Shown one piece after another: positions 1-56,804 of a stretch of 56,804 bases of DNA. A model generated the notes under the pieces. That model was not told the origin of the DNA and made no database searches. It was given only the letters and a program-made list of their open reading frames with translations. Source of the DNA: a virus; IMG/VR virus record IMGVR_UViG_3300035034_002337, positions 1 through 56,804 of that record. One strand, given 5' to 3'. Numbering within the stretch: the first letter of the stretch is position 1; each line of letters opens with the position of its first letter. The translations under genes were made by a program, and so were the position numbers.

Positions 1-116
1 GTTTTACGATCTGTTTCTTTTAGTTTTTTTGGTATGACGGACTATACGCTCGTCACCTACAGCACGATAAAAGAACCCAGTTCTATTATTTTGCTGTAGT
101 CGTTGACTATCACTAA
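1..116. repeat. Left copy of diverged end repeat (TnpB 3' end)
   Basis: This stretch matches 56549-56664 in the same orientation with only three mismatches that I can count (positions 68, 108 and 114). The first 67 bases are identical. It encodes, on the minus strand, the last residues of a TnpB protein. Because the copies differ, it is not a simple wrap-around of one circular molecule; it looks like two copies of the same mobile-element end. Confidence 0.85.
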
Positions 117-147
117 GGGGTGATACACTTTTAATCGGAGGTTTCAT
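4..147 (-). pseudogene. TnpB C-terminal tail remnant
   Basis: Reading on the minus strand from an ATG at 147 to a TAA at 4 gives 47 residues. The last 36 or so match the C-terminal tail of the TnpB fragment at 56552-56804 (shared run QRLQQNNRTGFF, ending KKTKRNRS). Similarity fades upstream: residues near 115-130 are only partly alike and the zinc ribbon and the RuvC aspartate are missing. I read it as a leftover 3' end of an IS200/IS605-type tnpB, not a working nuclease. A short peptide could still be translated from the ATG, but nothing supports a function. Confidence 0.65.
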
Positions 148-154
148 TATTATT

Positions 155-250
155 ATGGTGGGGCTGATTTTTTATTTTGGTAACATGGTCAACAACCCAT
201 TAGTGAGAACTGTTGTCCAAAATATAAAGCGTAAGTTTTTCGGTAAGTGA
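155..250 (+). CDS. Possible 31-residue small protein
   Basis: A short open frame runs from ATG 155 to TGA 250 and would give a hydrophobic N-terminus (MVGLIFYFGN) followed by a basic tail. A GGAGG stretch at 137-141 lies 13 nt upstream, which is far for a ribosome-binding site but is the best such site in this region. No family is recognised. It lies between the TnpB remnant and the first clear phage gene and may be chance. Apart from this, I see nothing in 148-313. Confidence 0.22.
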   Translation: MVGLIFYFGNMVNNPLVRTVVQNIKRKFFGK

Positions 251-313
251 TTTAATTACCATCTATATATTTTTATAGGTTGACTTTTACTCAGTCATAT
301 ACGAAACTTGTGT

Positions 314-994
314 ATGGCATCAATACTAGAAAAATATTCACTAAGCGAGCTTACCCAAAAATACGATGACTTCATCCAACTGATTTCAACGTCGTTTTCC
401 GGTAAACGGAAAGCACGGTTGCTTGAAATGTACTCAGATCAAAATTTGGGTAGAGAGTTGATCGTCGCTCCGGCGTCCAGCGTGTTGCATTTTCACAACT
501 GTTACGTTGGTGGTTATATTGACCACATAAATAACGTAATTAAGAATTCGCGAATAGCTGCGAAGTTTATGGCATCTGCGGGATGTACAATTGACTTTAC
601 CGACGAGGAACTATTATTCGCCGCAATTCACCACGACTTGGGAAAACTAGGTGACGACACCGGACCATATTACGTTATTCAAGAGTCAGAGTGGCATCAG
701 CGAGTCAAAGGAGAATATTTTATACTCAATCCGAAAATTCAATGGATGACAACCACGGACAGGGGAATGTACATGTTAAGTAAGTTTGAGATATCGATGA
801 CGTGGAAAGAGTTACTGGCAATCAGACTAGCTGACGGGTTATATGATCCAACAAATCTTGATTATCTAAAAGGGTTTTCGTTTCACAAAGGACTTAAAAC
901 TGAACTACCCAATGTTCTTCACACTGGAGATTTCATTTCATGTAAAGGTGAACACGACACGCTCATACGAGAACACCCCTCGTTGTTTTCATAA
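314..994 (+). CDS. HD-domain metal-dependent phosphohydrolase
   Basis: The 226-residue protein carries the pattern of the HD superfamily: an upstream histidine in FHNCYVGGYIDH, the paired HD in AIHHDLGKLGD, and a late aspartate in IRLADGLYD. HD proteins use these residues to hold divalent metals and hydrolyse phosphoester bonds, often in nucleotides; the substrate here is unknown. Similar small HD hydrolases occur in marine T4-like phages. I chose ATG 314 over an in-frame TTG at 308. It is followed by a strong terminator at 1015-1044, so it ends its own transcript. No Shine-Dalgarno sequence is clear. Sure of the family, unsure of the reaction. Confidence 0.75.
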   Translation: MASILEKYSLSELTQKYDDFIQLISTSFSGKRKARLLEMYSDQNLGRELIVAPASSVLHFHNCYVGGYIDHINNVIKNSRIAAKFMASAGCTIDFTDEELLFAAIHHDLGKLGDDTGPYYVIQESEWHQRVKGEYFILNPKIQWMTTTDRGMYMLSKFEISMTWKELLAIRLADGLYDPTNLDYLKGFSFHKGLKTELPNVLHTGDFISCKGEHDTLIREHPSLFS

Positions 995-1014
995 CGAATA
1001 ATTAACTATATTCG

Positions 1015-1044
1015 GCTCTACCAGTCAAATGGTAGAGCTTTTTT
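1015..1044 (+). terminator. Rho-independent terminator after the HD gene
   Basis: A perfect 9-bp stem (GCTCTACCA / TGGTAGAGC) with a 6-nt loop is followed directly by six T residues. It lies 20 nt after the HD hydrolase stop codon and separates that gene from the next one, which has its own late-type motif. Confidence 0.9.
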
Positions 1045-1051
1045 GTTAGTA

Positions 1052-1060
1052 CATATTTAT
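1052..1060 (+). promoter_or_regulatory. Late-promoter-like motif, 4 nt before ATG
   Basis: CATATTTAT ends 4 nt before ATG 1065 (spacer GGTT). It comes directly after a terminator, where a new promoter is expected. No Shine-Dalgarno sequence lies between motif and start. Confidence 0.6.
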
Positions 1061-1064
1061 GGTT

Positions 1065-2360
1065 ATGAGATTTTTTACATTCGTCATTGCTGTAACGGCC
1101 CTTATCATAGCAGGATGTGCTGCATTTTTTTCGGTATCTGGACTCGCAACTTTGTTCGCGGGAGCATTTGCGTCTGTCGTTATAATGGGTGGTGTGTTAG
1201 AAGTTGGAAAGCTCGTCGCAACGTCGTTTCTATATAGAAACTGGACACAATGTAACTGGTTCTTGAAGATTTACTTTTTAATTGCTATTTTTGTGCTCAT
1301 GATCATAACCTCCATGGGAATATTTGGTTATTTGTCGAAAGCTCATTTAGAACAGGAAGGTGAGATTACAAACGCTGTTGTAATCGTTGATCGGCTTGAT
1401 TATCAGATAGCCAGAAAACAGCAATCAATTATCGAGTTGTCAACAAAAAAGAGCGATGTTGGACAAGACGCCTCTATAGATTACTCGGAATTTATCAACC
1501 AACAGGTAAACATTCGTGACTCCGCGTGGAGCATGGTCCAAGATGACATTCGATTCGAGCAAACTCAGATTGATAACACCCAAAAATTTTTGGATAGTAG
1601 TGTAGCATTAATAAGTGAAAAGTATGAATTAAATCTACAGGATCTCAACACACAGCAAGATAGGTTACAGAAAGAGCTTGAGCTTATTTCGTCCGAAGAG
1701 CGGCGTCTATTTTCGAAAGATCAGACGGCCCAAAAACAACAGTTGCGTCAACAAGCAACTGATATAATTTCAAAAAAAGAGAATTTACGAAATAGTTTCT
1801 CGGAAGAAAAGCAGCGTATCATAAACACAGCATCCACGCAAATTCAAGTTCATCAGGAAAATATAAATGGCTTTCGGCAACAAGCACAGACCGTCATCGA
1901 CAACGCCAATGAAAAAATCAATAGATTCAAAACGGAGCAAGAAGAATCAGTTAGTTTGGACGATATCAACGTACAAAATATCGAACAGCAGATTTCAGAA
2001 ATTTACACAGAAATCTCCGAACTCCAAGATACTAAATTCGCAGCTGAAAGTAAAGTTCGTGAAGTAGAAGCAGAAGTTGGCCCAATAAAATACGTGGCCC
2101 AATCTATATTCGGTGGGTCCGACAAATCTTCGTTGGATAAAGCAATTACGTTTCTAATGGTTATGATCGTTTTGGTATTTGATCCGTTTGCAGTAGCGTT
2201 GGTTATTGCGTACAATTTCCTAATAGTTAGTGAACGAGCCACACAGCCCACTAAAACATCAACTAATAACAAGTTATCGTGGATTAAAAAGATACAAACA
2301 CGGGATGGGAAAATTAGGAACGCGAATGGTGAAGTCATAGCAGAGGCAAATAAAATTTAG
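1065..2360 (+). CDS. Membrane-anchored coiled-coil protein
   Basis: About 431 residues. The N-terminus has hydrophobic segments (VIAVTALIIAGCAAFF, then a Gly/Ala-rich stretch and IYFLIAIFVLMIITSMGIFGYL), followed by roughly 230 residues of Gln/Glu/Lys-rich sequence typical of a long coiled coil, and a C-terminal hydrophobic segment (AITFLMVMIVLVFDPFAVAL). It is therefore probably an inner-membrane protein with a large helical loop between membrane anchors. I know of similar unnamed proteins in marine myoviruses but no function. ATG 1065 is preferred over ATG 1059, because the latter overlaps the upstream promoter-like motif and the 4-nt spacing rule seen elsewhere fits 1065. Confidence 0.7.
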   Translation: MRFFTFVIAVTALIIAGCAAFFSVSGLATLFAGAFASVVIMGGVLEVGKLVATSFLYRNWTQCNWFLKIYFLIAIFVLMIITSMGIFGYLSKAHLEQEGEITNAVVIVDRLDYQIARKQQSIIELSTKKSDVGQDASIDYSEFINQQVNIRDSAWSMVQDDIRFEQTQIDNTQKFLDSSVALISEKYELNLQDLNTQQDRLQKELELISSEERRLFSKDQTAQKQQLRQQATDIISKKENLRNSFSEEKQRIINTASTQIQVHQENINGFRQQAQTVIDNANEKINRFKTEQEESVSLDDINVQNIEQQISEIYTEISELQDTKFAAESKVREVEAEVGPIKYVAQSIFGGSDKSSLDKAITFLMVMIVLVFDPFAVALVIAYNFLIVSERATQPTKTSTNNKLSWIKKIQTRDGKIRNANGEVIAEANKI

Positions 2361-2421
2361 TTAGTTAAAAAATAATCTTATAATTTGACAGTTCGTATTT
2401 TAGTGATACTGTGGTTCTTAC

Positions 2422-3027
2422 ATGAAGATAGTCACAAATAAAATAAAACTACGAGTTCCAACAAAACCATGCGTCTCTGTGTCTGACGGTCTTGAGATTG
2501 GAACAAGTTTAATTCGAGAACTAGGTAAACACGGAGGAATTGGTTTGGCGGCGAACCAAGTGGGAATAAACAGCAGTGTCTGTGTTATTCACGTTCGGAA
2601 AGATGGTCTACCAAAGGTTTTAGTAAATCCAAAAATAGTTTCTCGGTCGGATGAACTTGTTACATACATTGAAGGGTGTTTGTCACTTCCGAAAAAACTG
2701 ATTAAAACTATTCGCAACAAGTCAATCACAATAGTATGTGATAATTTTGAGAACGAAATAATATTCCAACCTGACAGTGATACTCTAACAAACGAGAATT
2801 ATCTTGAAGATTTGGGTCTTTTGGAGTGTGTGTGTGCCCAACACGAAATTGGACATTTAAATGGAGAGTTAATAACCGACCCCAAGATTCGTTTTCCAAA
2901 AAATCCCAAAGTGTCCACAAAAATAAATCGAAACGACATGGTTATGATTCAAAAAGGGGACGACACACAAATGGTAAAGTACAAGAAGTCTGAAAATCTT
3001 ATTAAAGATGGATGGAAAATAATATGA
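2422..3027 (+). CDS. def: Peptide deformylase
   Basis: Peptide deformylase removes the formyl group from the N-terminal methionine of new proteins. The 201-residue product has all three family motifs: GIGLAANQ near residues 39-46, EGCLS at 84-88 and QHEIGHLNG at 140-148. Predicted metal ligands are Cys86, His141 and His145, with Glu142 as the catalytic base. The usual Asp in HExDH is Gly144 here, which leaves HExxH intact. Phage deformylases are well known in cyanophages, where they are thought to keep protein maturation going late in infection. The last bases overlap other possible starts of the next small gene. Confidence 0.9.
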   Translation: MKIVTNKIKLRVPTKPCVSVSDGLEIGTSLIRELGKHGGIGLAANQVGINSSVCVIHVRKDGLPKVLVNPKIVSRSDELVTYIEGCLSLPKKLIKTIRNKSITIVCDNFENEIIFQPDSDTLTNENYLEDLGLLECVCAQHEIGHLNGELITDPKIRFPKNPKVSTKINRNDMVMIQKGDDTQMVKYKKSENLIKDGWKII

Positions 3028-3047
3028 TCGCATATATATGGAGAATT

Positions 3048-3206
3048 ATGGCAGACGAACTTCCCTTTATTATTGATATTCAAAAAACTTTGAAATCCGC
3101 ATTCGACGTTAATGATTGGGTAACAATCAAAGAACTTATTGAAGAAATTGATGACTTTTTAGAATCTGGAGACTGCGACGATGGTGATAATATGTTGGAT
3201 TATTAG
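3048..3206 (+). CDS. Small acidic protein of unknown function
   Basis: A 52-residue acidic protein (MADELPFIID..., with the C-terminal run ESGDCDDGDNMLDY). ATG 3048 is chosen because GGAG lies 5-8 nt upstream; in-frame ATGs at 3012 and 3024 would overlap the deformylase. Its 3' end overlaps the start of the next gene by 26 nt, which suggests translational coupling. No family recognised. Confidence 0.55.
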   Translation: MADELPFIIDIQKTLKSAFDVNDWVTIKELIEEIDDFLESGDCDDGDNMLDY

Positions 3207-3537
3207 TTTGTTACTGTGTGCGTGTATCTTAATTATACGAAACCTATACACACAAAACTCAAAATATGAAGCGGTTCTTGACGTTAAGCATCAAGAATAC
3301 CAAATAGCACTACAAAATGTGCGGTCTGATGTACAAGATGCATTAGACGAGATGCGGCGTCTCGATTCAAACGAGGCGTTCGAAAAAGACGATGAAGTTG
3401 GAATATCATTCCGCCAAATTATTTTTACCATTGAAAATTTAGATAGAGAACTTTTACAATATGACGACAGCGAAGAAGACGACACGACGATCCAAGAAAA
3501 CAACCAAAGACAACATGTACTTCACAAAGGAAACTGA
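3181..3537 (+). CDS. Small single-pass membrane protein
   Basis: 118 residues: an N-terminal membrane segment (IICWIISLLLCACILII), then a helical acidic region likely to form a coiled coil. Similar short membrane proteins lie next to the late sigma factor in other T4-like phages, but I cannot name a function. Both ends overlap neighbours (26 nt upstream, 77 nt downstream), so it is part of a compact operon with the sigma factor. Confidence 0.6.
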   Translation: MVIICWIISLLLCACILIIRNLYTQNSKYEAVLDVKHQEYQIALQNVRSDVQDALDEMRRLDSNEAFEKDDEVGISFRQIIFTIENLDRELLQYDDSEEDDTTIQENNQRQHVLHKGN

Positions 3538-4225
3538 GCAAGCTATCATTGACTATAATGATGAGTCGCGACGTTGGAAAAAAAACCAAATCTATAATAC
3601 ATCGATATATGTTCCACTGTGCAAGTTGGCTGAGAATATTTTTAATACGTTCAAGTTTTCGTATTTTGAGGTCAGCCCAACAGATATTCAGTCAGAAGTT
3701 GTATCTTTTATGACTTCCCAATTACCTAAATATGCAGCCGGAAAGGGAAAGGCATATTCGTATTTTTCGATTGTGGCGAAACATTGGCTAATTCATAGAA
3801 ACAACAATACATACAATCAATGGAAACGCCATACCGAAATTCTGGACCAACATGAAGAAGATACACATGGTGAAATTCTTGTAGCAGATAATGACACGTC
3901 AGATGAGCCAAAAGAGCTGCTTAACCTAACGATTGACTATTGGGATAGAAATGTGTCACGAGTATTCATAAAGAAAAAGGAAATGGAAATAGCGTTCGCT
4001 GTGTTGGAGTTATTTCGAATGTCAGAACGGATTGAGAACTTTAATAAAAAAGCCATATACTTATACATAAGAGAAATTTCAGGGTGTAAAGCTCAGAACA
4101 TAACAAAAGTGCTCAATAAAATGCGATCATACCAAAGAGACATATTTGAAGAATATTATAACACAGGAAAAGTATCGCTAAATCAACACGATATGTTAGA
4201 CAACGAATTCTTTGACGAGCAATGA
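3461..4225 (+). CDS. 55: Late-transcription sigma factor, T4 gp55-like
   Basis: gp55 is the small sigma factor that replaces host sigma-70 on the host RNA polymerase and directs late (virion) genes. This 254-residue protein shows the family pattern: YVPLCKLAENIFNTFKFSYF near residues 48-70, then the core-binding segment KYAAGKGKAYSYFSIVAKHWLI, which corresponds to the sigma region-2 helix conserved in gp55 proteins. The N-terminus is a Lys/Arg/Thr-rich extension, so a shorter start at ATG 3515 is also possible. It probably recognises the TATTTAT-type motifs found before many genes here; that link is inference. Confidence 0.85.
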   Translation: MTTAKKTTRRSKKTTKDNMYFTKETEQAIIDYNDESRRWKKNQIYNTSIYVPLCKLAENIFNTFKFSYFEVSPTDIQSEVVSFMTSQLPKYAAGKGKAYSYFSIVAKHWLIHRNNNTYNQWKRHTEILDQHEEDTHGEILVADNDTSDEPKELLNLTIDYWDRNVSRVFIKKKEMEIAFAVLELFRMSERIENFNKKAIYLYIREISGCKAQNITKVLNKMRSYQRDIFEEYYNTGKVSLNQHDMLDNEFFDEQ

Positions 4226-4226
4226 T

Positions 4227-4481
4227 ATGACCAAGCTAAAGGAACTATTATCTGAGTTTGCGTTGCGTAGTTATCCAGATTGGAATGACATTCAGTTGAA
4301 TATTTTCAAACAGTTGCAAGCCGAACAGCCGCTATCATATAATGAGTTTGTGAAAGTGGCTAGGGCATTACGAAACCATATGAATGATAATTATTTTTCG
4401 GGAACGTGGAATGTTGACAAAAGTCACGAAGAGCTTCAATCGGAACTCGTCAGAATTTCTAAACAAGCCCTAAACCAATAA
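4227..4481 (+). CDS. Small conserved-type protein, function unknown
   Basis: 84 residues, soluble and mostly helical (MTKLKELLSEFAL... ending ISKQALNQ). ATG 4227 is used rather than the upstream in-frame TTG 4212; it lies one base after the sigma factor's stop codon, so the two are probably co-translated. No motif recognised. Confidence 0.55.
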   Translation: MTKLKELLSEFALRSYPDWNDIQLNIFKQLQAEQPLSYNEFVKVARALRNHMNDNYFSGTWNVDKSHEELQSELVRISKQALNQ

Positions 4482-4494
4482 AAAAACTAAGATT

Positions 4495-4503
4495 CATATT
4501 TAT
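4495..4503 (+). promoter_or_regulatory. Late-promoter-like motif, 4 nt before ATG
   Basis: CATATTTAT followed by ATAT and then ATG 4508. It marks the start of the long baseplate/tail block. Confidence 0.6.
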
Positions 4504-4507
4504 ATAT

Positions 4508-4891
4508 ATGGATCATGATATCGAGATTTTCAGAGGCAAAAAGTTTTCGGATTTATGTAAGGATATTTATGAAAACAGCTCACATACGCGAAACCAAATA
4601 GAGGTACTGATTAGTGAGCTTCGTGGAAAGATATCCAATCTGAACGATGCAATGATGGTCGTTCCTATGATTAAAGACTATCTGGATGTTTGTGTTAGGA
4701 ATGACGACCAGTTATTGAAGTTAGCGGCAGTTGTTCAGCGAATTACATCACGTCAGGCTGCGGGCGGTGCCGACGATCCATTCCAACTCACAGAAAAGGA
4801 GAAAGAGGAACTAATGTCTGCTATGGAAACGGTTTCTTTCTCAGAACAACCGCTGACAAAAGCACCAAGGGTAAAAGCCGCTAATGTATAA
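4508..4891 (+). CDS. Unassigned protein at head of baseplate operon
   Basis: 127 residues, helical, with an N-terminal MDHDIEIFRGKKFSDL and a central hydrophobic segment MVVPMIKDYLDVCV. It overlaps the spike candidate by 8 nt, which suggests they are made together and that it may be a tail or baseplate assembly protein. No family recognised from the sequence. Confidence 0.55.
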   Translation: MDHDIEIFRGKKFSDLCKDIYENSSHTRNQIEVLISELRGKISNLNDAMMVVPMIKDYLDVCVRNDDQLLKLAAVVQRITSRQAAGGADDPFQLTEKEKEELMSAMETVSFSEQPLTKAPRVKAANV

Positions 4892-6479
4892 AACACGGCA
4901 AAAGCGAAATATAAACTTTAGCATGAGTCCGGGAAAACTCCCCGACGTATCATCTATGGTTTCGATTCCGGCTGAGTCGGATTCATTTTTTCAGTTTGAG
5001 CCAGCTGTAGTTCTTGATAGCATCCTCGACGAAACCCACCCATTCTTTAGGTCAAACAACAGCATAATCTCACCCAACACAACTCCAAAGCAATGGGATG
5101 GCTCGGCCCACATAGATCAACCTCGCTTCTCTCAAATAGGAAGTATTAAGGCTAGAATGTTATACTCCGAAAAGGGAGCAGCAGCTGAGTCATTGCGGTG
5201 GGCGTTTCCACTCAGTCCATCAGTGGCAGAAATTCCACTCATTAATGAGTTAGTTCAATTGGTAGACATACGAGGTAATTTATACTACACGAGTAGAATA
5301 AATCATAACAGTAGATTGAATTTTGGGGGGGATTTCTCAGCCGAATTGTATAGTAGTAATGGTTTTGGGCGACCAATTGATCCATCACTTGATCCCTCGG
5401 ATACTCCAGTTGAGTACATTGGCCCGAAAATAGAAGTAACATTCGCGGATAAAGACTACCCCAAAAACTTCGGAGTTGGTGGAAAATATTTTTCGTTTAA
5501 TTCAAATATCCGTAAATTGCGGCGGTTTGAAGGCGATTATATAATCGAAAGTAGATTTGGTCAGTCTATCCGAATGGGAGTGTATGACGAAAGCAGGGCG
5601 AACGACAAAGGTGACCAAAAAAATTCAGATTATTTCAGCCCAAGTGAAAACCCAGCATCCGACGAGCAGTCAGGATACGGAAATCCATTCTTTCTAATTC
5701 GGAACCGCCAACGTCAACTAACAACAACAGAGAATCATTTTTATTCTACCATCCAAGAAGATATAAATTTAGACGGTTCGTCTATTCACATAACTTCCGG
5801 GCTTACCGTGTCTAAGTTCAACAGAAAATCTATATTTAAGAAATTTATATTTTCTTCCGACGAAGGTGAAGAACAAACCTCGTTTTCACCTAGTGGGTCC
5901 ACGGAGTTTAAGTTCCCCATTTTAAATGGTGATCAAATTATAACCATTTCGGATAGACTTGTATTTGGTTCACGAACTGCCGAAACTTTATTTTTCTCAA
6001 AAAAGAGATTTGGTATTATTAGTGACTCTGAGGTGTCAATTGATGCCCATGAACAGCTCGTACTGACAACGAACGTTAAAACCGTAATAAATTCTCCATT
6101 TGTGTATTTGGGTGAGTATAATCAAACTAAAGAACCTGCGGTTTTGGGTGAAACAATGATTGAATGGTTATACGAGCTAGGTGAATGGTTAAAGACGCAC
6201 ACGCATTATTATCATCATTCTCATCCCAGTGCGGGTGCAGCGAATCCAAATAAGACTCAGGCACCAAAACAGATTCGTGAATTAGAGAATCTAATACAAA
6301 AACTGCCTCTCACATTAAGCAAACGAGTATTTATTACGGGTGGTGGACATGCTCCGGGAAGTGATGGTAAGTCGATAGAAGGTCTTAATAATGGATCGGT
6401 TGGTAAAATAGCGTCGGTACCGGGAGGATATTTCGTTCCCACGGTGGGAAGCTTTAACGGATCGATTTCCAGTGATTAA
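4884..6479 (+). CDS. Baseplate central spike candidate (gp5-like)
   Basis: 531 residues. The middle is rich in short beta strands with repeated turn motifs (DGSSIHITSGLTVSKF, DQIITISDRLVFGSRT, SEVSIDAHEQLVLTTN), the look of a beta-helical or beta-prism spike. The C-terminal part has LGETMIEWLYELGEWL followed by a histidine cluster (HTHYYHHSHP, residues 439-448), like the metal-binding tips of contractile-tail puncturing devices. Position just before gp25 and gp6 fits a baseplate hub/spike role. I see no lysozyme domain like that of T4 gp5. Structural role likely, exact counterpart uncertain. Confidence 0.6.
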   Translation: MYKTRQKRNINFSMSPGKLPDVSSMVSIPAESDSFFQFEPAVVLDSILDETHPFFRSNNSIISPNTTPKQWDGSAHIDQPRFSQIGSIKARMLYSEKGAAAESLRWAFPLSPSVAEIPLINELVQLVDIRGNLYYTSRINHNSRLNFGGDFSAELYSSNGFGRPIDPSLDPSDTPVEYIGPKIEVTFADKDYPKNFGVGGKYFSFNSNIRKLRRFEGDYIIESRFGQSIRMGVYDESRANDKGDQKNSDYFSPSENPASDEQSGYGNPFFLIRNRQRQLTTTENHFYSTIQEDINLDGSSIHITSGLTVSKFNRKSIFKKFIFSSDEGEEQTSFSPSGSTEFKFPILNGDQIITISDRLVFGSRTAETLFFSKKRFGIISDSEVSIDAHEQLVLTTNVKTVINSPFVYLGEYNQTKEPAVLGETMIEWLYELGEWLKTHTHYYHHSHPSAGAANPNKTQAPKQIRELENLIQKLPLTLSKRVFITGGGHAPGSDGKSIEGLNNGSVGKIASVPGGYFVPTVGSFNGSISSD

Positions 6480-6507
6480 AAATAGACAAACTTGAATAGT
6501 TATTGTT

Positions 6508-6993
6508 ATGACAAAAAAAGAATTGCAACTTATTGTACGTAAGATCGTAAAAGAAGAACTATATTCCACTTTAAATGAAGTGTTACCCGCATTGTTATCT
6601 GAGGTGGTTGCAAAGAACATCGTCGGTAATCCATTAGTTCAGAAAACTCAGCCCGTCACTGCTCAAAAACAACAAAAGTCAACACAGCGACCAACGCTAA
6701 ACATCAAAGACAACCCAATGTTGACAGAAATATTTGCAACAACATCCGGTGGTATTGTGCAGGAAAATCCATGGGTAGATTCCGGTGAACAACCTCAAAT
6801 GTCAGGTGATACAGACGATCCAAACATGTATTCCACTGGAGAACATGGTGAAAAAATTGGGATACAACAAATAGAAGAAGTTTCACCTGCTGTTGCTAGA
6901 GCATTGACCCGTGACTATTCCGAAGTTCTTAGAGAGTCTTCAAAGCGGTCTATGAACTCAACTCCCTCTAATATTGATTTCTCCAAAATGTGA
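6508..6993 (+). CDS. Unknown protein with CTS-like N-terminal helix
   Basis: 161 residues. It starts with a basic amphipathic helix (MTKKELQLIVRKIVKEEL) containing candidate cleavage sites of the form hydrophobic-x-Glu (VKE, LNE, LSE), followed by a low-complexity Gln/Thr/Pro region. Similar N-termini occur in the proteins starting at 36005, 41190 and 52228. In T4, such short N-terminal peptides direct internal proteins into the prohead and are removed by gp21. Whether this protein is packaged is inference; its place inside the baseplate block could instead mean a tail role. A TAGTTAT sequence ends 4 nt before the ATG. Confidence 0.5.
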   Translation: MTKKELQLIVRKIVKEELYSTLNEVLPALLSEVVAKNIVGNPLVQKTQPVTAQKQQKSTQRPTLNIKDNPMLTEIFATTSGGIVQENPWVDSGEQPQMSGDTDDPNMYSTGEHGEKIGIQQIEEVSPAVARALTRDYSEVLRESSKRSMNSTPSNIDFSKM

Positions 6994-6999
6994 ACTTAA

Positions 7000-7383
7000 A
7001 TGATAACCAGTACCCCATTAGGAATTGCATATCCAATACAACGTGGAGCCAACGGCTACTTTAATGAATCGTTCTCAACTGTAGAATCGATTAAGGATGC
7101 TTTGTCGAATCTAATATTAACACCAAAGAAAACGCGACTAGGACGCCCTGAATATGGATCGTCATTGTACGGATTTTTGTTCGAGCAAAACAATGATGTT
7201 AATTCTGATGCCATTACCTCAGTATTAGAAGAGGATATAGAGAAATGGATTCCATCTATAGAGCTTATTAGTGTCGAGATTGTTGGAAGTCAGGAATATT
7301 CAAATACTATATCACTGATAATAAAATATAAGATTAAAAATACTCCACTTTTAGACGAACTAACTTTATCACTTACAGCATGA
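7000..7383 (+). CDS. 25: Baseplate wedge subunit gp25
   Basis: 127 residues, the usual size for gp25/GPW-type baseplate proteins. It has the family pattern: a region like YFNESFSTVESIKDALSNLI, the conserved RLGRPEYGSSL (residues about 47-57) and a C-terminal beta-hairpin with IKYKIKNTPLLDEL. gp25 joins the gp6 core of the baseplate and is thought to start sheath assembly. The stop codon overlaps the start of the next gene (ATGA), and that next gene is gp6, the expected neighbour. Confidence 0.9.
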   Translation: MITSTPLGIAYPIQRGANGYFNESFSTVESIKDALSNLILTPKKTRLGRPEYGSSLYGFLFEQNNDVNSDAITSVLEEDIEKWIPSIELISVEIVGSQEYSNTISLIIKYKIKNTPLLDELTLSLTA

Positions 7384-9269
7384 ACAAACAAACCAACAAA
7401 GACTTTTCAGACAAAAACAAAATCGGATATTTAGCCAAAGATTTTTCTGGGTTGAAGAACAATATGTTGGAGTTGATTAAGTCATATTATCCAAGTACAT
7501 ATCGCGATTTTAAGGACGGGTCAGCGGGAATGATGTTCGTTGACACGGTGGCTGCGGTTGGAGATATACTTTCATTTTATACTGACTACCAGTTTTCAGA
7601 ATCATTTATTGGTTCGGTTACAGAGCGACAAAACATTATTAAATTGGCAAAGTCAATGGGATACAAGCCAATGGCATCGCGACCAGCTTCTACCGTTCTT
7701 GACGTATTTCAGATTGTACCATCAACAACAGACGAACATGGCAATTTTGTGCCAGACTACACCTTTGCTCTTGCCATAAACGAAAATATGATAGTTTCGT
7801 CCAATAACGGAGTTAAGTTTCGGACAACCGCACCAGTCGACTTTTCTATAACTACCCCATCAAATTCAATTGAGGTTTCTGCATTTAACCGAAATCAATC
7901 AAACGAAATTGAAACGTTTTTGCTAAAAAAACAAGTGGAAGTGTCAGCGGGTGAAATAGTAACCGAAACATTTCAGATTAATTCATCACAAGAATTCTAC
8001 AAGCTATCGTTAAGCCGCACCGATGTTATCGAGGTATTAAGTGTAATTGATTCCGACGGCTATCGATGGTATGAAGTAGACAATCTAGTTCAAGACGTGG
8101 TTATAACAGATCATCAAAACACACAGTCAAATAACAAAGAGTTGTCAAGGCATAGAGCATCCGCTCCGTTTTTATTAACTTCACTGCGTACCGACAGAAA
8201 ATTTGTATCATACATCGACGACACAAATAAAACGACATTAGAGTTTGGTTCGGGAGAAAACACAAACATTCAAGACAGAACTATATCAAACATAAAAGAT
8301 ATTTCACTAAATCGAGGAGTAAACAGTATTTCGATTGACCCTACCAATTTTATTGACGGTCCATCGTTTGGACTAAAACCATCAATCAACACTGCATTGA
8401 CCGTTGAGTACATTGCTGGTGGTGGTATAGAATCCAATATAGGAGCTAACGAACTCACGAATATATTGCGTGTGGAATACTCACAAAGTATAGACGGGTT
8501 TACCAACAACGAACAAAGTTTAATTCGCCAACTTAGAAAGTCTGTAAAGGTAACTAATGAGGAAGGTGCATCAGGCGGCAAGGGAATAGAAAGCGATACA
8601 GAAATTAAGCAAAACGCATTGGCATTCATGAATTCCCAAAATAGAATCGTTACTGCGGAGGATTATATGGTTCGATCACGGTCCATGCCAAAGAAATACG
8701 GTTCCATAGCAAAAAGTTTTGCGGTGTCGGACGACTTCTTACGCGAAAATTCTACTTCACACGGTGACTCCAAGACCTTTGCAGTTAATTTATTTGTTCT
8801 TGGATTCGATACCAATAAAAACTTAACTGGACTGAACGAAGCCGTCCGAAAAAATCTTATTGAATATTTGCGGCCATATCGAATGATGACTGATGACATT
8901 GTAATAAAGAACGGAAATGTTGTCAATGTGGGAATCAACTATGAAATCGTTTCGTTTGCGGGTGAAAATCGACAGCTTCTTATGTTCAATTGCAACGAAG
9001 TAATCAAAAGCTTTTTTGAGATTGATAAGTGGGAATTTAACCAACCAATATATTTAAATTCACTTATGCTTGCGATTGGAAATGTGAGCGGAGTTAGGTC
9101 AGTAAGTAAAGTTGAGGTTATTAATAAGACACGAGAAGTTGGTGACTATTCAATCAGTAAATACAATATAGAAACAGCAACTAAAAATGGAATAGTTTTC
9201 CCCTCAGTGGACCCCTGTATATTTGAACTGAAATATCCTGATATGGATATCTCCGGTAAATGCATTTAG
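7380..9269 (+). CDS. 6: Baseplate wedge subunit gp6 (baseplate J family)
   Basis: 629 residues, close to T4 gp6 (660). The N-terminus has the family motif DFSGLKNNMLELIKSYYP... DGSAGMMFVDTVAAVGD followed by SFYTDYQFSESF. The C-terminal part contains the baseplate-J-like stretch RIVTAEDYMVRSRSMPKKYG and GNVSGVRSVSKVEV. gp6 forms the continuous inner ring of the baseplate with gp7 and gp53. The 4-nt overlap with gp25 suggests coupled translation. Confidence 0.9.
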   Translation: MNKQTNKDFSDKNKIGYLAKDFSGLKNNMLELIKSYYPSTYRDFKDGSAGMMFVDTVAAVGDILSFYTDYQFSESFIGSVTERQNIIKLAKSMGYKPMASRPASTVLDVFQIVPSTTDEHGNFVPDYTFALAINENMIVSSNNGVKFRTTAPVDFSITTPSNSIEVSAFNRNQSNEIETFLLKKQVEVSAGEIVTETFQINSSQEFYKLSLSRTDVIEVLSVIDSDGYRWYEVDNLVQDVVITDHQNTQSNNKELSRHRASAPFLLTSLRTDRKFVSYIDDTNKTTLEFGSGENTNIQDRTISNIKDISLNRGVNSISIDPTNFIDGPSFGLKPSINTALTVEYIAGGGIESNIGANELTNILRVEYSQSIDGFTNNEQSLIRQLRKSVKVTNEEGASGGKGIESDTEIKQNALAFMNSQNRIVTAEDYMVRSRSMPKKYGSIAKSFAVSDDFLRENSTSHGDSKTFAVNLFVLGFDTNKNLTGLNEAVRKNLIEYLRPYRMMTDDIVIKNGNVVNVGINYEIVSFAGENRQLLMFNCNEVIKSFFEIDKWEFNQPIYLNSLMLAIGNVSGVRSVSKVEVINKTREVGDYSISKYNIETATKNGIVFPSVDPCIFELKYPDMDISGKCI

Positions 9270-9288
9270 TGGATAAGTCACAACCACA

Positions 9289-9297
9289 CATATTTAT
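9289..9297 (+). promoter_or_regulatory. Late-promoter-like motif, 5 nt before ATG
   Basis: CATATTTAT lies 5 nt before ATG 9303 (spacer ATGAT) in the short gap after gp6. Confidence 0.55.
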
Positions 9298-9302
9298 ATG
9301 AT

Positions 9303-11522
9303 ATGGTCACGTTTATTTATCCAGAGAAAGATTCATTTATATCAAGCCATCCATCTTTAATCACACGAAACTTTGGTAAAGACGAGATTCTTGAAATAGA
9401 AAACAGAAAAAATTATTTTGTTGGAAATAACTTGGTATCGTATAATGCCGAGTCTCGTGCATTGCTGCGATTCGATGTGGCTGAGATTTCAAAGTCACTA
9501 GCCAACGGAACCGTAGACCGTCCAAGGTTTATACTTAACCTAAAGGTCGCTGAATTTGTTGACATCCCAGAGCAATTTGAGATTGTTGCGAACCCTATAT
9601 CACAAAGTTGGCAAGCTGGTACAGGAAGAGTTGCAGACGAAATGGAATCAAACGGGGTATCGTGGAATTATAGATACGCAAATTCTAAACCTTGGTCATC
9701 TGAAACATTTCCAGACCAAGTAAACGGTGGTACATGGTATGAAAATATTCCTTCTATGTCGTACGTTGTTCCGTCAGGGTCAATTGCAGTAACAGGATTG
9801 TTATCAGGGGATAGTTTTTATGTTACGTCGTCCACAGGGGTTGTAAGCTCGTTTCTAAGTGAATACGCCCAAGCAACAGAATATGTTGGAGTTTCGAGTG
9901 CATCTGTGAACATAACCGCAATTTCAAATTTTGATGTATTTGCACTAAAAACTGTGTTAACAAGTAGTATAAGTGTTGTAAACAAACATGTACCAAGCAA
10001 GTGTAACAATAACACATTTATTGGCTGGGAATCAGACGTCTCGACTGATGCATCGTATTCATTGCAGGTAAACTCTGCTTCATTCCAACACGGCAAAGTA
10101 ATCAAAATATCCGATTCTACACAACCACAGTTATTTATATCGACCCCAAACTCAAGCGTGGTTACGTCTACGTGTGCCACGCAGTTTTTTGGTGCAGTTG
10201 GTGACATTTTGACGGATGCCAGTGAATTTTCACGAGTTGTTAACTCGGTTCCTAATTTTTATATGTCATCATCAGTGTCCCAATCTATCAACGGGGTGGA
10301 AACACAAACATATGTTAATTTGGTCGCGAGTGATATGGGTGAGTTGGGAAATTCAGCGTATGTTCTTGATCTCGACGACTTTATGGTGTCACAATCCACA
10401 AACACCTGCGGGGACAAAGTTGATACACGAGTATACGCATCCCAAAGCCTTATGGGAGGTTCCGGCGACGGTCTATATTCACGCTTTGGCCAACTTGTTA
10501 ATGCCTTATCTGATATTTCACAGTCACATAATATTACGTTTACCACAAGTAGTCAGACAATACATTTTATTTCTACAATTTCAGGTAGCGTAGGAAACCA
10601 ATTCAGTTTTTCGTCAGGCTCAACTGAAACATTGTTCTCGGGTGCAAGTCAGACAACCGTTTCTACATTGAAATTAGATGATATTTCAACTAATACGTAC
10701 TTTTTCGACACAACCCCTACCCCTTCAACTAACATCGAGAATTTGACTACTAAAATTAACCAAGTGATTCCCGACGTTGTAGCCAAAAATGTGGGAAGTA
10801 GTATCCTATTTACTGCACCGAATGGAGTCGGTGGGATCGCGGTTGAGTTTGACAATCTACAAGTTCCATTAAGTAATGCGGAAGAACTGTATACAGTTTC
10901 GTCAACCACCTCTCAATCGTTCAGTAACAAAACATCCGATTTGCAACTTGACATAACCGACATTGTTTTAGCGTGGGTTCATCACGATATCCCTAACGAA
11001 GGAATAATATTACGAAACGTATCGGACGGCCAACTAGATTCGGGCAAGATTAGGTTTTATTCGATGGACACCAACACAATATATACTCCACGGATATCTG
11101 TGAATTATAACGATCAAGTATTCAGAACCGAAAGCTTGACTCCATTAGACCCCACATCAGAGAGTTCAATCTTTGTATCGAATGTAAAAACGAATTATAA
11201 GAATTCAGATATTATCAGATTTAAGGTATATGCACGACAACGATATCCAATGAAAACGTATAGCTCACAGCTTTCTCGGTTTATGTCGTCGAACTATTTA
11301 CCTATCGAGTCTGAGTTTTCGATAATTGATGAGGAAAGTGAAGAAACCATTATCGATTTTGGCCCATACACACGTATCTCGTGTGATATAGGAGGCCCAT
11401 TTTTCGTGGTAGATATGTCTACGTTACCACAAGAGCGGTATATGAGCTTTTTAATAAAGGTAACTGAAAATGGACGATCAAAAATATATATAACAAACCA
11501 CCCGTTTAAAATATCAAGATAA
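9303..11522 (+). CDS. Tail/baseplate protein with DNRLRE-like modules
   Basis: 739 residues, beta-rich and Ser/Thr/Val-rich. The N-terminal 150 residues match the DNRLRE/CBM96 style (RALLRFDVAEI, LNLKVAEF, ANPISQSWQAGTG), a beta-sandwich found in surface and carbohydrate-related proteins. A second part of the same type appears near residues 540-600 (LQLDITDIVLAWVHH, EGIILRNVSD, GKIRFYSMD). The middle has repeated Ser/Val segments typical of fibres. It sits between gp6 and a gp7-like protein, so it is probably an outer baseplate or fibre-attachment component that may bind host glycans. The stop overlaps the next start by one base. Confidence 0.6.
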   Translation: MVTFIYPEKDSFISSHPSLITRNFGKDEILEIENRKNYFVGNNLVSYNAESRALLRFDVAEISKSLANGTVDRPRFILNLKVAEFVDIPEQFEIVANPISQSWQAGTGRVADEMESNGVSWNYRYANSKPWSSETFPDQVNGGTWYENIPSMSYVVPSGSIAVTGLLSGDSFYVTSSTGVVSSFLSEYAQATEYVGVSSASVNITAISNFDVFALKTVLTSSISVVNKHVPSKCNNNTFIGWESDVSTDASYSLQVNSASFQHGKVIKISDSTQPQLFISTPNSSVVTSTCATQFFGAVGDILTDASEFSRVVNSVPNFYMSSSVSQSINGVETQTYVNLVASDMGELGNSAYVLDLDDFMVSQSTNTCGDKVDTRVYASQSLMGGSGDGLYSRFGQLVNALSDISQSHNITFTTSSQTIHFISTISGSVGNQFSFSSGSTETLFSGASQTTVSTLKLDDISTNTYFFDTTPTPSTNIENLTTKINQVIPDVVAKNVGSSILFTAPNGVGGIAVEFDNLQVPLSNAEELYTVSSTTSQSFSNKTSDLQLDITDIVLAWVHHDIPNEGIILRNVSDGQLDSGKIRFYSMDTNTIYTPRISVNYNDQVFRTESLTPLDPTSESSIFVSNVKTNYKNSDIIRFKVYARQRYPMKTYSSQLSRFMSSNYLPIESEFSIIDEESEETIIDFGPYTRISCDIGGPFFVVDMSTLPQERYMSFLIKVTENGRSKIYITNHPFKISR

Positions 11523-11962
11523 TGACAACAAATAAACGATTATCACGTTTTCAGAATGACAAGTTGCTTAGTGCTACTGTATCAGGAGCCTTGGTAAATT
11601 TGTCACTTCAATCTAATGGAATACTTCGAACCAACATAAAATCAACTTCACCAACAGAGGCACTGTTTTCTATTCCAGTTCAGATTTCTCGGTTATCAAA
11701 CGATAAGGTTGCTGAGATGTATGACACCACATTCTCTGAATTTGTTGATCAGCCTATAACAAGTCAACCACTACCCAATGTGGAATCTGAGTCGTTGAAC
11801 GCCCAACTAACTGAAATAATAACCAATTCAGATAGCTTAGACGATGCAAACTCTTTAATCGATTCCCAACAATCTACCATAATTCAACTTCGAATACTTC
11901 TGGGCCAAGGAACCACGGCGTCAGATTTTAGTACTGCATTTCCATATCTTCCAAATTCGTAA
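11522..11962 (+). CDS. Small unassigned baseplate-region protein
   Basis: 146 residues, Ser/Gln/Asn-rich (FQNDKLLSATVSGALVNLSL..., IPVQISRLSNDKVAEMYD). It shares single-base overlaps with both neighbours (ATAATG and TAATG type junctions), which ties its expression to the DNRLRE and gp7-like proteins. No domain recognised; an accessory of the large neighbouring proteins is the most likely role. Confidence 0.5.
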   Translation: MTTNKRLSRFQNDKLLSATVSGALVNLSLQSNGILRTNIKSTSPTEALFSIPVQISRLSNDKVAEMYDTTFSEFVDQPITSQPLPNVESESLNAQLTEIITNSDSLDDANSLIDSQQSTIIQLRILLGQGTTASDFSTAFPYLPNS

Positions 11963-14900
11963 TGTTCAATATAAACAAATACACGTCTGTTTCACAAAAG
12001 CATAATGGACTATATTCGGGGTCATTTCTGGATGGCACTAAAGTCTCTTATGTCACAACACCAGATAGTATAAACTACAAGTTTGGGAAGCGAGCACAAG
12101 ATACACTGGAGATTTCGGTGTATGACTCATCAACTAAAAATTTAATCGGATGGACCACATTTTCAGGAAAGGATTCTGTAAATCAGTCGGTTAAGGCATC
12201 ATTCACCAACCTAGACGGAACCTTAGTTGACAACTCGTACATTAAATTTCTTTCTGATTTTTTTGTGTTGGTTGATGGCGACGGAAAGCATGAGATTGTC
12301 ATTGATCCTATTTCAGACGTTGAGCTGCTTGGGTTATCAAAAAATTCATCATTTACATTTGGATACACCCCAATATCGGATAGAGTTGGTAATTTTTCTC
12401 GTCCTATATACATAACCGAAATATCACCGTCGCGGACTGAGATTAAGCTAAACCTAAGCACCACATCTAATCCACACACCGATTTAGAGTTCAACAACTT
12501 CAAAGAGAACAAATTTTTAACTAGTGTTATAATAGACGACATTCTGGGTAGTATAGAAGAATATAAAATAGAACAGCTATTCTTTTTACATCAACCAAAT
12601 AACGCGGCGGTTGTAAACGAGCTAAAACAGTTGCTGGCGTTGCAACGAGATATTGACGTAATCACGTTTCTAAATGAAATACACACAGCAGGTGGAATTT
12701 TCTCAGTACATTATCAATTTAAAAATTGGTTATTCTCGAAATATAATAATAGTATTTCTGAACAAGACGCTATTCTAACGGTTACTCAGATCATAACTGA
12801 CATTGTTAGAAAGTATATAGGTGATAAGGTTCCCGGTTCCATAGCACCAAGCGTTCAGATTGAGCAATTCCTAACACATATACTTACCACAATTTACGGT
12901 TCATCAATTACAACCACAATAAACTCGTATAGATCAGAGCGGTTCGAGCCTTTACAGATGGTATTGAACTTTGGAAACAACCAACAGTTCCACATCACAC
13001 GATGGTATTCCCAAGACGGATATCTAATAGTCAAGCTCGCGAACTCTTTACCGGACACATTTAATATCGGGATGCCGTGTTATATGTCACGGATTGTATC
13101 AAGTACAATTTTTGTGGACTATTCACCGTTTTCGAGTACGAAAACTGAGTTGATAGAGCTACAAGTTCCTGACTTCTCTCATTTTTTTCCAAACGAATAT
13201 GTAAATAACACGCCATCTAGCGTGTCCACCTCCGTTAAACATAGAGTATCGCGAATATCTTCTGATATATCTTTGTTAGACCTAAACATAGATTATTCTA
13301 AGTTTGAAAACTTTATTGTGTTTTCATCTGCCGAGCATCGAGCTGCTATATTCGACCAAAAGAAAACTCTCATCACATCGTTGTATGAGTCAAACGCACA
13401 ATTAGAAGCCGTGGGAGATAACTATGCCGATTTGGAAATCGCACAAAATCTCACACGTATAAGTGAAGTACAACGCTCGTTTGATGGATATGAGCTGTTT
13501 TGTTTTCACAACCCAGACATATTTAACGAACATTTCAATGGAACACAGTCAGCAGCGGTCTTGTATGATAGAGACAACCAAAATAGTTTGATAAGCAATC
13601 TGCCAGCGTATATTACGTCCGATATTAAAAACTCCGAGTTTACAACATTCATAAACTTGGTGGGTCATTACTTTGATAATTTATACGCATCTATAAAAAA
13701 TTTCAATGCTGCCAAAGTTTCTGACGCATATGGATCAGTAACAACATCAACTGAATTTATTAAGAAAGTTCTTTCTTCGTTGGGGTGGGATATATCATAC
13801 GCCACAAAAGATCTGTTTCTTGAAATGTTTGGTGAAGATAGTCACGGAAATTCCGTGGAACTAAAGAGTGGTAGTCAACGACGCGAAGTCATATTAAAAC
13901 GTTTCATTAATGCGTTGCCATACATCCTAAAGACTCAGGGGACAGAAGAATCAATTCGTTCTATTTTTGCTGTGTATGGAATCCCACGGTCAATCTCAAA
14001 GGTAAGAGAGTTTAATACCGTTCCTACGATAGGAAGCGATAAAGACAATGTGTTTTCATTCGATAATGAATACTACGCAGCTCATTACAATGGAGCAGGA
14101 GAGTTTATTCAAACTCCATGGGTGGACGATATACAAAGTTTGGAATTTAAGTTTTCGTTTGATATAGAAAAGATAAACAGAAACGGTTCTATTTTTCGCT
14201 TGGTTACACTCGGAGATAGTTGGGTGATGGGGGCCATACGCGACTCACACGATTCTAAGTTCGGTCGAATGTTTTTTACTGTGGCAGCTGTTCCGGGCGA
14301 CCAGAATACCATAAAAACGATTCGCACGCCACCACTTCCATTATTTGATGGTAATGTATTTTCAGTTTTATTAAAAAAGCACGATGTAATACTCGATTCT
14401 GATTTAGATTTGATATCAGATTATAACGTAGATTTATTACCACGTAAATTTAGCTTAATTGTTCAGCGGTCGGAGCAGAATGAAATTGTTCTTCAAGAGT
14501 CTGGGTCATTTGTATTTTCTTCTGAGTTTTGTGATTCATTTTCAGGTAAAAGTATAACGAACCCAATAGTTTCATTGGGAAATTTTGACCAAGTTTCACC
14601 CAGTACGATAACCCCTGACGTGGATGCGTTCTTTGGAACTATAGACGAAGTTAAGTATTATAAATCCGCATTGTCTCAGGCACGGTTCGACTCACACACT
14701 AAGTATGTAGATGCATATGATACAGACAACCACGAAACCCTAGAATCGGACTTAATGTTGTATCTAAATTTTGAGTCACCTCAAGATTTATTTTCTGGGT
14801 CGGTGCAGATCAATGATACAAATGGATATGTCCCAATTCAGAATAAAGCGTTCAACACGTCACTGTCTGATCTAAAGGCGTATAACTTCCCGAATTTAGA

Positions 14901-16368
14901 AACCGTTGAAACAATCTCATTTGTAAATGGTGGTTGTGTGGAGCTTCCGGCACCAATGGTTTCATCCTCCGCAGATTTTCCATGGCACTTTAAGTCATTT
15001 CGAACAAAGGAATATATTACTGTACCGAACATCGGAAACTCTTCGTTAAACGACGATAAGATATATTTTATGGACGAGTCGCGGCCACGTGAGCTGTCAA
15101 GTGAAGTATCTACGATGTATCCGATTGACAACCGTGGGGTATCAACACCAACACTTGGAATATTTTTCTCACCAACCAGTCAACTGAACCTAGAAATTTT
15201 ACAGTTTTTTGGTAAGATAAGCATTGGCGATTACATCGGAAATCCCGAAGATTTATATTCGTCAAAATATAGTCGATTTGAGAGTTTTCGCCACCGATTT
15301 TTCAAAAATTTCAATGGATCGAATTTTAATGAGTACATAAAAGTAATTAAGCAGTATGTGGACCCTTCGGTATACAATAACATACGAAAAGTCGTTCCCG
15401 CTAGGTCAAAGTTAAAAACTGGCCTGTTGATAGAACCGTCAATGTTGGAACGGAATAAAATAAAGCAGCGACCCGTTAGAGTAAGCGAAAATAGCTTAAT
15501 ACGTGGTTCCCTAAATACTAAGTTTTCTATATCCAGTGAACATGTCACCACAAACTACAACGGAACGCTGCGTCTCAGACGATCAACTAATGTATCGTCT
15601 ACGGTGCAGCGGTCGCCCGTACTCAAAACACTGGTGGGTTGGACAGACTTTCTATCTCACAACGGAGTGGTGATTCGTGGACGGGAACGTTTTATCTCAC
15701 AACGTGTATCATTTCAAACTCCCATTACTAAAACTATTAATGGAAAGCTATCTAGTATATTGGTAACAAAGACCGCGATTACACTAACCCCAATTGGTGA
15801 TAGAAATATATCGGATGTTTTGTTGGAGTCAGACGAAAAGTTTGGGGTAGGTAATTATACAACGTTCGTTGGTTATTCACCAATTCACCGAAAGAACCGA
15901 CGTAAGGTTTTACGAAGAATATCAGTTCAAACTTCGGAAACTACAATGCAACAACCAAAAGATGATAATATCGCGATTCATCAGATTACTTGTGCATTCC
16001 CACAAACCGTTTCATTGGGAACTGTTGTAGCGTTAGATCGTCCAGTAGTTATAGAAGGAAATACGGTTGTTATGGAAGAACGAGGTCCACCCATGTCAGA
16101 AGTTACTGTTGAAACTGCGACAACACAGGCATTACCAGCAGCAACAAATGTTCAAATAATACAGAACGTCAACGACAGAAATGTGGCCCCAATTGAAGGG
16201 GAGGGTGTAATCGATTTAGTGTTTACCCCACTTGAATACACCGTGTTAAATTCCACACACACTGACGGTAGTAGTCCCGTGGATACGACCCTAGTTGATC
16301 CATCGGTTACGGAAGGCGGAAGTAGTGAAATAATAAACGAAATAGAGCAGAAGGTGAAGCTTCGATAA
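11962..16368 (+). CDS. Giant gp7-like baseplate wedge protein with LamG-like domain
   Basis: 1468 residues, longer than T4 gp7 (1032). The segment near residues 640-680 (RREVILKRFINALPYIL, then GTEESIRSIFAVYGIP) is the helical motif seen in gp7-type and P2 gpI-like tail proteins that join baseplate to fibres. After it, residues about 713-920 look like a concanavalin/LamG-type beta-sandwich (FKFSFDIEKINRNGSIFRLV, a central strand set, and FGTIDEVKYYKSALS), a common glycan-binding fold. The C-terminal 300 residues are Arg/Thr-rich and repetitive. Position after gp6 matches gp7. I am confident of a baseplate role and moderately of the gp7 link. Confidence 0.65.
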   Translation: MFNINKYTSVSQKHNGLYSGSFLDGTKVSYVTTPDSINYKFGKRAQDTLEISVYDSSTKNLIGWTTFSGKDSVNQSVKASFTNLDGTLVDNSYIKFLSDFFVLVDGDGKHEIVIDPISDVELLGLSKNSSFTFGYTPISDRVGNFSRPIYITEISPSRTEIKLNLSTTSNPHTDLEFNNFKENKFLTSVIIDDILGSIEEYKIEQLFFLHQPNNAAVVNELKQLLALQRDIDVITFLNEIHTAGGIFSVHYQFKNWLFSKYNNSISEQDAILTVTQIITDIVRKYIGDKVPGSIAPSVQIEQFLTHILTTIYGSSITTTINSYRSERFEPLQMVLNFGNNQQFHITRWYSQDGYLIVKLANSLPDTFNIGMPCYMSRIVSSTIFVDYSPFSSTKTELIELQVPDFSHFFPNEYVNNTPSSVSTSVKHRVSRISSDISLLDLNIDYSKFENFIVFSSAEHRAAIFDQKKTLITSLYESNAQLEAVGDNYADLEIAQNLTRISEVQRSFDGYELFCFHNPDIFNEHFNGTQSAAVLYDRDNQNSLISNLPAYITSDIKNSEFTTFINLVGHYFDNLYASIKNFNAAKVSDAYGSVTTSTEFIKKVLSSLGWDISYATKDLFLEMFGEDSHGNSVELKSGSQRREVILKRFINALPYILKTQGTEESIRSIFAVYGIPRSISKVREFNTVPTIGSDKDNVFSFDNEYYAAHYNGAGEFIQTPWVDDIQSLEFKFSFDIEKINRNGSIFRLVTLGDSWVMGAIRDSHDSKFGRMFFTVAAVPGDQNTIKTIRTPPLPLFDGNVFSVLLKKHDVILDSDLDLISDYNVDLLPRKFSLIVQRSEQNEIVLQESGSFVFSSEFCDSFSGKSITNPIVSLGNFDQVSPSTITPDVDAFFGTIDEVKYYKSALSQARFDSHTKYVDAYDTDNHETLESDLMLYLNFESPQDLFSGSVQINDTNGYVPIQNKAFNTSLSDLKAYNFPNLETVETISFVNGGCVELPAPMVSSSADFPWHFKSFRTKEYITVPNIGNSSLNDDKIYFMDESRPRELSSEVSTMYPIDNRGVSTPTLGIFFSPTSQLNLEILQFFGKISIGDYIGNPEDLYSSKYSRFESFRHRFFKNFNGSNFNEYIKVIKQYVDPSVYNNIRKVVPARSKLKTGLLIEPSMLERNKIKQRPVRVSENSLIRGSLNTKFSISSEHVTTNYNGTLRLRRSTNVSSTVQRSPVLKTLVGWTDFLSHNGVVIRGRERFISQRVSFQTPITKTINGKLSSILVTKTAITLTPIGDRNISDVLLESDEKFGVGNYTTFVGYSPIHRKNRRKVLRRISVQTSETTMQQPKDDNIAIHQITCAFPQTVSLGTVVALDRPVVIEGNTVVMEERGPPMSEVTVETATTQALPAATNVQIIQNVNDRNVAPIEGEGVIDLVFTPLEYTVLNSTHTDGSSPVDTTLVDPSVTEGGSSEIINEIEQKVKLR

Positions 16369-16389
16369 TTGTCAATTTTTCGTGTTTGG

Positions 16390-16398
16390 CATATTTAT
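16390..16398 (+). promoter_or_regulatory. Late-promoter-like motif with separate SD
   Basis: CATATTTAT 17 nt before ATG 16416; AAGGAA follows within the gap, so this transcript probably has a leader. The octamer TTGGCATA occurs on both sides of the motif core. Confidence 0.6.
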
Positions 16399-16415
16399 TG
16401 GCATAAGGAAACAAT

Positions 16416-17039
16416 ATGGGATATTTAGATAGTAATAGTATAACAGTTAATGCGGTTCTTACCAAGAAAGGTCGAGAGATTTTGGCTAGAAACGGTGCAT
16501 TAAAAATAACATCGTTTGCATTGTCTGATGACGAAATTGATTATAGATTATACAACCCAAACCACCCACAGGGATCGTCGTATTACGACGTCGCGATAAG
16601 AAACACTCCTATTTTCGAACCACTTACCGACGAAACTCAATTACTGAAATACAAATTGGTAACGTTGACCGCTGGAGTAACTAAAATCCCAACAATCCAA
16701 TTAGATAGAGACTCGATAACCCTGAAATCCACCTTTACAGGAAATACTATCATCACGCCCGCGACCAACCCATCATATAACGTAACACTGGGATATACGG
16801 CGATATTAGGAAATCGAAACGTTGGCACATTAATAGGCGAGGGTATCAGTGAAGATGTTTCTGCATCCACACCGTCATTTGTGGGTGATGTTCTAACGTC
16901 TACTTCCCAAATAGCAGTAGGTAAGCGGTTCCGGTTGGTAGTAAATAGCTCACTGACCGAACAAATTTCAACAACATTAACCATCATCGGAAACGAAAGT
17001 GGTGGAAGCCGCTCAATTCCTGTTACAATAACAATTTAA
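16416..17039 (+). CDS. Tail structural protein, unassigned
   Basis: 207 residues. The N-terminal part (ITVNAVLTKKGREILARN, then FALSDDEIDYRLYNPNHP) is a pattern I associate with structural proteins of marine T4-like phages, but no T4 counterpart is clear. The second half is beta-rich with Ser/Thr repeats (LTSTSQIAVGKRFRLVVN) like a bacterial-Ig-type sandwich. It has a good ribosome-binding site (AAGGAA) and lies 2 nt before the next gene. Probably a baseplate or fibre adaptor. Confidence 0.55.
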   Translation: MGYLDSNSITVNAVLTKKGREILARNGALKITSFALSDDEIDYRLYNPNHPQGSSYYDVAIRNTPIFEPLTDETQLLKYKLVTLTAGVTKIPTIQLDRDSITLKSTFTGNTIITPATNPSYNVTLGYTAILGNRNVGTLIGEGISEDVSASTPSFVGDVLTSTSQIAVGKRFRLVVNSSLTEQISTTLTIIGNESGGSRSIPVTITI

Positions 17040-17041
17040 TT

Positions 17042-18115
17042 ATGAGTGTTTTTAAGAATCTACAAACAGGTGATGTTATTATCGGACGAACTGAACAGGT
17101 TTCGGAGGGTATATTTCCCGCTGGGGCATTTGAATGGTCAAACTTCTCATTGGATTCGTTCCAAACGGTAACCACTGGATCATCTGTATTAGACCCAAAA
17201 AGTGGATTATATTACTATAATGTGTTTACAGCAGATCCATCTGTTCACACTGACGCTGAATTGATATTCTCAGTTTCATACGGTAGTTTCGATAGCACAG
17301 GTTCGTCTGATTTGGACCGAACAAAGTTTAAGATATTTCCAACCAAAGCAATTTACTCACAATATAAGAATACAATTCTAACTCCAAGTGACGATTTATT
17401 TACGTTTTCGTCAGGCAGTGGTAAATTTGCGGACCTTGTTGACGCCAAAGATATCTATGTGCTGAATTTTAGCTCAGAAGCGATGCGTGAACGTGTGGAC
17501 GAAGGACTATTAGAATTTTCACTGAGTGGATCAAACGGAATTTTTACGTTCGTTGACGACTCACCCACTCAATCGTCAAAACAATCCGTGTACAATATTG
17601 TTTTAGGATCGATTATGACCGACACAGAAAATGGTGTTGTTGGTCCACCCATCGGTATCGGGTTGTTTTATCCTAGTCTCGGAGTGGTTGTTCTTAATGC
17701 ACAAAAGGTTGCGGAAATGGTTGGTCCAGAACTAATGCCAGTGGATGGCACAACTACGTTCGCACTAAATCATCGTAAATTCTTTGACGCTATTCAGTTT
17801 GGTTCACAGGATGTGCCGTTTAAAGGGCGTAGCTCTGAACTTGTGCCATCACGACAGTTTTTTATTCGCGTGAGAAATAATGAGTTTAATTACTCAAACA
17901 ACCCCACGTTTGTGTTGGACTCAACCGAAACAAATAATCCATCGGATGACGGTAAGATTATATACCCAGCATTTTATAGTGACCCACATGCATATATAAC
18001 AACAATAGGTCTTTACAACGAGAATAATGAGCTAATTGCAGTAGCAAAGTTAAGCCAACCGTTAGAAAAAACATTTGATTCTGAGGCTCTTATCAAAATT
18101 AAGCTGGATATCTAA
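17042..18115 (+). CDS. Tail structural protein sharing a C-terminal module
   Basis: 357 residues, beta-rich. The last 70 residues (FYSDPHAYITTIGLYNENNE, then VAKLSQPL) match the end of the following 1060-residue protein (VTTIGLYDDSYNLVGVAKLG), so both carry a common C-terminal module, probably for trimerisation or for docking onto the same partner. The N-terminal half (NLQTGDVIIGRTEQVSEGIF) is of the kind found in baseplate proteins of marine myoviruses. No exact function. Confidence 0.55.
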   Translation: MSVFKNLQTGDVIIGRTEQVSEGIFPAGAFEWSNFSLDSFQTVTTGSSVLDPKSGLYYYNVFTADPSVHTDAELIFSVSYGSFDSTGSSDLDRTKFKIFPTKAIYSQYKNTILTPSDDLFTFSSGSGKFADLVDAKDIYVLNFSSEAMRERVDEGLLEFSLSGSNGIFTFVDDSPTQSSKQSVYNIVLGSIMTDTENGVVGPPIGIGLFYPSLGVVVLNAQKVAEMVGPELMPVDGTTTFALNHRKFFDAIQFGSQDVPFKGRSSELVPSRQFFIRVRNNEFNYSNNPTFVLDSTETNNPSDDGKIIYPAFYSDPHAYITTIGLYNENNELIAVAKLSQPLEKTFDSEALIKIKLDI

Positions 18116-18128
18116 AATTATATATCTA

Positions 18129-18137
18129 CCTATTTAT
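18129..18137 (+). promoter_or_regulatory. Late-promoter-like motif
   Basis: CCTATTTAT ends 9 nt before ATG 18147, with GATGAG in between as a weak ribosome-binding site. Confidence 0.5.
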
Positions 18138-18146
18138 TGATGAGAT

Positions 18147-21100
18147 ATGCTAAAATCAATTAAAGTGTCAGATAGGTCAGTTAGACCGTTTACGGTTTAC
18201 AATCACCGTAGTATCGATATGCTATCGAATAACAGTGTTATACTGACAGAAGATGATAGTTCATTATTTGCTGCGGTTGATTCTGTGTCACGTAGTTTAT
18301 CCACGGAACGACAAAGTTCTGATGCACACTTTCAAGTGTCAACCGTGTCAAGAAATGACGGTTCAATTTTTTATGATACGGGCAGCTTAAAATACTCAGC
18401 AATCACAAATCCAGTTGATTGGACGGGGAATTATCAACGTTCAATGTATAACTTAATTGCCGAAAGATTCTACAATTCAAATAGAACCAGTAATCTGGGA
18501 ATTCAAACACTGGAACGAAACCCAAACGGAGATTTTATTGAACGACGCACAATTTCCGACACAGTGACTATTGGAAAAATCCCACAGCGGATATTTGGTG
18601 AGAAGATTGTTCCGGGCACATTTAAGCTTACTGACTATTCAAATTCCGAATTTACGTTTGACGTTATAGACGACTCCAACACGAATTTGTCGGTAACAGC
18701 CCCATTTACATACCATTCCAATTTACAACAACTAACTCACCGCACAGACTCAGAATACGAACCTGATAATGATAGATTTGGGTTTTCAGTGGATGCCAAT
18801 GCTGGATATGTTATTGTGGGTTCACCTATGGACCGTCAATCACTTGGCACATCAAAGTCGGGAAAGGCAAATCTATTTAAGTTTGATATTACAACTGGCG
18901 AATATCGCTTTTTAAAAGAATTTAATGGGGCAGAAACGCAATATTCCTTGATATTGGAAGCACGTATAGATAATTATCCAAACGTATTGTCTGAACAAGG
19001 AGGATCTGTATTATACGGTAGTGGTAGTTGTGTCGAGGGATCTGTTATAGACTCTTTTGGATTTTCTGTATCAGTCTCGGATCAATTCTTGTCTATCGGG
19101 GCACCAACAACAACTATTCATGAAACGTCCTGTGATTCGTCTGGAAGTGGATTCGTTTACATATACGAAAAGGTTAAAGGTGGAGTTGACAACTGGGGGT
19201 TAATAAATGTGCTTGAGGGAACATCTACAAATGATAGATTCGGTTCGGATCTCGCAATAGATGGCAACCGAATGGTTATCGGTGCGGATGGATTTAATAG
19301 TGGTTCGGGAATTGCATACGTGTTCACTAAAAAAGTGTATTTGGGAGACGTCTCATGTGACACTGTACATCCATCGTTCTTTCAACAGATTCAATTAGAG
19401 TCGGGAACGGATTCCCACTCTACTTTAGCGTTAGATACAGACACAAATCCATTATTTGATCTATTTACAGAAGAAGACTTTCCGTATGATGTATCCGGTA
19501 ATAGCACATGGGTACTGGAACATGTATTAACGCCAACCAAAGAAGTTCTTGGCTTTGGTGGAACGGTTGCAATTGACGGAGATATAATATCAATTGGAAG
19601 TAAGGTTTCACAAGAAAATAGTACGGTATTTGTGTACGAGTTTCAACAAGAACTTGGAGCAGAGTGTGTGACTGGTTCATGGCTACCTACTTGCACCCTA
19701 ACACCTCCAATACCAGATACTGACTTCATAGGAACATTAACGCCCAACTCTATATCACAGTTTGGGCATGAAATCTGTATCTCGGACAATATACTTATTA
19801 TAGGTGATCCCACGAGATGTGACTATACAATACAGTCAACAATACCAAGTCGAAATATAGGATGTGTATTCGTGTATAAATACGGGTCTAGTAATGGTGA
19901 CTGTGATGTTTGTGAGGAAATTCCCGCCGCCGACACTGAATGTCGATTTGGGTTAATTCAGACCATAATTGGAGATGTCGCAACCGATAATCACTTTGGG
20001 TATTCGGTTGACCTGTCGGGAAAAAAGTTGGCCGTTTCAAGCCCGTATAAACTAACTGTGTCTGCGTCATATAATAACCCACAGATTTCATTTGAGTTGA
20101 ATGACGACATTGTTATAGAGGGAACAACAGTGATCTACGAACTGGATGACGATGAAACGCTGTATCGGCATGTAGCTAATATATCCCACACGTCGCTGAA
20201 AGATGAGCCATATAAAAGTTTTGGGTATAGTGTATCTATTGACGACGAGTTTTTATTTGTAGGCTCACCTTTTAATGTGACCACATCCAACTTTATTAAT
20301 CCAACCACACTCGAACAGCAATTAACATCTATCACCCAAGGCGTCGTATTTTCGTATGTAATCAATGAAGTAGGGCAAGCGGAGCATCTTGGAAATGTTT
20401 TTTACAAGAATGGCTTGGTTGTGATAACTAATCCTTCACCAGCTTATCAAAATATATTAAAGGATGGTTATCACATTTCGTTTCAAACGCAACATACTAT
20501 TTATGAAGAGGAGTATATATTAACCGTTGCACCCGGAGAATTTAACACCAGTCAGAACCCAACCTCCTTATTGCGTGAAAGTGCCCTGTTTGATATTAAC
20601 GGAAATGGGACGTTTGATTTTGAGGATGTAGACTTGATATTACGCTATATAAACAAGTATAAGATATTCGTAAATACTAAAATAGCCGTTGAGAATTCAC
20701 AAACCGACCATGGATTTGTGTTAGAACAAGACCTATTTTCACTAAGTTCATCATTGAGTAACGCGGAACTTATTCGACGATCTATAAAAGCGTTTGATAG
20801 TGAAGAAGCGTGGTGGAATAACGATATCTTTATGCTAGAGTCCGAAGACGTCCTATTGAATGAGAACATTACAGACCTCGTAGAATTCTTCGCGGATGAT
20901 AAACTATCTGATGTATACATTTCCAAATTGATTGAACTAGACGATAGTGGAGCATTCGATATCAATGGTGACGGAACAGTAGACTCGCGTGATGCTGCTA
21001 TCATTCTTCGATATTACAATAACTATAGGGACCATAACCTCATTAAATCGAGTATTACAGCGTTGTCAACACGAACATCAGCAACACAGGTTGTTGATCT

Positions 21101-21329
21101 GTTGGATAAGTACACGGGTACGAATCAAGACAATATTATACATCCAAACTTTTATTCGTATGTGGAATCGTCTTCATATGATAAAACTGGAAGTTATTTG
21201 GCCCCATTTGTAACAACTATTGGATTGTATGACGATTCATATAACCTAGTGGGCGTTGCAAAACTAGGAACCCCGATCAAAATACCAAAGGACTACCCAT
21301 TAAACTTCTCTGTGTCGTGGGATAGGTAG
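18147..21329 (+). CDS. Tail protein: FG-GAP propeller plus dockerin-like Ca sites
   Basis: 1060 residues. Seven FG-GAP-type repeats are visible, each with F-G-x-S/D followed by a short strand ending in G-x/S-P or similar, near residues 209 (RFGFSVDANAGYVIVGSP), 301, 362, 468, 537, 615 and 691; seven is the number of blades in integrin-type propellers. Two dockerin/EF-hand calcium loops follow: DINGNGTFDFED at residues 816-827 and DINGDGTVDSRD at 938-949, each with RY helices after the loop. The last 60 residues are the module shared with the upstream protein. The combination suggests a calcium-dependent, surface-binding tail component, possibly for host attachment. Confidence 0.7.
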   Translation: MLKSIKVSDRSVRPFTVYNHRSIDMLSNNSVILTEDDSSLFAAVDSVSRSLSTERQSSDAHFQVSTVSRNDGSIFYDTGSLKYSAITNPVDWTGNYQRSMYNLIAERFYNSNRTSNLGIQTLERNPNGDFIERRTISDTVTIGKIPQRIFGEKIVPGTFKLTDYSNSEFTFDVIDDSNTNLSVTAPFTYHSNLQQLTHRTDSEYEPDNDRFGFSVDANAGYVIVGSPMDRQSLGTSKSGKANLFKFDITTGEYRFLKEFNGAETQYSLILEARIDNYPNVLSEQGGSVLYGSGSCVEGSVIDSFGFSVSVSDQFLSIGAPTTTIHETSCDSSGSGFVYIYEKVKGGVDNWGLINVLEGTSTNDRFGSDLAIDGNRMVIGADGFNSGSGIAYVFTKKVYLGDVSCDTVHPSFFQQIQLESGTDSHSTLALDTDTNPLFDLFTEEDFPYDVSGNSTWVLEHVLTPTKEVLGFGGTVAIDGDIISIGSKVSQENSTVFVYEFQQELGAECVTGSWLPTCTLTPPIPDTDFIGTLTPNSISQFGHEICISDNILIIGDPTRCDYTIQSTIPSRNIGCVFVYKYGSSNGDCDVCEEIPAADTECRFGLIQTIIGDVATDNHFGYSVDLSGKKLAVSSPYKLTVSASYNNPQISFELNDDIVIEGTTVIYELDDDETLYRHVANISHTSLKDEPYKSFGYSVSIDDEFLFVGSPFNVTTSNFINPTTLEQQLTSITQGVVFSYVINEVGQAEHLGNVFYKNGLVVITNPSPAYQNILKDGYHISFQTQHTIYEEEYILTVAPGEFNTSQNPTSLLRESALFDINGNGTFDFEDVDLILRYINKYKIFVNTKIAVENSQTDHGFVLEQDLFSLSSSLSNAELIRRSIKAFDSEEAWWNNDIFMLESEDVLLNENITDLVEFFADDKLSDVYISKLIELDDSGAFDINGDGTVDSRDAAIILRYYNNYRDHNLIKSSITALSTRTSATQVVDLLDKYTGTNQDNIIHPNFYSYVESSSYDKTGSYLAPFVTTIGLYDDSYNLVGVAKLGTPIKIPKDYPLNFSVSWDR

Positions 21330-21344
21330 AATTTCTCAGGCTGT

Positions 21345-21353
21345 CATATTTAT
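21345..21353 (+). promoter_or_regulatory. Late-promoter-like motif with separate SD
   Basis: CATATTTAT 15 nt before ATG 21369; AAAGGAAAA lies between and is a good ribosome-binding site. Confidence 0.6.
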
Positions 21354-21368
21354 ATAAAAAGGAAAACG

Positions 21369-21788
21369 ATGTCAACAGTAGCAAATAATGGTATTTCAAT
21401 AGAGCGATCTTCACTTTCTACGTCACTGGTGGATCGATATTCCACGTGGAATAGTCCAGAGAGTATGCGTGGTAAGGCAGCTCCGGGTGTTAATTTCATG
21501 AGTGACAATTACGTTAAAGGATTTACACCCAACATGCAATTGGGAGCGTCTGACATTCGAAATATAGGTAAAGGGGGAAGTGGGGCATCGTTTCTATATG
21601 GAAACGAGAATAAGATTCCCAGAGAAGTTTCTGATGTTATTACACAGACATATAACGCTGGACCCGCCAATTCAATTCAAGATGAATTTAAAAGTCGTCC
21701 ACAACAAGGACAAACACGGTTTACATCAAAGGGATTAAACTACATTGACTCGATACATGGGTTTAGCAATATACCGTATTTTAGATAA
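21369..21788 (+). CDS. Unassigned structural-type protein
   Basis: 139 residues, Gly/Ser/Asn-rich with low hydrophobicity (NNGISIERSSLSTSLVDRYS, GASDIRNIGKGGSGASFLYG). It looks extended, like a linker or adaptor in the tail. It ends the long tail block; its stop overlaps the ATG of the GIY-YIG-like gene by one base. No family recognised. Confidence 0.5.
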   Translation: MSTVANNGISIERSSLSTSLVDRYSTWNSPESMRGKAAPGVNFMSDNYVKGFTPNMQLGASDIRNIGKGGSGASFLYGNENKIPREVSDVITQTYNAGPANSIQDEFKSRPQQGQTRFTSKGLNYIDSIHGFSNIPYFR

Positions 21789-22222
21789 TGGGTACGTTCG
21801 ACTGGGGTCATTGGTCCCCTCCACAGGGAGTAGATTGTATTCCACCCGACACACTTGGCTTTTTATATAAGATTACCCACAGAAAAACCAACAGGTTTTA
21901 CGTTGGAATAAAACAAGTCTCAAAGCAAATCAAGCGACCACCACTCAAAGGGAAAACCCGAAAGCGGAAACATATAGTTGATTCCGACTGGCGGAAATAT
22001 TGCTCGTCATCTGGTGAGATTGCAGAAGATATTAAACAAAACGAGTCCGACTATGCGTTTGAGATTTTATCGTTCCATCCATCAAAATCATTGTTGAAAT
22101 ACGCCGAAGCAGAGTTTCTAGTTACTCACAATTGTCTGTTTGATACAAATTGCTTTAATCAGATGTTTAATTACCGACTTCGATTTTCGAAGTTAAGCGT
22201 TATTAAAACGAATCATTGCTAG
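21788..22222 (+). CDS. GIY-YIG-like nuclease
   Basis: 144 residues. The opening GFLYKITHRKTNRFYVGIKQ corresponds to the GIY-YIG core strands (GFLY for GIY, YVG for YIG), followed by DWRKYCSSSGEI and a glutamate in YAEAEFLVTH where the catalytic Glu is expected. Such short GIY-YIG proteins in T4-like phages are often free-standing homing nucleases of the Seg type. The N-terminal 24 residues precede the domain. It starts right at the stop of the previous structural gene and its 3' end overlaps the convergent spike gene by 30 nt, which is consistent with insertion between two modules. Confidence 0.65.
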   Translation: MGTFDWGHWSPPQGVDCIPPDTLGFLYKITHRKTNRFYVGIKQVSKQIKRPPLKGKTRKRKHIVDSDWRKYCSSSGEIAEDIKQNESDYAFEILSFHPSKSLLKYAEAEFLVTHNCLFDTNCFNQMFNYRLRFSKLSVIKTNHC

Positions 22223-24235
22223 GTTGCTGTCGAATGGAACGTCACTTGTGGGGTAATACGTAAGCTCAGTTGCAGGTGTTTGTGCTACCCGAATTAGAGA
22301 TTTATACGTTGACTCCAAGTCGTTTTCTCCAGCCTTAACAGAGGATGTTATTTGCTGGATCACAGCCGATGAATTATTTTCACATCGAATAGCGGGTCCG
22401 TCAAACTGGTTCAAAATGTTGATGGAGTTTAATGGTTGTTCAACCACTGACGGATGAACTTCATTTTGTTGGAACATGTAATATCCATATCCAACTATTG
22501 TACTTTGATTTACGTTAATTACAGGTACATTATGATCATTGGCTCCGGCCAATTGTCGCTTCTCAATTTTTAACCCTGAACAATATAATGTTGCCCCTAG
22601 GTCCAAAAACACCATAGGTGATTGGTTTGACGATGTATTGTTTCGTAGTAGCCATGCATTTCCAAGTGTAACCGAGCTGCCACGGGTATACACCGCAAAC
22701 GACATCACGGACGCGATAATTGACTCCGCTGTAACACTGGAGTTATTTTCACTAGTGAGTAGTGAAATAACGGGAGAGCAATACGAATAGTTTATATTAA
22801 CAACACTATGGTTGCGGGCCACTACAGCAGCAGCAGGATTGGGAAACGCTACTGGTGGGGTTATATGCTCTCTAATTCGAGCACCTTTCGCATAGACATT
22901 TGATCGCTCGGTTGCAACAATCTGACCATTTCCGTTATATCCCACGTATGTACATTTTGTTGAATTATTGCGAGAGTCGGCAACAATATACGACCCTTGG
23001 TCAGCATAAATTCCACTTTCTTTATTAAATGAGGCGTTTGCCCATCTAGCCTCTATGATTCCGGCGTGAATCGCCATAAATCCAGCAAATGAATTTCCGG
23101 TTGCAACGCAATGTGGTGCATCTATGGGATTTCCACGTGTAGAGTAAAATCCATATGCATTGTTTGATGAGCAGCAACTTATACACGACATCGATCCGTC
23201 TCTAGCGGCAAACCCAGCATACGCGAACCCAGACACACCCACTCTTTTCGTGGTAGTTGACGCGGCCCCTCGACGATACTTTACGAGATCGGCAGTTGCG
23301 TCAGCTTCGTGAAATCGGTTGTTTAGTCGCCCCACACTAATTCCATCCCCGCCGTCGCCAATAAACGTAGTCTGATTCACGCCAAGAATTGCCATGTTTT
23401 CAATACTTCTAATACATCCGTTTGTTATAGACAACCCACTGGATTTTTCAAAAGTCAACTTTGTTTGTAGAAGATATACTTCGGCAGCATTTATTCCGTA
23501 CGTCACAGCGGAGTTGTGTCGGAGTGTCATCCCAACCGAAACTGTTCCACTTCCCTTGCTTAAAATTCTCCAAGCACCACAAAGTGCTCGTTCTTGAGAC
23601 GCTTGACCACCCGCACCTATTGTGTTAGTTCCCATGTCAGTTATTAGCAAGTAATCTCCGACAGCAGCAGCATTCGACAGTTGTGATGTGGTTGTTATAC
23701 TCGCAGTAACGTTTCCTTCTCCAACAAAATTCAACGAGTCAATTGTTGCGTTCGCATGAGCGATTAAGTCGGAGCCATTATTTCCTTTTACGGAAATTAG
23801 TTGGCCGTCTGGGTGATGTAGATCAACTTCTGAGGTGTGTATATATTCTTCATTTCCAAGTGCGACTGTAACACTTCCACCATGTATAATGCGACGACTT
23901 TGTAGCCATGTAAATGCACCTGTTAATGTCTTAAAGGGCCAAGTCTCATCCCCCGTTGAATCATTCCCCGATGAAGTAACTGCTAATGTTATATCGGTGT
24001 ATATACTAGAACCCGCCAAATCAGAAGACAAAGCGTGACTGGCAGTAAGTGCGTAGCTACACGATTCCATGAGACCTTGGCTTCTCAGAAACCCATAATA
24101 TTGATCAATCGTTGTTGCTTTCGTCTCTCCCGTTGGAGTAGACGGTGCATCGACATCCACTACCAATAGCAAATCTTCGGTAGATAACGATTGTGAAGTT
24201 AGTCTAGTAAGTTGGGATATTTTTTTGTTGGCCAT
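22193..24235 (-). CDS. Beta-helix tail spike / fibre
   Basis: 680 residues. It starts with the short fibre-attachment motif MANKKISQLTRL...EDLLLVVD, which is widespread at the N-terminus of phage tail fibres and spikes. The rest shows the many short strands with Asn/Ser/Gly turns of a right-handed parallel beta-helix (GFAARDGSMSCISCC, NNAYGFYSTRGNPI, NSFAGFMAIHAGIIEA, KESGIYADQGSYIVA). Such spikes bind or cut host surface polysaccharides. I see no intramolecular chaperone at the C-terminus. It is on the opposite strand from the baseplate genes and has its own late-type motif. Confidence 0.75.
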   Translation of the reverse strand: MANKKISQLTRLTSQSLSTEDLLLVVDVDAPSTPTGETKATTIDQYYGFLRSQGLMESCSYALTASHALSSDLAGSSIYTDITLAVTSSGNDSTGDETWPFKTLTGAFTWLQSRRIIHGGSVTVALGNEEYIHTSEVDLHHPDGQLISVKGNNGSDLIAHANATIDSLNFVGEGNVTASITTTSQLSNAAAVGDYLLITDMGTNTIGAGGQASQERALCGAWRILSKGSGTVSVGMTLRHNSAVTYGINAAEVYLLQTKLTFEKSSGLSITNGCIRSIENMAILGVNQTTFIGDGGDGISVGRLNNRFHEADATADLVKYRRGAASTTTKRVGVSGFAYAGFAARDGSMSCISCCSSNNAYGFYSTRGNPIDAPHCVATGNSFAGFMAIHAGIIEARWANASFNKESGIYADQGSYIVADSRNNSTKCTYVGYNGNGQIVATERSNVYAKGARIREHITPPVAFPNPAAAVVARNHSVVNINYSYCSPVISLLTSENNSSVTAESIIASVMSFAVYTRGSSVTLGNAWLLRNNTSSNQSPMVFLDLGATLYCSGLKIEKRQLAGANDHNVPVINVNQSTIVGYGYYMFQQNEVHPSVVEQPLNSINILNQFDGPAIRCENNSSAVIQQITSSVKAGENDLESTYKSLIRVAQTPATELTYYPTSDVPFDSNLAMIRFNNA

Positions 24236-24253
24236 TGTGTATAAAGTGTCTGG

Positions 24254-25057
24254 TTATAAATATGATTCGCTTTCGTTTTTAGCATTGGTTCCTTGGTGGG
24301 CATCAAAAACGGAAACTATATATTTCACAAGATCACTTCGTACAATATCATCAGACGTAAACTGAAAGCACTTTATTTTATTGTCAACCGCATTTTCGTT
24401 ATTAAACATATTGTAGAACTTACTAAATCCACTTTTATGTCCAATGTCAGATTGCATTGGGTCTCCAACGACAATTACTTTGCAGCCATCACCAAATCTA
24501 GTTAAAAATGTGAGCAATTCTTTGGTTGTTAAATTCTGAGCTTCGTCCAAAATAACACATTTTCGTTTCCAATCTCGACCACGAGCAAATCCAAGATGAT
24601 CTGCCTCAATTTGTCTGTTTGATAATGCATACGCAAGCTCTGTTTTCGTTAAGAACTCACCAAGTTTATCCATGAGAGGTCTAAGATATGGCTCAAGTTT
24701 CATGTTTTCTTCTCCCGGAAGAAACCCTAGTCTATTATCGGATGATTCAACCGCACTGCGAACATATAACAATGAATCAACAACATTCTCATTTATTAGT
24801 TCCAACCCACTAAAAACCGAAAGATATGTTTTTGACGTTCCAGCTGGACCGATACAGAACATTAAATCCGTAGTTTCTGATTTTGCAATTTCCAAAAATT
24901 TCTTTTGATTACCAGTTAACGGTAAATGAAGTGATGATTTGAGCTTTCTGGTTCGCTTGTTATTTAGCGGGGAGCTTGGTTTTACGGGTTGGGGTTTTTT
25001 TCGAGCCATATTTGTTTTTGATTTTGTTGATTTTCGTACAGAATTCATATCGTTCAT
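24254..25057 (-). CDS. phoH: PhoH-like ATPase
   Basis: 267 residues. Walker A is GPAGTSKT (about residues 70-77; Ser replaces the usual second Gly) and Walker B is VILDEAQN, with GDPMQSD as the following sensor motif; this is the standard PhoH-like P-loop domain. PhoH-like proteins are very common in marine phages and belong to the family of predicted RNA-linked ATPases; their role in infection is unclear. The basic first 40 residues may be a nucleic-acid-binding extension. An internal ATG at 25009 is an alternative start that would reduce the 98-nt overlap with the upstream gene. TATTTAT on the minus strand lies about 20 nt upstream of 25057. Confidence 0.9.
   Translation of the reverse strand: MNDMNSVRKSTKSKTNMARKKPQPVKPSSPLNNKRTRKLKSSLHLPLTGNQKKFLEIAKSETTDLMFCIGPAGTSKTYLSVFSGLELINENVVDSLLYVRSAVESSDNRLGFLPGEENMKLEPYLRPLMDKLGEFLTKTELAYALSNRQIEADHLGFARGRDWKRKCVILDEAQNLTTKELLTFLTRFGDGCKVIVVGDPMQSDIGHKSGFSKFYNMFNNENAVDNKIKCFQFTSDDIVRSDLVKYIVSVFDAHQGTNAKNESESYL
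24256..24264 (-). promoter_or_regulatory. Late-promoter-like motif for the spike gene
   Basis: On the minus strand this reads CATATTTAT, 20 nt before the spike ATG (24235). It shows that the motif follows gene direction and is not a strand artefact. It overlaps the last codons of the PhoH gene. Confidence 0.6.
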
Positions 25058-25301
25058 CGGTAATAAAAGTTTCGAATAAATACTCTATGTTTTCTTTATA
25101 GTCTTCGCGTGGTATCGCTATGGTATAGCTTGAACTATCAAAGGTGAACACTAATGTGCTGGGAGCATCTGTATGCACTCCATACAACAGCGAGTCTAAT
25201 ACATGGCGGTACAATTCAGTTTTATGGGTTGCCAGATAACCATTTAGTACGTTGTAATTCGACGGTAAACAAAATGGGATGGGTTTCTTTATTCGTGGCA
25301 T
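24960..25301 (-). CDS. Small unassigned protein upstream of phoH
   Basis: 113 residues, with a basic C-terminal tail (KNKYGSKKTPTRKTKLPAK). It starts at 25301 and overlaps phoH by up to 98 nt in another frame, so the two are likely co-expressed. No motif recognised. The start lies in a divergent 31-nt gap to the zinc-ribbon gene on the + strand. Confidence 0.5.
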   Translation of the reverse strand: MPRIKKPIPFCLPSNYNVLNGYLATHKTELYRHVLDSLLYGVHTDAPSTLVFTFDSSSYTIAIPREDYKENIEYLFETFITDERYEFCTKINKIKNKYGSKKTPTRKTKLPAK

Positions 25302-25332
25302 ATTTACTAAGTATCACTATGTAGATATAACT

Positions 25333-25590
25333 ATGAGTCTTTCAAGAAAACGGCGAACTATTCACGTTCCCATTAAACAAAAGTTGGCTAGTTTCGGGGA
25401 AAGTTTGGCTAAATGGAAGCGAGCAGGTTTGTCAATAACAACTACAGAAGAGCATGACATTAGATTAAAGGTTTGTCAGCGTTGCGTTTTTCATAAAAAG
25501 CTTCCGGTGGGTGGAATTTGCTTAAAATGTGGCTGCTTTTCAATTAAACTGTGGATGTTATCGGAAAAATGCCCAATAAACAAGTGGTGA
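25333..25590 (+). CDS. Small zinc-ribbon protein
   Basis: 85 residues. The C-terminal half has two Cys pairs (VCQRC and CLKCGC) about 17 residues apart, plus a late Cys in SEKCPINKW, typical of a zinc ribbon. Similar tiny zinc proteins are frequent in T4-like marine phages; function unknown. I start it at ATG 25333, since the in-frame start at 25279 would overlap the divergent gene. Confidence 0.6.
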   Translation: MSLSRKRRTIHVPIKQKLASFGESLAKWKRAGLSITTTEEHDIRLKVCQRCVFHKKLPVGGICLKCGCFSIKLWMLSEKCPINKW

Positions 25591-25611
25591 TAGTGATAAT
25601 TCGTAGAAAGT

Positions 25612-25620
25612 GATATTTAT
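25612..25620 (+). promoter_or_regulatory. Late-promoter-like motif, 4 nt before ATG
   Basis: GATATTTAT, spacer AGCT, then ATG 25625. It opens the packaging block. The position supports 25625 over the upstream GTG at 25610. Confidence 0.6.
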
Positions 25621-25624
25621 AGCT

Positions 25625-26287
25625 ATGGAACAAAGTGAATTAACTAGATTTTTAACCGCACCATTTCTGGACGAAGATACAAACCTAGAGTTTGATGGGT
25701 CGGTTGTTCCAGCAAAACAATCATCCAATTACCCTTTACCCAAACATCAGAAAACAGAAGATGAGGTTCGGGTTGAAGTTAAGGCCATTTTAAAGGAAAC
25801 TTTACTAAAGTCAATATTTTCTAACAAAAACCACCATCAACGGTTTAATGAATTTCTAACAAGTCATAAAAAAGTAATTCTTGAGTCGTTAATGACAATA
25901 TTAGTTGATGGCGGAACTAATGAACTATCACCGTTTGCATCATTACGTGGTTATAAGGAATTATCAAGAATTAGGTCGGAAAATTCAGGATACACATACA
26001 TTAGGGATCTTTTCAGTCCAGATTATGTTTACGGTAACGAATTTACGAATAAAATGAAAGAGTTATCGAACTCTCAATTGGACAAAATCTTAGAAACATA
26101 TTCCGTCATCGACGACTTGTATGTTCAAAGTTTAGAAGATGGTGAATCAGAAACCACTGAACTATCTACCCAACAAAAAATTCCAAAGGTAAAACAACTT
26201 GGAAATGGATATAGCGGAACGCCCAAAAACACCGCGTTATCGTACAAAGTCTCTATGAAACGAACTCCACGTGGAAAGCATATATAA
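25625..26287 (+). CDS. Unassigned protein at start of packaging block
   Basis: 220 residues, charged and mostly helical, with a basic C-terminus (SYKVSMKRTPRGKHI). A GTG at 25610 is in frame, but ATG 25625 is favoured because the promoter-like motif would lie inside the longer gene. It precedes the terminase genes and could belong to packaging or head assembly. No domain recognised. Confidence 0.5.
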   Translation: MEQSELTRFLTAPFLDEDTNLEFDGSVVPAKQSSNYPLPKHQKTEDEVRVEVKAILKETLLKSIFSNKNHHQRFNEFLTSHKKVILESLMTILVDGGTNELSPFASLRGYKELSRIRSENSGYTYIRDLFSPDYVYGNEFTNKMKELSNSQLDKILETYSVIDDLYVQSLEDGESETTELSTQQKIPKVKQLGNGYSGTPKNTALSYKVSMKRTPRGKHI

Positions 26288-26313
26288 AAAATAGAATACT
26301 ATAGTTATATGAT

Positions 26314-26919
26314 ATGGGAAAAAACTTAAATATCGTTCATGATTGGCTTAAAGGAAACAACCTACGTCCAACATCCATAAATTTTGTTACCGACAAATCT
26401 GAGCTTGAGAAAAAGAAAAATGATATGTTAATCGGTCAGAAGTATTCTGATGACGATGGTAAAGAATGGGAAAAAACTACATACGGATGGACCTCAGTTC
26501 CCAAGGTATTGTCAGCGATAAAAGAGTCGAATCCACATTGCACAGTATGTCAAAAAGAAATTGATTTTCATAATAAGCAAGATTCACGAGCATACTCCCA
26601 CACAAAAATGTGTTTTGATTGTATGATTGATATGGACACAACGCGAAAACTACAGGGTTCGTTTAAAAACTTCGAGCAAATTTATGTGTTCAAGAAACAG
26701 CGGGACTTTGTGAAATCTACACTTCAAGACCTAAATGAAGCCTTACTAGCGTTGGAGAAACAATCCGCTATTGAGTTTATAAATGAATTTGGGGATAGAG
26801 AAAAATGGTCTGGTTTAAGCCCTGAAAAAATTAAACAGGATGTAATGAGAGACATAACCGAAGGTGAACAGGTTTTGTTAGACATAAATGACCAACTTTC
26901 TAAGTTAGATGCCAAGTAA
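26314..26919 (+). CDS. Putative small terminase subunit or terminase partner
   Basis: 201 residues. It has a zinc-binding-type set of cysteines (CTVCQKEID about residues 71-79, MCFDCMID about 97-104) and then about 90 residues of coiled coil (FVKSTLQDLNEALLALEKQ...). The stop codon overlaps the start of the large terminase by 11 nt. Small terminase subunits usually lie just upstream of the large one and have helical cores, so this is the best candidate; the zinc site is not typical and leaves the identity open. A TATAGTTAT variant of the late motif ends 5 nt before the ATG. Confidence 0.5.
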   Translation: MGKNLNIVHDWLKGNNLRPTSINFVTDKSELEKKKNDMLIGQKYSDDDGKEWEKTTYGWTSVPKVLSAIKESNPHCTVCQKEIDFHNKQDSRAYSHTKMCFDCMIDMDTTRKLQGSFKNFEQIYVFKKQRDFVKSTLQDLNEALLALEKQSAIEFINEFGDREKWSGLSPEKIKQDVMRDITEGEQVLLDINDQLSKLDAK

Positions 26920-27487
26920 ACAAGACATTAAAAAGGCGATCAAGGTAGAGTATATTCGATGCTCGCAAGACCCTGCGTATTTCATGGAGAAATATTGTAA
27001 GATCCAACATCCATCACGAGGAACTATTCCGTTTAAACCGTACGAATTCCAAAAAAACGCGGTGCGTGAGTTTAGAGACAATTCAAAGAACATTATTTTA
27101 AAGTGTCGTCAGATGGGTATTTCTACGTTGAGTGCTGGATATTCATTGTGGTTGATGACATTTCAGAAGGATAAAAGTATTCTAGTCATCTCAACAAAGC
27201 AAGAAGTTGCAAAGAATATGATAACAAAAGTTCGCTTTATGAACGACAATCTACCGTCGTGGCTTAAAGTGAAAGAAACAGAAAACAATCGAACTAGCTT
27301 GCGATTAGAAAACGGATCGGCAATCAAGGCAGTTTCTGCCAGTGGAGACGCAGGTCGATCAGAAGCTCTCAGCTTACTTATTATGGACGAGTGTCAAGAC
27401 CACACAGCCCACATTTGTGTACGAAATAAATTCACAGATGAAATAAAAGACATTGCAATTGGCGATTTTTTTGATACTATATCATAG
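26909..27487 (+). CDS. 17: Terminase large subunit, N-terminal half + N-intein
   Basis: 192 residues. Residues 1-161 are the first part of the gp17 ATPase domain: Q-motif region EFQKN (46-50), Walker A CRQMGIST (66-73) and Walker B LLIMDE (156-161). Right after the Walker B glutamate, Cys162 opens a 31-residue N-intein that ends at a TAG stop. The expected next extein residues (CAFID, as in T4 DECAFI) occur in the gene starting at 29266. The two products must be joined by protein trans-splicing to make a working packaging motor. A homing endonuclease gene lies between the two halves. Confidence 0.9.
   Translation: MPSKQDIKKAIKVEYIRCSQDPAYFMEKYCKIQHPSRGTIPFKPYEFQKNAVREFRDNSKNIILKCRQMGISTLSAGYSLWLMTFQKDKSILVISTKQEVAKNMITKVRFMNDNLPSWLKVKETENNRTSLRLENGSAIKAVSASGDAGRSEALSLLIMDECQDHTAHICVRNKFTDEIKDIAIGDFFDTIS
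27392..27484 (+). mobile_element. Split intein, N-part (31 residues)
   Basis: It starts with Cys1 directly after the Walker B glutamate and has the intein block A pattern (VRNKFTDEIKDIAIGDFF: turn, then I-x-D/G-DF). It ends at the gene's stop codon. A 31-residue N-part with a long C-part is the rare, non-canonical split known for AceL-TerL (25 + 104 residues, from memory). Confidence 0.88.
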
Positions 27488-27490
27488 AAT

Positions 27491-29269
27491 ATGATAATTG
27501 AATGCAAAATATGCTCACAAAAATTTTCGTCTTTTAAGGGACTTTCAGCTCACATTAAACGACATAACATTCTACGTGAAGACTATCATGTTTCGTATGT
27601 TCAACCGAGACCATTATGTTCCTGTGGAAAACAAACAAAGTTTATTTCGTTGGAATTGGGGTTTCGTCAGTTTTGTTGTCCGAAATGTATGGCAAACTCA
27701 GAAATAACACAGAACAAGAAGATACAAACTTGCTTAAACAACCTCGGAGTAGAGTTCCCAGCACAAAGTTCGACGGTCAAAAACAAAAGGTCACAAACCT
27801 GCATTGAAGCTCACGGGCATCCACATCCGATGCAAAGTGATACCATCAAGAAAAAAATACAAGAAACCAATAAAAAGCGGTTTGGTTGTATTTCACCACT
27901 TGGTAATACCGATATACGAAAAAAGTCAAAGTTGACATGTCAACGGAAATATAACGTAGAACACAATTTTTGCGAGGGTGACCTTCGAGACAAAATCAAA
28001 CAAACTTTCGTAAAAAAATACGGCTGTGAAAATCCGATGCAAAATACAGAGGTTCATAAAAAGGCGGTACAAACATTAGTGAAGCATCACGGAGTAGATA
28101 ACCCAATGAAAAGTGATACTATTCGAAAAAAAGCACAGGCAACCTGCCTTACTAATCACGGAGTAACAAATCCAATGCACAGTTCCGTGATTAAATCTAA
28201 GTGTTCGTTTACGAAGCAACAGGCGGTTGTACACGAAATGTTTTTTGGTAATAGACTCGGAAAAACTATAGTTCCACTGTTCACAGAAAAAGAATTTACA
28301 TCAGGTAAAGACAAGCGATACAAGTTTGTATGCAACACATGCAACACCGAATTCACGTCTTATATTCAAAACGGAAACATTCCACGCTGTTATACATGTC
28401 ACCCAATTTTACGTGGGACATCTAACATCGAAAAGGAGTTATTTGAGTTTATTAAACAATTGGACGATTGTGCAGTACAAGGAACGAAATCAATTATACC
28501 TCCACTAGAACTTGATATTTTTTCTGAAAAATTTAAATTGGCATTTGAAATTAATGGGTTATATTGGCACTCTGAGATAGGCGGGAACAAGACAAATACT
28601 TATCATGTGCATAAAACGAACGAATGCAACAAACGAAACATTCAACTAGTCCACATATTCGAAGACGAGTGGGTACACAAAAGATTGATTATTCAAAACA
28701 AGATTAAGTCATTGTTTGGCTCACAACAAAAGTCAATCGGGGCAAGACAAACAAACATTCACCCAATTTCCGCTGCCGTAGCAAAACGGTTTCTTAACGA
28801 CAATCATATTCAGGGATATTCAAGTTCAAGACATTATCTTGGTATGTTTTTTGATTCTGATCTAATTTCAGTTCTTTCGTTCGGTCAAAGTAGATTTCAA
28901 GCAGGTGAGTTGGAAATTATTCGTTACTGTTCTACCGTTCCAATAACAGGTGGATTTCAAAAATTTCTAAAATATATACAAACAAAATTTAGAATTTCTA
29001 GGATAGTTACATTCGCAGATAAGCGATTTTCTGGCACGAACAATGTTTATACCAGATCAAACTTTAAACTAATAAGCGAAACCACACCATCATACTTTTA
29101 CACTGACTATTCTCAGAGATTTTATCGGATGCAATTTCAAAAACACAAATTAAGTCGAAAGTTGGCTATATATAAGGATACTTTATCAACATGGCAAAAT
29201 ATGCAACTGAATGGATACGACAGAATATGGGATTGTGGGAATTATAAATACGAATACTCTTTTCAATGA
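27491..29269 (+). CDS. Free-standing homing endonuclease, VSR-like (HE1)
   Basis: 592 residues, lying exactly between the two terminase halves. Order: a perfect C2H2 zinc finger (Cys5, Cys8, His21, His25); a second Cys-rich segment; six or more 26-residue repeats of the type K-x-T-x6-G-V-x-NPM-x-S, likely DNA-binding; a zinc ribbon (CNTC ... CYTC); a VSR-like nuclease core near residues 338-395 (LELD, FEINGLYWHSE, IFEDEW); and a C-terminal domain ending in NGYDRIWDCGNYKYE. It fits the EDxHD homing endonucleases described with fractured genes and split inteins. It starts 3 nt after the N-half stop and its stop overlaps the C-half ATG. Presumably it spreads the intein/fracture site. Confidence 0.85.
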   Translation: MIIECKICSQKFSSFKGLSAHIKRHNILREDYHVSYVQPRPLCSCGKQTKFISLELGFRQFCCPKCMANSEITQNKKIQTCLNNLGVEFPAQSSTVKNKRSQTCIEAHGHPHPMQSDTIKKKIQETNKKRFGCISPLGNTDIRKKSKLTCQRKYNVEHNFCEGDLRDKIKQTFVKKYGCENPMQNTEVHKKAVQTLVKHHGVDNPMKSDTIRKKAQATCLTNHGVTNPMHSSVIKSKCSFTKQQAVVHEMFFGNRLGKTIVPLFTEKEFTSGKDKRYKFVCNTCNTEFTSYIQNGNIPRCYTCHPILRGTSNIEKELFEFIKQLDDCAVQGTKSIIPPLELDIFSEKFKLAFEINGLYWHSEIGGNKTNTYHVHKTNECNKRNIQLVHIFEDEWVHKRLIIQNKIKSLFGSQQKSIGARQTNIHPISAAVAKRFLNDNHIQGYSSSRHYLGMFFDSDLISVLSFGQSRFQAGELEIIRYCSTVPITGGFQKFLKYIQTKFRISRIVTFADKRFSGTNNVYTRSNFKLISETTPSYFYTDYSQRFYRMQFQKHKLSRKLAIYKDTLSTWQNMQLNGYDRIWDCGNYKYEYSFQ

Positions 29270-29607
29270 ACAACATACTATACAAAACAAATAGCAGCTG
29301 GGAAATATTAACACCGTCAGGATTTTCTTCATTTGCAGGTATTAAACGCACAAACAATAAAGATGTGTTGGTGATATCGTTTACGGACGGTAGTTCATTG
29401 ACTTGTACCGAAAATGAGCTATTCAAGTTTGAAAATGGAAAATTTTTGGAAGCGTGCCATCTACAACCAACAGACACTATCCAGTCTAAAAATGGGTATA
29501 AAACCGTCCAAACTGTGTCTGATCCCTGTGAGCAAACAAGTGTGTTTGGAATTGATGGAGTAGACTTGAACTCCGAATATTTTGTAAACGATGTTGTAGT
29601 TCATAAT
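29266..29607 (+). mobile_element. Split intein, C-part (114 residues)
   Basis: It begins with the gene's ATG and ends in the canonical HN before Cys+1. The segment ILTPSGFSSFAGI resembles the AceL-TerL C-intein as I recall it. The block B position reads TENELF, where a His is expected in most inteins. Confidence 0.85.
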
Positions 29608-31947
29608 TGTGCGTTTATTGACAGAGCCGATGAAATCTGGACGTCTGTTCAGTCGGCGTTAACACATGGTGGTGGTAATGCGATTTTGTTATCATGTGTA
29701 ACAAAAAACACTTTGGTGTATACCAATAACGGAATTCGTGAAGTGAACGACTTCGTAATTCCAGAGCGTACAAACGGATACGAGGTAAGCAAATACTCTG
29801 TATTAGGTAAAGATAGTTTACGTGATGGGAATATATTTTATAACAACGGGATAGTCCCAACCAATATAATAGAGTCTAAATTCTCGGAAATAGAGTGTAG
29901 TGAAAATCATAAATTATGGGCATACTCAACCAAAAATAAAGCTTTTGGATGGTTTACATCGAATGAACTTACAACAAACGACTATATTTCAATTCAATTT
30001 GGAAAAAATATCTGGAATGTAGACACCCCCGTGCATTCAGCAATTCTTGATATATCACCAAGTTTAGCTTCAAAAATTGATGAGGTTTGTTATTTGTTGG
30101 GTGTGTGTGCTACCACGGGAAAATTTGACACTGTGGGAAGGCTTATTCTTGAACGAAACACCAACACGCTTCGTTGTATACGAAGTCTTGGAGTGATGTA
30201 TGATGAAACCAACGAATATATTTGTTTACCACAAAATGACCTAAAAAACATGTGTATTCGCTTACATATGATGAGTTCACCAAACACATTTAAATCAACA
30301 TTGTCAACTTCATTATTATCACTATCTAAAAGTGAAATGTATCACTTTATTCGTGGGGTGTTGCAATTTAACCCAACACAAGATATGAATATGATTTCGC
30401 AGAAATTATCTGCTGCTCTTGCCAAACAATGTAGAGTAATTTTGTTGAACTTCGGAATTCTGTCTACAATTACCATCGACGGTGACATGGCCCAACTATA
30501 TACACGTATGGAACTACATTCATACGTTTCAACCAAAGATTATAATGTTCGGCTTGGTACATATGACACGGTTATACCCAACACAAAATCATTAGTTCGT
30601 CAGTTGATAGTAACGGACGAAGATATGACATTTATCGAGAAAGAACATGATGCGGATTTGTCTTATACATTAGATATTATTTCGGACGATATGCCGCACA
30701 GTTTAATGTGTCGAGTACTTAACGGATTTGGAAATCAATTGCACAGTAAAGAGTTTGACCGCTGGAAACATATTATTTCCAAAAACGTAATTTGGGATAA
30801 AATACAGAAAGTTACAAAATCCGAAAATGAAACGTTTGACTTCTCGTTACCACACGACAGTTCGGACGCTATGTGCCACTCAGTTATTTACAATGGAATA
30901 ATCGGCCACCAAACACCAAATGGAATGGGTAACTTCTTTCATAAAATGTGGGAAGAGTCTGAGCAGGGAGTTCAGAAGTTTAATACCATTAAACTACATT
31001 GGTCACTTCATCCAGAATACGACCAAGCTTGGAGAGATGAGCAAGATGAGCTATTAGGCCCAAGAATGGCCGCACAAGAATGTGATTGTGACTTTATATC
31101 ATCAGGAAACTCGGTAGTTGACATGAACATATTAGAGTGGTACAAAGATCGGCTAGTTAAAGAACCAATTTCCAAAGAGTATGTTGATCAAGGTTACTGG
31201 AAATGGGCCGCTCCTAGTTACATAAAAGATTACATTGTGTCGGCAGACGTTGCACGTGGTGACGGTGAGGATTATTCAACGTTTCATGTGTTGGACGTAG
31301 AAACTATGGAACAGGTGGCCGAATATAAGGGTAAACTGGACACCGATCAATTTGGTAATTTCTTAGTGCAGGTAGCAACCGAATGGAACGATGCTCTTCT
31401 TATTATAGAAAATTCATCGATTGGGTGGGCCGTTATACAACAGGTTATAAACAGAGGATACAAAAATCTATTTTATATGATGGAAGACCTTCGATATGTT
31501 GATGCTGACATGAAGGTGAACAATAAATGGAACACCAAAGAAAAACGCAAGGTTGCTGGGTTTACCATGTCAGCACGAACCCGGCCACTTGTAATTTCCA
31601 AGATAGACTTGTGTTTTCGAGAAAAGTCCGTAATCATTCACTCAGCACGCACCATCGGAGAGTTGCGAACCTTTATATGGCATAATGGGAGGGCTCAAGC
31701 TGCAACGGGTTATAATGACGACTTAACAATGGCACTTGGAATTGGTTTGTGGATATTCGATACAGCGTTGGTACTTCGGAATACTTCGATGGAGTCACAA
31801 AAGAAAGCATTATTGGGAATCGGAAAGACAGCTTACCAGTCGGATGGAATTTATATACCGTCTCGTTTTTCAAATCATGTTAAAAGTGATCCGTATTTAG
31901 TTCGCGTTGGAAAGGGGATAGACGAAGACCTTCGCTGGTTACTTTAA
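29266..31947 (+). CDS. 17: C-intein + terminase large subunit C-half with second intein
   Basis: 893 residues. Residues 1-114 are the C-intein (ending VVVHN), then the extein resumes with CAFIDRADEIW. Residues 144-549 are a second, contiguous intein. After it, TPNGMGNFFHKMW continues the ATPase domain, and the RNase-H-like nuclease follows with acidic residues in DYIVSADVARGDGEDYS, LLIIENSSIG and YNDDLTMALG. Once joined to the N-half and stripped of both inteins the terminase would be roughly 535 residues, near T4 gp17 (610). The ATG overlaps the endonuclease stop (ATGA), so translation is probably coupled. Confidence 0.88.
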   Translation: MNNILYKTNSSWEILTPSGFSSFAGIKRTNNKDVLVISFTDGSSLTCTENELFKFENGKFLEACHLQPTDTIQSKNGYKTVQTVSDPCEQTSVFGIDGVDLNSEYFVNDVVVHNCAFIDRADEIWTSVQSALTHGGGNAILLSCVTKNTLVYTNNGIREVNDFVIPERTNGYEVSKYSVLGKDSLRDGNIFYNNGIVPTNIIESKFSEIECSENHKLWAYSTKNKAFGWFTSNELTTNDYISIQFGKNIWNVDTPVHSAILDISPSLASKIDEVCYLLGVCATTGKFDTVGRLILERNTNTLRCIRSLGVMYDETNEYICLPQNDLKNMCIRLHMMSSPNTFKSTLSTSLLSLSKSEMYHFIRGVLQFNPTQDMNMISQKLSAALAKQCRVILLNFGILSTITIDGDMAQLYTRMELHSYVSTKDYNVRLGTYDTVIPNTKSLVRQLIVTDEDMTFIEKEHDADLSYTLDIISDDMPHSLMCRVLNGFGNQLHSKEFDRWKHIISKNVIWDKIQKVTKSENETFDFSLPHDSSDAMCHSVIYNGIIGHQTPNGMGNFFHKMWEESEQGVQKFNTIKLHWSLHPEYDQAWRDEQDELLGPRMAAQECDCDFISSGNSVVDMNILEWYKDRLVKEPISKEYVDQGYWKWAAPSYIKDYIVSADVARGDGEDYSTFHVLDVETMEQVAEYKGKLDTDQFGNFLVQVATEWNDALLIIENSSIGWAVIQQVINRGYKNLFYMMEDLRYVDADMKVNNKWNTKEKRKVAGFTMSARTRPLVISKIDLCFREKSVIIHSARTIGELRTFIWHNGRAQAATGYNDDLTMALGIGLWIFDTALVLRNTSMESQKKALLGIGKTAYQSDGIYIPSRFSNHVKSDPYLVRVGKGIDEDLRWLL
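29695..30912 (+). mobile_element. Contiguous intein with degenerate LAGLIDADG domain
   Basis: 406 residues from Cys (in LLSCVTKNTLVY) to Gln (in IIGHQ), inserted before Thr of the conserved TPNG coupling motif. Splicing blocks are visible: block A (TLVYTNNGIREV), block B (ECSENHKLW) and the end VIYNGIIGHQ. The middle has the two-motif layout of a LAGLIDADG nuclease (YLLGVCATTGKF and FIRGVLQFNP), but the acidic catalytic residues are replaced, so the nuclease is probably dead. The final residue is Gln, not Asn. Confidence 0.85.
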
Positions 31948-31960
31948 AATAAACTCACCA

Positions 31961-31969
31961 TATATTTAT
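31961..31969 (+). promoter_or_regulatory. Late-promoter-like motif, 4 nt before ATG
   Basis: TATATTTAT, spacer TTGT, then ATG 31974, in the 26-nt gap after the terminase. Confidence 0.6.
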
Positions 31970-31973
31970 TTGT

Positions 31974-32243
31974 ATGGACGTTCGTCACTTTATCACAGAG
32001 GAAATCGCAGATCAAATTTTAAAAGTTTCAGATCAATCTAACAAGGTCAAACGATCAATAGAAACGTACGAATCTGAAACTGACGAAACTGCTAAGGTTA
32101 AGAAGCGGATGTTGGCTGAAAAAGAAAAGCAGAAATTGTATAAACTTCAAGTAGAATTACTAAAAGAAAAAGTCGCAGCGTCCAAATCTCAAATGGCCGA
32201 AATGTCGGTTCGCCTTAAAATTCTACAACAGAGAGATAACTAA
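31974..32243 (+). CDS. Small coiled-coil protein between terminase and portal
   Basis: 89 residues, almost entirely helical with Lys/Glu heptads (KKRMLAEKEKQKLYKLQVEL). It ends directly before the portal ATG (no gap). Its place suggests a role in packaging or portal assembly. No family recognised. Confidence 0.55.
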   Translation: MDVRHFITEEIADQILKVSDQSNKVKRSIETYESETDETAKVKKRMLAEKEKQKLYKLQVELLKEKVAASKSQMAEMSVRLKILQQRDN

Positions 32244-35081
32244 ATGGACCAAGACGTAAGTGTTTTAAAACGGCTGAAAAAGTTATTTTCGACCGATATT
32301 ATAGTTAGAAATGTTGGTGGAAAAAAGCTAAAAGTAGTTGACACCGAACGAGTTCAATTCGCAACTGATCGAAATTCGCTGCGGGATAGATTCAATCGAC
32401 TACGCAGTTCGACATACAACGTTCATAATCGTGACATGTCAATGTCATATCAAGCAGCTCGACTAGAGCTGTTTAGAGATTACGACTGTGTAGGTGAGAA
32501 TACCGTAATTCCTTTACCAGACGGGTCTTTTCCAACTATTAAAGAATTGACTGAGAAGTATAAAGACCTTCCACAAGAACGATTTTTTGTATTTTCCTAT
32601 GATCACGATTCCGACTCTATAAAATTAGGGAAAGCATACCACCCCCGAAAAAAGGGTGAACGGCATGGATATCAAGTAACGTTTGATGACGGTAGTTCTG
32701 TTATAGGTAGTTTAAAGCACCCGTTTATAATGAGAGATGGTGAAAAGAAGAGACTTTTTGAATTAAGAGTTGGTGACTCTGTAATGCCGTTTTATCAAAG
32801 AGAATATGGACATAACGAACACGGAGTCAACCCATATAGACAAGTGTATAACCTTGCCAATGGATGGCAACCCGAGCATCATGTGATTGCGGAACAGTTT
32901 TGTGGACCGGATATTACAAATAAAGTTATTCGTCACAAAAATTTTAATGGTTCAGACAATTCACCTGACAATTTGATTCCCGTGGAAAAAGGAGATGATA
33001 AGTATGACAATCAGTTGAACAAATTGGCGTCAACTGAAAACTACAAAACCCGAGAAATACATAAATTGGGTGAACAGCTAAAAAGTAAAAAGAATCCCTT
33101 TTGTGAAAAGTCGCCCACTGACGAGTTAAACGAAACAACTCTAACGCATATAGAAGATGTTACATTTGAAAATGTAAGAGAAAAAGCGTTAGAATTTTAC
33201 AATGAATACTCTAACATAAATTTAGAAGAGTTTTTGAATCACATAAATTGTGACAGAAGCACAGTAATTAACCGACTAGAAACACGAGATCATAATTGGA
33301 AAACGTTTGGTGATACTGTAGAAACCACATTAAACCATAAAATTGTAGACATTAAATTTATCGGAATGACTGACGTTTATGACGTTACGGTTGAGAAATT
33401 TGAGAACTTCGCAACAGAGTGTTGTTTTGTTGGAAATACGATGGACATGGACCCTATATTGGCTTCTGCACTAGACATCATTTCCGATGAGTCAACCACA
33501 GACAATGAATTTGGTCAATCGTTGTTGATTCGAAGTGAAGACGACAACATAAAATCAATTTTAGAGAACCTATTTTATGAAATCCTGAACATCGACTTTA
33601 ACTTGTGGTCATGGGTACGAAACATCCTAAAATACGGAGATTTCTTTCTAAAGTTAGATATATCACCAGAATATGGTGTTTTCTCGGTTCAGCCGCTAAG
33701 TCCTTACGAAGTTACCCGTATTGAAGGTGTTGACCCAACAAATAAAAACTACGTAAAGTTTCAACACGATGGCCAATACGGAGGACAAGAGTATGAAAAC
33801 TATGAAATAGCTCACTTTAGATTGTTGTCGGACTCAAACTTTTTACCATATGGACGTTCTCACCTAGAGCCAGCACGTCGTGTTTGGAAGCAGTTGACAT
33901 TAATGGAAGATGCTATGTTGATAAATCGGATCATGCGGGCACCAGAACGTCGTATTTTTTATATTGACATCGGAAACATTGCCCCGAACGAAGTTGATCC
34001 TTACATGGAGAGACTGATCGCACAAATGAAAAAGGTTCCGTATATTGACGACAAAACTGGTGATTATAATTTGAAGTTTAATTTACAGAACATGATAGAA
34101 GACTTTTACTTGCCAGTACGCGGTGGTGATAGTGGAACTAAAATAGAAAATCTAGGTGGTTTAGAGTGGACAGGAATTGATGACTTGGAGTATGTTAAAA
34201 ATAAGATGATGGCGGCTTTGAAAGTGCCAAAGGCGTTTTTGGGATACGATGAAAGTATTGGTGGAAAGTCAACATTGGCGGCGGAAGACGTTAGATTCGC
34301 TAGAACGATCCAACGCATACAAAAGATTATTGTGTCTGAACTATATAAACTCGCAGTTATTCATTTGTATGTTCAAGGGTTCACAGACTCATCACTTGTT
34401 AATTTTGAGCTTAAATTGACCAACCCGTCAACTATATTTGAACAAGAGAAAGTCGCATTGTGGGGAGATAAAATGTCAGTCGCTAATGACATGGTTGATA
34501 GTAAGCTTTTCTCACCTGAATGGGTTTATAGCAAGATTTTCGATCTATCACAAGAACAGATTAACGAAATGCAAACACAGGTAATCAATCACTCTAAGTC
34601 TATTTATAGAATAGAAACCATCGAGAGTGACGGAACCGATCCAGCTGAACAAGAAAATCGTATCGAATCTCCAGATGACCAAAATTCAGACGATATTGAT
34701 GATGCTGATGGTATGGCAGGGTTTGATGGTGGTAATGACTTTGATGGTGGATTGTTTGAAGGTGAAGTTCCAGAAAAAGGTGAAGACAATCGGCCCGACG
34801 ACGTAAAAAAAGAGCAAGATAAAAAGCAGTCAACTGTAACTACATATGGGTTATCCGACAGAAGATCTGATGCTAATACAAAAGACGCGGACCCTCTAGG
34901 AACTAGAGATAGAACTGTTCATAAAAAAACAAGCACACATAAAGACAAGCGGTTTACAGCGGACCGATTGAAAAACTTTACCCGACCTGAAATGGGGTCT
35001 ATACTAGACGAAATAAACTCGATTAACAAAGCGTTTAACTCAGCCAATCGTGCTCACAAAGGTAAAAAGAAAATAGTTTAG
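32244..35081 (+). CDS. 20: Portal protein gp20 interrupted by an intein
   Basis: 945 residues: a 628-residue portal plus a 317-residue intein. The portal forms the dodecameric gate in the head vertex through which DNA is packed. Family features: the N-terminal YQAARLELFRDYD, joined after splicing to TMDMDPILASALDI, then PYGRSHLEPARRVWKQLTLMEDAM, INRIMRAPERRIFYIDIGN and DEIRF-type helices (GGKSTLAAEDVRFARTIQRIQ). The C-terminal 150 residues are acidic and then Lys-rich. The gene follows the small coiled-coil protein with no gap and precedes head genes, as in T4. Confidence 0.92.
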   Translation: MDQDVSVLKRLKKLFSTDIIVRNVGGKKLKVVDTERVQFATDRNSLRDRFNRLRSSTYNVHNRDMSMSYQAARLELFRDYDCVGENTVIPLPDGSFPTIKELTEKYKDLPQERFFVFSYDHDSDSIKLGKAYHPRKKGERHGYQVTFDDGSSVIGSLKHPFIMRDGEKKRLFELRVGDSVMPFYQREYGHNEHGVNPYRQVYNLANGWQPEHHVIAEQFCGPDITNKVIRHKNFNGSDNSPDNLIPVEKGDDKYDNQLNKLASTENYKTREIHKLGEQLKSKKNPFCEKSPTDELNETTLTHIEDVTFENVREKALEFYNEYSNINLEEFLNHINCDRSTVINRLETRDHNWKTFGDTVETTLNHKIVDIKFIGMTDVYDVTVEKFENFATECCFVGNTMDMDPILASALDIISDESTTDNEFGQSLLIRSEDDNIKSILENLFYEILNIDFNLWSWVRNILKYGDFFLKLDISPEYGVFSVQPLSPYEVTRIEGVDPTNKNYVKFQHDGQYGGQEYENYEIAHFRLLSDSNFLPYGRSHLEPARRVWKQLTLMEDAMLINRIMRAPERRIFYIDIGNIAPNEVDPYMERLIAQMKKVPYIDDKTGDYNLKFNLQNMIEDFYLPVRGGDSGTKIENLGGLEWTGIDDLEYVKNKMMAALKVPKAFLGYDESIGGKSTLAAEDVRFARTIQRIQKIIVSELYKLAVIHLYVQGFTDSSLVNFELKLTNPSTIFEQEKVALWGDKMSVANDMVDSKLFSPEWVYSKIFDLSQEQINEMQTQVINHSKSIYRIETIESDGTDPAEQENRIESPDDQNSDDIDDADGMAGFDGGNDFDGGLFEGEVPEKGEDNRPDDVKKEQDKKQSTVTTYGLSDRRSDANTKDADPLGTRDRTVHKKTSTHKDKRFTADRLKNFTRPEMGSILDEINSINKAFNSANRAHKGKKKIV
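32487..33437 (+). mobile_element. Portal intein with HNH endonuclease domain
   Basis: 317 residues (portal residues 82-398) from Cys in DYDCVGENTVIPL to Asn in CCFVGN, with Thr as +1. Block A (NTVIPLPDGSFPTIKEL) and block B (GSLKHPF) are clear. The middle contains an HNH-type nuclease (EHHVIAEQFCG, VIRHKNFNGSDNSPDNLIPV). The penultimate residue is Gly, where most inteins have His. The insertion site is the conserved D/T-MDMDP junction of gp20. Confidence 0.88.
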
Positions 35082-35098
35082 CAATTACTAATCCCGCA

Positions 35099-35107
35099 CA
35101 TATTTAT
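35099..35107 (+). promoter_or_regulatory. Late-promoter-like motif
   Basis: CATATTTAT 32 nt before ATG 35140. With this spacing the transcript would have a leader, although no clear Shine-Dalgarno sequence is present. Confidence 0.5.
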
Positions 35108-35139
35108 AATAGACAACAGTTTATAATTAACATACTACG

Positions 35140-36018
35140 ATGAGCAAAATAAAACACAGTAAATTCAAGAACACAGCTATTTTGTTTGAGTTGTTGGTTA
35201 GACAAGTTACCGCCGACATTCTAAAAGGGACGGAACACTCCAAAGCAAATAAGATTCTACGCACGTTCTTTAAGGAAGAAACTGAATTAGGAAAAGAACT
35301 TAAGCTATACAATTTATTGATGAACGAGATAGCAAAAGACTCTGTTACTGCGGATAGAATAGTAGAAACCATTTTAAAGGCAAGAACTCGAATTAGAGGT
35401 GATAAGTTAGGGGCACAAAAATACAACTTAATCAAAGAAATCAAAACCAATTACCCAATTGATGATTTTCTTCGTGGAAAAATCTCTAACTATAAATTAA
35501 TGGCTTCAATTTATAAGCTGTTTGAAAGCTGTTCCGTAGAAGATTCTGATACGGCTGACCTAATTCAAAATCGGGAGATTATTTGCGAATCGCTGTTACG
35601 CTCCGGGCCAAAGGAAAAGTCAACCGAGGAAAAAGATAAATTGATCGAATCGTATGAGAAGCAAACAAATGATCTAAAGGTGCTGTCACACAAACTATTG
35701 GTTGACTCGTTCAATAAGAAGTATAGTTCATTCAACACAAAACAGAAAGTACTACTACGAGAGTTCATAAACAATGTTAGTAACACCAATTCATTAAAAG
35801 CGTATATTAACGCAGAGATTCCGAATATTCAATCTCAACTACAAGAAATATCACAAAAGTCAAATGACACGGTTATTAAAATCAAGATCACCGAAACTTG
35901 TAATCAACTTGGTACTCTACAAAAAGGAAAAGTAACTAAAGATTCTCATATATTATCATTATTGCTATCGTACGAGCTTATCAAAGAAATGAAACTCATC
36001 CTAAATGACAAAACGTAA
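35140..36018 (+). CDS. Conserved-type head-region protein, function unknown
   Basis: 292 residues, helical and charged. The N-terminal KHSKFKNTAILFELLVRQVT is a strongly patterned motif that I have seen in unnamed proteins beside gp20/gp21 of marine myoviruses. Its location between portal and prohead protease suggests a head-assembly or core role. The 3' end overlaps the next gene by 14 nt. Confidence 0.55.
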   Translation: MSKIKHSKFKNTAILFELLVRQVTADILKGTEHSKANKILRTFFKEETELGKELKLYNLLMNEIAKDSVTADRIVETILKARTRIRGDKLGAQKYNLIKEIKTNYPIDDFLRGKISNYKLMASIYKLFESCSVEDSDTADLIQNREIICESLLRSGPKEKSTEEKDKLIESYEKQTNDLKVLSHKLLVDSFNKKYSSFNTKQKVLLREFINNVSNTNSLKAYINAEIPNIQSQLQEISQKSNDTVIKIKITETCNQLGTLQKGKVTKDSHILSLLLSYELIKEMKLILNDKT

Positions 36019-36640
36019 ACTGCGACAGTTGATTGAGGATATGGTTCGGCAACACATTATCGATGAGATGTCTTCGACTGGTGGTGCATCGGGTGGTATG
36101 GGTCCACCAGAGGTGCCACACGCATTTGCAAAAGACGAAACTGATAGTAATTGGAAGGGTAAAGAGTTTGGTGAAAAATCAATGCCTAGTCCATGTAAGG
36201 AAAATGGAACCAAAAACATAAACGAGGTCACTGTTCGAACAGTAGCATCCGTTGCTGCACACATATCGTTTCCAATCTCCAAAGAGATTAAGGACTTTGA
36301 ACAATCTGTAAAAAATTACGGAAGTAGTGAATTCGAAAAGTTTATTGGCACACTTAAGAATAAACTAAGTGGTCGTGCCGCTAAATTCGTTGCACAAAAG
36401 AGTAGTCCGGCCAAAAGTGTAACCCCCAAGGTTTATGTATCACAAATTACGGATATTGTTGGCCACATAGAAAATGGACAGTATTTTGTCGTGTTGGTCT
36501 CCAAAGACGAAAAATATTTTGTGTCATCAAGGCTAAAGAAAAATATTTTACTGTATGGAGACGAAGATTCTCCGTCAACCGACAGAGTTCAAAACAAACC
36601 GATTCCATCGCAAACAAGCAAAAATACGGTGAAAATCTAA
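36005..36640 (+). CDS. Unknown head-region protein with CTS-like N-terminus
   Basis: 211 residues. The first 22 residues form a basic amphipathic helix (MTKRKLRQLIEDMVRQHIID) with I/L-x-E sites (LIE, IDE), then a Gly/Ser/Pro linker, then a mixed domain (VYVSQITDIVGHIENGQYFV). In T4, head proteins carry such peptides for prohead entry and gp21 cleaves after I/L-x-E. It lies directly upstream of gp21. Being a prohead core or internal protein is inference. Confidence 0.5.
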   Translation: MTKRKLRQLIEDMVRQHIIDEMSSTGGASGGMGPPEVPHAFAKDETDSNWKGKEFGEKSMPSPCKENGTKNINEVTVRTVASVAAHISFPISKEIKDFEQSVKNYGSSEFEKFIGTLKNKLSGRAAKFVAQKSSPAKSVTPKVYVSQITDIVGHIENGQYFVVLVSKDEKYFVSSRLKKNILLYGDEDSPSTDRVQNKPIPSQTSKNTVKI

Positions 36641-36646
36641 AAATTC

Positions 36647-36655
36647 TCTATTTAT
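36647..36655 (+). promoter_or_regulatory. Late-promoter-like motif, 4 nt before ATG
   Basis: TCTATTTAT, spacer ATTC, then ATG 36660 of the prohead protease. Confidence 0.58.
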
Positions 36656-36659
36656 ATTC

Positions 36660-37298
36660 ATGCAAAAACAACTTTTGATAGATTGGATTCCGTTTTCCGT
36701 AAAACCGGAACTTATTAATGAGTTAAACGAGTCCAGTAATAAAAATAAAGTATTCACGGTAACTGGTGTTTTACAGCGAGCAGATGTAAAAAATCATAAT
36801 GGGCGAGTGTACTCACACACAGTTCTTGCCAGAGAGGCCGAAAAGTATTTGCGTGAGTTTGTGGAGGACCGAAGAGGTATGGGTGAAATCGATCACCCCG
36901 ATTCCAGCGTTGTTAGTTTAAAGAATGTATCCCACATCGTAACTGAAATGCACTGGGAAGGAAAAGACTTGATCGGGTCATGTCAAATATTACCAACTCC
37001 ATCGGGCAACATTCTAAAGGAACTATTGCGGTCTGGTGTAAAGCTTGGAATTTCATCACGTGGGCTTGGTACCGTGAATGAACAGTCCGATGGAACCATT
37101 ATGGTACAAGAAGATTTTGAATTAATTGCCTTTGACTTTGTAAGTAATCCAAGTACGCATGGTGCATTTATGCAACCAAAGGGTGTGACTATAAATGAAC
37201 GCAAGTTCCTTGCTGAGGGTGTTGTTCCACCAAACAACGCTTCGAATAAATTCTATTCGGCAGAGGCATTGATTCGTGATATTTTAGGCAATTTATAA
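36660..37298 (+). CDS. 21: Prohead core protease gp21
   Basis: 212 residues, the same size as T4 gp21. It has the S78-type protease pattern: GRVYSHTVLAREAEKY, GEIDHPDSSVVSL with the likely catalytic His79, and KLGISSRGLG with the likely catalytic Ser at 132 or 133. The enzyme cuts scaffold and head proteins after I/L-x-E once the prohead is built. It comes after portal and core-region genes as in T4. In T4 the scaffold and major capsid genes would follow; here a homing endonuclease and a cargo gene come instead. Confidence 0.88.
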   Translation: MQKQLLIDWIPFSVKPELINELNESSNKNKVFTVTGVLQRADVKNHNGRVYSHTVLAREAEKYLREFVEDRRGMGEIDHPDSSVVSLKNVSHIVTEMHWEGKDLIGSCQILPTPSGNILKELLRSGVKLGISSRGLGTVNEQSDGTIMVQEDFELIAFDFVSNPSTHGAFMQPKGVTINERKFLAEGVVPPNNASNKFYSAEALIRDILGNL

Positions 37299-37334
37299 GT
37301 TGCGTTTGCTTAGAAAGTACTGTTATATGCACAC

Positions 37335-38975
37335 ATGACAGAGTTGCAACGTGTTATAACAAATTTATTTTGTGTTAAAGGTAAATTGGTATCAAAGCGA
37401 TGCACCGCGTCGTGGATTTCTAAATTCTGTCCAGAGCAGTACAATAGCTGGGTACAAACCATACCATTCTCAGTGGCTAATTTTTCGGTTCCTCAGATCA
37501 TTTGGCATATCTTTTATTCCAAACCTGTTCCGAGTTGTATTTCGTGTGGAGGTAACGTAAAATTCAAATCATTTCAGAATGGATATAATGACACATGCTG
37601 CAATAAATGTGCTCAACACAATCCAGCTACTATCGCTAAAATCCAGACGACAAATATAAATCGATACGGAAAACCGTATGGACTTCAAGCAACAGAGATC
37701 AAGCGAAAATCAGTAAACAGCTGTGTTCATCGGTATGGAGTACAAAATATTTCTCAGTACGAACCAGTAAAACAGCAAAAACGTCAAACCTGTAATACAA
37801 ACTTTGGAGTTGATTATTACTTATCAAAACACGATGCGGTATCCGAGGCGTTCTTTAAAAAGCACAAAGTTTACAACGCATCGTTCGTGGAAGAGTTTCT
37901 TGATAAGCGAAGAGCAACAAAACGTTCCGACTTTTATGATAGATTATACAACTCAAATCGATTGCAAGGAAACTGTATTCCATTGTTCACAAAGGACGAG
38001 TATGTTAAAAATGGTTATTACTTCAATTATAAGTTTAAGTGTGTAACGTGCAACTCGGAATTTGTAGACTGCTTAGAAGACGGTGACATTCCTCGTTGCC
38101 CAACCTGCTTTACATCAAAATCACAATTTGAAACTGAGGTTGGGTTGTTCGTTCAATCTATTTATAATCAACAGATTGTTTTTAATGACCGAGCTGTTCT
38201 AGGTGGAAAAGAACTAGATATTTTATTGCCTATGGCAAACATAGCAATTGAATGTAATGGGTTATTCTGGCACTCGGAGCACAACGGCAAGTCAAAATAT
38301 TACCACGCACGAAAATCCGAGGATTGCTTATCCGCTGGAATCCGACTAATCCATATTTTTGAAGATGAGTGGATGCTACAAAAAAACATTGTACAGTCAT
38401 TTCTATCGAGCCTATTGATCAGCCAGCCAGTAATAATGGCACGTAAAACAGTTGCCAAGGAAATCTCAAGTCGAGAAGCAATCACATTTCTAAATAATCA
38501 CCACTTTCAAGGTGCCGACAACTCTTCTATAAAAGTTGGGTTATTTGTTGATGATAAACTACTCTCGGTTCTTACGGTTGGTAAGGATCGCTTTTCTAGG
38601 TCGAAATCAAGCGAAATATACAGGTTTTGTTCGATAGTTGGGGTAACAGGTGGGTTATCTAAAATGTTGAAATTTATTCATCGAAATCATAGTATATCAA
38701 GCTTTGTCACGTATTGCGATCTTTCTAAGTTCGACGGCCAAGTTTATTTGAAAAATGGATTTTCATTGATAAAAAAATGTGAACCAAGTTATCAATACTT
38801 TTCACGAAAAAGGTATTTTCGTCAACACCGATTTAATTTCAGGAAGTCACAACTTCACAAAAAACTCGAACACTTTGATCCATTGTTATCGGGTCACGCT
38901 AACATCACAAATCATGACTATTTCAGGATTTGGGATTGTGGGAATTTGAAGTTCGAGCGGACGTTTAATGACTAA
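37335..38975 (+). CDS. Homing endonuclease, VSR-like (HE2)
   Basis: 546 residues, same family as HE1. Order: an N-terminal region with two Cys pairs (CISCGG, CCNKC), two or three weak G-V repeats (RYGKPYGLQ, RYGVQNISQ, NFGVDYYLS), a zinc ribbon (CVTC ... CPTC), nuclease core near residues 290-345 (KELD, IECNGLFWHSE, IFEDEW), and the C-terminal domain ending YFRIWDCGNLKFE. Fewer repeats than HE1, so its target must differ. It lies after gp21, which appears complete, so this copy does not split a gene that I can see. Confidence 0.82.
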   Translation: MTELQRVITNLFCVKGKLVSKRCTASWISKFCPEQYNSWVQTIPFSVANFSVPQIIWHIFYSKPVPSCISCGGNVKFKSFQNGYNDTCCNKCAQHNPATIAKIQTTNINRYGKPYGLQATEIKRKSVNSCVHRYGVQNISQYEPVKQQKRQTCNTNFGVDYYLSKHDAVSEAFFKKHKVYNASFVEEFLDKRRATKRSDFYDRLYNSNRLQGNCIPLFTKDEYVKNGYYFNYKFKCVTCNSEFVDCLEDGDIPRCPTCFTSKSQFETEVGLFVQSIYNQQIVFNDRAVLGGKELDILLPMANIAIECNGLFWHSEHNGKSKYYHARKSEDCLSAGIRLIHIFEDEWMLQKNIVQSFLSSLLISQPVIMARKTVAKEISSREAITFLNNHHFQGADNSSIKVGLFVDDKLLSVLTVGKDRFSRSKSSEIYRFCSIVGVTGGLSKMLKFIHRNHSISSFVTYCDLSKFDGQVYLKNGFSLIKKCEPSYQYFSRKRYFRQHRFNFRKSQLHKKLEHFDPLLSGHANITNHDYFRIWDCGNLKFERTFND

Positions 38976-39047
38976 CTTTCACACTTATATTAAAAAAAAT
39001 GAGCACCGTTTCCGATGCCCATGATATAAGTCATATGATTTTTGAAT

Positions 39048-39869
39048 TTATCGTTTAGAAACGATTCTCCGACGAACAAACAACAATCCTAACAAGGACG
39101 CTACTGCCATTGCTCCAATTACAGATGGTTCTGGTACAGGAGTAATGTCTCCACTTGCGTAGAAATATCCGTCGTCACCGTCATTATCAAATCCACGATC
39201 TCTATCGTTGATCCCGAAGATGAATTGCGAACCAAATGAATCCACGTTACCGTCAACGTCCAATGTTACCAATTGAAACATATTAAATCGCAGTGGGTTC
39301 GATTGAACTGCTGTGGAAGAACGGTTTTGGTTTGTATGTGCAAATTCAACAAACACTGGTGAGCCAGTGTTAGTCAAACCAATAGTATTTCCGGGAGCAC
39401 TTGGAGCTACTACAATATCACTATACGTAAACAAACTGGTTGTTTGACTTGGTGCTGTGGTATCACTTGGAGAATACACATTCACCAGTAGCTCGTTGAC
39501 GTCATGATTTTCATTCCCAATAAAACCGACGTCAATACCAGTTGCCATCCTAAAGTATTGTACATTGGTAGCAATCATCATAAACGATAAATCTGCTGCG
39601 TTTTCGGAAAACGCCCCAACAACCCAGCTACCAGCACCGGAAAAATTGAGGCCAGTGGAAGCATCGAACTTCCAGTGTAGTTTTGTGAATGGTGTTGGAT
39701 TGGCTTCATTTGGCCCCACGTAAAGAGCGGGTGCATCACTAGCCATAGAACCCACAAGACTATTGAAGGTAGGATTTGGATTTGGAGTATTGACCGTGAT
39801 TAGCTGGCCAAAACCACAAACGGATGCTGCGGAAATCAGCAGTGTCGCTATAATTTTTTTTGTTTTCAT
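39048..39869 (-). CDS. Secreted PEP-CTERM protein (host-type cargo)
   Basis: 273 residues. The N-terminus is a clear signal peptide (MKTKKIIATLLISAASVCGF). The body is a beta-rich secreted domain (ASTGLNFSGAGSWVVGAFSE, GIDVGFIGNENHDVN). The C-terminus is a textbook PEP-CTERM tag: VPEPS, a membrane segment (VIGAMAVASLLGLLFV) and RRR. PEP-CTERM proteins are sorted by exosortase in exopolysaccharide-producing Gram-negative bacteria. It is reversed against the head genes and has its own sigma-70-like promoter, which marks it as a cargo gene. ATG 39869 is chosen so that the signal peptide starts the protein. Function in infection unknown. Confidence 0.85.
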   Translation of the reverse strand: MKTKKIIATLLISAASVCGFGQLITVNTPNPNPTFNSLVGSMASDAPALYVGPNEANPTPFTKLHWKFDASTGLNFSGAGSWVVGAFSENAADLSFMMIATNVQYFRMATGIDVGFIGNENHDVNELLVNVYSPSDTTAPSQTTSLFTYSDIVVAPSAPGNTIGLTNTGSPVFVEFAHTNQNRSSTAVQSNPLRFNMFQLVTLDVDGNVDSFGSQFIFGINDRDRGFDNDGDDGYFYASGDITPVPEPSVIGAMAVASLLGLLFVRRRIVSKR

Positions 39870-39914
39870 AATTGTATTTTTACTTGATGTTAGACTATAG
39901 AATTTTGTTATTAA

Positions 39915-39944
39915 TACATATACCGAAGTGAAGGTATAAGTCAA
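39915..39944 (-). promoter_or_regulatory. Sigma-70-like promoter for the PEP-CTERM gene
   Basis: On the minus strand TTGACT (39944-39939) and TATGTA (39920-39915) are 18 nt apart and about 46 nt upstream of the ATG. A late-type TATATTTAT (39954-39946, minus strand) lies just upstream, so either could be used. Confidence 0.4.
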
Positions 39945-39980
39945 GATAAATATATATTTTTGTGATTTTTAATTGAAAGC

Positions 39981-39989
39981 TATATTTAT
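39981..39989 (+). promoter_or_regulatory. Late-promoter-like motif, 4 nt before ATG
   Basis: TATATTTAT, spacer ATGT, then ATG 39994. It restarts + strand transcription after the cargo gene and supports 39994 over the in-frame TTG at 39973. Confidence 0.6.
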
Positions 39990-39993
39990 ATGT

Positions 39994-41187
39994 ATGTCGG
40001 TAGATTACACTCAACCATTTGACCAAAATAGAATACGGTGGCAAGGAAGCGGTTCTATTCCAACGGGAAAAACCCCGTTTGGAATTTATGACGCAGACAC
40101 TCTATTCATAGACGAGGCACCCAAAGCGGCATCGTGGGCAGCAACTAGGTTAGGTTATCCAATCGTTGACATAGAACTTAGAGAAGAAAACTTTTATGCG
40201 TGCTTTGAGGAATCCGTAAACGAGTATTCCAAGCAAGTAAATGAGTTTAATATTCGGGAAAATATGCTGTTACTTGCAGGTACCGATGCAGAACAAGACG
40301 TAACTCAGCGGTATGTTAATGCTACTCCATTGGATTACTTTATTGCAATGGCAAAGGATTACGGCTCGGAGGCAGGTGCAGGTGGAAAGTTGGACTGGAA
40401 ACGTGGACATATTGAGATACAGGTAAATCAATCATTATATGACCTAGACGAGCTGTGGGGAAAGTGTAAAGAAAATGGTGCGGACATGGAGATAAAACGA
40501 ATATTTCATTTTAGACCACCTGCATCAGCCCGTATATACGACCCTTTCTCTATGACGGGTATGAGTTATTCCAACGTACTACAAGAGATGGGGTTTGCTG
40601 GATACTCACCAGCCACACAGTTTTTAATGACTCCCATATTTGAAGACTTGTTGCGGATGCAAGCAATTGAGTTTAATGATACAGTGCGGAAAAGTCAATA
40701 TTCGTTTGAATTGGTTAATAATAAGCTTCGGTTGTTTCCCATTCCCGTAGAAGGTGACACGGTATGGTTTGAATATATACTGCCAGCAGACCGCCGCAAT
40801 ATTATCACGGAATTTAAGGACAGGGACGGAAATCCTATTCGTGAGGTCGGCGACGCTTCAAATGCACCTTATAATTTTCTGAGATATTCACACATCAACC
40901 AACCCGGACGACAATGGATCTGGAAATACTTCTTAGCATGTACAAAAGAAATGTTAGGTGGAATTCGACAAAAATATCAAAGTATTCCTATTCCCGGAGC
41001 TGAGGTCACTTTGGACGGCGGAGAACTGCGGTCAGAAGGTCAACAAGAAAAGTCTGAGTTGATTGAAACACTACGAGAAACATTAGAACGTAGTGGGCGG
41101 AAAGCTCAGATGGAAGCGAAAGCAGAGGAAACTAATAATTTACAAACAACGTTACGGGGAGTTCCCTTAAAAATTTACGTATACTAA
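39994..41187 (+). CDS. Neck / head-completion protein candidate (gp13-like)
   Basis: 397 residues. The C-terminal part (QWIWKYFLACTKEMLGGIRQ, then a helix rich in Glu/Arg and LRGVPLKIYV) is a pattern seen in T4-like neck-region proteins. It begins a run that ends with the tail sheath, matching the T4 order 13-14-15-18. T4 gp13 is shorter (309). The product would close the portal after packaging. Assignment rests mainly on position and size. Confidence 0.5.
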   Translation: MSVDYTQPFDQNRIRWQGSGSIPTGKTPFGIYDADTLFIDEAPKAASWAATRLGYPIVDIELREENFYACFEESVNEYSKQVNEFNIRENMLLLAGTDAEQDVTQRYVNATPLDYFIAMAKDYGSEAGAGGKLDWKRGHIEIQVNQSLYDLDELWGKCKENGADMEIKRIFHFRPPASARIYDPFSMTGMSYSNVLQEMGFAGYSPATQFLMTPIFEDLLRMQAIEFNDTVRKSQYSFELVNNKLRLFPIPVEGDTVWFEYILPADRRNIITEFKDRDGNPIREVGDASNAPYNFLRYSHINQPGRQWIWKYFLACTKEMLGGIRQKYQSIPIPGAEVTLDGGELRSEGQQEKSELIETLRETLERSGRKAQMEAKAEETNNLQTTLRGVPLKIYVY

Positions 41188-41189
41188 CC

Positions 41190-42374
41190 ATGAAAAAATC
41201 AGATCTAAAACGCATAATCAAAACGGCTATTCGAGAAGCCATCATACTAAAAAAACATGGCAACGATATCCTTGCTGTGTCTGACTTGGGCGATGAAAAA
41301 GAGCGGTCACGCGAAACATTTAAACACAAAAACGCGTTAAAGAGCCATGGATTTAGATGGGATGGGTCAATTGGCTCGTGGAAGATTAACGCGTCGCAAT
41401 TTGATCAAGCGAATACGGGAGCCAAAGCAGCAAATCCAGCATACAAAATTATTGACGCAGTGGAAAACTTGCCTGAAATGATAAGTTCCGAAATACAAGT
41501 TCCAAAAGGTGAGGGATTATCCAAAAAGATCGAGTCGTACATTTCCAACTTGATAGAAGACATTGATAACCTTAAAAACTCCGAAGAGTTTATGAACTTT
41601 CTGGCGTTCAACGCCAAGTTTCATAATTATAGCTTAAACAATACGCTGCTTATTTACATTCAAAAGAGAAATGCATCTCGCGTTGCTGGATACAACAAGT
41701 GGAAGTCACTACATAGAACAATCAAAGCCGGAGATAACACTCCAATCTGGATTTATGCACCCATGACGGCAAAAGTCCGAGAAAAAGACCTTGATGACGA
41801 AATAAAAGACAAACGGGTAACGTTCTTTCGATTGGTAAAGGTATATGACGTGTCTGACACGATTCCATTAGACGAGCGTGGTGAGCTTCCAAAGGCAATG
41901 GATTGGAAGGGTGATTCTTCACCAAACGAAGTTGCTGCTAAATTATCTAGGTATGCACTAGACCTTGCGGATACCATGGGAATTGAAATAACCAACGACC
42001 CGACACGTCGTGGAGAAGGTGGATATTCTGCGGGTGGTAGAATAAACATTTCATCTGGGTCCGATGGTATTTTTAAGGCGAGAACATTGATTCATGAAAT
42101 AGCACACGAGCTACTTCATCAAAAAGAAAATTCGTTGTTCGCGATTGAAGAGCCCGACACCGCAGTTCGTGAATTACAGGCAGACTCCGTGGCGTATATT
42201 ATACTAAAACATTACGATTTACCTGTAACTAGTACAGTAAATTATCTCGCAGGGTGGAAGGCAAACAAAGACAAGATCATGAAAAATCTATCGATCTTGA
42301 AAAAGACTGCTGATTTTATTATCACAGAACTTGATAAAATAGGGAACAGAGAAAACAGAAAATCCAATGGGTAG
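41190..42374 (+). CDS. ArdC-like antirestriction metallopeptidase candidate
   Basis: 394 residues in three parts. Residues 1-20 are a basic amphipathic helix (MKKSDLKRIIKTAIREAI). Residues about 40-70 have NALKSHGFRWDGSIGSWKI, a short DNA-linked module. From about 120 the protein matches the ArdC style: FNAKFHNYSLNNTLLIYIQ, AGYNKWKSLHRTIKAGD and PIWIYAPM, then a zinc-peptidase site HEIAH (302-306) with Glu328 or Asp332 as third ligand. ArdC proteins protect incoming DNA from host restriction. It lies among neck genes, which is unusual, and the N-terminal helix suggests it could be packaged. It overlaps the next gene by 8 nt. Confidence 0.68.
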   Translation: MKKSDLKRIIKTAIREAIILKKHGNDILAVSDLGDEKERSRETFKHKNALKSHGFRWDGSIGSWKINASQFDQANTGAKAANPAYKIIDAVENLPEMISSEIQVPKGEGLSKKIESYISNLIEDIDNLKNSEEFMNFLAFNAKFHNYSLNNTLLIYIQKRNASRVAGYNKWKSLHRTIKAGDNTPIWIYAPMTAKVREKDLDDEIKDKRVTFFRLVKVYDVSDTIPLDERGELPKAMDWKGDSSPNEVAAKLSRYALDLADTMGIEITNDPTRRGEGGYSAGGRINISSGSDGIFKARTLIHEIAHELLHQKENSLFAIEEPDTAVRELQADSVAYIILKHYDLPVTSTVNYLAGWKANKDKIMKNLSILKKTADFIITELDKIGNRENRKSNG

Positions 42375-42840
42375 TTTTGGGCGATACTTTTCCAAGCGAG
42401 ATTTCAACCTTGTTCATTCATTCAATAGCGAGCTATTTAGTGATTTGATTCAATCGTTGTGTGTGATATATAAACTTGCACCAACTGAAACCTCGTTAAA
42501 TATATATGGAGAAGCGTCGTCTCAACGTGGAAAAGTGTACTATACTGGACGAACCATTGAATGTTTAGTTGAGTTTTCGGACTCGACCACAAACTACGAT
42601 GATTTTGGACCAGACAAACGAAAAACTGTGAACTTTAGGTTTGTTGAACGATTTATGCAACAACTTAACATATACCCTGAAACTGGTGATATCATTCAAT
42701 GGGATAACCAGTATTTCGAGGTAACGAATAATGTGCAAGAGCAGTATGTTGGTGGCCAGCAAGATAAACAAATGGCGATCATATGTGAAACATTCTTGGT
42801 TCGGCTATCAAATCTAAATATTGTGGACGTTGGAATATGA
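42367..42840 (+). CDS. Neck protein candidate (gp14-like)
   Basis: 157 residues. The central part (NIYGEASSQRGKVYYTGRTI) and YPETGDIIQWDNQYFEVTN resemble the region of T4-like neck proteins that forms a small beta domain. It overlaps the next gene by 4 nt (ATGA). gp14 joins the head to the tail after packaging. T4 gp14 is longer (256), so the match is tentative. Confidence 0.5.
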   Translation: MGSFGRYFSKRDFNLVHSFNSELFSDLIQSLCVIYKLAPTETSLNIYGEASSQRGKVYYTGRTIECLVEFSDSTTNYDDFGPDKRKTVNFRFVERFMQQLNIYPETGDIIQWDNQYFEVTNNVQEQYVGGQQDKQMAIICETFLVRLSNLNIVDVGI

Positions 42841-43727
42841 GTTGGCAACCAAATCAAGATTTAAAGGGGGTTGATGTAGTTCCATCACAAACGGCGGAAT
42901 CATCATCACCACCTAATTCAGAGAACCTGAACGATAAATCGGCGTCTAAACGTAGAAACGTTAATCGATCTAACAATGTACGGCGTGACACAGATACTGT
43001 AAAGGACTTCACAGTTACGTTTGAGGACATTGATAACACGATACTAACTCACCTGATAGAACTCAAATTATCGGTTTTAAATGAGGGACATCAACGGGAC
43101 GTTCCTGTGTACTATGCAAATCCAGAACGCTGGAAATCTATTTTAAACGATGGGTTTATGCGTGACCACAAAGGGCAAATTCAACTTCCAGCAGTTGTTA
43201 TTAAGCGGGGGTCGGCAGCTCGAAACGACGCCCTAAAGATATTTAATCGATATGGTGAGCACTTGTCCATGCCATTTATTCGTAAGTACAGTGATAAGAA
43301 TGCATATGACAACTTTAGTGTCGTACATAACTCACACAAACCAGTTCACGAAATCCACAACGTTAACTTACCAGACCATTATATAATTTCATATCAGGGG
43401 ATCGCGTGGACAGATAAGGTTGAGCAAAACAATGCGATAATTGAACGTATATCATACGCATCCGAAGATTATTGGGGACACAACGACGGTTATAAGTTTA
43501 GGGTAACTATTTCAGACTTTGATTTACAGACCGAAGTTTCCGATAGTGAAAACCGAATGGTGAAAACTACATTTACGATGCAAGTATATGCATATCTGTT
43601 ACCAGAATACCACAAAAATTGGAAAAAAACTACACAAAAGTCGTTTACACCACGAAAAATTGTTTGGACGTCAGAGGTTAATTTGGGTGCAACTAAATTT
43701 GATGAAAGTTATAAGTTTCCACGTTAA
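42837..43727 (+). CDS. Tail sheath stabiliser / completion protein candidate (gp15-like)
   Basis: 296 residues. The first 60 are Ser/Asn/Arg-rich and probably disordered. The rest has DVPVYYANPERWKSILN and LPAVVIKRG, then HYIISYQGIAWTDKVEQNN and YKFRVTISDFDL, which parallel the order of motifs in T4 gp15 (VPITYASKEHF, then a receptor-like domain). gp15 caps the finished tail and ends sheath growth. Position just before the sheath gene agrees. Confidence 0.58.
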   Translation: MSWQPNQDLKGVDVVPSQTAESSSPPNSENLNDKSASKRRNVNRSNNVRRDTDTVKDFTVTFEDIDNTILTHLIELKLSVLNEGHQRDVPVYYANPERWKSILNDGFMRDHKGQIQLPAVVIKRGSAARNDALKIFNRYGEHLSMPFIRKYSDKNAYDNFSVVHNSHKPVHEIHNVNLPDHYIISYQGIAWTDKVEQNNAIIERISYASEDYWGHNDGYKFRVTISDFDLQTEVSDSENRMVKTTFTMQVYAYLLPEYHKNWKKTTQKSFTPRKIVWTSEVNLGATKFDESYKFPR

Positions 43728-43789
43728 AAGTTGAGTATAAAAAAATTTTATAGTTATTAATATCATATATATAGTAAACGACGAAATAT

Positions 43790-44071
43790 ATGACAAACGA
43801 AATAAAATTTACAGAGGAAGAGTTAAAGTCAATCGCGGACTTACAGCACCAATACGAGAAATCAATTTTCACATTGGGTGAATTGCAAATCAGGCGGTAT
43901 ATGGTAGACGATGAAATCGATAGTATCAAAAAAGACGAGCATACAACAAAAGCTCAATACCTAGAATTACAAAAAACCGAAGAGTCGCTGTTACAATCAT
44001 TATCAGACAAGTACGGAGATGGAGTATTAAACGCAAAAACTGGAACGTTCACACCATCAAAAAAGCAATAG
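43790..44071 (+). CDS. Small coiled-coil protein before tail sheath
   Basis: 93 residues, helical and charged (EEELKSIADLQHQYEKSIFT). Similar short coiled-coil proteins lie between tail-completion and sheath genes in marine T4-like phages; function unknown. The region 44072-44167 after it holds only the sheath promoter-like motif and ribosome-binding site. Confidence 0.55.
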   Translation: MTNEIKFTEEELKSIADLQHQYEKSIFTLGELQIRRYMVDDEIDSIKKDEHTTKAQYLELQKTEESLLQSLSDKYGDGVLNAKTGTFTPSKKQ

Positions 44072-44127
44072 TTGGTAGTTCCGATTACGGGCAGTTATAT
44101 AAAAAGTGAGTTTTCCAACTTTATGTG

Positions 44128-44136
44128 TATATTTAT
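44128..44136 (+). promoter_or_regulatory. Late-promoter-like motif for tail sheath, with leader
   Basis: TATATTTAT 31 nt before ATG 44168; AGGA lies 11-14 nt before the start. A leader with a ribosome-binding site fits a highly expressed structural gene. Confidence 0.6.
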
Positions 44137-44167
44137 AGACACACAATTAACATTAGGATAAAAAATT

Positions 44168-47107
44168 ATGGCAATTCAAGAAGGTGGGCGTTGGAGCCCA
44201 CAAGAAAAAATCGTTAGCCCCGGTGTATTTACACGAGAAAATGACCTCTCGTTTTTACCACAGGGAATTTCAAACATCGGTGGTGCTGTTGTTGCACCGT
44301 TTCCTAAAGGACCAGCATTTTCTCCCACACTAATCGAAAGTATTGGTGATCTGGAAACTTTGTTTGGGGTTGCAGACGGTAAATATTATGGCCCATATTC
44401 TGCAAAAGAGTATATACGAAGTCAGGGACGAGTTACCGTGATTCGCGTTGGAGGATTGGGTGGGTATGTTCAGAAAAACCCATTAATTTTATACGCAACT
44501 GAAACGATTACTGCTACACGTTCCTTGGCAACCAGCAGCCTTACTGGTGCTAAATTAACGTCGTGCACCGTAGAGGAAGTTTCTGGTGATTACACGTTTG
44601 TTGGCTCGTTGCAAGGAAAATGGGTTGACGGAGTAAATGAAGACAGAACTGAGGTAGTTGGTCGTATCACATTTACTGTGCCTGCGATAAGTGCGTCATT
44701 GAACGCTGGACGGTTTGCAACAGGCACAACCAACGGAACAGTTGCGATCACGGACTTTATTCTTCCGTCAAGCGGTGTTGTATCAACTGAAAAGCTTAGT
44801 GTTACACGGTCTAGCTCTGGTGTGTATACACTAACGGGTATTGGTGTAGAAACATTAAAAGTATCTGGACCATACGGCAGCCTAAACTTTGCAGCTGCGA
44901 CACCGAAACCTGACGGTGAAAAGCGTGTGCTTGCTGTGTTAGCAAATACCGCATACGACGTGGGTGAAAATTGGGAAGGATTTAGTGGTTCTGTATTGTC
45001 AACTGTTACAACATTTACTGATAAATTCGACGTATCATTAAAGTCAAATGGTTCCCCAATTGGAACGTATTCATTCTCGATTGATCCAACTAACAAAGCG
45101 TTTATTACAAACGTATTCGGCACAACTCCAACCGCCGGGCAACTACCAGTTGCAACGGGAGTTAGACCTGACGTAGCGTATGTATATAGATACTTCGAGA
45201 ATGCAATGTCCGAGGTTTGGAACGAAATGTCAAATAATGGTAAATGGAAAATTTCGTTAGAAAGCACCGACACGGGTGACCTTTCAATGGAATTTGATGA
45301 TGGTGTTCCCGGAGGTGGCGGCGGCGATAACGACGCAGCTTGGAGTTCGTATGATATTAGCTCTGCACACACCCCATGGGTAACGTCACAGCGAACTGCA
45401 CCTTGGTCAGGAACCAGTGGCACAGCAGTTTCACAATCATTCGAGTTATTTAAGTTTCATACGATTAGTCATGGCACAAACATGAACACTTCGTATAAAG
45501 TTGAAATCTCAAATGTTAAAAATGCAGAAGCAATCGCAGGATCAGAATATCCAGAATTCGACGTCTCTATTCGTGCATATAATGACACAGATCACAAACC
45601 TGTTATTTTGGAATTTTATCCAAAATGTAACTTAAACCCAAACTCGGTCAACTTTGTTGCTAGAAAAGTTGGGGATGCCCACCGTAGAATCAATTTCAAT
45701 GGAAAGGTTATTGAGTTTGGAGAGTTTGGAAATCAAAGTCGGTACGTTCGAGTTGAAATGACAGAATCTCCATATCCACAAGGTGCGATGCCATATGGAT
45801 TTAAAGCGTTTACCACGCCAATTGGTGGAGATTACGCGGAATACATTCCATCTATTCGGTATGGAACTGCGTCAAAGTACAGTCGAAATTTGGGAAGATA
45901 TCCATCGGGTGTGGTATTCAATGCCGCACCAGTGGGTGCAGATGACGAATTATCTGGACTGTATCCAGAAAACGCCGAACGGGACAACAAGCAATACAAC
46001 GCTGCCATCCCCATGAACTCAAGTATCGGAGCCAACGCTGACTTTGACCTAGAGTCTGATGTAGGTGTACAATCTGGATACGACGCCATTAACGAATCTG
46101 ATAACGCAAGACAGAGAAAATTCATTTTTGGATTCCAAGGTGGATTTGATGGTCAATCACCAGCACGACCTGTGCTAACGGGTGATGAAATTACACCAAG
46201 TAATCAGCAAGGATTGAATTGTTTGGATATAACATCGTCTGGTTCGGTTGGATATAAAAATTCTGTGGCAGCTTTGTCTAACGCAGATGAAATTGATATT
46301 AACTTGATCTGGACCCCCGGAATCATCTATAACTATCACCCATACGTCGTAAAGACCGTGGTTGATATGTGTGAATCCCGAGGCGACTGTTTCTATATAT
46401 TCGACACATTCCAAAATCAAGTCGCTGGTGGACGCTCTGTTCAAAACGTAGTTAATAAGGCTGCGGAGTTTGATACAAGCTATGCCGGAACATATTACCC
46501 TTGGGTTAGAATCGTTGACACAAACACGAATCGTGTTATTAAAGTACCACCGTCGGTAGTTATGCCGTCAGTGTACGCTCAGTCAGATAGATCATCCGCT
46601 GAATGGTTTGCTCCAGCAGGACTAAACCGTGGTGGAATCGAAATCGCAAAAAGTGTGGTGGACAAGCTTACCCACACAGAACGTGATATTCTATATGAGG
46701 GACGTGTTAATCCGATTGTTTCGTTTCCCGGCCAAGGCGTTTCCGTTTGGGGCCAAAAAACATTGCAGGTACAGCCAAGTGCATTAGACCGAATAAACGT
46801 TCGTCGTTTGCTTATTGCAGTTAAGAAGTACATTGCTTCGACGTCCAAGTTCTTGGTGTTTGAAGGTTCGACTGCTGTAACACGAAATCGATTCCTAAGC
46901 GTTGTTAATCCATACTTAGAATCAATTCAACAGCGGAATGGCTTGTATGCGTTTCGCGTCGTAATGGATTCAAGTAACAACGGACCAAGTGAGATTGATA
47001 GAAACATTCTATATGGTCAGATTAGCTTGCAGCCAACAAAGACATCGGAGTTAATTTTACTTGACTTTAATGTGCTACCAACAGGTGCAACGTTTGACGG
47101 TGTTTAA
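44168..47107 (+). CDS. 18: Tail sheath protein gp18
   Basis: 979 residues, longer than T4 gp18 (659). The N-terminus has the sheath pattern: ENDLSFLPQGISNIGGAVVA, PFPKGPAFSPTLIES, then the YYGPYSAKEYIRSQGRVTVIRV segment. The C-terminal domain is the conserved one: IYNYHPYVVKTVVDMCESRG, WVRIVDTNTNRVIKVPPSVV, the FAPAGLNRGGI segment, INVRRLLIAVKKYIAS and QISLQPTKTSELILLDF. The extra length is in the middle (about residues 110-620), as surface-exposed variable domains. Sheath rings contract to drive the tube into the host. A terminator follows. Confidence 0.93.
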   Translation: MAIQEGGRWSPQEKIVSPGVFTRENDLSFLPQGISNIGGAVVAPFPKGPAFSPTLIESIGDLETLFGVADGKYYGPYSAKEYIRSQGRVTVIRVGGLGGYVQKNPLILYATETITATRSLATSSLTGAKLTSCTVEEVSGDYTFVGSLQGKWVDGVNEDRTEVVGRITFTVPAISASLNAGRFATGTTNGTVAITDFILPSSGVVSTEKLSVTRSSSGVYTLTGIGVETLKVSGPYGSLNFAAATPKPDGEKRVLAVLANTAYDVGENWEGFSGSVLSTVTTFTDKFDVSLKSNGSPIGTYSFSIDPTNKAFITNVFGTTPTAGQLPVATGVRPDVAYVYRYFENAMSEVWNEMSNNGKWKISLESTDTGDLSMEFDDGVPGGGGGDNDAAWSSYDISSAHTPWVTSQRTAPWSGTSGTAVSQSFELFKFHTISHGTNMNTSYKVEISNVKNAEAIAGSEYPEFDVSIRAYNDTDHKPVILEFYPKCNLNPNSVNFVARKVGDAHRRINFNGKVIEFGEFGNQSRYVRVEMTESPYPQGAMPYGFKAFTTPIGGDYAEYIPSIRYGTASKYSRNLGRYPSGVVFNAAPVGADDELSGLYPENAERDNKQYNAAIPMNSSIGANADFDLESDVGVQSGYDAINESDNARQRKFIFGFQGGFDGQSPARPVLTGDEITPSNQQGLNCLDITSSGSVGYKNSVAALSNADEIDINLIWTPGIIYNYHPYVVKTVVDMCESRGDCFYIFDTFQNQVAGGRSVQNVVNKAAEFDTSYAGTYYPWVRIVDTNTNRVIKVPPSVVMPSVYAQSDRSSAEWFAPAGLNRGGIEIAKSVVDKLTHTERDILYEGRVNPIVSFPGQGVSVWGQKTLQVQPSALDRINVRRLLIAVKKYIASTSKFLVFEGSTAVTRNRFLSVVNPYLESIQQRNGLYAFRVVMDSSNNGPSEIDRNILYGQISLQPTKTSELILLDFNVLPTGATFDGV

Positions 47108-47133
47108 TAAACAAGGCTAGTTTTCTTAATTCA

Positions 47134-47162
47134 GAGGGTTCTTCGGAACCCTCTTTTTTTTT
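47134..47162 (+). terminator. Strong terminator after tail sheath
   Basis: A perfect 8-bp stem GAGGGTTC / GAACCCTC with a TTCG tetraloop is followed by nine or more T. The UUCG loop makes it very stable. It isolates the sheath transcript from the downstream endonuclease. Confidence 0.95.
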
Positions 47163-47215
47163 TGCGTTAGCGGTTGACTTTTCCGGTATTTTGCATATGT
47201 AGTAGTTATAGTTAC

Positions 47216-48967
47216 ATGAATATACATTCTACCAAAGTTCAACAGCCGCTTCTACAGTTCATCGAACGCAACAAAGAGAACTTTTCTATTCAACTTAAAC
47301 GAAAATATCCGCGGTTGTATAGTAAAATAGAACACTTGGATGTAAATAAGAAGGTCGTTGAGAATCTATTCAATCTGATATATGGTTGTGATGCTGAACC
47401 GTGTATAATGTGTGGCTCACCGTGTGCGTTTGATGGATTCGTTAAAGGGTACAGAAAAACCTGTTCAGCTGTATGCAACGGTAAAGCACGAAAGCAGATT
47501 ACACGTGAACAGCGGGTGTGTGTTGTATGTAAAAAAGAGTTTGATGTATTGCGGAATAGACAAAAGCAATGCTGTTCACAAAAGTGTTTGTGTAGTCTTA
47601 TGCAATCCGACAAAGTTAAGCAAAAGCGGTTGGAATCCAATAAAAGATACAACCTACAAAAATTTGGGGTTGAATTTTATAGTCAAACGAACGAATTTTC
47701 AGACAAATTAAAGGCAACCAAGCAGCAGCGATATGGTGACGAAAACTACGTGAATGTTAGTAAAGCCAAAGAAACCAAGTTAAAGCGATACGGTAATGAA
47801 GGGTATGTTAATATAGACCAACATAAACAAACATGTTTGATGAGATATGGAGTGGACAACTTCTCTAAAACACAAAACTTCAAGCAAATCAACTATACCA
47901 AAGTTGCAGATAGGCTCGACCTTAATTCGTTAATCACACCGCTGTTTGATTTTAGAACATATCATGGATCAAACTCTCACTACAACTTTCAATGCAACCG
48001 CTGCCAAACGATATTTAAATATTCGGTTGCCAACGGAAAATTCCCAATTTGTCCTGTATGTGACAAAACCACGCACACGTTTGAGGTGGAGTTGGAAGAG
48101 TTTATAAAGTCGTTTTATTCGTTTCCATATGTTACCAACGATAGATCCATCATCGGCCCCAAGGAACTAGATTTCGTGTTTCCTCATCACAAGGTTGCGG
48201 TTGAATTTAACGGGGTTTATTGGCACTCCGAATATTCGGGAAATAAAAGTAAACGTTACCACATAAACAAAACAAACGCATGTTTGGAAAAGAATATAAC
48301 GTTAATTCACATCTTCGAAGATGAATGGATTTTAAAGAAGGATATTGTTAAATCAAAGCTCAAACACATTCTCTCACACGGCAACGAAAAGGTATATGCT
48401 AGAAACTGTTTGGTAAAGCTAGTCTCACCAAAGGACAAAAATATATTTCTCAATCAAAACCATATTCAGGGAGAAGATAAAAGCTTGGTCAAACTTGGAT
48501 TGTATCATAATGATGTTTTGATTTCAGTTATGACATTTGGAAAGCAGCGGCTTGCACTGGGTAATAAAACGAAGTCTTCTAATACGTTTGAGCTAATTAG
48601 ATTCGCGTCGTCCATACGAACTGTTGGTGGTGCGTCAAAGTTGTTGGCCCACTTCATTAAAGCATATGACCCACATAAAATAGTAACCTATGCTGACAAA
48701 CGGTATAGTACCGGAAATCTATATGAAAAAATTGGATTCACAATTGACTCGATAACACCACCGAATTATTGGTACTTTTTTGTAAATAGTAAAGTTAATA
48801 AACGATGGCACCGTTTCAAATTTAGAAAATCTGAACTTCCAAAACTACTTGATAATTTTGATCCAGTTCAAACTGAATGGCAAAACATGAAAAATAATGG
48901 GTATGACCGAATTTGGGACTGTGGGCATATAAAATATGTTTGGGATCGTGGTTCCACCGCGTCATAA
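47216..48967 (+). CDS. Homing endonuclease, VSR-like (HE3)
   Basis: 583 residues from ATG 47216 (an in-frame TTG at 47174 is unlikely). Same family as HE1. Order: N-terminal Cys-rich segment with two zinc-like pairs (CIMCGSPC, CVVCKKEF), then repeats (KFGVEFYSQ, RYGDENYVN, RYGNEGYVN, RYGVDNFSK), a zinc ribbon (CNRC ... CPVC), nuclease core near residues 315-370 (KELD, VEFNGVYWHSE, IFEDEW) and the C-terminal domain ending NGYDRIWDCGHIKY. It sits right after a terminator, between complete genes, so it does not visibly interrupt one. Confidence 0.85.
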   Translation: MNIHSTKVQQPLLQFIERNKENFSIQLKRKYPRLYSKIEHLDVNKKVVENLFNLIYGCDAEPCIMCGSPCAFDGFVKGYRKTCSAVCNGKARKQITREQRVCVVCKKEFDVLRNRQKQCCSQKCLCSLMQSDKVKQKRLESNKRYNLQKFGVEFYSQTNEFSDKLKATKQQRYGDENYVNVSKAKETKLKRYGNEGYVNIDQHKQTCLMRYGVDNFSKTQNFKQINYTKVADRLDLNSLITPLFDFRTYHGSNSHYNFQCNRCQTIFKYSVANGKFPICPVCDKTTHTFEVELEEFIKSFYSFPYVTNDRSIIGPKELDFVFPHHKVAVEFNGVYWHSEYSGNKSKRYHINKTNACLEKNITLIHIFEDEWILKKDIVKSKLKHILSHGNEKVYARNCLVKLVSPKDKNIFLNQNHIQGEDKSLVKLGLYHNDVLISVMTFGKQRLALGNKTKSSNTFELIRFASSIRTVGGASKLLAHFIKAYDPHKIVTYADKRYSTGNLYEKIGFTIDSITPPNYWYFFVNSKVNKRWHRFKFRKSELPKLLDNFDPVQTEWQNMKNNGYDRIWDCGHIKYVWDRGSTAS

Positions 48968-48981
48968 AATATCACGCTTCT

Positions 48982-48990
48982 CATATTTAT
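48982..48990 (+). promoter_or_regulatory. Late-promoter-like motif, 4 nt before ATG
   Basis: CATATTTAT, spacer AACC, then ATG 48995. Confidence 0.62.
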
Positions 48991-48994
48991 AACC

Positions 48995-49264
48995 ATGAGC
49001 AATACCGACCTAAAACAACTTGACGTGTATATTAATGATTATATCGATAATCATCTTCCACAAAATGTATCAGTGAGTGAATATTTATCCAAGCTCACAA
49101 ACGACAAGAGTTTCGTTAGTAACTTCGAAACAAGCTACAATGAGGAACTTAAAGATGAAGGACGTCGGTTTATCACGTACATCAAGTTGGCAAATAAATA
49201 TGAACAATTGGCTATACTTACATTTGTTGGTGCTGTATTTCTCGCAGGAGCCATTATATTTTAA
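48995..49264 (+). CDS. Small tail-anchored membrane protein
   Basis: 89 residues: a helical soluble part, then a single C-terminal membrane segment (LAILTFVGAVFLAGAIIF). Such tail-anchored proteins sit in the host inner membrane; here the function is unknown. It ends 8 nt before the next ATG. Confidence 0.55.
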   Translation: MSNTDLKQLDVYINDYIDNHLPQNVSVSEYLSKLTNDKSFVSNFETSYNEELKDEGRRFITYIKLANKYEQLAILTFVGAVFLAGAIIF

Positions 49265-49272
49265 GCACACTC

Positions 49273-51081
49273 ATGAAGATTAAGAATTTACTCAGACCAA
49301 CAAAGATTATATCTGAAATTGCAACCAATTCTCACGATTCCATAGCACAGCTATTATCTGATGAGTTTTCAACGTTGGAACATCAGTTAGAAAAGTTTGC
49401 CCCGAGCAGCTTTGGGAAGAATACGGGTGATGTTGTTGATTATACAGAATCACAGCGACGGGATATCCTTGTAATCACCCCAGAATATACTTTTGCGTTT
49501 GATACAATACCCGATATAAATACCAAACAGTTTAAAGAGCGACTTTTCCAATTGTTAGGAACGAATTGGAGAATTGAGGTAGATGTGTCATTACAAGCGG
49601 ATGAGTCTGAGGATGATCAATACACGGCGATTGTCGTTACCGTTGGGTCCAAAACAATTCCCATTACCAAACGACAAGTATTTTATCGGTTTATGGTTTC
49701 ATTGGCACAAAAAGTGAATGATATTGCCAATAAGCTATCAAATAAAAGATTAAATGAAGTAGGTAAGTCTGCAAACAATGACCCTACAAAACAAGAAATG
49801 TTAAATGTTTTAGCAGACACAATGAATACTAATGACGGCTTTAATGATGACGCCGAAGAAGCCATGTTTTGGTTTTCTTACAACTATAACGGTGGACAAA
49901 GTAGTAATTTGTACAAAGTACTGTCATCTTCATCATTTAAACCCGGACGGTTTCAGAGTAAGCCCGACGAGCATTCCATAGTATTGGATATGTATAATGA
50001 GTTAGTATCTCAGTTTGGAACAAAGATCAACGAAATTTTAAACAAGTATGAAGCGATTCCATTAACTGAAAAAACGCTTCGGTATGCGAACGTGCCAGTA
50101 ACTACTTCTAAAGTAGTAAGCCAAACCCCCCAACTAAAAGAATCCAAATCAATGAAATCAAATAAATACTTATTAAACGAACGTATGTTGGGAATGGCGG
50201 GAATCCGAACAATTCCGTCTATCGGATTAATGTCCAATGCACCAACACAGCATATTGCTGAAAATGAATCATCACCTGTTGTTGGTTGGGTCGCATTTTT
50301 TAAGGGACAAAAACTAGAAATTCCAAAAACCGACGAAATAAATGGAATTTGGCCAGCAAAAAAGTACGCGATTCAAAAACTAAAAGTTCCTAAGAATAAG
50401 GAAAGTTTAGTTGCAATCGAACCAGCGTACGAAGATACCATACAAGAAGACCACTTTACGGCAGAAAGCTTTCCGACAGATGAAGCAAACAAAAACGGTG
50501 ATCTAACGTCACAATACATGGCCGAATTGAACGGCCCCGTTCCAGTATCAAAGCAAGGAATTGACGGCTTTCAGTTTGAGGTATACTTTCAAAGCGGCCA
50601 AATCGACGATATAGAAGTTGTTACGGGCGATTTTATTCCAAACGTGTCTATGACCCGTCAGTTGATTGATCAAGGTAACACGTTAGCAGATGCAATTTTA
50701 TCGTCAAAGGGAAAAATGTCGGTTAATTTGCAAGAAAGAATTGGAAACCAACATTCAAAGCAGTTGATTTCCGAGCGAGCCATGGGAATGTTGGGATTGG
50801 TTACTCTAAAACCTATCGGTGGGGTTATGTCGAGCATTCCATTGACGGGAGCAAAAAAGCGAATACATGAAATTGCCTCCGATTTAAGTAGACAGGAACT
50901 ATACAAGTTTCTTCCGATGCTACATTCATCCGTTTTATTGCAATTGTCTGAGAATATTTTAGAATCCGCATCTGGAAAAGAGTGGACCACTATCGTGGAG
51001 GAATTGACAGACTCGTATTTATCGAACGCTGTGAACAAACAAGCAATCAATAAAACATTGCACCAATACGGAATAATTTAA
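49273..51081 (+). CDS. Large unassigned protein with internal repeat
   Basis: 602 residues. The N-terminus (MKIKNLLRPTKIISEI) is a short basic helix. Two similar segments occur near residues 300-325 (LNERMLGMAGIRTIPSIG) and 498-520 (ISERAMGMLGLVTLKPIG), each with I/L-x-E just before Arg. The rest is mixed alpha/beta with no catalytic motif that I recognise. The stop overlaps the next gene by one base. A virion or prohead-core protein is the most likely class. Confidence 0.5.
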   Translation: MKIKNLLRPTKIISEIATNSHDSIAQLLSDEFSTLEHQLEKFAPSSFGKNTGDVVDYTESQRRDILVITPEYTFAFDTIPDINTKQFKERLFQLLGTNWRIEVDVSLQADESEDDQYTAIVVTVGSKTIPITKRQVFYRFMVSLAQKVNDIANKLSNKRLNEVGKSANNDPTKQEMLNVLADTMNTNDGFNDDAEEAMFWFSYNYNGGQSSNLYKVLSSSSFKPGRFQSKPDEHSIVLDMYNELVSQFGTKINEILNKYEAIPLTEKTLRYANVPVTTSKVVSQTPQLKESKSMKSNKYLLNERMLGMAGIRTIPSIGLMSNAPTQHIAENESSPVVGWVAFFKGQKLEIPKTDEINGIWPAKKYAIQKLKVPKNKESLVAIEPAYEDTIQEDHFTAESFPTDEANKNGDLTSQYMAELNGPVPVSKQGIDGFQFEVYFQSGQIDDIEVVTGDFIPNVSMTRQLIDQGNTLADAILSSKGKMSVNLQERIGNQHSKQLISERAMGMLGLVTLKPIGGVMSSIPLTGAKKRIHEIASDLSRQELYKFLPMLHSSVLLQLSENILESASGKEWTTIVEELTDSYLSNAVNKQAINKTLHQYGII

Positions 51082-51401
51082 TGCCGATCTTCAATCCAGA
51101 GCAGTCTACTCCCGAGAAAGACAATTATTTTATTCAACAAAAAGATATTGGTGGTATGGGGTTGTCCAAAATTTCGGTTATGGACGACACGAACCTGTAC
51201 AATATAACAATACAAAACGGCGAAGTAATTGAAGTGTCAACCCCCGATGGAACCAACACATTTGATGTTTCACATATAAACTCGCAATTAAACGCCGGAG
51301 CTACGTTGGGAAGCTCTATAGTAGGAGAAAAAACGTCTGTTGCAGAAAGTAAATTGCAACGATTTATCAAACAAAGTATTCGAACTCATCTATTGAAGTA
51401 G
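51081..51401 (+). CDS. Small unassigned protein
   Basis: 106 residues: a beta-type centre (LYNITIQNGEVIEVSTPDGT) and a basic C-terminal helix (KLQRFIKQSIRTHLLK) that resembles, at the other end of the protein, the N-terminal helices of other proteins here. Linked to the 602-residue protein by a one-base overlap. Confidence 0.45.
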   Translation: MPIFNPEQSTPEKDNYFIQQKDIGGMGLSKISVMDDTNLYNITIQNGEVIEVSTPDGTNTFDVSHINSQLNAGATLGSSIVGEKTSVAESKLQRFIKQSIRTHLLK

Positions 51402-51476
51402 GCGTGGTGCGTTATAGATAAAAGTTAATGATCGAATAACCCAACGTTGTAAATTGAATTAAAATAAAAAAATCTT

Positions 51477-51485
51477 TATATTTAT
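51477..51485 (+). promoter_or_regulatory. Late-promoter-like motif, 4 nt before ATG
   Basis: TATATTTAT, spacer ACAC, then ATG 51490. Confidence 0.62.
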
Positions 51486-51489
51486 ACAC

Positions 51490-52023
51490 ATGAGCAGAAA
51501 AGTATTTATAATGCAACGAAACGTGGACGATACAGCATGGGAAACCAAGACTATATCTGGAACAAACACGCCTCTAATCCTAGACAATTCAGGTGGACTT
51601 GCAACCGGATCGTCTTCCCCTGTAAGCAGACCATATGCGAGTTTTGCGGCGGTTTCTTCTGCCCCCGGCCACTATGACGCAACCCTTGACTTGGCCGACG
51701 GTCCAGATATTTATACATCCGATAACAGACTTACAGGTGAACAAACCGCACACACAGTTAATATAACGCTCACGAATACTGAAAACATCACTAGGTTTAA
51801 CTGGTGGGTATCTCATAACGTAAGCGAAGGCGACTCTGGACCTTTGACTGTTCAGGGTTACCTCAACTCGTTTGTCGGAGCGGATGATGGCATATTTGTA
51901 ACCATCCCATCAACAAAATCAGCACTTTTGCAATTCGCCAAGTTTCCGGGTTCAACGAAATTTGCGTTATTGTCGGAGCCGATAATTTATAATGCAATAA
52001 TAGGACCAGAACTTGTTATATAA
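51490..52023 (+). CDS. Beta-rich unassigned protein, possible decoration protein
   Basis: 177 residues, beta-rich, with YDATLDLADGPDIYTSDN and VNITLTNTENITRFNWWVSH. It has its own late-type motif and terminator, so it forms a single-gene unit, as expected of an abundant structural protein such as a head decoration or fibre protein. No family match that I recognise. Confidence 0.45.
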   Translation: MSRKVFIMQRNVDDTAWETKTISGTNTPLILDNSGGLATGSSSPVSRPYASFAAVSSAPGHYDATLDLADGPDIYTSDNRLTGEQTAHTVNITLTNTENITRFNWWVSHNVSEGDSGPLTVQGYLNSFVGADDGIFVTIPSTKSALLQFAKFPGSTKFALLSEPIIYNAIIGPELVI

Positions 52024-52050
52024 TAATTCACGAATTGCAGCTTTTCCAAC

Positions 52051-52077
52051 AAAACCCCCATTCTTATGGGGGTTTTT
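52051..52077 (+). terminator. Rho-independent terminator
   Basis: AAAACCCCCAT pairs with ATGGGGGTTTT around a TCTT loop, and the T-run follows. It ends the single-gene unit 51490-52023. Confidence 0.92.
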
Positions 52078-52090
52078 CTGTTATTAGACG

Positions 52091-52140
52091 GCAAGCCCAC
52101 CACCTTGCTTTTCTCAATAGCAAGCTAACTGGCTTGCTAT
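52091..52140 (+). other. Two consecutive GCAAG/CTTGC hairpins
   Basis: GCAAG at 52091-52095 pairs with CTTGC at 52104-52108. Right after it, ATAGCAAGC at 52117-52125 pairs perfectly with GCTTGCTAT at 52132-52140. There is no T-run after either, so they are not ordinary terminators. They follow a real terminator in a gap of about 200 nt without a gene; the remainder of that gap holds only the promoter-like motif at 52198. Confidence 0.55.
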
Positions 52141-52197
52141 AGCGACTACTCCAACAAAAACTATAAACCTTCCAACCACAGAAATATAAATTTGAAG

Positions 52198-52206
52198 CAT
52201 ATTTAT
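52198..52206 (+). promoter_or_regulatory. Late-promoter-like motif
   Basis: CATATTTAT 21 nt before ATG 52228; a second, shorter CATATTTA lies closer to the start (from 52215). Confidence 0.5.
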
Positions 52207-52227
52207 GAGTAAGACATATTTAACTTT

Positions 52228-52902
52228 ATGAACAACAGCTATTTCAAATCACTCATTAAAGAAATTTCAACCCACGCGTCAAAAGGCAGAATGATATTTG
52301 AAGCGGACGACGATCAAACAGACGACCCATTATCAACAACTGACAGTGACCAAGCTGACACTGATCCAATGGCTGGTGGTGATCCGTTAGCGGGTGGAGA
52401 TGCCGCAACTGGCGGCTTTGGTGGTATGGATGACATGGGCGGTGATATGGACGGGTTGGGTGACGAGCCAGAAGATGCTGTAGACGCGGCTGAAACGGAA
52501 AAGGTGGAAGCTGAAACCGAAAAAGCAAAAGCAGAGGCAGATGTGGCAAAGGCAGAAGCAGACGCAGCTAAGGCAGAAGCAGAAAAAGAAAAAAGTGCTG
52601 CTGAACGTGAAAAGGCAGAAGCACAGGCCGATGAATTTAATGGAATTGACGTTTTCTCTCGGCCCGGCGTTTCATTTTTGGTGGGACAGCTATTGGATGA
52701 CTATTCAAAGGAAAACAAAGTTGATCAACTGGCACAGCAATTTGTTTCAAAGTTACGGTTAGACGATGAGGGATTCCAAAAATTTAAATCACAGAGCGGA
52801 CCATTGCTAAAGCTTAAAGGGTTTCAGCAGCTTCTTAATCGAATGGAGTCGATGCTACACACAACAGCAGATGATGACATTGAAGCTGCTGTAGAAAAAT
52901 AA
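52228..52902 (+). CDS. Acidic coiled-coil protein, possible scaffold/core
   Basis: 224 residues. It opens with a short helix MNNSYFKSLIKEI and RMIFEADDD, with I/L-x-E-type sites (IKE, IFE). A very acidic Asp/Gly/Ala region follows, then about 50 residues of EKAKAEAD-type repeats (a long single helix), then a helical C-terminal domain. Acidic, helical proteins with gp21-type sites are typical of the prohead scaffold (gp22) or internal core. No capsid gene follows within the window, so the assignment stays open. Confidence 0.5.
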   Translation: MNNSYFKSLIKEISTHASKGRMIFEADDDQTDDPLSTTDSDQADTDPMAGGDPLAGGDAATGGFGGMDDMGGDMDGLGDEPEDAVDAAETEKVEAETEKAKAEADVAKAEADAAKAEAEKEKSAAEREKAEAQADEFNGIDVFSRPGVSFLVGQLLDDYSKENKVDQLAQQFVSKLRLDDEGFQKFKSQSGPLLKLKGFQQLLNRMESMLHTTADDDIEAAVEK

Positions 52903-52918
52903 CTAACAACTTACTAAT

Positions 52919-53326
52919 ATGAAATTACGAAACATAATTGAAGCGTTCGAAAAAGACCGCCCCACGCTAAGTACTGACGAAAAGAAAGAAATATTACAAA
53001 TGATTTCTGAGTACAATGGATTGGGAAAGTCGCTTCAACGACAAGGTTCACTTCCAGACGTAGCCAAAAAATTAGCAAAGATTTCAGAAGCAGCCCGAAA
53101 ACTTACTATGGCTGAACAGGGTGATTGGTTTGATAGTCAAACTATCAAAAAGAATATGATAGCGTTACAAAAGGCATCGGAGGAATTTATTCGCTCTGCA
53201 CAAGAAGCACATATTCACGAACAGCGAATGGTTGCTTTGTACGAAGACGTGGGGCATGTATTGGGGCGTTATTTTAACATAAAAGATCCAATTGAAGATA
53301 TAAAAAATATCGGTGACATCAGCTAA
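52919..53326 (+). CDS. Small helical protein, unassigned
   Basis: 135 residues, all helical (EKKEILQMISEYNGLGKSL..., IHEQRMVALYEDVGHVLGRY). It starts 16 nt after the acidic protein, so the two form one unit. It overlaps the convergent endonuclease HE4 by 8 nt at its 3' end. Possibly a head-assembly protein. Confidence 0.5.
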   Translation: MKLRNIIEAFEKDRPTLSTDEKKEILQMISEYNGLGKSLQRQGSLPDVAKKLAKISEAARKLTMAEQGDWFDSQTIKKNMIALQKASEEFIRSAQEAHIHEQRMVALYEDVGHVLGRYFNIKDPIEDIKNIGDIS

Positions 53327-55076
53327 GGTTGAGTTCGTATTTAAAGTGACCACAGTCCCATATTCTATCATATCCATTCAGTTGCATATTTTGCCAACCA
53401 GTTAATTCATCATTAAACAATGGTAATTTCGTGTGTTGTACCGATTTTCTAAAGCTCAAACGATGAATTCGTCGTAGATACTGCTTTCTATGTATATAAT
53501 AAAAGCTCGGCGGAGTCTCCGCAATCCGAGTAAAATCTAGCGATTCGTACAATCCACCAAGACTGTATCGTCTATTTGCGTATGTCACTATACGTGCAGG
53601 GTTATATTGACGAATAAAAAACTTCAACAATTTTCCAGCAACTCCAATAGTTGCAACACTAGAACAGAACCTAGTAAGTTCTATCTTATCCAGTTGAGAG
53701 AAACGGCTTTGTGAAAACGTCATAACTGCTATTAACTCGTCATTAAAAAATGCCCCAAGATTATACTGTGAAGTTACATCTCCTTGTAGATGATGGCTAT
53801 CTAAAAAGATCGATTTTTGTTTAAATGAAACTTCTTTAACTTCACACTTTCTACCGAATATTCGGTTCTGCTTGATGAGTTTGCTTTGCAACATAGATTT
53901 CACTATGTCTTGTTTGAGCAACCACTCATCCTCAAAGATATGAATCAACTGTATATTTTGCTCTTCACAACGTAGGGTTTTAGACAAATGGTACGTTTTA
54001 TTCTTTTTCCCACCAAGCTCAGAGTGAAAGTAATTTCCGTTTAATTCAATCGCGACATTCAGCGAGGGAATGAAAAAATCCAACTCAAAGTTATTATTTA
54101 ACATTCGCCGATTGTTCCGTTGTATTTCTATGTTCGGTAGCAACTGCCTCAAGAAATCGAATAGTTCGTTTTCTGTTTTAGAGCGTATGGTTGGCTGTGG
54201 ATTACACGTTGGACATAGTGGGATATTTCCATCATCTAGGCTATCAGAGAATTCAATCTGACAATGGTTACATTTAAACCTATAGACCTCGCCAACGCCA
54301 TTACATTCGTGTAACGAGAATAACGGTATGATATGCTTACCTAAGCGACCAGAGGATAAATCACTATACAACGCAGTGAACTTTGCCTTTTTGTTCAACT
54401 GCTTCGATAACAATGTTTTACCGAACTGTGGATTGCCATACCGCTGATTTGTTGCTGCTTCAATTTTTTGTCGCGTTGTATTTGACGCGAACCCGATTCC
54501 ACCATGTCTTTTATGTTGAGTTTCTTTGCTTTGTAACTTTATTGATGGGGCACTCATCGGATTCTCCACACCATATCGAGATAAATTAGTTTGTGCGACA
54601 GCTTGTTTAAATTGCGTTGATTGTGAGGCATACTTAGTTCCAAACTTCCGTAAGCAAGACTTTTGAGATTTTTCCTGAAATGGTTTGTATTGGAATGGAT
54701 TTTCGACGTTGTACGTCATCAAATTCGTTTGTTTCACCTTTTCTTGAATCTCCGTTCGCTGTAACGGATTTTCTACTCCATATCGAGTTATATTTGTTTG
54801 CTTGATCTTGTTTTGTATAGCCTCACATTTTGTAGGGTTATCAACTCCATATTTAAGTTGAAAAGTTTCTTTCTTCTTCTTGGTAATGCAAGCTTGTGAT
54901 CTACAACAGTCGTTTTGATTTATGTTATTTCGCTTGCTGCGGTTATAGTTTACCGCAGTTGTTATATACGTGCTGTCACAGTAGTCACATTGAACAATCA
55001 ATTCTACGTTAGACCATTTGGTAATCGACGCAAACGCTATGTTGGAATGAATTTCAGTTTCTGGTTTTAATATCAT
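53319..55076 (-). CDS. Homing endonuclease, VSR-like (HE4)
   Basis: 585 residues, reversed. N-terminal Cys-rich segment (QCDYCDSTY, CCRSQAC), then at least five clear repeats (KYGVDNPTK, RYGVENPLQ, NVENPFQ, RYGVENPMS and others), zinc ribbon (CNHC ... CPTC), nuclease core (FELD, IELNGNYFHSE; IFEDEW near residue 377) and a C-terminal domain ending NGYDRIWDCGHFKYE. Its ATG overlaps the stop of HE5 (ATGA-type, 4 nt), so the two reversed endonucleases form an operon. Confidence 0.85.
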   Translation of the reverse strand: MILKPETEIHSNIAFASITKWSNVELIVQCDYCDSTYITTAVNYNRSKRNNINQNDCCRSQACITKKKKETFQLKYGVDNPTKCEAIQNKIKQTNITRYGVENPLQRTEIQEKVKQTNLMTYNVENPFQYKPFQEKSQKSCLRKFGTKYASQSTQFKQAVAQTNLSRYGVENPMSAPSIKLQSKETQHKRHGGIGFASNTTRQKIEAATNQRYGNPQFGKTLLSKQLNKKAKFTALYSDLSSGRLGKHIIPLFSLHECNGVGEVYRFKCNHCQIEFSDSLDDGNIPLCPTCNPQPTIRSKTENELFDFLRQLLPNIEIQRNNRRMLNNNFELDFFIPSLNVAIELNGNYFHSELGGKKNKTYHLSKTLRCEEQNIQLIHIFEDEWLLKQDIVKSMLQSKLIKQNRIFGRKCEVKEVSFKQKSIFLDSHHLQGDVTSQYNLGAFFNDELIAVMTFSQSRFSQLDKIELTRFCSSVATIGVAGKLLKFFIRQYNPARIVTYANRRYSLGGLYESLDFTRIAETPPSFYYIHRKQYLRRIHRLSFRKSVQHTKLPLFNDELTGWQNMQLNGYDRIWDCGHFKYELNLS

Positions 55077-56539
55077 ACAACCACCAGTTCGTATTTAAGG
55101 TGGCCACAGTCCCATATTCTATCATATCCGTTTAGTTGCATATTTTGCCATTCACTAAGTTCTGGATCAAACAGCTCAACCTTTGATGACATGACATGCT
55201 TTGCGTATTTAAAGCGATACTCACGTTCACAATATCTCTTATTTAAGAACCAGTAACTAGGACCAGTAGTTTTTGTTTGAGTAAATCCCAGTTGTTTGTA
55301 CAGATTGCCACAGCTAAACCTACGATCTGCATAGGTTTCTATTTTCTCAACTGAAAAGTTCTTAATAAAATACGCCAGCAATTTTCCCGCACCTCCAACC
55401 ACCTGACAGTTTGTTGCATATCGTGACAGTTCAAAAACTTGTTTATTCGACATGTTGTGTCGGTTTAGTGGAAGTCGAATGTTGCAGAACGTCATAACAG
55501 CTTGTAGCTCGTTCATATGAAATAGTCCGAGTTTAACGGACGATTTGTCGCTTCCTTGAATGTGATTGTTAGCTAGAAAGTCGTTTTTGATGTTTGTTGG
55601 AACTTCACGAACTTCACATTTCCGTGCAAAAACTCGGTTAGTAGAACTGCAAAGTAAACTACTCAGCTTTGCTTTCATAATGTCCTTCTTGGTTACCCAT
55701 TCATCTTCAAATATATGAAACAGTTGAACTCCCTTCTTCTCACAGCTGTTTGTTTTGTTTAAGTGGTAGTTTCTGTCTTTTTTCCCACTCAATTCTGAAT
55801 GCCAATACAAGCCATTAAACTCGATGGCAATGTTTTTGCCGGGAATGAAAATATCAATTTCGGTTGGACTTATCACTTGATAACTGTTTCTAATTACAGG
55901 GTTGCTGTAAATCGATATTATGAAATCATAAATCTCCTGTTCATATTTAGATGACACTGCCGCCGACTGAGTAGGAAAACATCCAAAACAACGAGGAATC
56001 CGTCCATTTGCTAGATGGTCGAAAAAGGTAGCTCCACAATCATTACATTTGAATTTGTATTCCGACGACCTTGAGTTATCAAGATATTGTTCTCTGGAAA
56101 ATAGTGGCGTTATATTAAACGGTAGCCGATTGCCAAAAATTATATCGGAATAAAACGCGGACTTTTGTGAACGCCGCTGTTTAGTTTTGACTGTATCATT
56201 TTGTGATGGGCTTATAGTTCCATATCTAACTAAGTTAGTTTGCTTAGTTTTTTCCTTAACCGCTTTAGTTTTTGAGGGAGTAGACTCTCCGTGATTTTGT
56301 ATGCAAGTATCTAACTTTTTCCGTTGAATGTCGGGCACCTTATTCACGAACTTGTTTCCGTAAATGTTCTCGCAGCTATTTAACATTTTCCGTTTAATGT
56401 TTTCGCTTCGCATTGGGTTATCCACTCCATGATTATCTAAGCACGTCTGCGTTTGTTTGTCGCGGATAATTTTGTTTTGTGATGGGCTATTTGCACCGTA
56501 TCGGTTGTTATTGGTATGTTGTGCTTTTCGCTTTGATAG
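55073..56539 (-). pseudogene. 5'-truncated homing endonuclease, VSR-like (HE5)
   Basis: The open frame runs from a stop at 56540-56542 down to 55073 (about 488 codons). Family similarity (RYGANSPSQ, NHGVDNPM repeats) continues right up to that stop, so the true N-terminus, including the Cys-rich segment that HE1-HE4 have, has been cut away. The breakpoint lies within about 10 nt of the TnpB 3' end. The first start-like codon is GTG 56425. The nuclease core (TEID, IEFNGLYWHSE, IFEDEW) and C-terminal domain (NGYDRIWDCGHLKYE) are intact, so a shortened protein could still be made. Confidence 0.75.
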
Positions 56540-56548
56540 TTACTAAAA

Positions 56549-56664
56549 GTTTTACGATCTGTTTCTTTTAGTTTTTTTGGTATGACGGACTATACGCTCG
56601 TCACCTACAGCACGACAAAAGAACCCAGTTCTATTATTTTGCTGTAGTCGTTGACCATCACCAA
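56549..56664. repeat. Right copy of end repeat (TnpB 3' end)
   Basis: Same orientation as 1-116, three mismatches. It begins within 10 nt of the point where HE5 similarity stops, so its left border is probably the element's insertion edge. Confidence 0.85.
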
Positions 56665-56804
56665 TTGATGATAGCCCCAAAGCAATATTCTTGGAAGCAT
56701 TTATGTCAGCATCAGCTGCAAAACTACAGCTAACGCAGTTAAAATTCTTTCCTTTTCTATTACTTTTCTGAACCCATCCACAATGGCTGCATCGCTGACT
56801 TGTA
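56552..56804 (-). CDS. tnpB: TnpB nuclease, C-terminal part (cut by window end)
   Basis: The visible 83 or so residues, read on the minus strand, show the TnpB zinc ribbon (RCSHCGW ... CVSC) and the last RuvC motif ADADINASKNIALG with its catalytic aspartate. TnpB is the RNA-guided nuclease of IS200/IS605-type elements and the ancestor of Cas12. The N-terminal part lies beyond the window. The stop codon is only about 8 nt from HE5 sequence, so very little room remains for a right end or guide-RNA tail outside the gene. Confidence 0.88.
   Translation of the reverse strand, partial: TSQRCSHCGWVQKSNRKGKNFNCVSCSFAADADINASKNIALGLSSIGDGQRLQQNNRTGFFCRAVGDERIVRHTKKTKRNRS

Follow-up and report, generated by a model that had tools for sequence, protein, structure and literature searches.

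A large terminase gene in two pieces, with a predicted short-N split intein at the break and a Vsr-like nuclease bearing a Mom-like domain in the gap

The large terminase gene (terL), which encodes the phage DNA-packaging motor, is present as two genes with an endonuclease gene in between in the viral DNA studied here (IMGVR_UViG_3300035034_002337, positions 1 to 56,804; this whole stretch of 56,804 nucleotides is referred to as the window). The arrangement is probably best explained as a terL in two pieces with an S1-type split intein at the break and a second intein further along, the nuclease in the gap being a separate homing element. This explanation draws on the empty sites of relatives, including the unbroken terL of the closest one, on homology of both intein halves, on cultured phages in which the same site is fractured or holds a contiguous intein, and on the packaging motifs, the family and conserved positions of the nuclease, and the lack of another terL in the fragment. 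A preliminary description of the sequence had placed a fractured terL at 26909-31947, with a 3-nt gap after the first half, a 4-nt overlap before the second and an extein restart at CAFID, and these coordinates proved right. New here are the EDxHD/Vsr nuclease with a Mom-like domain in a terL intein gap and the Glu and Gly residues found at the block B and block F positions of the intein.

In the first gene, TerL-N, 31 residues (C162-S192) come after the Walker B Glu at position 161; the N-extein matches phrog_5989 (terminase large subunit) with an E-value of 6e-43. The endonuclease ORF starts 3 nt past TerL-N and shares a 4-nt ATGA overlap with TerL-C, which opens with the 114-aa IntC ending in HN and continues with the extein from CAFID (Table 1). 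The TerL match of relatives stops exactly at the end of the N-extein (...DE) and restarts at CAFID, and 181 of the 183 related viral loci holding both TerL halves are uninterrupted at this site, which together place the junction beyond chance. The preliminary description had proposed looking for unbroken terL genes in relatives, and the closest relative, L179 (IMGVR_UViG_3300024262_003114; 71% TerL extein identity, syntenic neighbours), has terL as one ORF unbroken at this position; it does carry a TerL intein of the same family, a contiguous mini-intein of 144 aa inserted elsewhere in TerL (QECD/C...HN/CSF, the slash marking the extein-intein boundary). The three extein parts of the window (161 + 29 + 344 aa) line up end to end with the uninterrupted TerL of L179 and of a further relative, L008, and the C-extein is 45-50% identical to TerL of relatives. 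The exteins retain packaging motifs, with the gp17 match spanning the nuclease domain, and no second terL occurs in the fragment, which is part of a phage genome. The surrounding gene order is T4-like, in agreement with the recognisable phage order described before.

Table 1. Features of the divided terL locus, in window coordinates.
Feature	Position	Strand	Evidence or remark
TerL-N ORF	26909-27487	+	stop TAG 27485-27487
TerL N-extein, 161 aa, ATPase, Walker A to Walker B ...LLIMDE	26909..27391	+	Pfam Terminase_6N, E 1.1e-5
IntN, 31 aa, CQDHTAHICVRNKFTDEIKDIAIGDFFDTIS	27392..27484	+	ungapped match to IntN of DE/CAF-site inteins
TAG stop of TerL-N	27485..27487	+	
Endonuclease gene, 592 aa, intact	27491..29269	+	phrog_3339 homing endonuclease, E 1e-117
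Nuclease core, residues 311-408	28421..28714	+	E316, D342, E353, H360, E391/D392
Mom-like GNAT domain, residues 411-592	28721..29266	+	Pfam Mom above cut-off; Foldseek 8bv8
TerL-C ORF	29266-31947	+	
IntC, 114 aa, ending VVVHN	29266..29607	+	CatC, E 1.7e-7; 90 isolate phage records
IntC Glu51 (GAG), block B His position	29416..29418	+	His in 16/16 aligned relatives
IntC Gly95 (GGA), block F Asp position	29548..29550	+	Asp or Glu in 16/16 aligned relatives
TerL middle extein, 29 aa, CAFIDRADEIWTSVQSALTHGGGNAILLS	29608..29694	+	unbroken with both flanks in L008 and L179
Second TerL intein, contiguous, 406 aa, CVTKNT...IIGHQ/T	29695..30912	+	Pfam Intein_splicing, E 4.7e-4 (below curated cut-off)
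TerL C-extein, 344 aa, nuclease domain	30913..31944	+	matches T4 gp17 structures 3ezk/3cpe

Homology of the short N-terminal half was settled only by same-site sequences from isolates. IntN aligns without gaps to its counterparts in Campylobacter phage NCTC12673 (11/31 identical), Vibrio phage VmeM-32 (9/31) and Escherichia phage HY03 (7/31), and none of 200,000 shuffles was as good a match to the NCTC12673 IntN, itself 31 aa; a search of IntN alone against the PDB gave no match, and gapped alignment to L179 and cellular-type N parts was weak. An intein start at Cys170 (CVRNK) was rejected, as it leaves an 8-residue extein insertion absent from relatives, and is also countered by the gap-free alignment of all 31 residues from Cys162 to the isolate sequences. 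IntC matches the CatC intein structure as well as TerL intein C-halves in isolate phage records (tblastn), and short-peptide patterns found no relatives of it in viral contigs. These homologies bear out the 31+114 short-N split intein proposed previously, and the lengths fit those of short-N TerL split inteins (IntN about 25-37 aa, IntC about 104-115 aa), of which AceL-TerL (25+104 aa), GOS-TerL (37+115 aa) and Cat (30+104 aa) have very short N parts (PMC11766414). IntN closes the first ORF and IntC opens the second, as in a Dassa-type fractured gene; the genes that Dassa et al. 2009 described have, as cited in later papers, split intein halves at the break and a Vsr-like endonuclease in the gap (PMC6892783, PMC12350094), so that the window terL shares with them the two-piece gene, the split intein and the type of gap endonuclease.

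The likeness to AceL-TerL that had been suggested holds in that AceL-TerL and Cat are sequence relatives of the window IntC, though they retain the block B His; the closest CatC relatives found lie at another TerL site, the best of them (VP-1) at QExD/C and not at DE/CAF, so that AceL, GOS and Cat probably occupy a different site from that of the window. By sequence the window intein appears to group with the DE/CAF inteins, with modest support; its IntC forms a long branch, loosely placed in a tree with long branches overall. The TerL-C structure model, of low quality across the two inteins (mean pLDDT 49), was left out of the analysis.

The arrangement is of a kind that dozens of cultured phages share and is not rare. 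In Escherichia HY03, Yersinia phiR1-RT and Pseudomonas PspYZU05 an intein of the same family with a short IntN lies at the same site (IDE/C ... HN/CAF), and a free-standing endonuclease gene overlaps the gene edges, as in the window; they differ from the window in having a 199-aa TnsA/Phage_endo_I-like protein as endonuclease and in keeping the block B His and block F Asp, and no second TerL intein was seen in these phages. The same-site intein is contiguous in Vibrio VmeM-32 and SRB7757, and in phiS one ORF encodes N-extein, IntN and nuclease together. In Campylobacter NCTC12673 (Fletchervirus), with an IntC 36% identical to that of the window at the same site, some 26 kb separate the terL halves, which lie on opposite strands and have no endonuclease gene in between. 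The preliminary description had called the short-N split type rare and had valued the locus for giving the genomic context; this needs correction, since complete genomes of many isolates hold the same family at the same site, the gene being fractured in HY03, phiR1-RT and PspYZU05 and its halves dispersed in the Campylobacter phages.

The endonuclease consists of an N-terminal C2H2-like finger, DUF7487 repeats (E 4e-32), the EDxHD/Vsr-like nuclease and a C-terminal Mom-like GNAT domain (profile E 9e-7). The nuclease profile matches 3r3p, named as a mobile intron protein (E 2.2e-8), which together with phrog_3339 agrees with the Vsr-like endonuclease reported earlier between the halves; D342, E353 and H360 are invariant in 24 family members and E316 is conserved in 22. 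The C-terminal domain is homologous to the GNAT fold of phage Mu Mom: the structure model (pLDDT 86.7) has Mom (8bv8) as its best PDB fold match (Foldseek, E 9e-7), and 8bv8 is also the sole phmmer match (E 0.0064). This domain and the second intein at 29695-30912 are missing from the preliminary description. Elsewhere, nucleases found with terL inteins are TnsA-like, GIY-YIG or HNH.

The Mom-like domain, recovered by three methods, raises the unlikely but serious possibility that the nuclease acts mainly in restriction-modification, through Mom-like modification and cutting of unmodified competitor DNA, and that the intein gap is a safe harbour for it. Iyer et al. 2021 likewise describe REase-fold nucleases joined to Mom-like GNAT domains in jumbo phages and predict a restriction-modification role for them; in the portions of that paper dealing with the fusions no link to inteins is described, in which the window endonuclease differs (PMC7824862). 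Most relatives of the endonuclease are also free-standing, five such genes lying within this one fragment. Against a mainly restriction role, the gene, like other terL endonucleases, is placed precisely between the intein halves and has tight overlaps, and its nuclease matches a mobile intron protein. Homing and restriction-modification are compatible with each other.

Under the preferred reading of a divided terL with a separate homing element, TerL-N and TerL-C would come from one transcript, with the 4-nt stop/start overlap aiding translation of TerL-C. IntN would then dock into IntC and the split intein excise through Cys1, the terminal HN and Cys+1; the contiguous intein of TerL-C would excise too, yielding a 534-aa TerL. 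By the usual homing logic, the gap nuclease would cleave terL lacking the intein, and its gene would be copied along with the flanking intein halves. Counting against this reading as a whole are the IntC substitutions, a crude motif check that detected no split intein flanking any of the 58 nearest viral relatives of the endonuclease, and the restriction-modification role published for fusions of Mom with nucleases (PMC7824862). As the fragment spans only part of the genome, an intact second terL may also lie elsewhere in it.

The class 1 intein residues are present (C162 as Cys1, H113-N114 as the terminal HN, and Cys+1), and trans-splicing of the predicted TerL halves is likely but not assured on this evidence; its efficiency is uncertain because the block B His and the block F Asp/Glu are absent. 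Reaching Glu51 or Gly95 from the usual codons takes two or more base changes in each case, so that neither is a single read error. It is conceivable, though doubtful, that the two substitutions killed splicing, leaving a defective or dying copy of the locus or a TerL of two non-covalently held pieces; the altered GDT-like motif of the A block (C-QDHTAH) and the long IntC branch point the same way as the substitutions themselves. The gene is essential, however, and neither its two extein parts nor its reading frame is damaged; the intein retains Cys1, the penultimate His, the terminal Asn and Cys+1, and the fragment offers no other terL. At least one intein that lacks the block B His, Tko CDC21-1, does splice, through a compensating residue. 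With its unusual active site the window intein offers a direct test of the residues that short-N split inteins need. It is a long shot that the Mom-bearing nuclease mobilises the terL intein, cleaving terL that lacks it and marking the element's own DNA against cleavage, and that the split intein splices with Glu/Gly in place of the usual His/Asp; if true, this would join homing and restriction-modification in one element.

It is very improbable that the break is an assembly or annotation artefact, or is bridged by stop readthrough, and that one continuous intein with an inserted endonuclease exists. Only TAG and one codon separate TerL-N from the endonuclease ORF, which continues in the same frame, such that one suppressed stop would fuse them, and phiS has the corresponding parts in a single ORF; TerL-C, however, lies in a different frame, so readthrough alone cannot join all three. 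In addition, IntN is exactly as long as the NCTC12673 IntN, which is encoded independently, and isolate genomes show the same two-gap arrangement. A recoded TAG was rejected, as TAG is an ordinary stop in the window, ending 8 of 44 ORFs of at least 100 aa. A group I or II intron acting at the RNA level, as the terL introns with nearby endonucleases of ICP1 might suggest (PMC10448857), is extremely improbable, given that no Rfam group I/II match was obtained down to E 5 over 26300-35200 and that intein homologues are encoded on both flanks.

The finding adds a third state to a comparative series centred on a single codon in an essential phage gene, which runs from no intein, through a contiguous intein and genes fractured around unrelated nucleases (TnsA-like, EDxHD-Mom), to halves dispersed across the genome. 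The series, much of it from cultured phages, opens questions on the origin of split inteins and on nuclease swapping inside inteins, and the Mom-like domain links the literature on fractured-gene homing to that on Mom-nuclease restriction systems.

The second TerL intein is also recognised by TIGR01445 (E 9.8e-4), this match and the Pfam match both being below curated cut-offs; it carries LAGLIDADG-type motifs that look degenerate, and relatives are uninterrupted at its site (LS-TPNG). A third intein is carried by the portal gene product.

The 56.8-kb IMG/VR virus fragment carries T4-like packaging, head and tail genes (terL, portal, prohead protease, tail sheath and PhoH), and its large terminase gene is divided between two ORFs separated by an endonuclease ORF, all three lying where the preliminary description had placed them. 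The TerL-N extein comprises residues 1-161, with LLIMDE at its C-terminus, and is followed by a 31 aa tail (C162-S192, IntN) and a TAG stop; in TerL-C, residues 1-114 (IntC) precede CAFID. TerL-C also holds a second intein, in which block B His and block F Asp are apparently kept and the LAGLIDADG-type motifs (YLLGVCATTGKF and FIRGVLQFNPTQ) look degenerate.

Positions of terL, intein and endonuclease features and neighbouring genes (window unless another record is named; the vertical bar marks an extein/intein boundary)
Feature	Location	Strand	Remarks
TerL-N ORF	26909-27487	+	
Endonuclease ORF	27491-29269	+	592 aa
TerL-C ORF	29266-31947	+	
Second TerL intein	29695-30912	+	contiguous, 406 aa; empty site LS-TPNG, ends C...HQ|T
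Portal gene	32244-35081		with HNH-type intein
GIY-YIG (SegE-like) endonuclease gene	21788-22222		
Further phrog_3339 endonuclease	37335-38975		
Further phrog_3339 endonuclease	47174-48967		
Further phrog_3339 endonuclease	53319-55076	-	4-nt overlap with next
Further phrog_3339 endonuclease	55073-56425	-	seems truncated; broken stretch upstream at 56357-56653
Tail sheath	44168-47107		979 aa; sheath-family matches confined to C-terminal third, long N-terminal part without explanation
L035 TerL intein	5902-8519		FSIN|C...SHQ|CVYLDEF; HNH-like stretch with stops/frame changes
CP21 (L277) terL	1032-5318		apparently three inteins (one near Walker A, one before Walker B, one at DE|C); one gap holds a T5orf172 nuclease gene

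An unbroken terL at the same site, which the preliminary description had proposed seeking, is found in relatives. Among viral contigs fetched through TerL searches, 183 loci hold both TerL halves, and spacing is normal at both intein sites in 181 of them; at one comparison locus (L008) the protein runs continuously across the junctions as LLILDE-CAFIDDADIIW...LLS-TPNG. The two exceptions, L035 and L179, are interrupted elsewhere, so every near relative has an uninterrupted terL at the site used in the window. L035 has a disrupted HNH-containing intein, either decayed or marking a second way in which terL is broken. L179 (IMGVR_UViG_3300024262_003114) is the closest relative, syntenic and with 71% identity over the TerL exteins; its terL forms one ORF that includes a contiguous mini-intein (144 aa), which belongs to the same family but occupies a third site (QECD|C...HN|CSF), indicating that members of this family sit at different TerL sites. 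Its portal gene also has an HNH-type intein, but at a different portal site from the window's.

The best match of IntC is the engineered consensus intein CatC (6dsl, E 1.7e-7), followed weakly by VidaL and gp41-1, and tblastn against isolate phages returned 90 records, essentially all inside terL or at the start of its C-half. IntN, too short for database searches to detect relatives, aligns without gaps to the IntN of other DE|CAF inteins: 9/31 residues are identical with VmeM-32 (p 1.5e-4 by shuffling), 7/31 with HY03 (p 8e-4) and 11/31 with NCTC12673, a score equalled in 0 of 200,000 shuffles. The NCTC12673 IntN is likewise exactly 31 aa and ends its own ORF.

The active site is unusual. 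Among 17 aligned TerL intein C parts (22 loci inspected), the window alone has Glu where block B normally shows His, and Gly at the Asp/Glu position of block F; the codons are GAG and GGA, and since each differs from the usual codons by at least two substitutions, a single read error does not account for either. The intein retains Cys1, the penultimate His, the terminal Asn and Cys+1. Splicing is still the better guess, as TerL is essential and the exteins look intact. Most likely, TerL-N, nuclease and TerL-C would share one transcript, and the ATGA overlap would couple translation of TerL-C to that of the nuclease; IntN would dock with IntC, joining the exteins, and the second intein would excise in cis to give a 534-aa TerL.

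The endonuclease falls in phrog_3339, a homing endonuclease family (E 1e-117), and would spread the element to intein-free terL genes. A profile of 24 relatives matches 3r3p (I-Bth0305I), named as a mobile intron protein, over the nuclease core (E 2.2e-8); this match and the family's conserved E316, D342, E353 and H360 support the earlier label "Vsr-like". The C-terminal 180 residues form a Mom-like GNAT domain, possibly acting in modification: Pfam Mom scores above its cut-off, the best fold match of the confident model (pLDDT 86.7) is phage Mu Mom (8bv8, E 9e-7), and phmmer with the isolated domain returned 8bv8 and nothing else (E 0.0064). Jumbo phages have Mom-nuclease fusions, interpreted there as restriction-modification (PMC7824862). 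The fusion here lies within a split intein, at the place of its homing endonuclease. Other terL inteins sampled have TnsA-like, GIY-YIG/T5orf172 or HNH/MobE-type nucleases. A simple, crude motif check found split-intein flanks in 0 of the 58 nearest endonuclease relatives in viral contigs, so the pairing looks unusual.

The finding itself is real and was well described, but it is less exceptional than first rated, since the arrangement is already on record in complete genomes of isolates. At DE|CAF, HY03 (Escherichia), phiR1-RT (Yersinia) and PspYZU05 (Pseudomonas) have the order TerL-N, nuclease gene, TerL-C with overlapping ends, although their nuclease (199 aa, TnsA/Phage_endo_I-like) is unlike the window's. 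The nuclease lies within the TerL-N ORF in phiS and, judged by layout, in JK32; the intein is contiguous in VmeM-32 and SRB7757; and in Campylobacter phage NCTC12673 (L265, L282) the two halves are on opposite strands about 26 kb apart. At QExD|C, terL is fractured in VP-1; the same is read for K469 and 1.244, where the N-ORF includes a GIY-YIG domain and the following ORF carries IntC. In Campylobacter phage CP21, terL contains several inteins and a T5orf172 nuclease gene separates pieces of the gene, and a terL intein and intron were reported in Campylobacter IBB_35 (PMC3322345). With such isolates, the kind is well populated and common in cultured phages, and the window adds one further case. 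Its interest is raised again by the type of nuclease, by the unusual active site and by the range of states at one site, empty through to dispersed, which allows split-intein evolution to be tested in cultured phages. The TerL C-half is without annotation in the NCTC12673 record.
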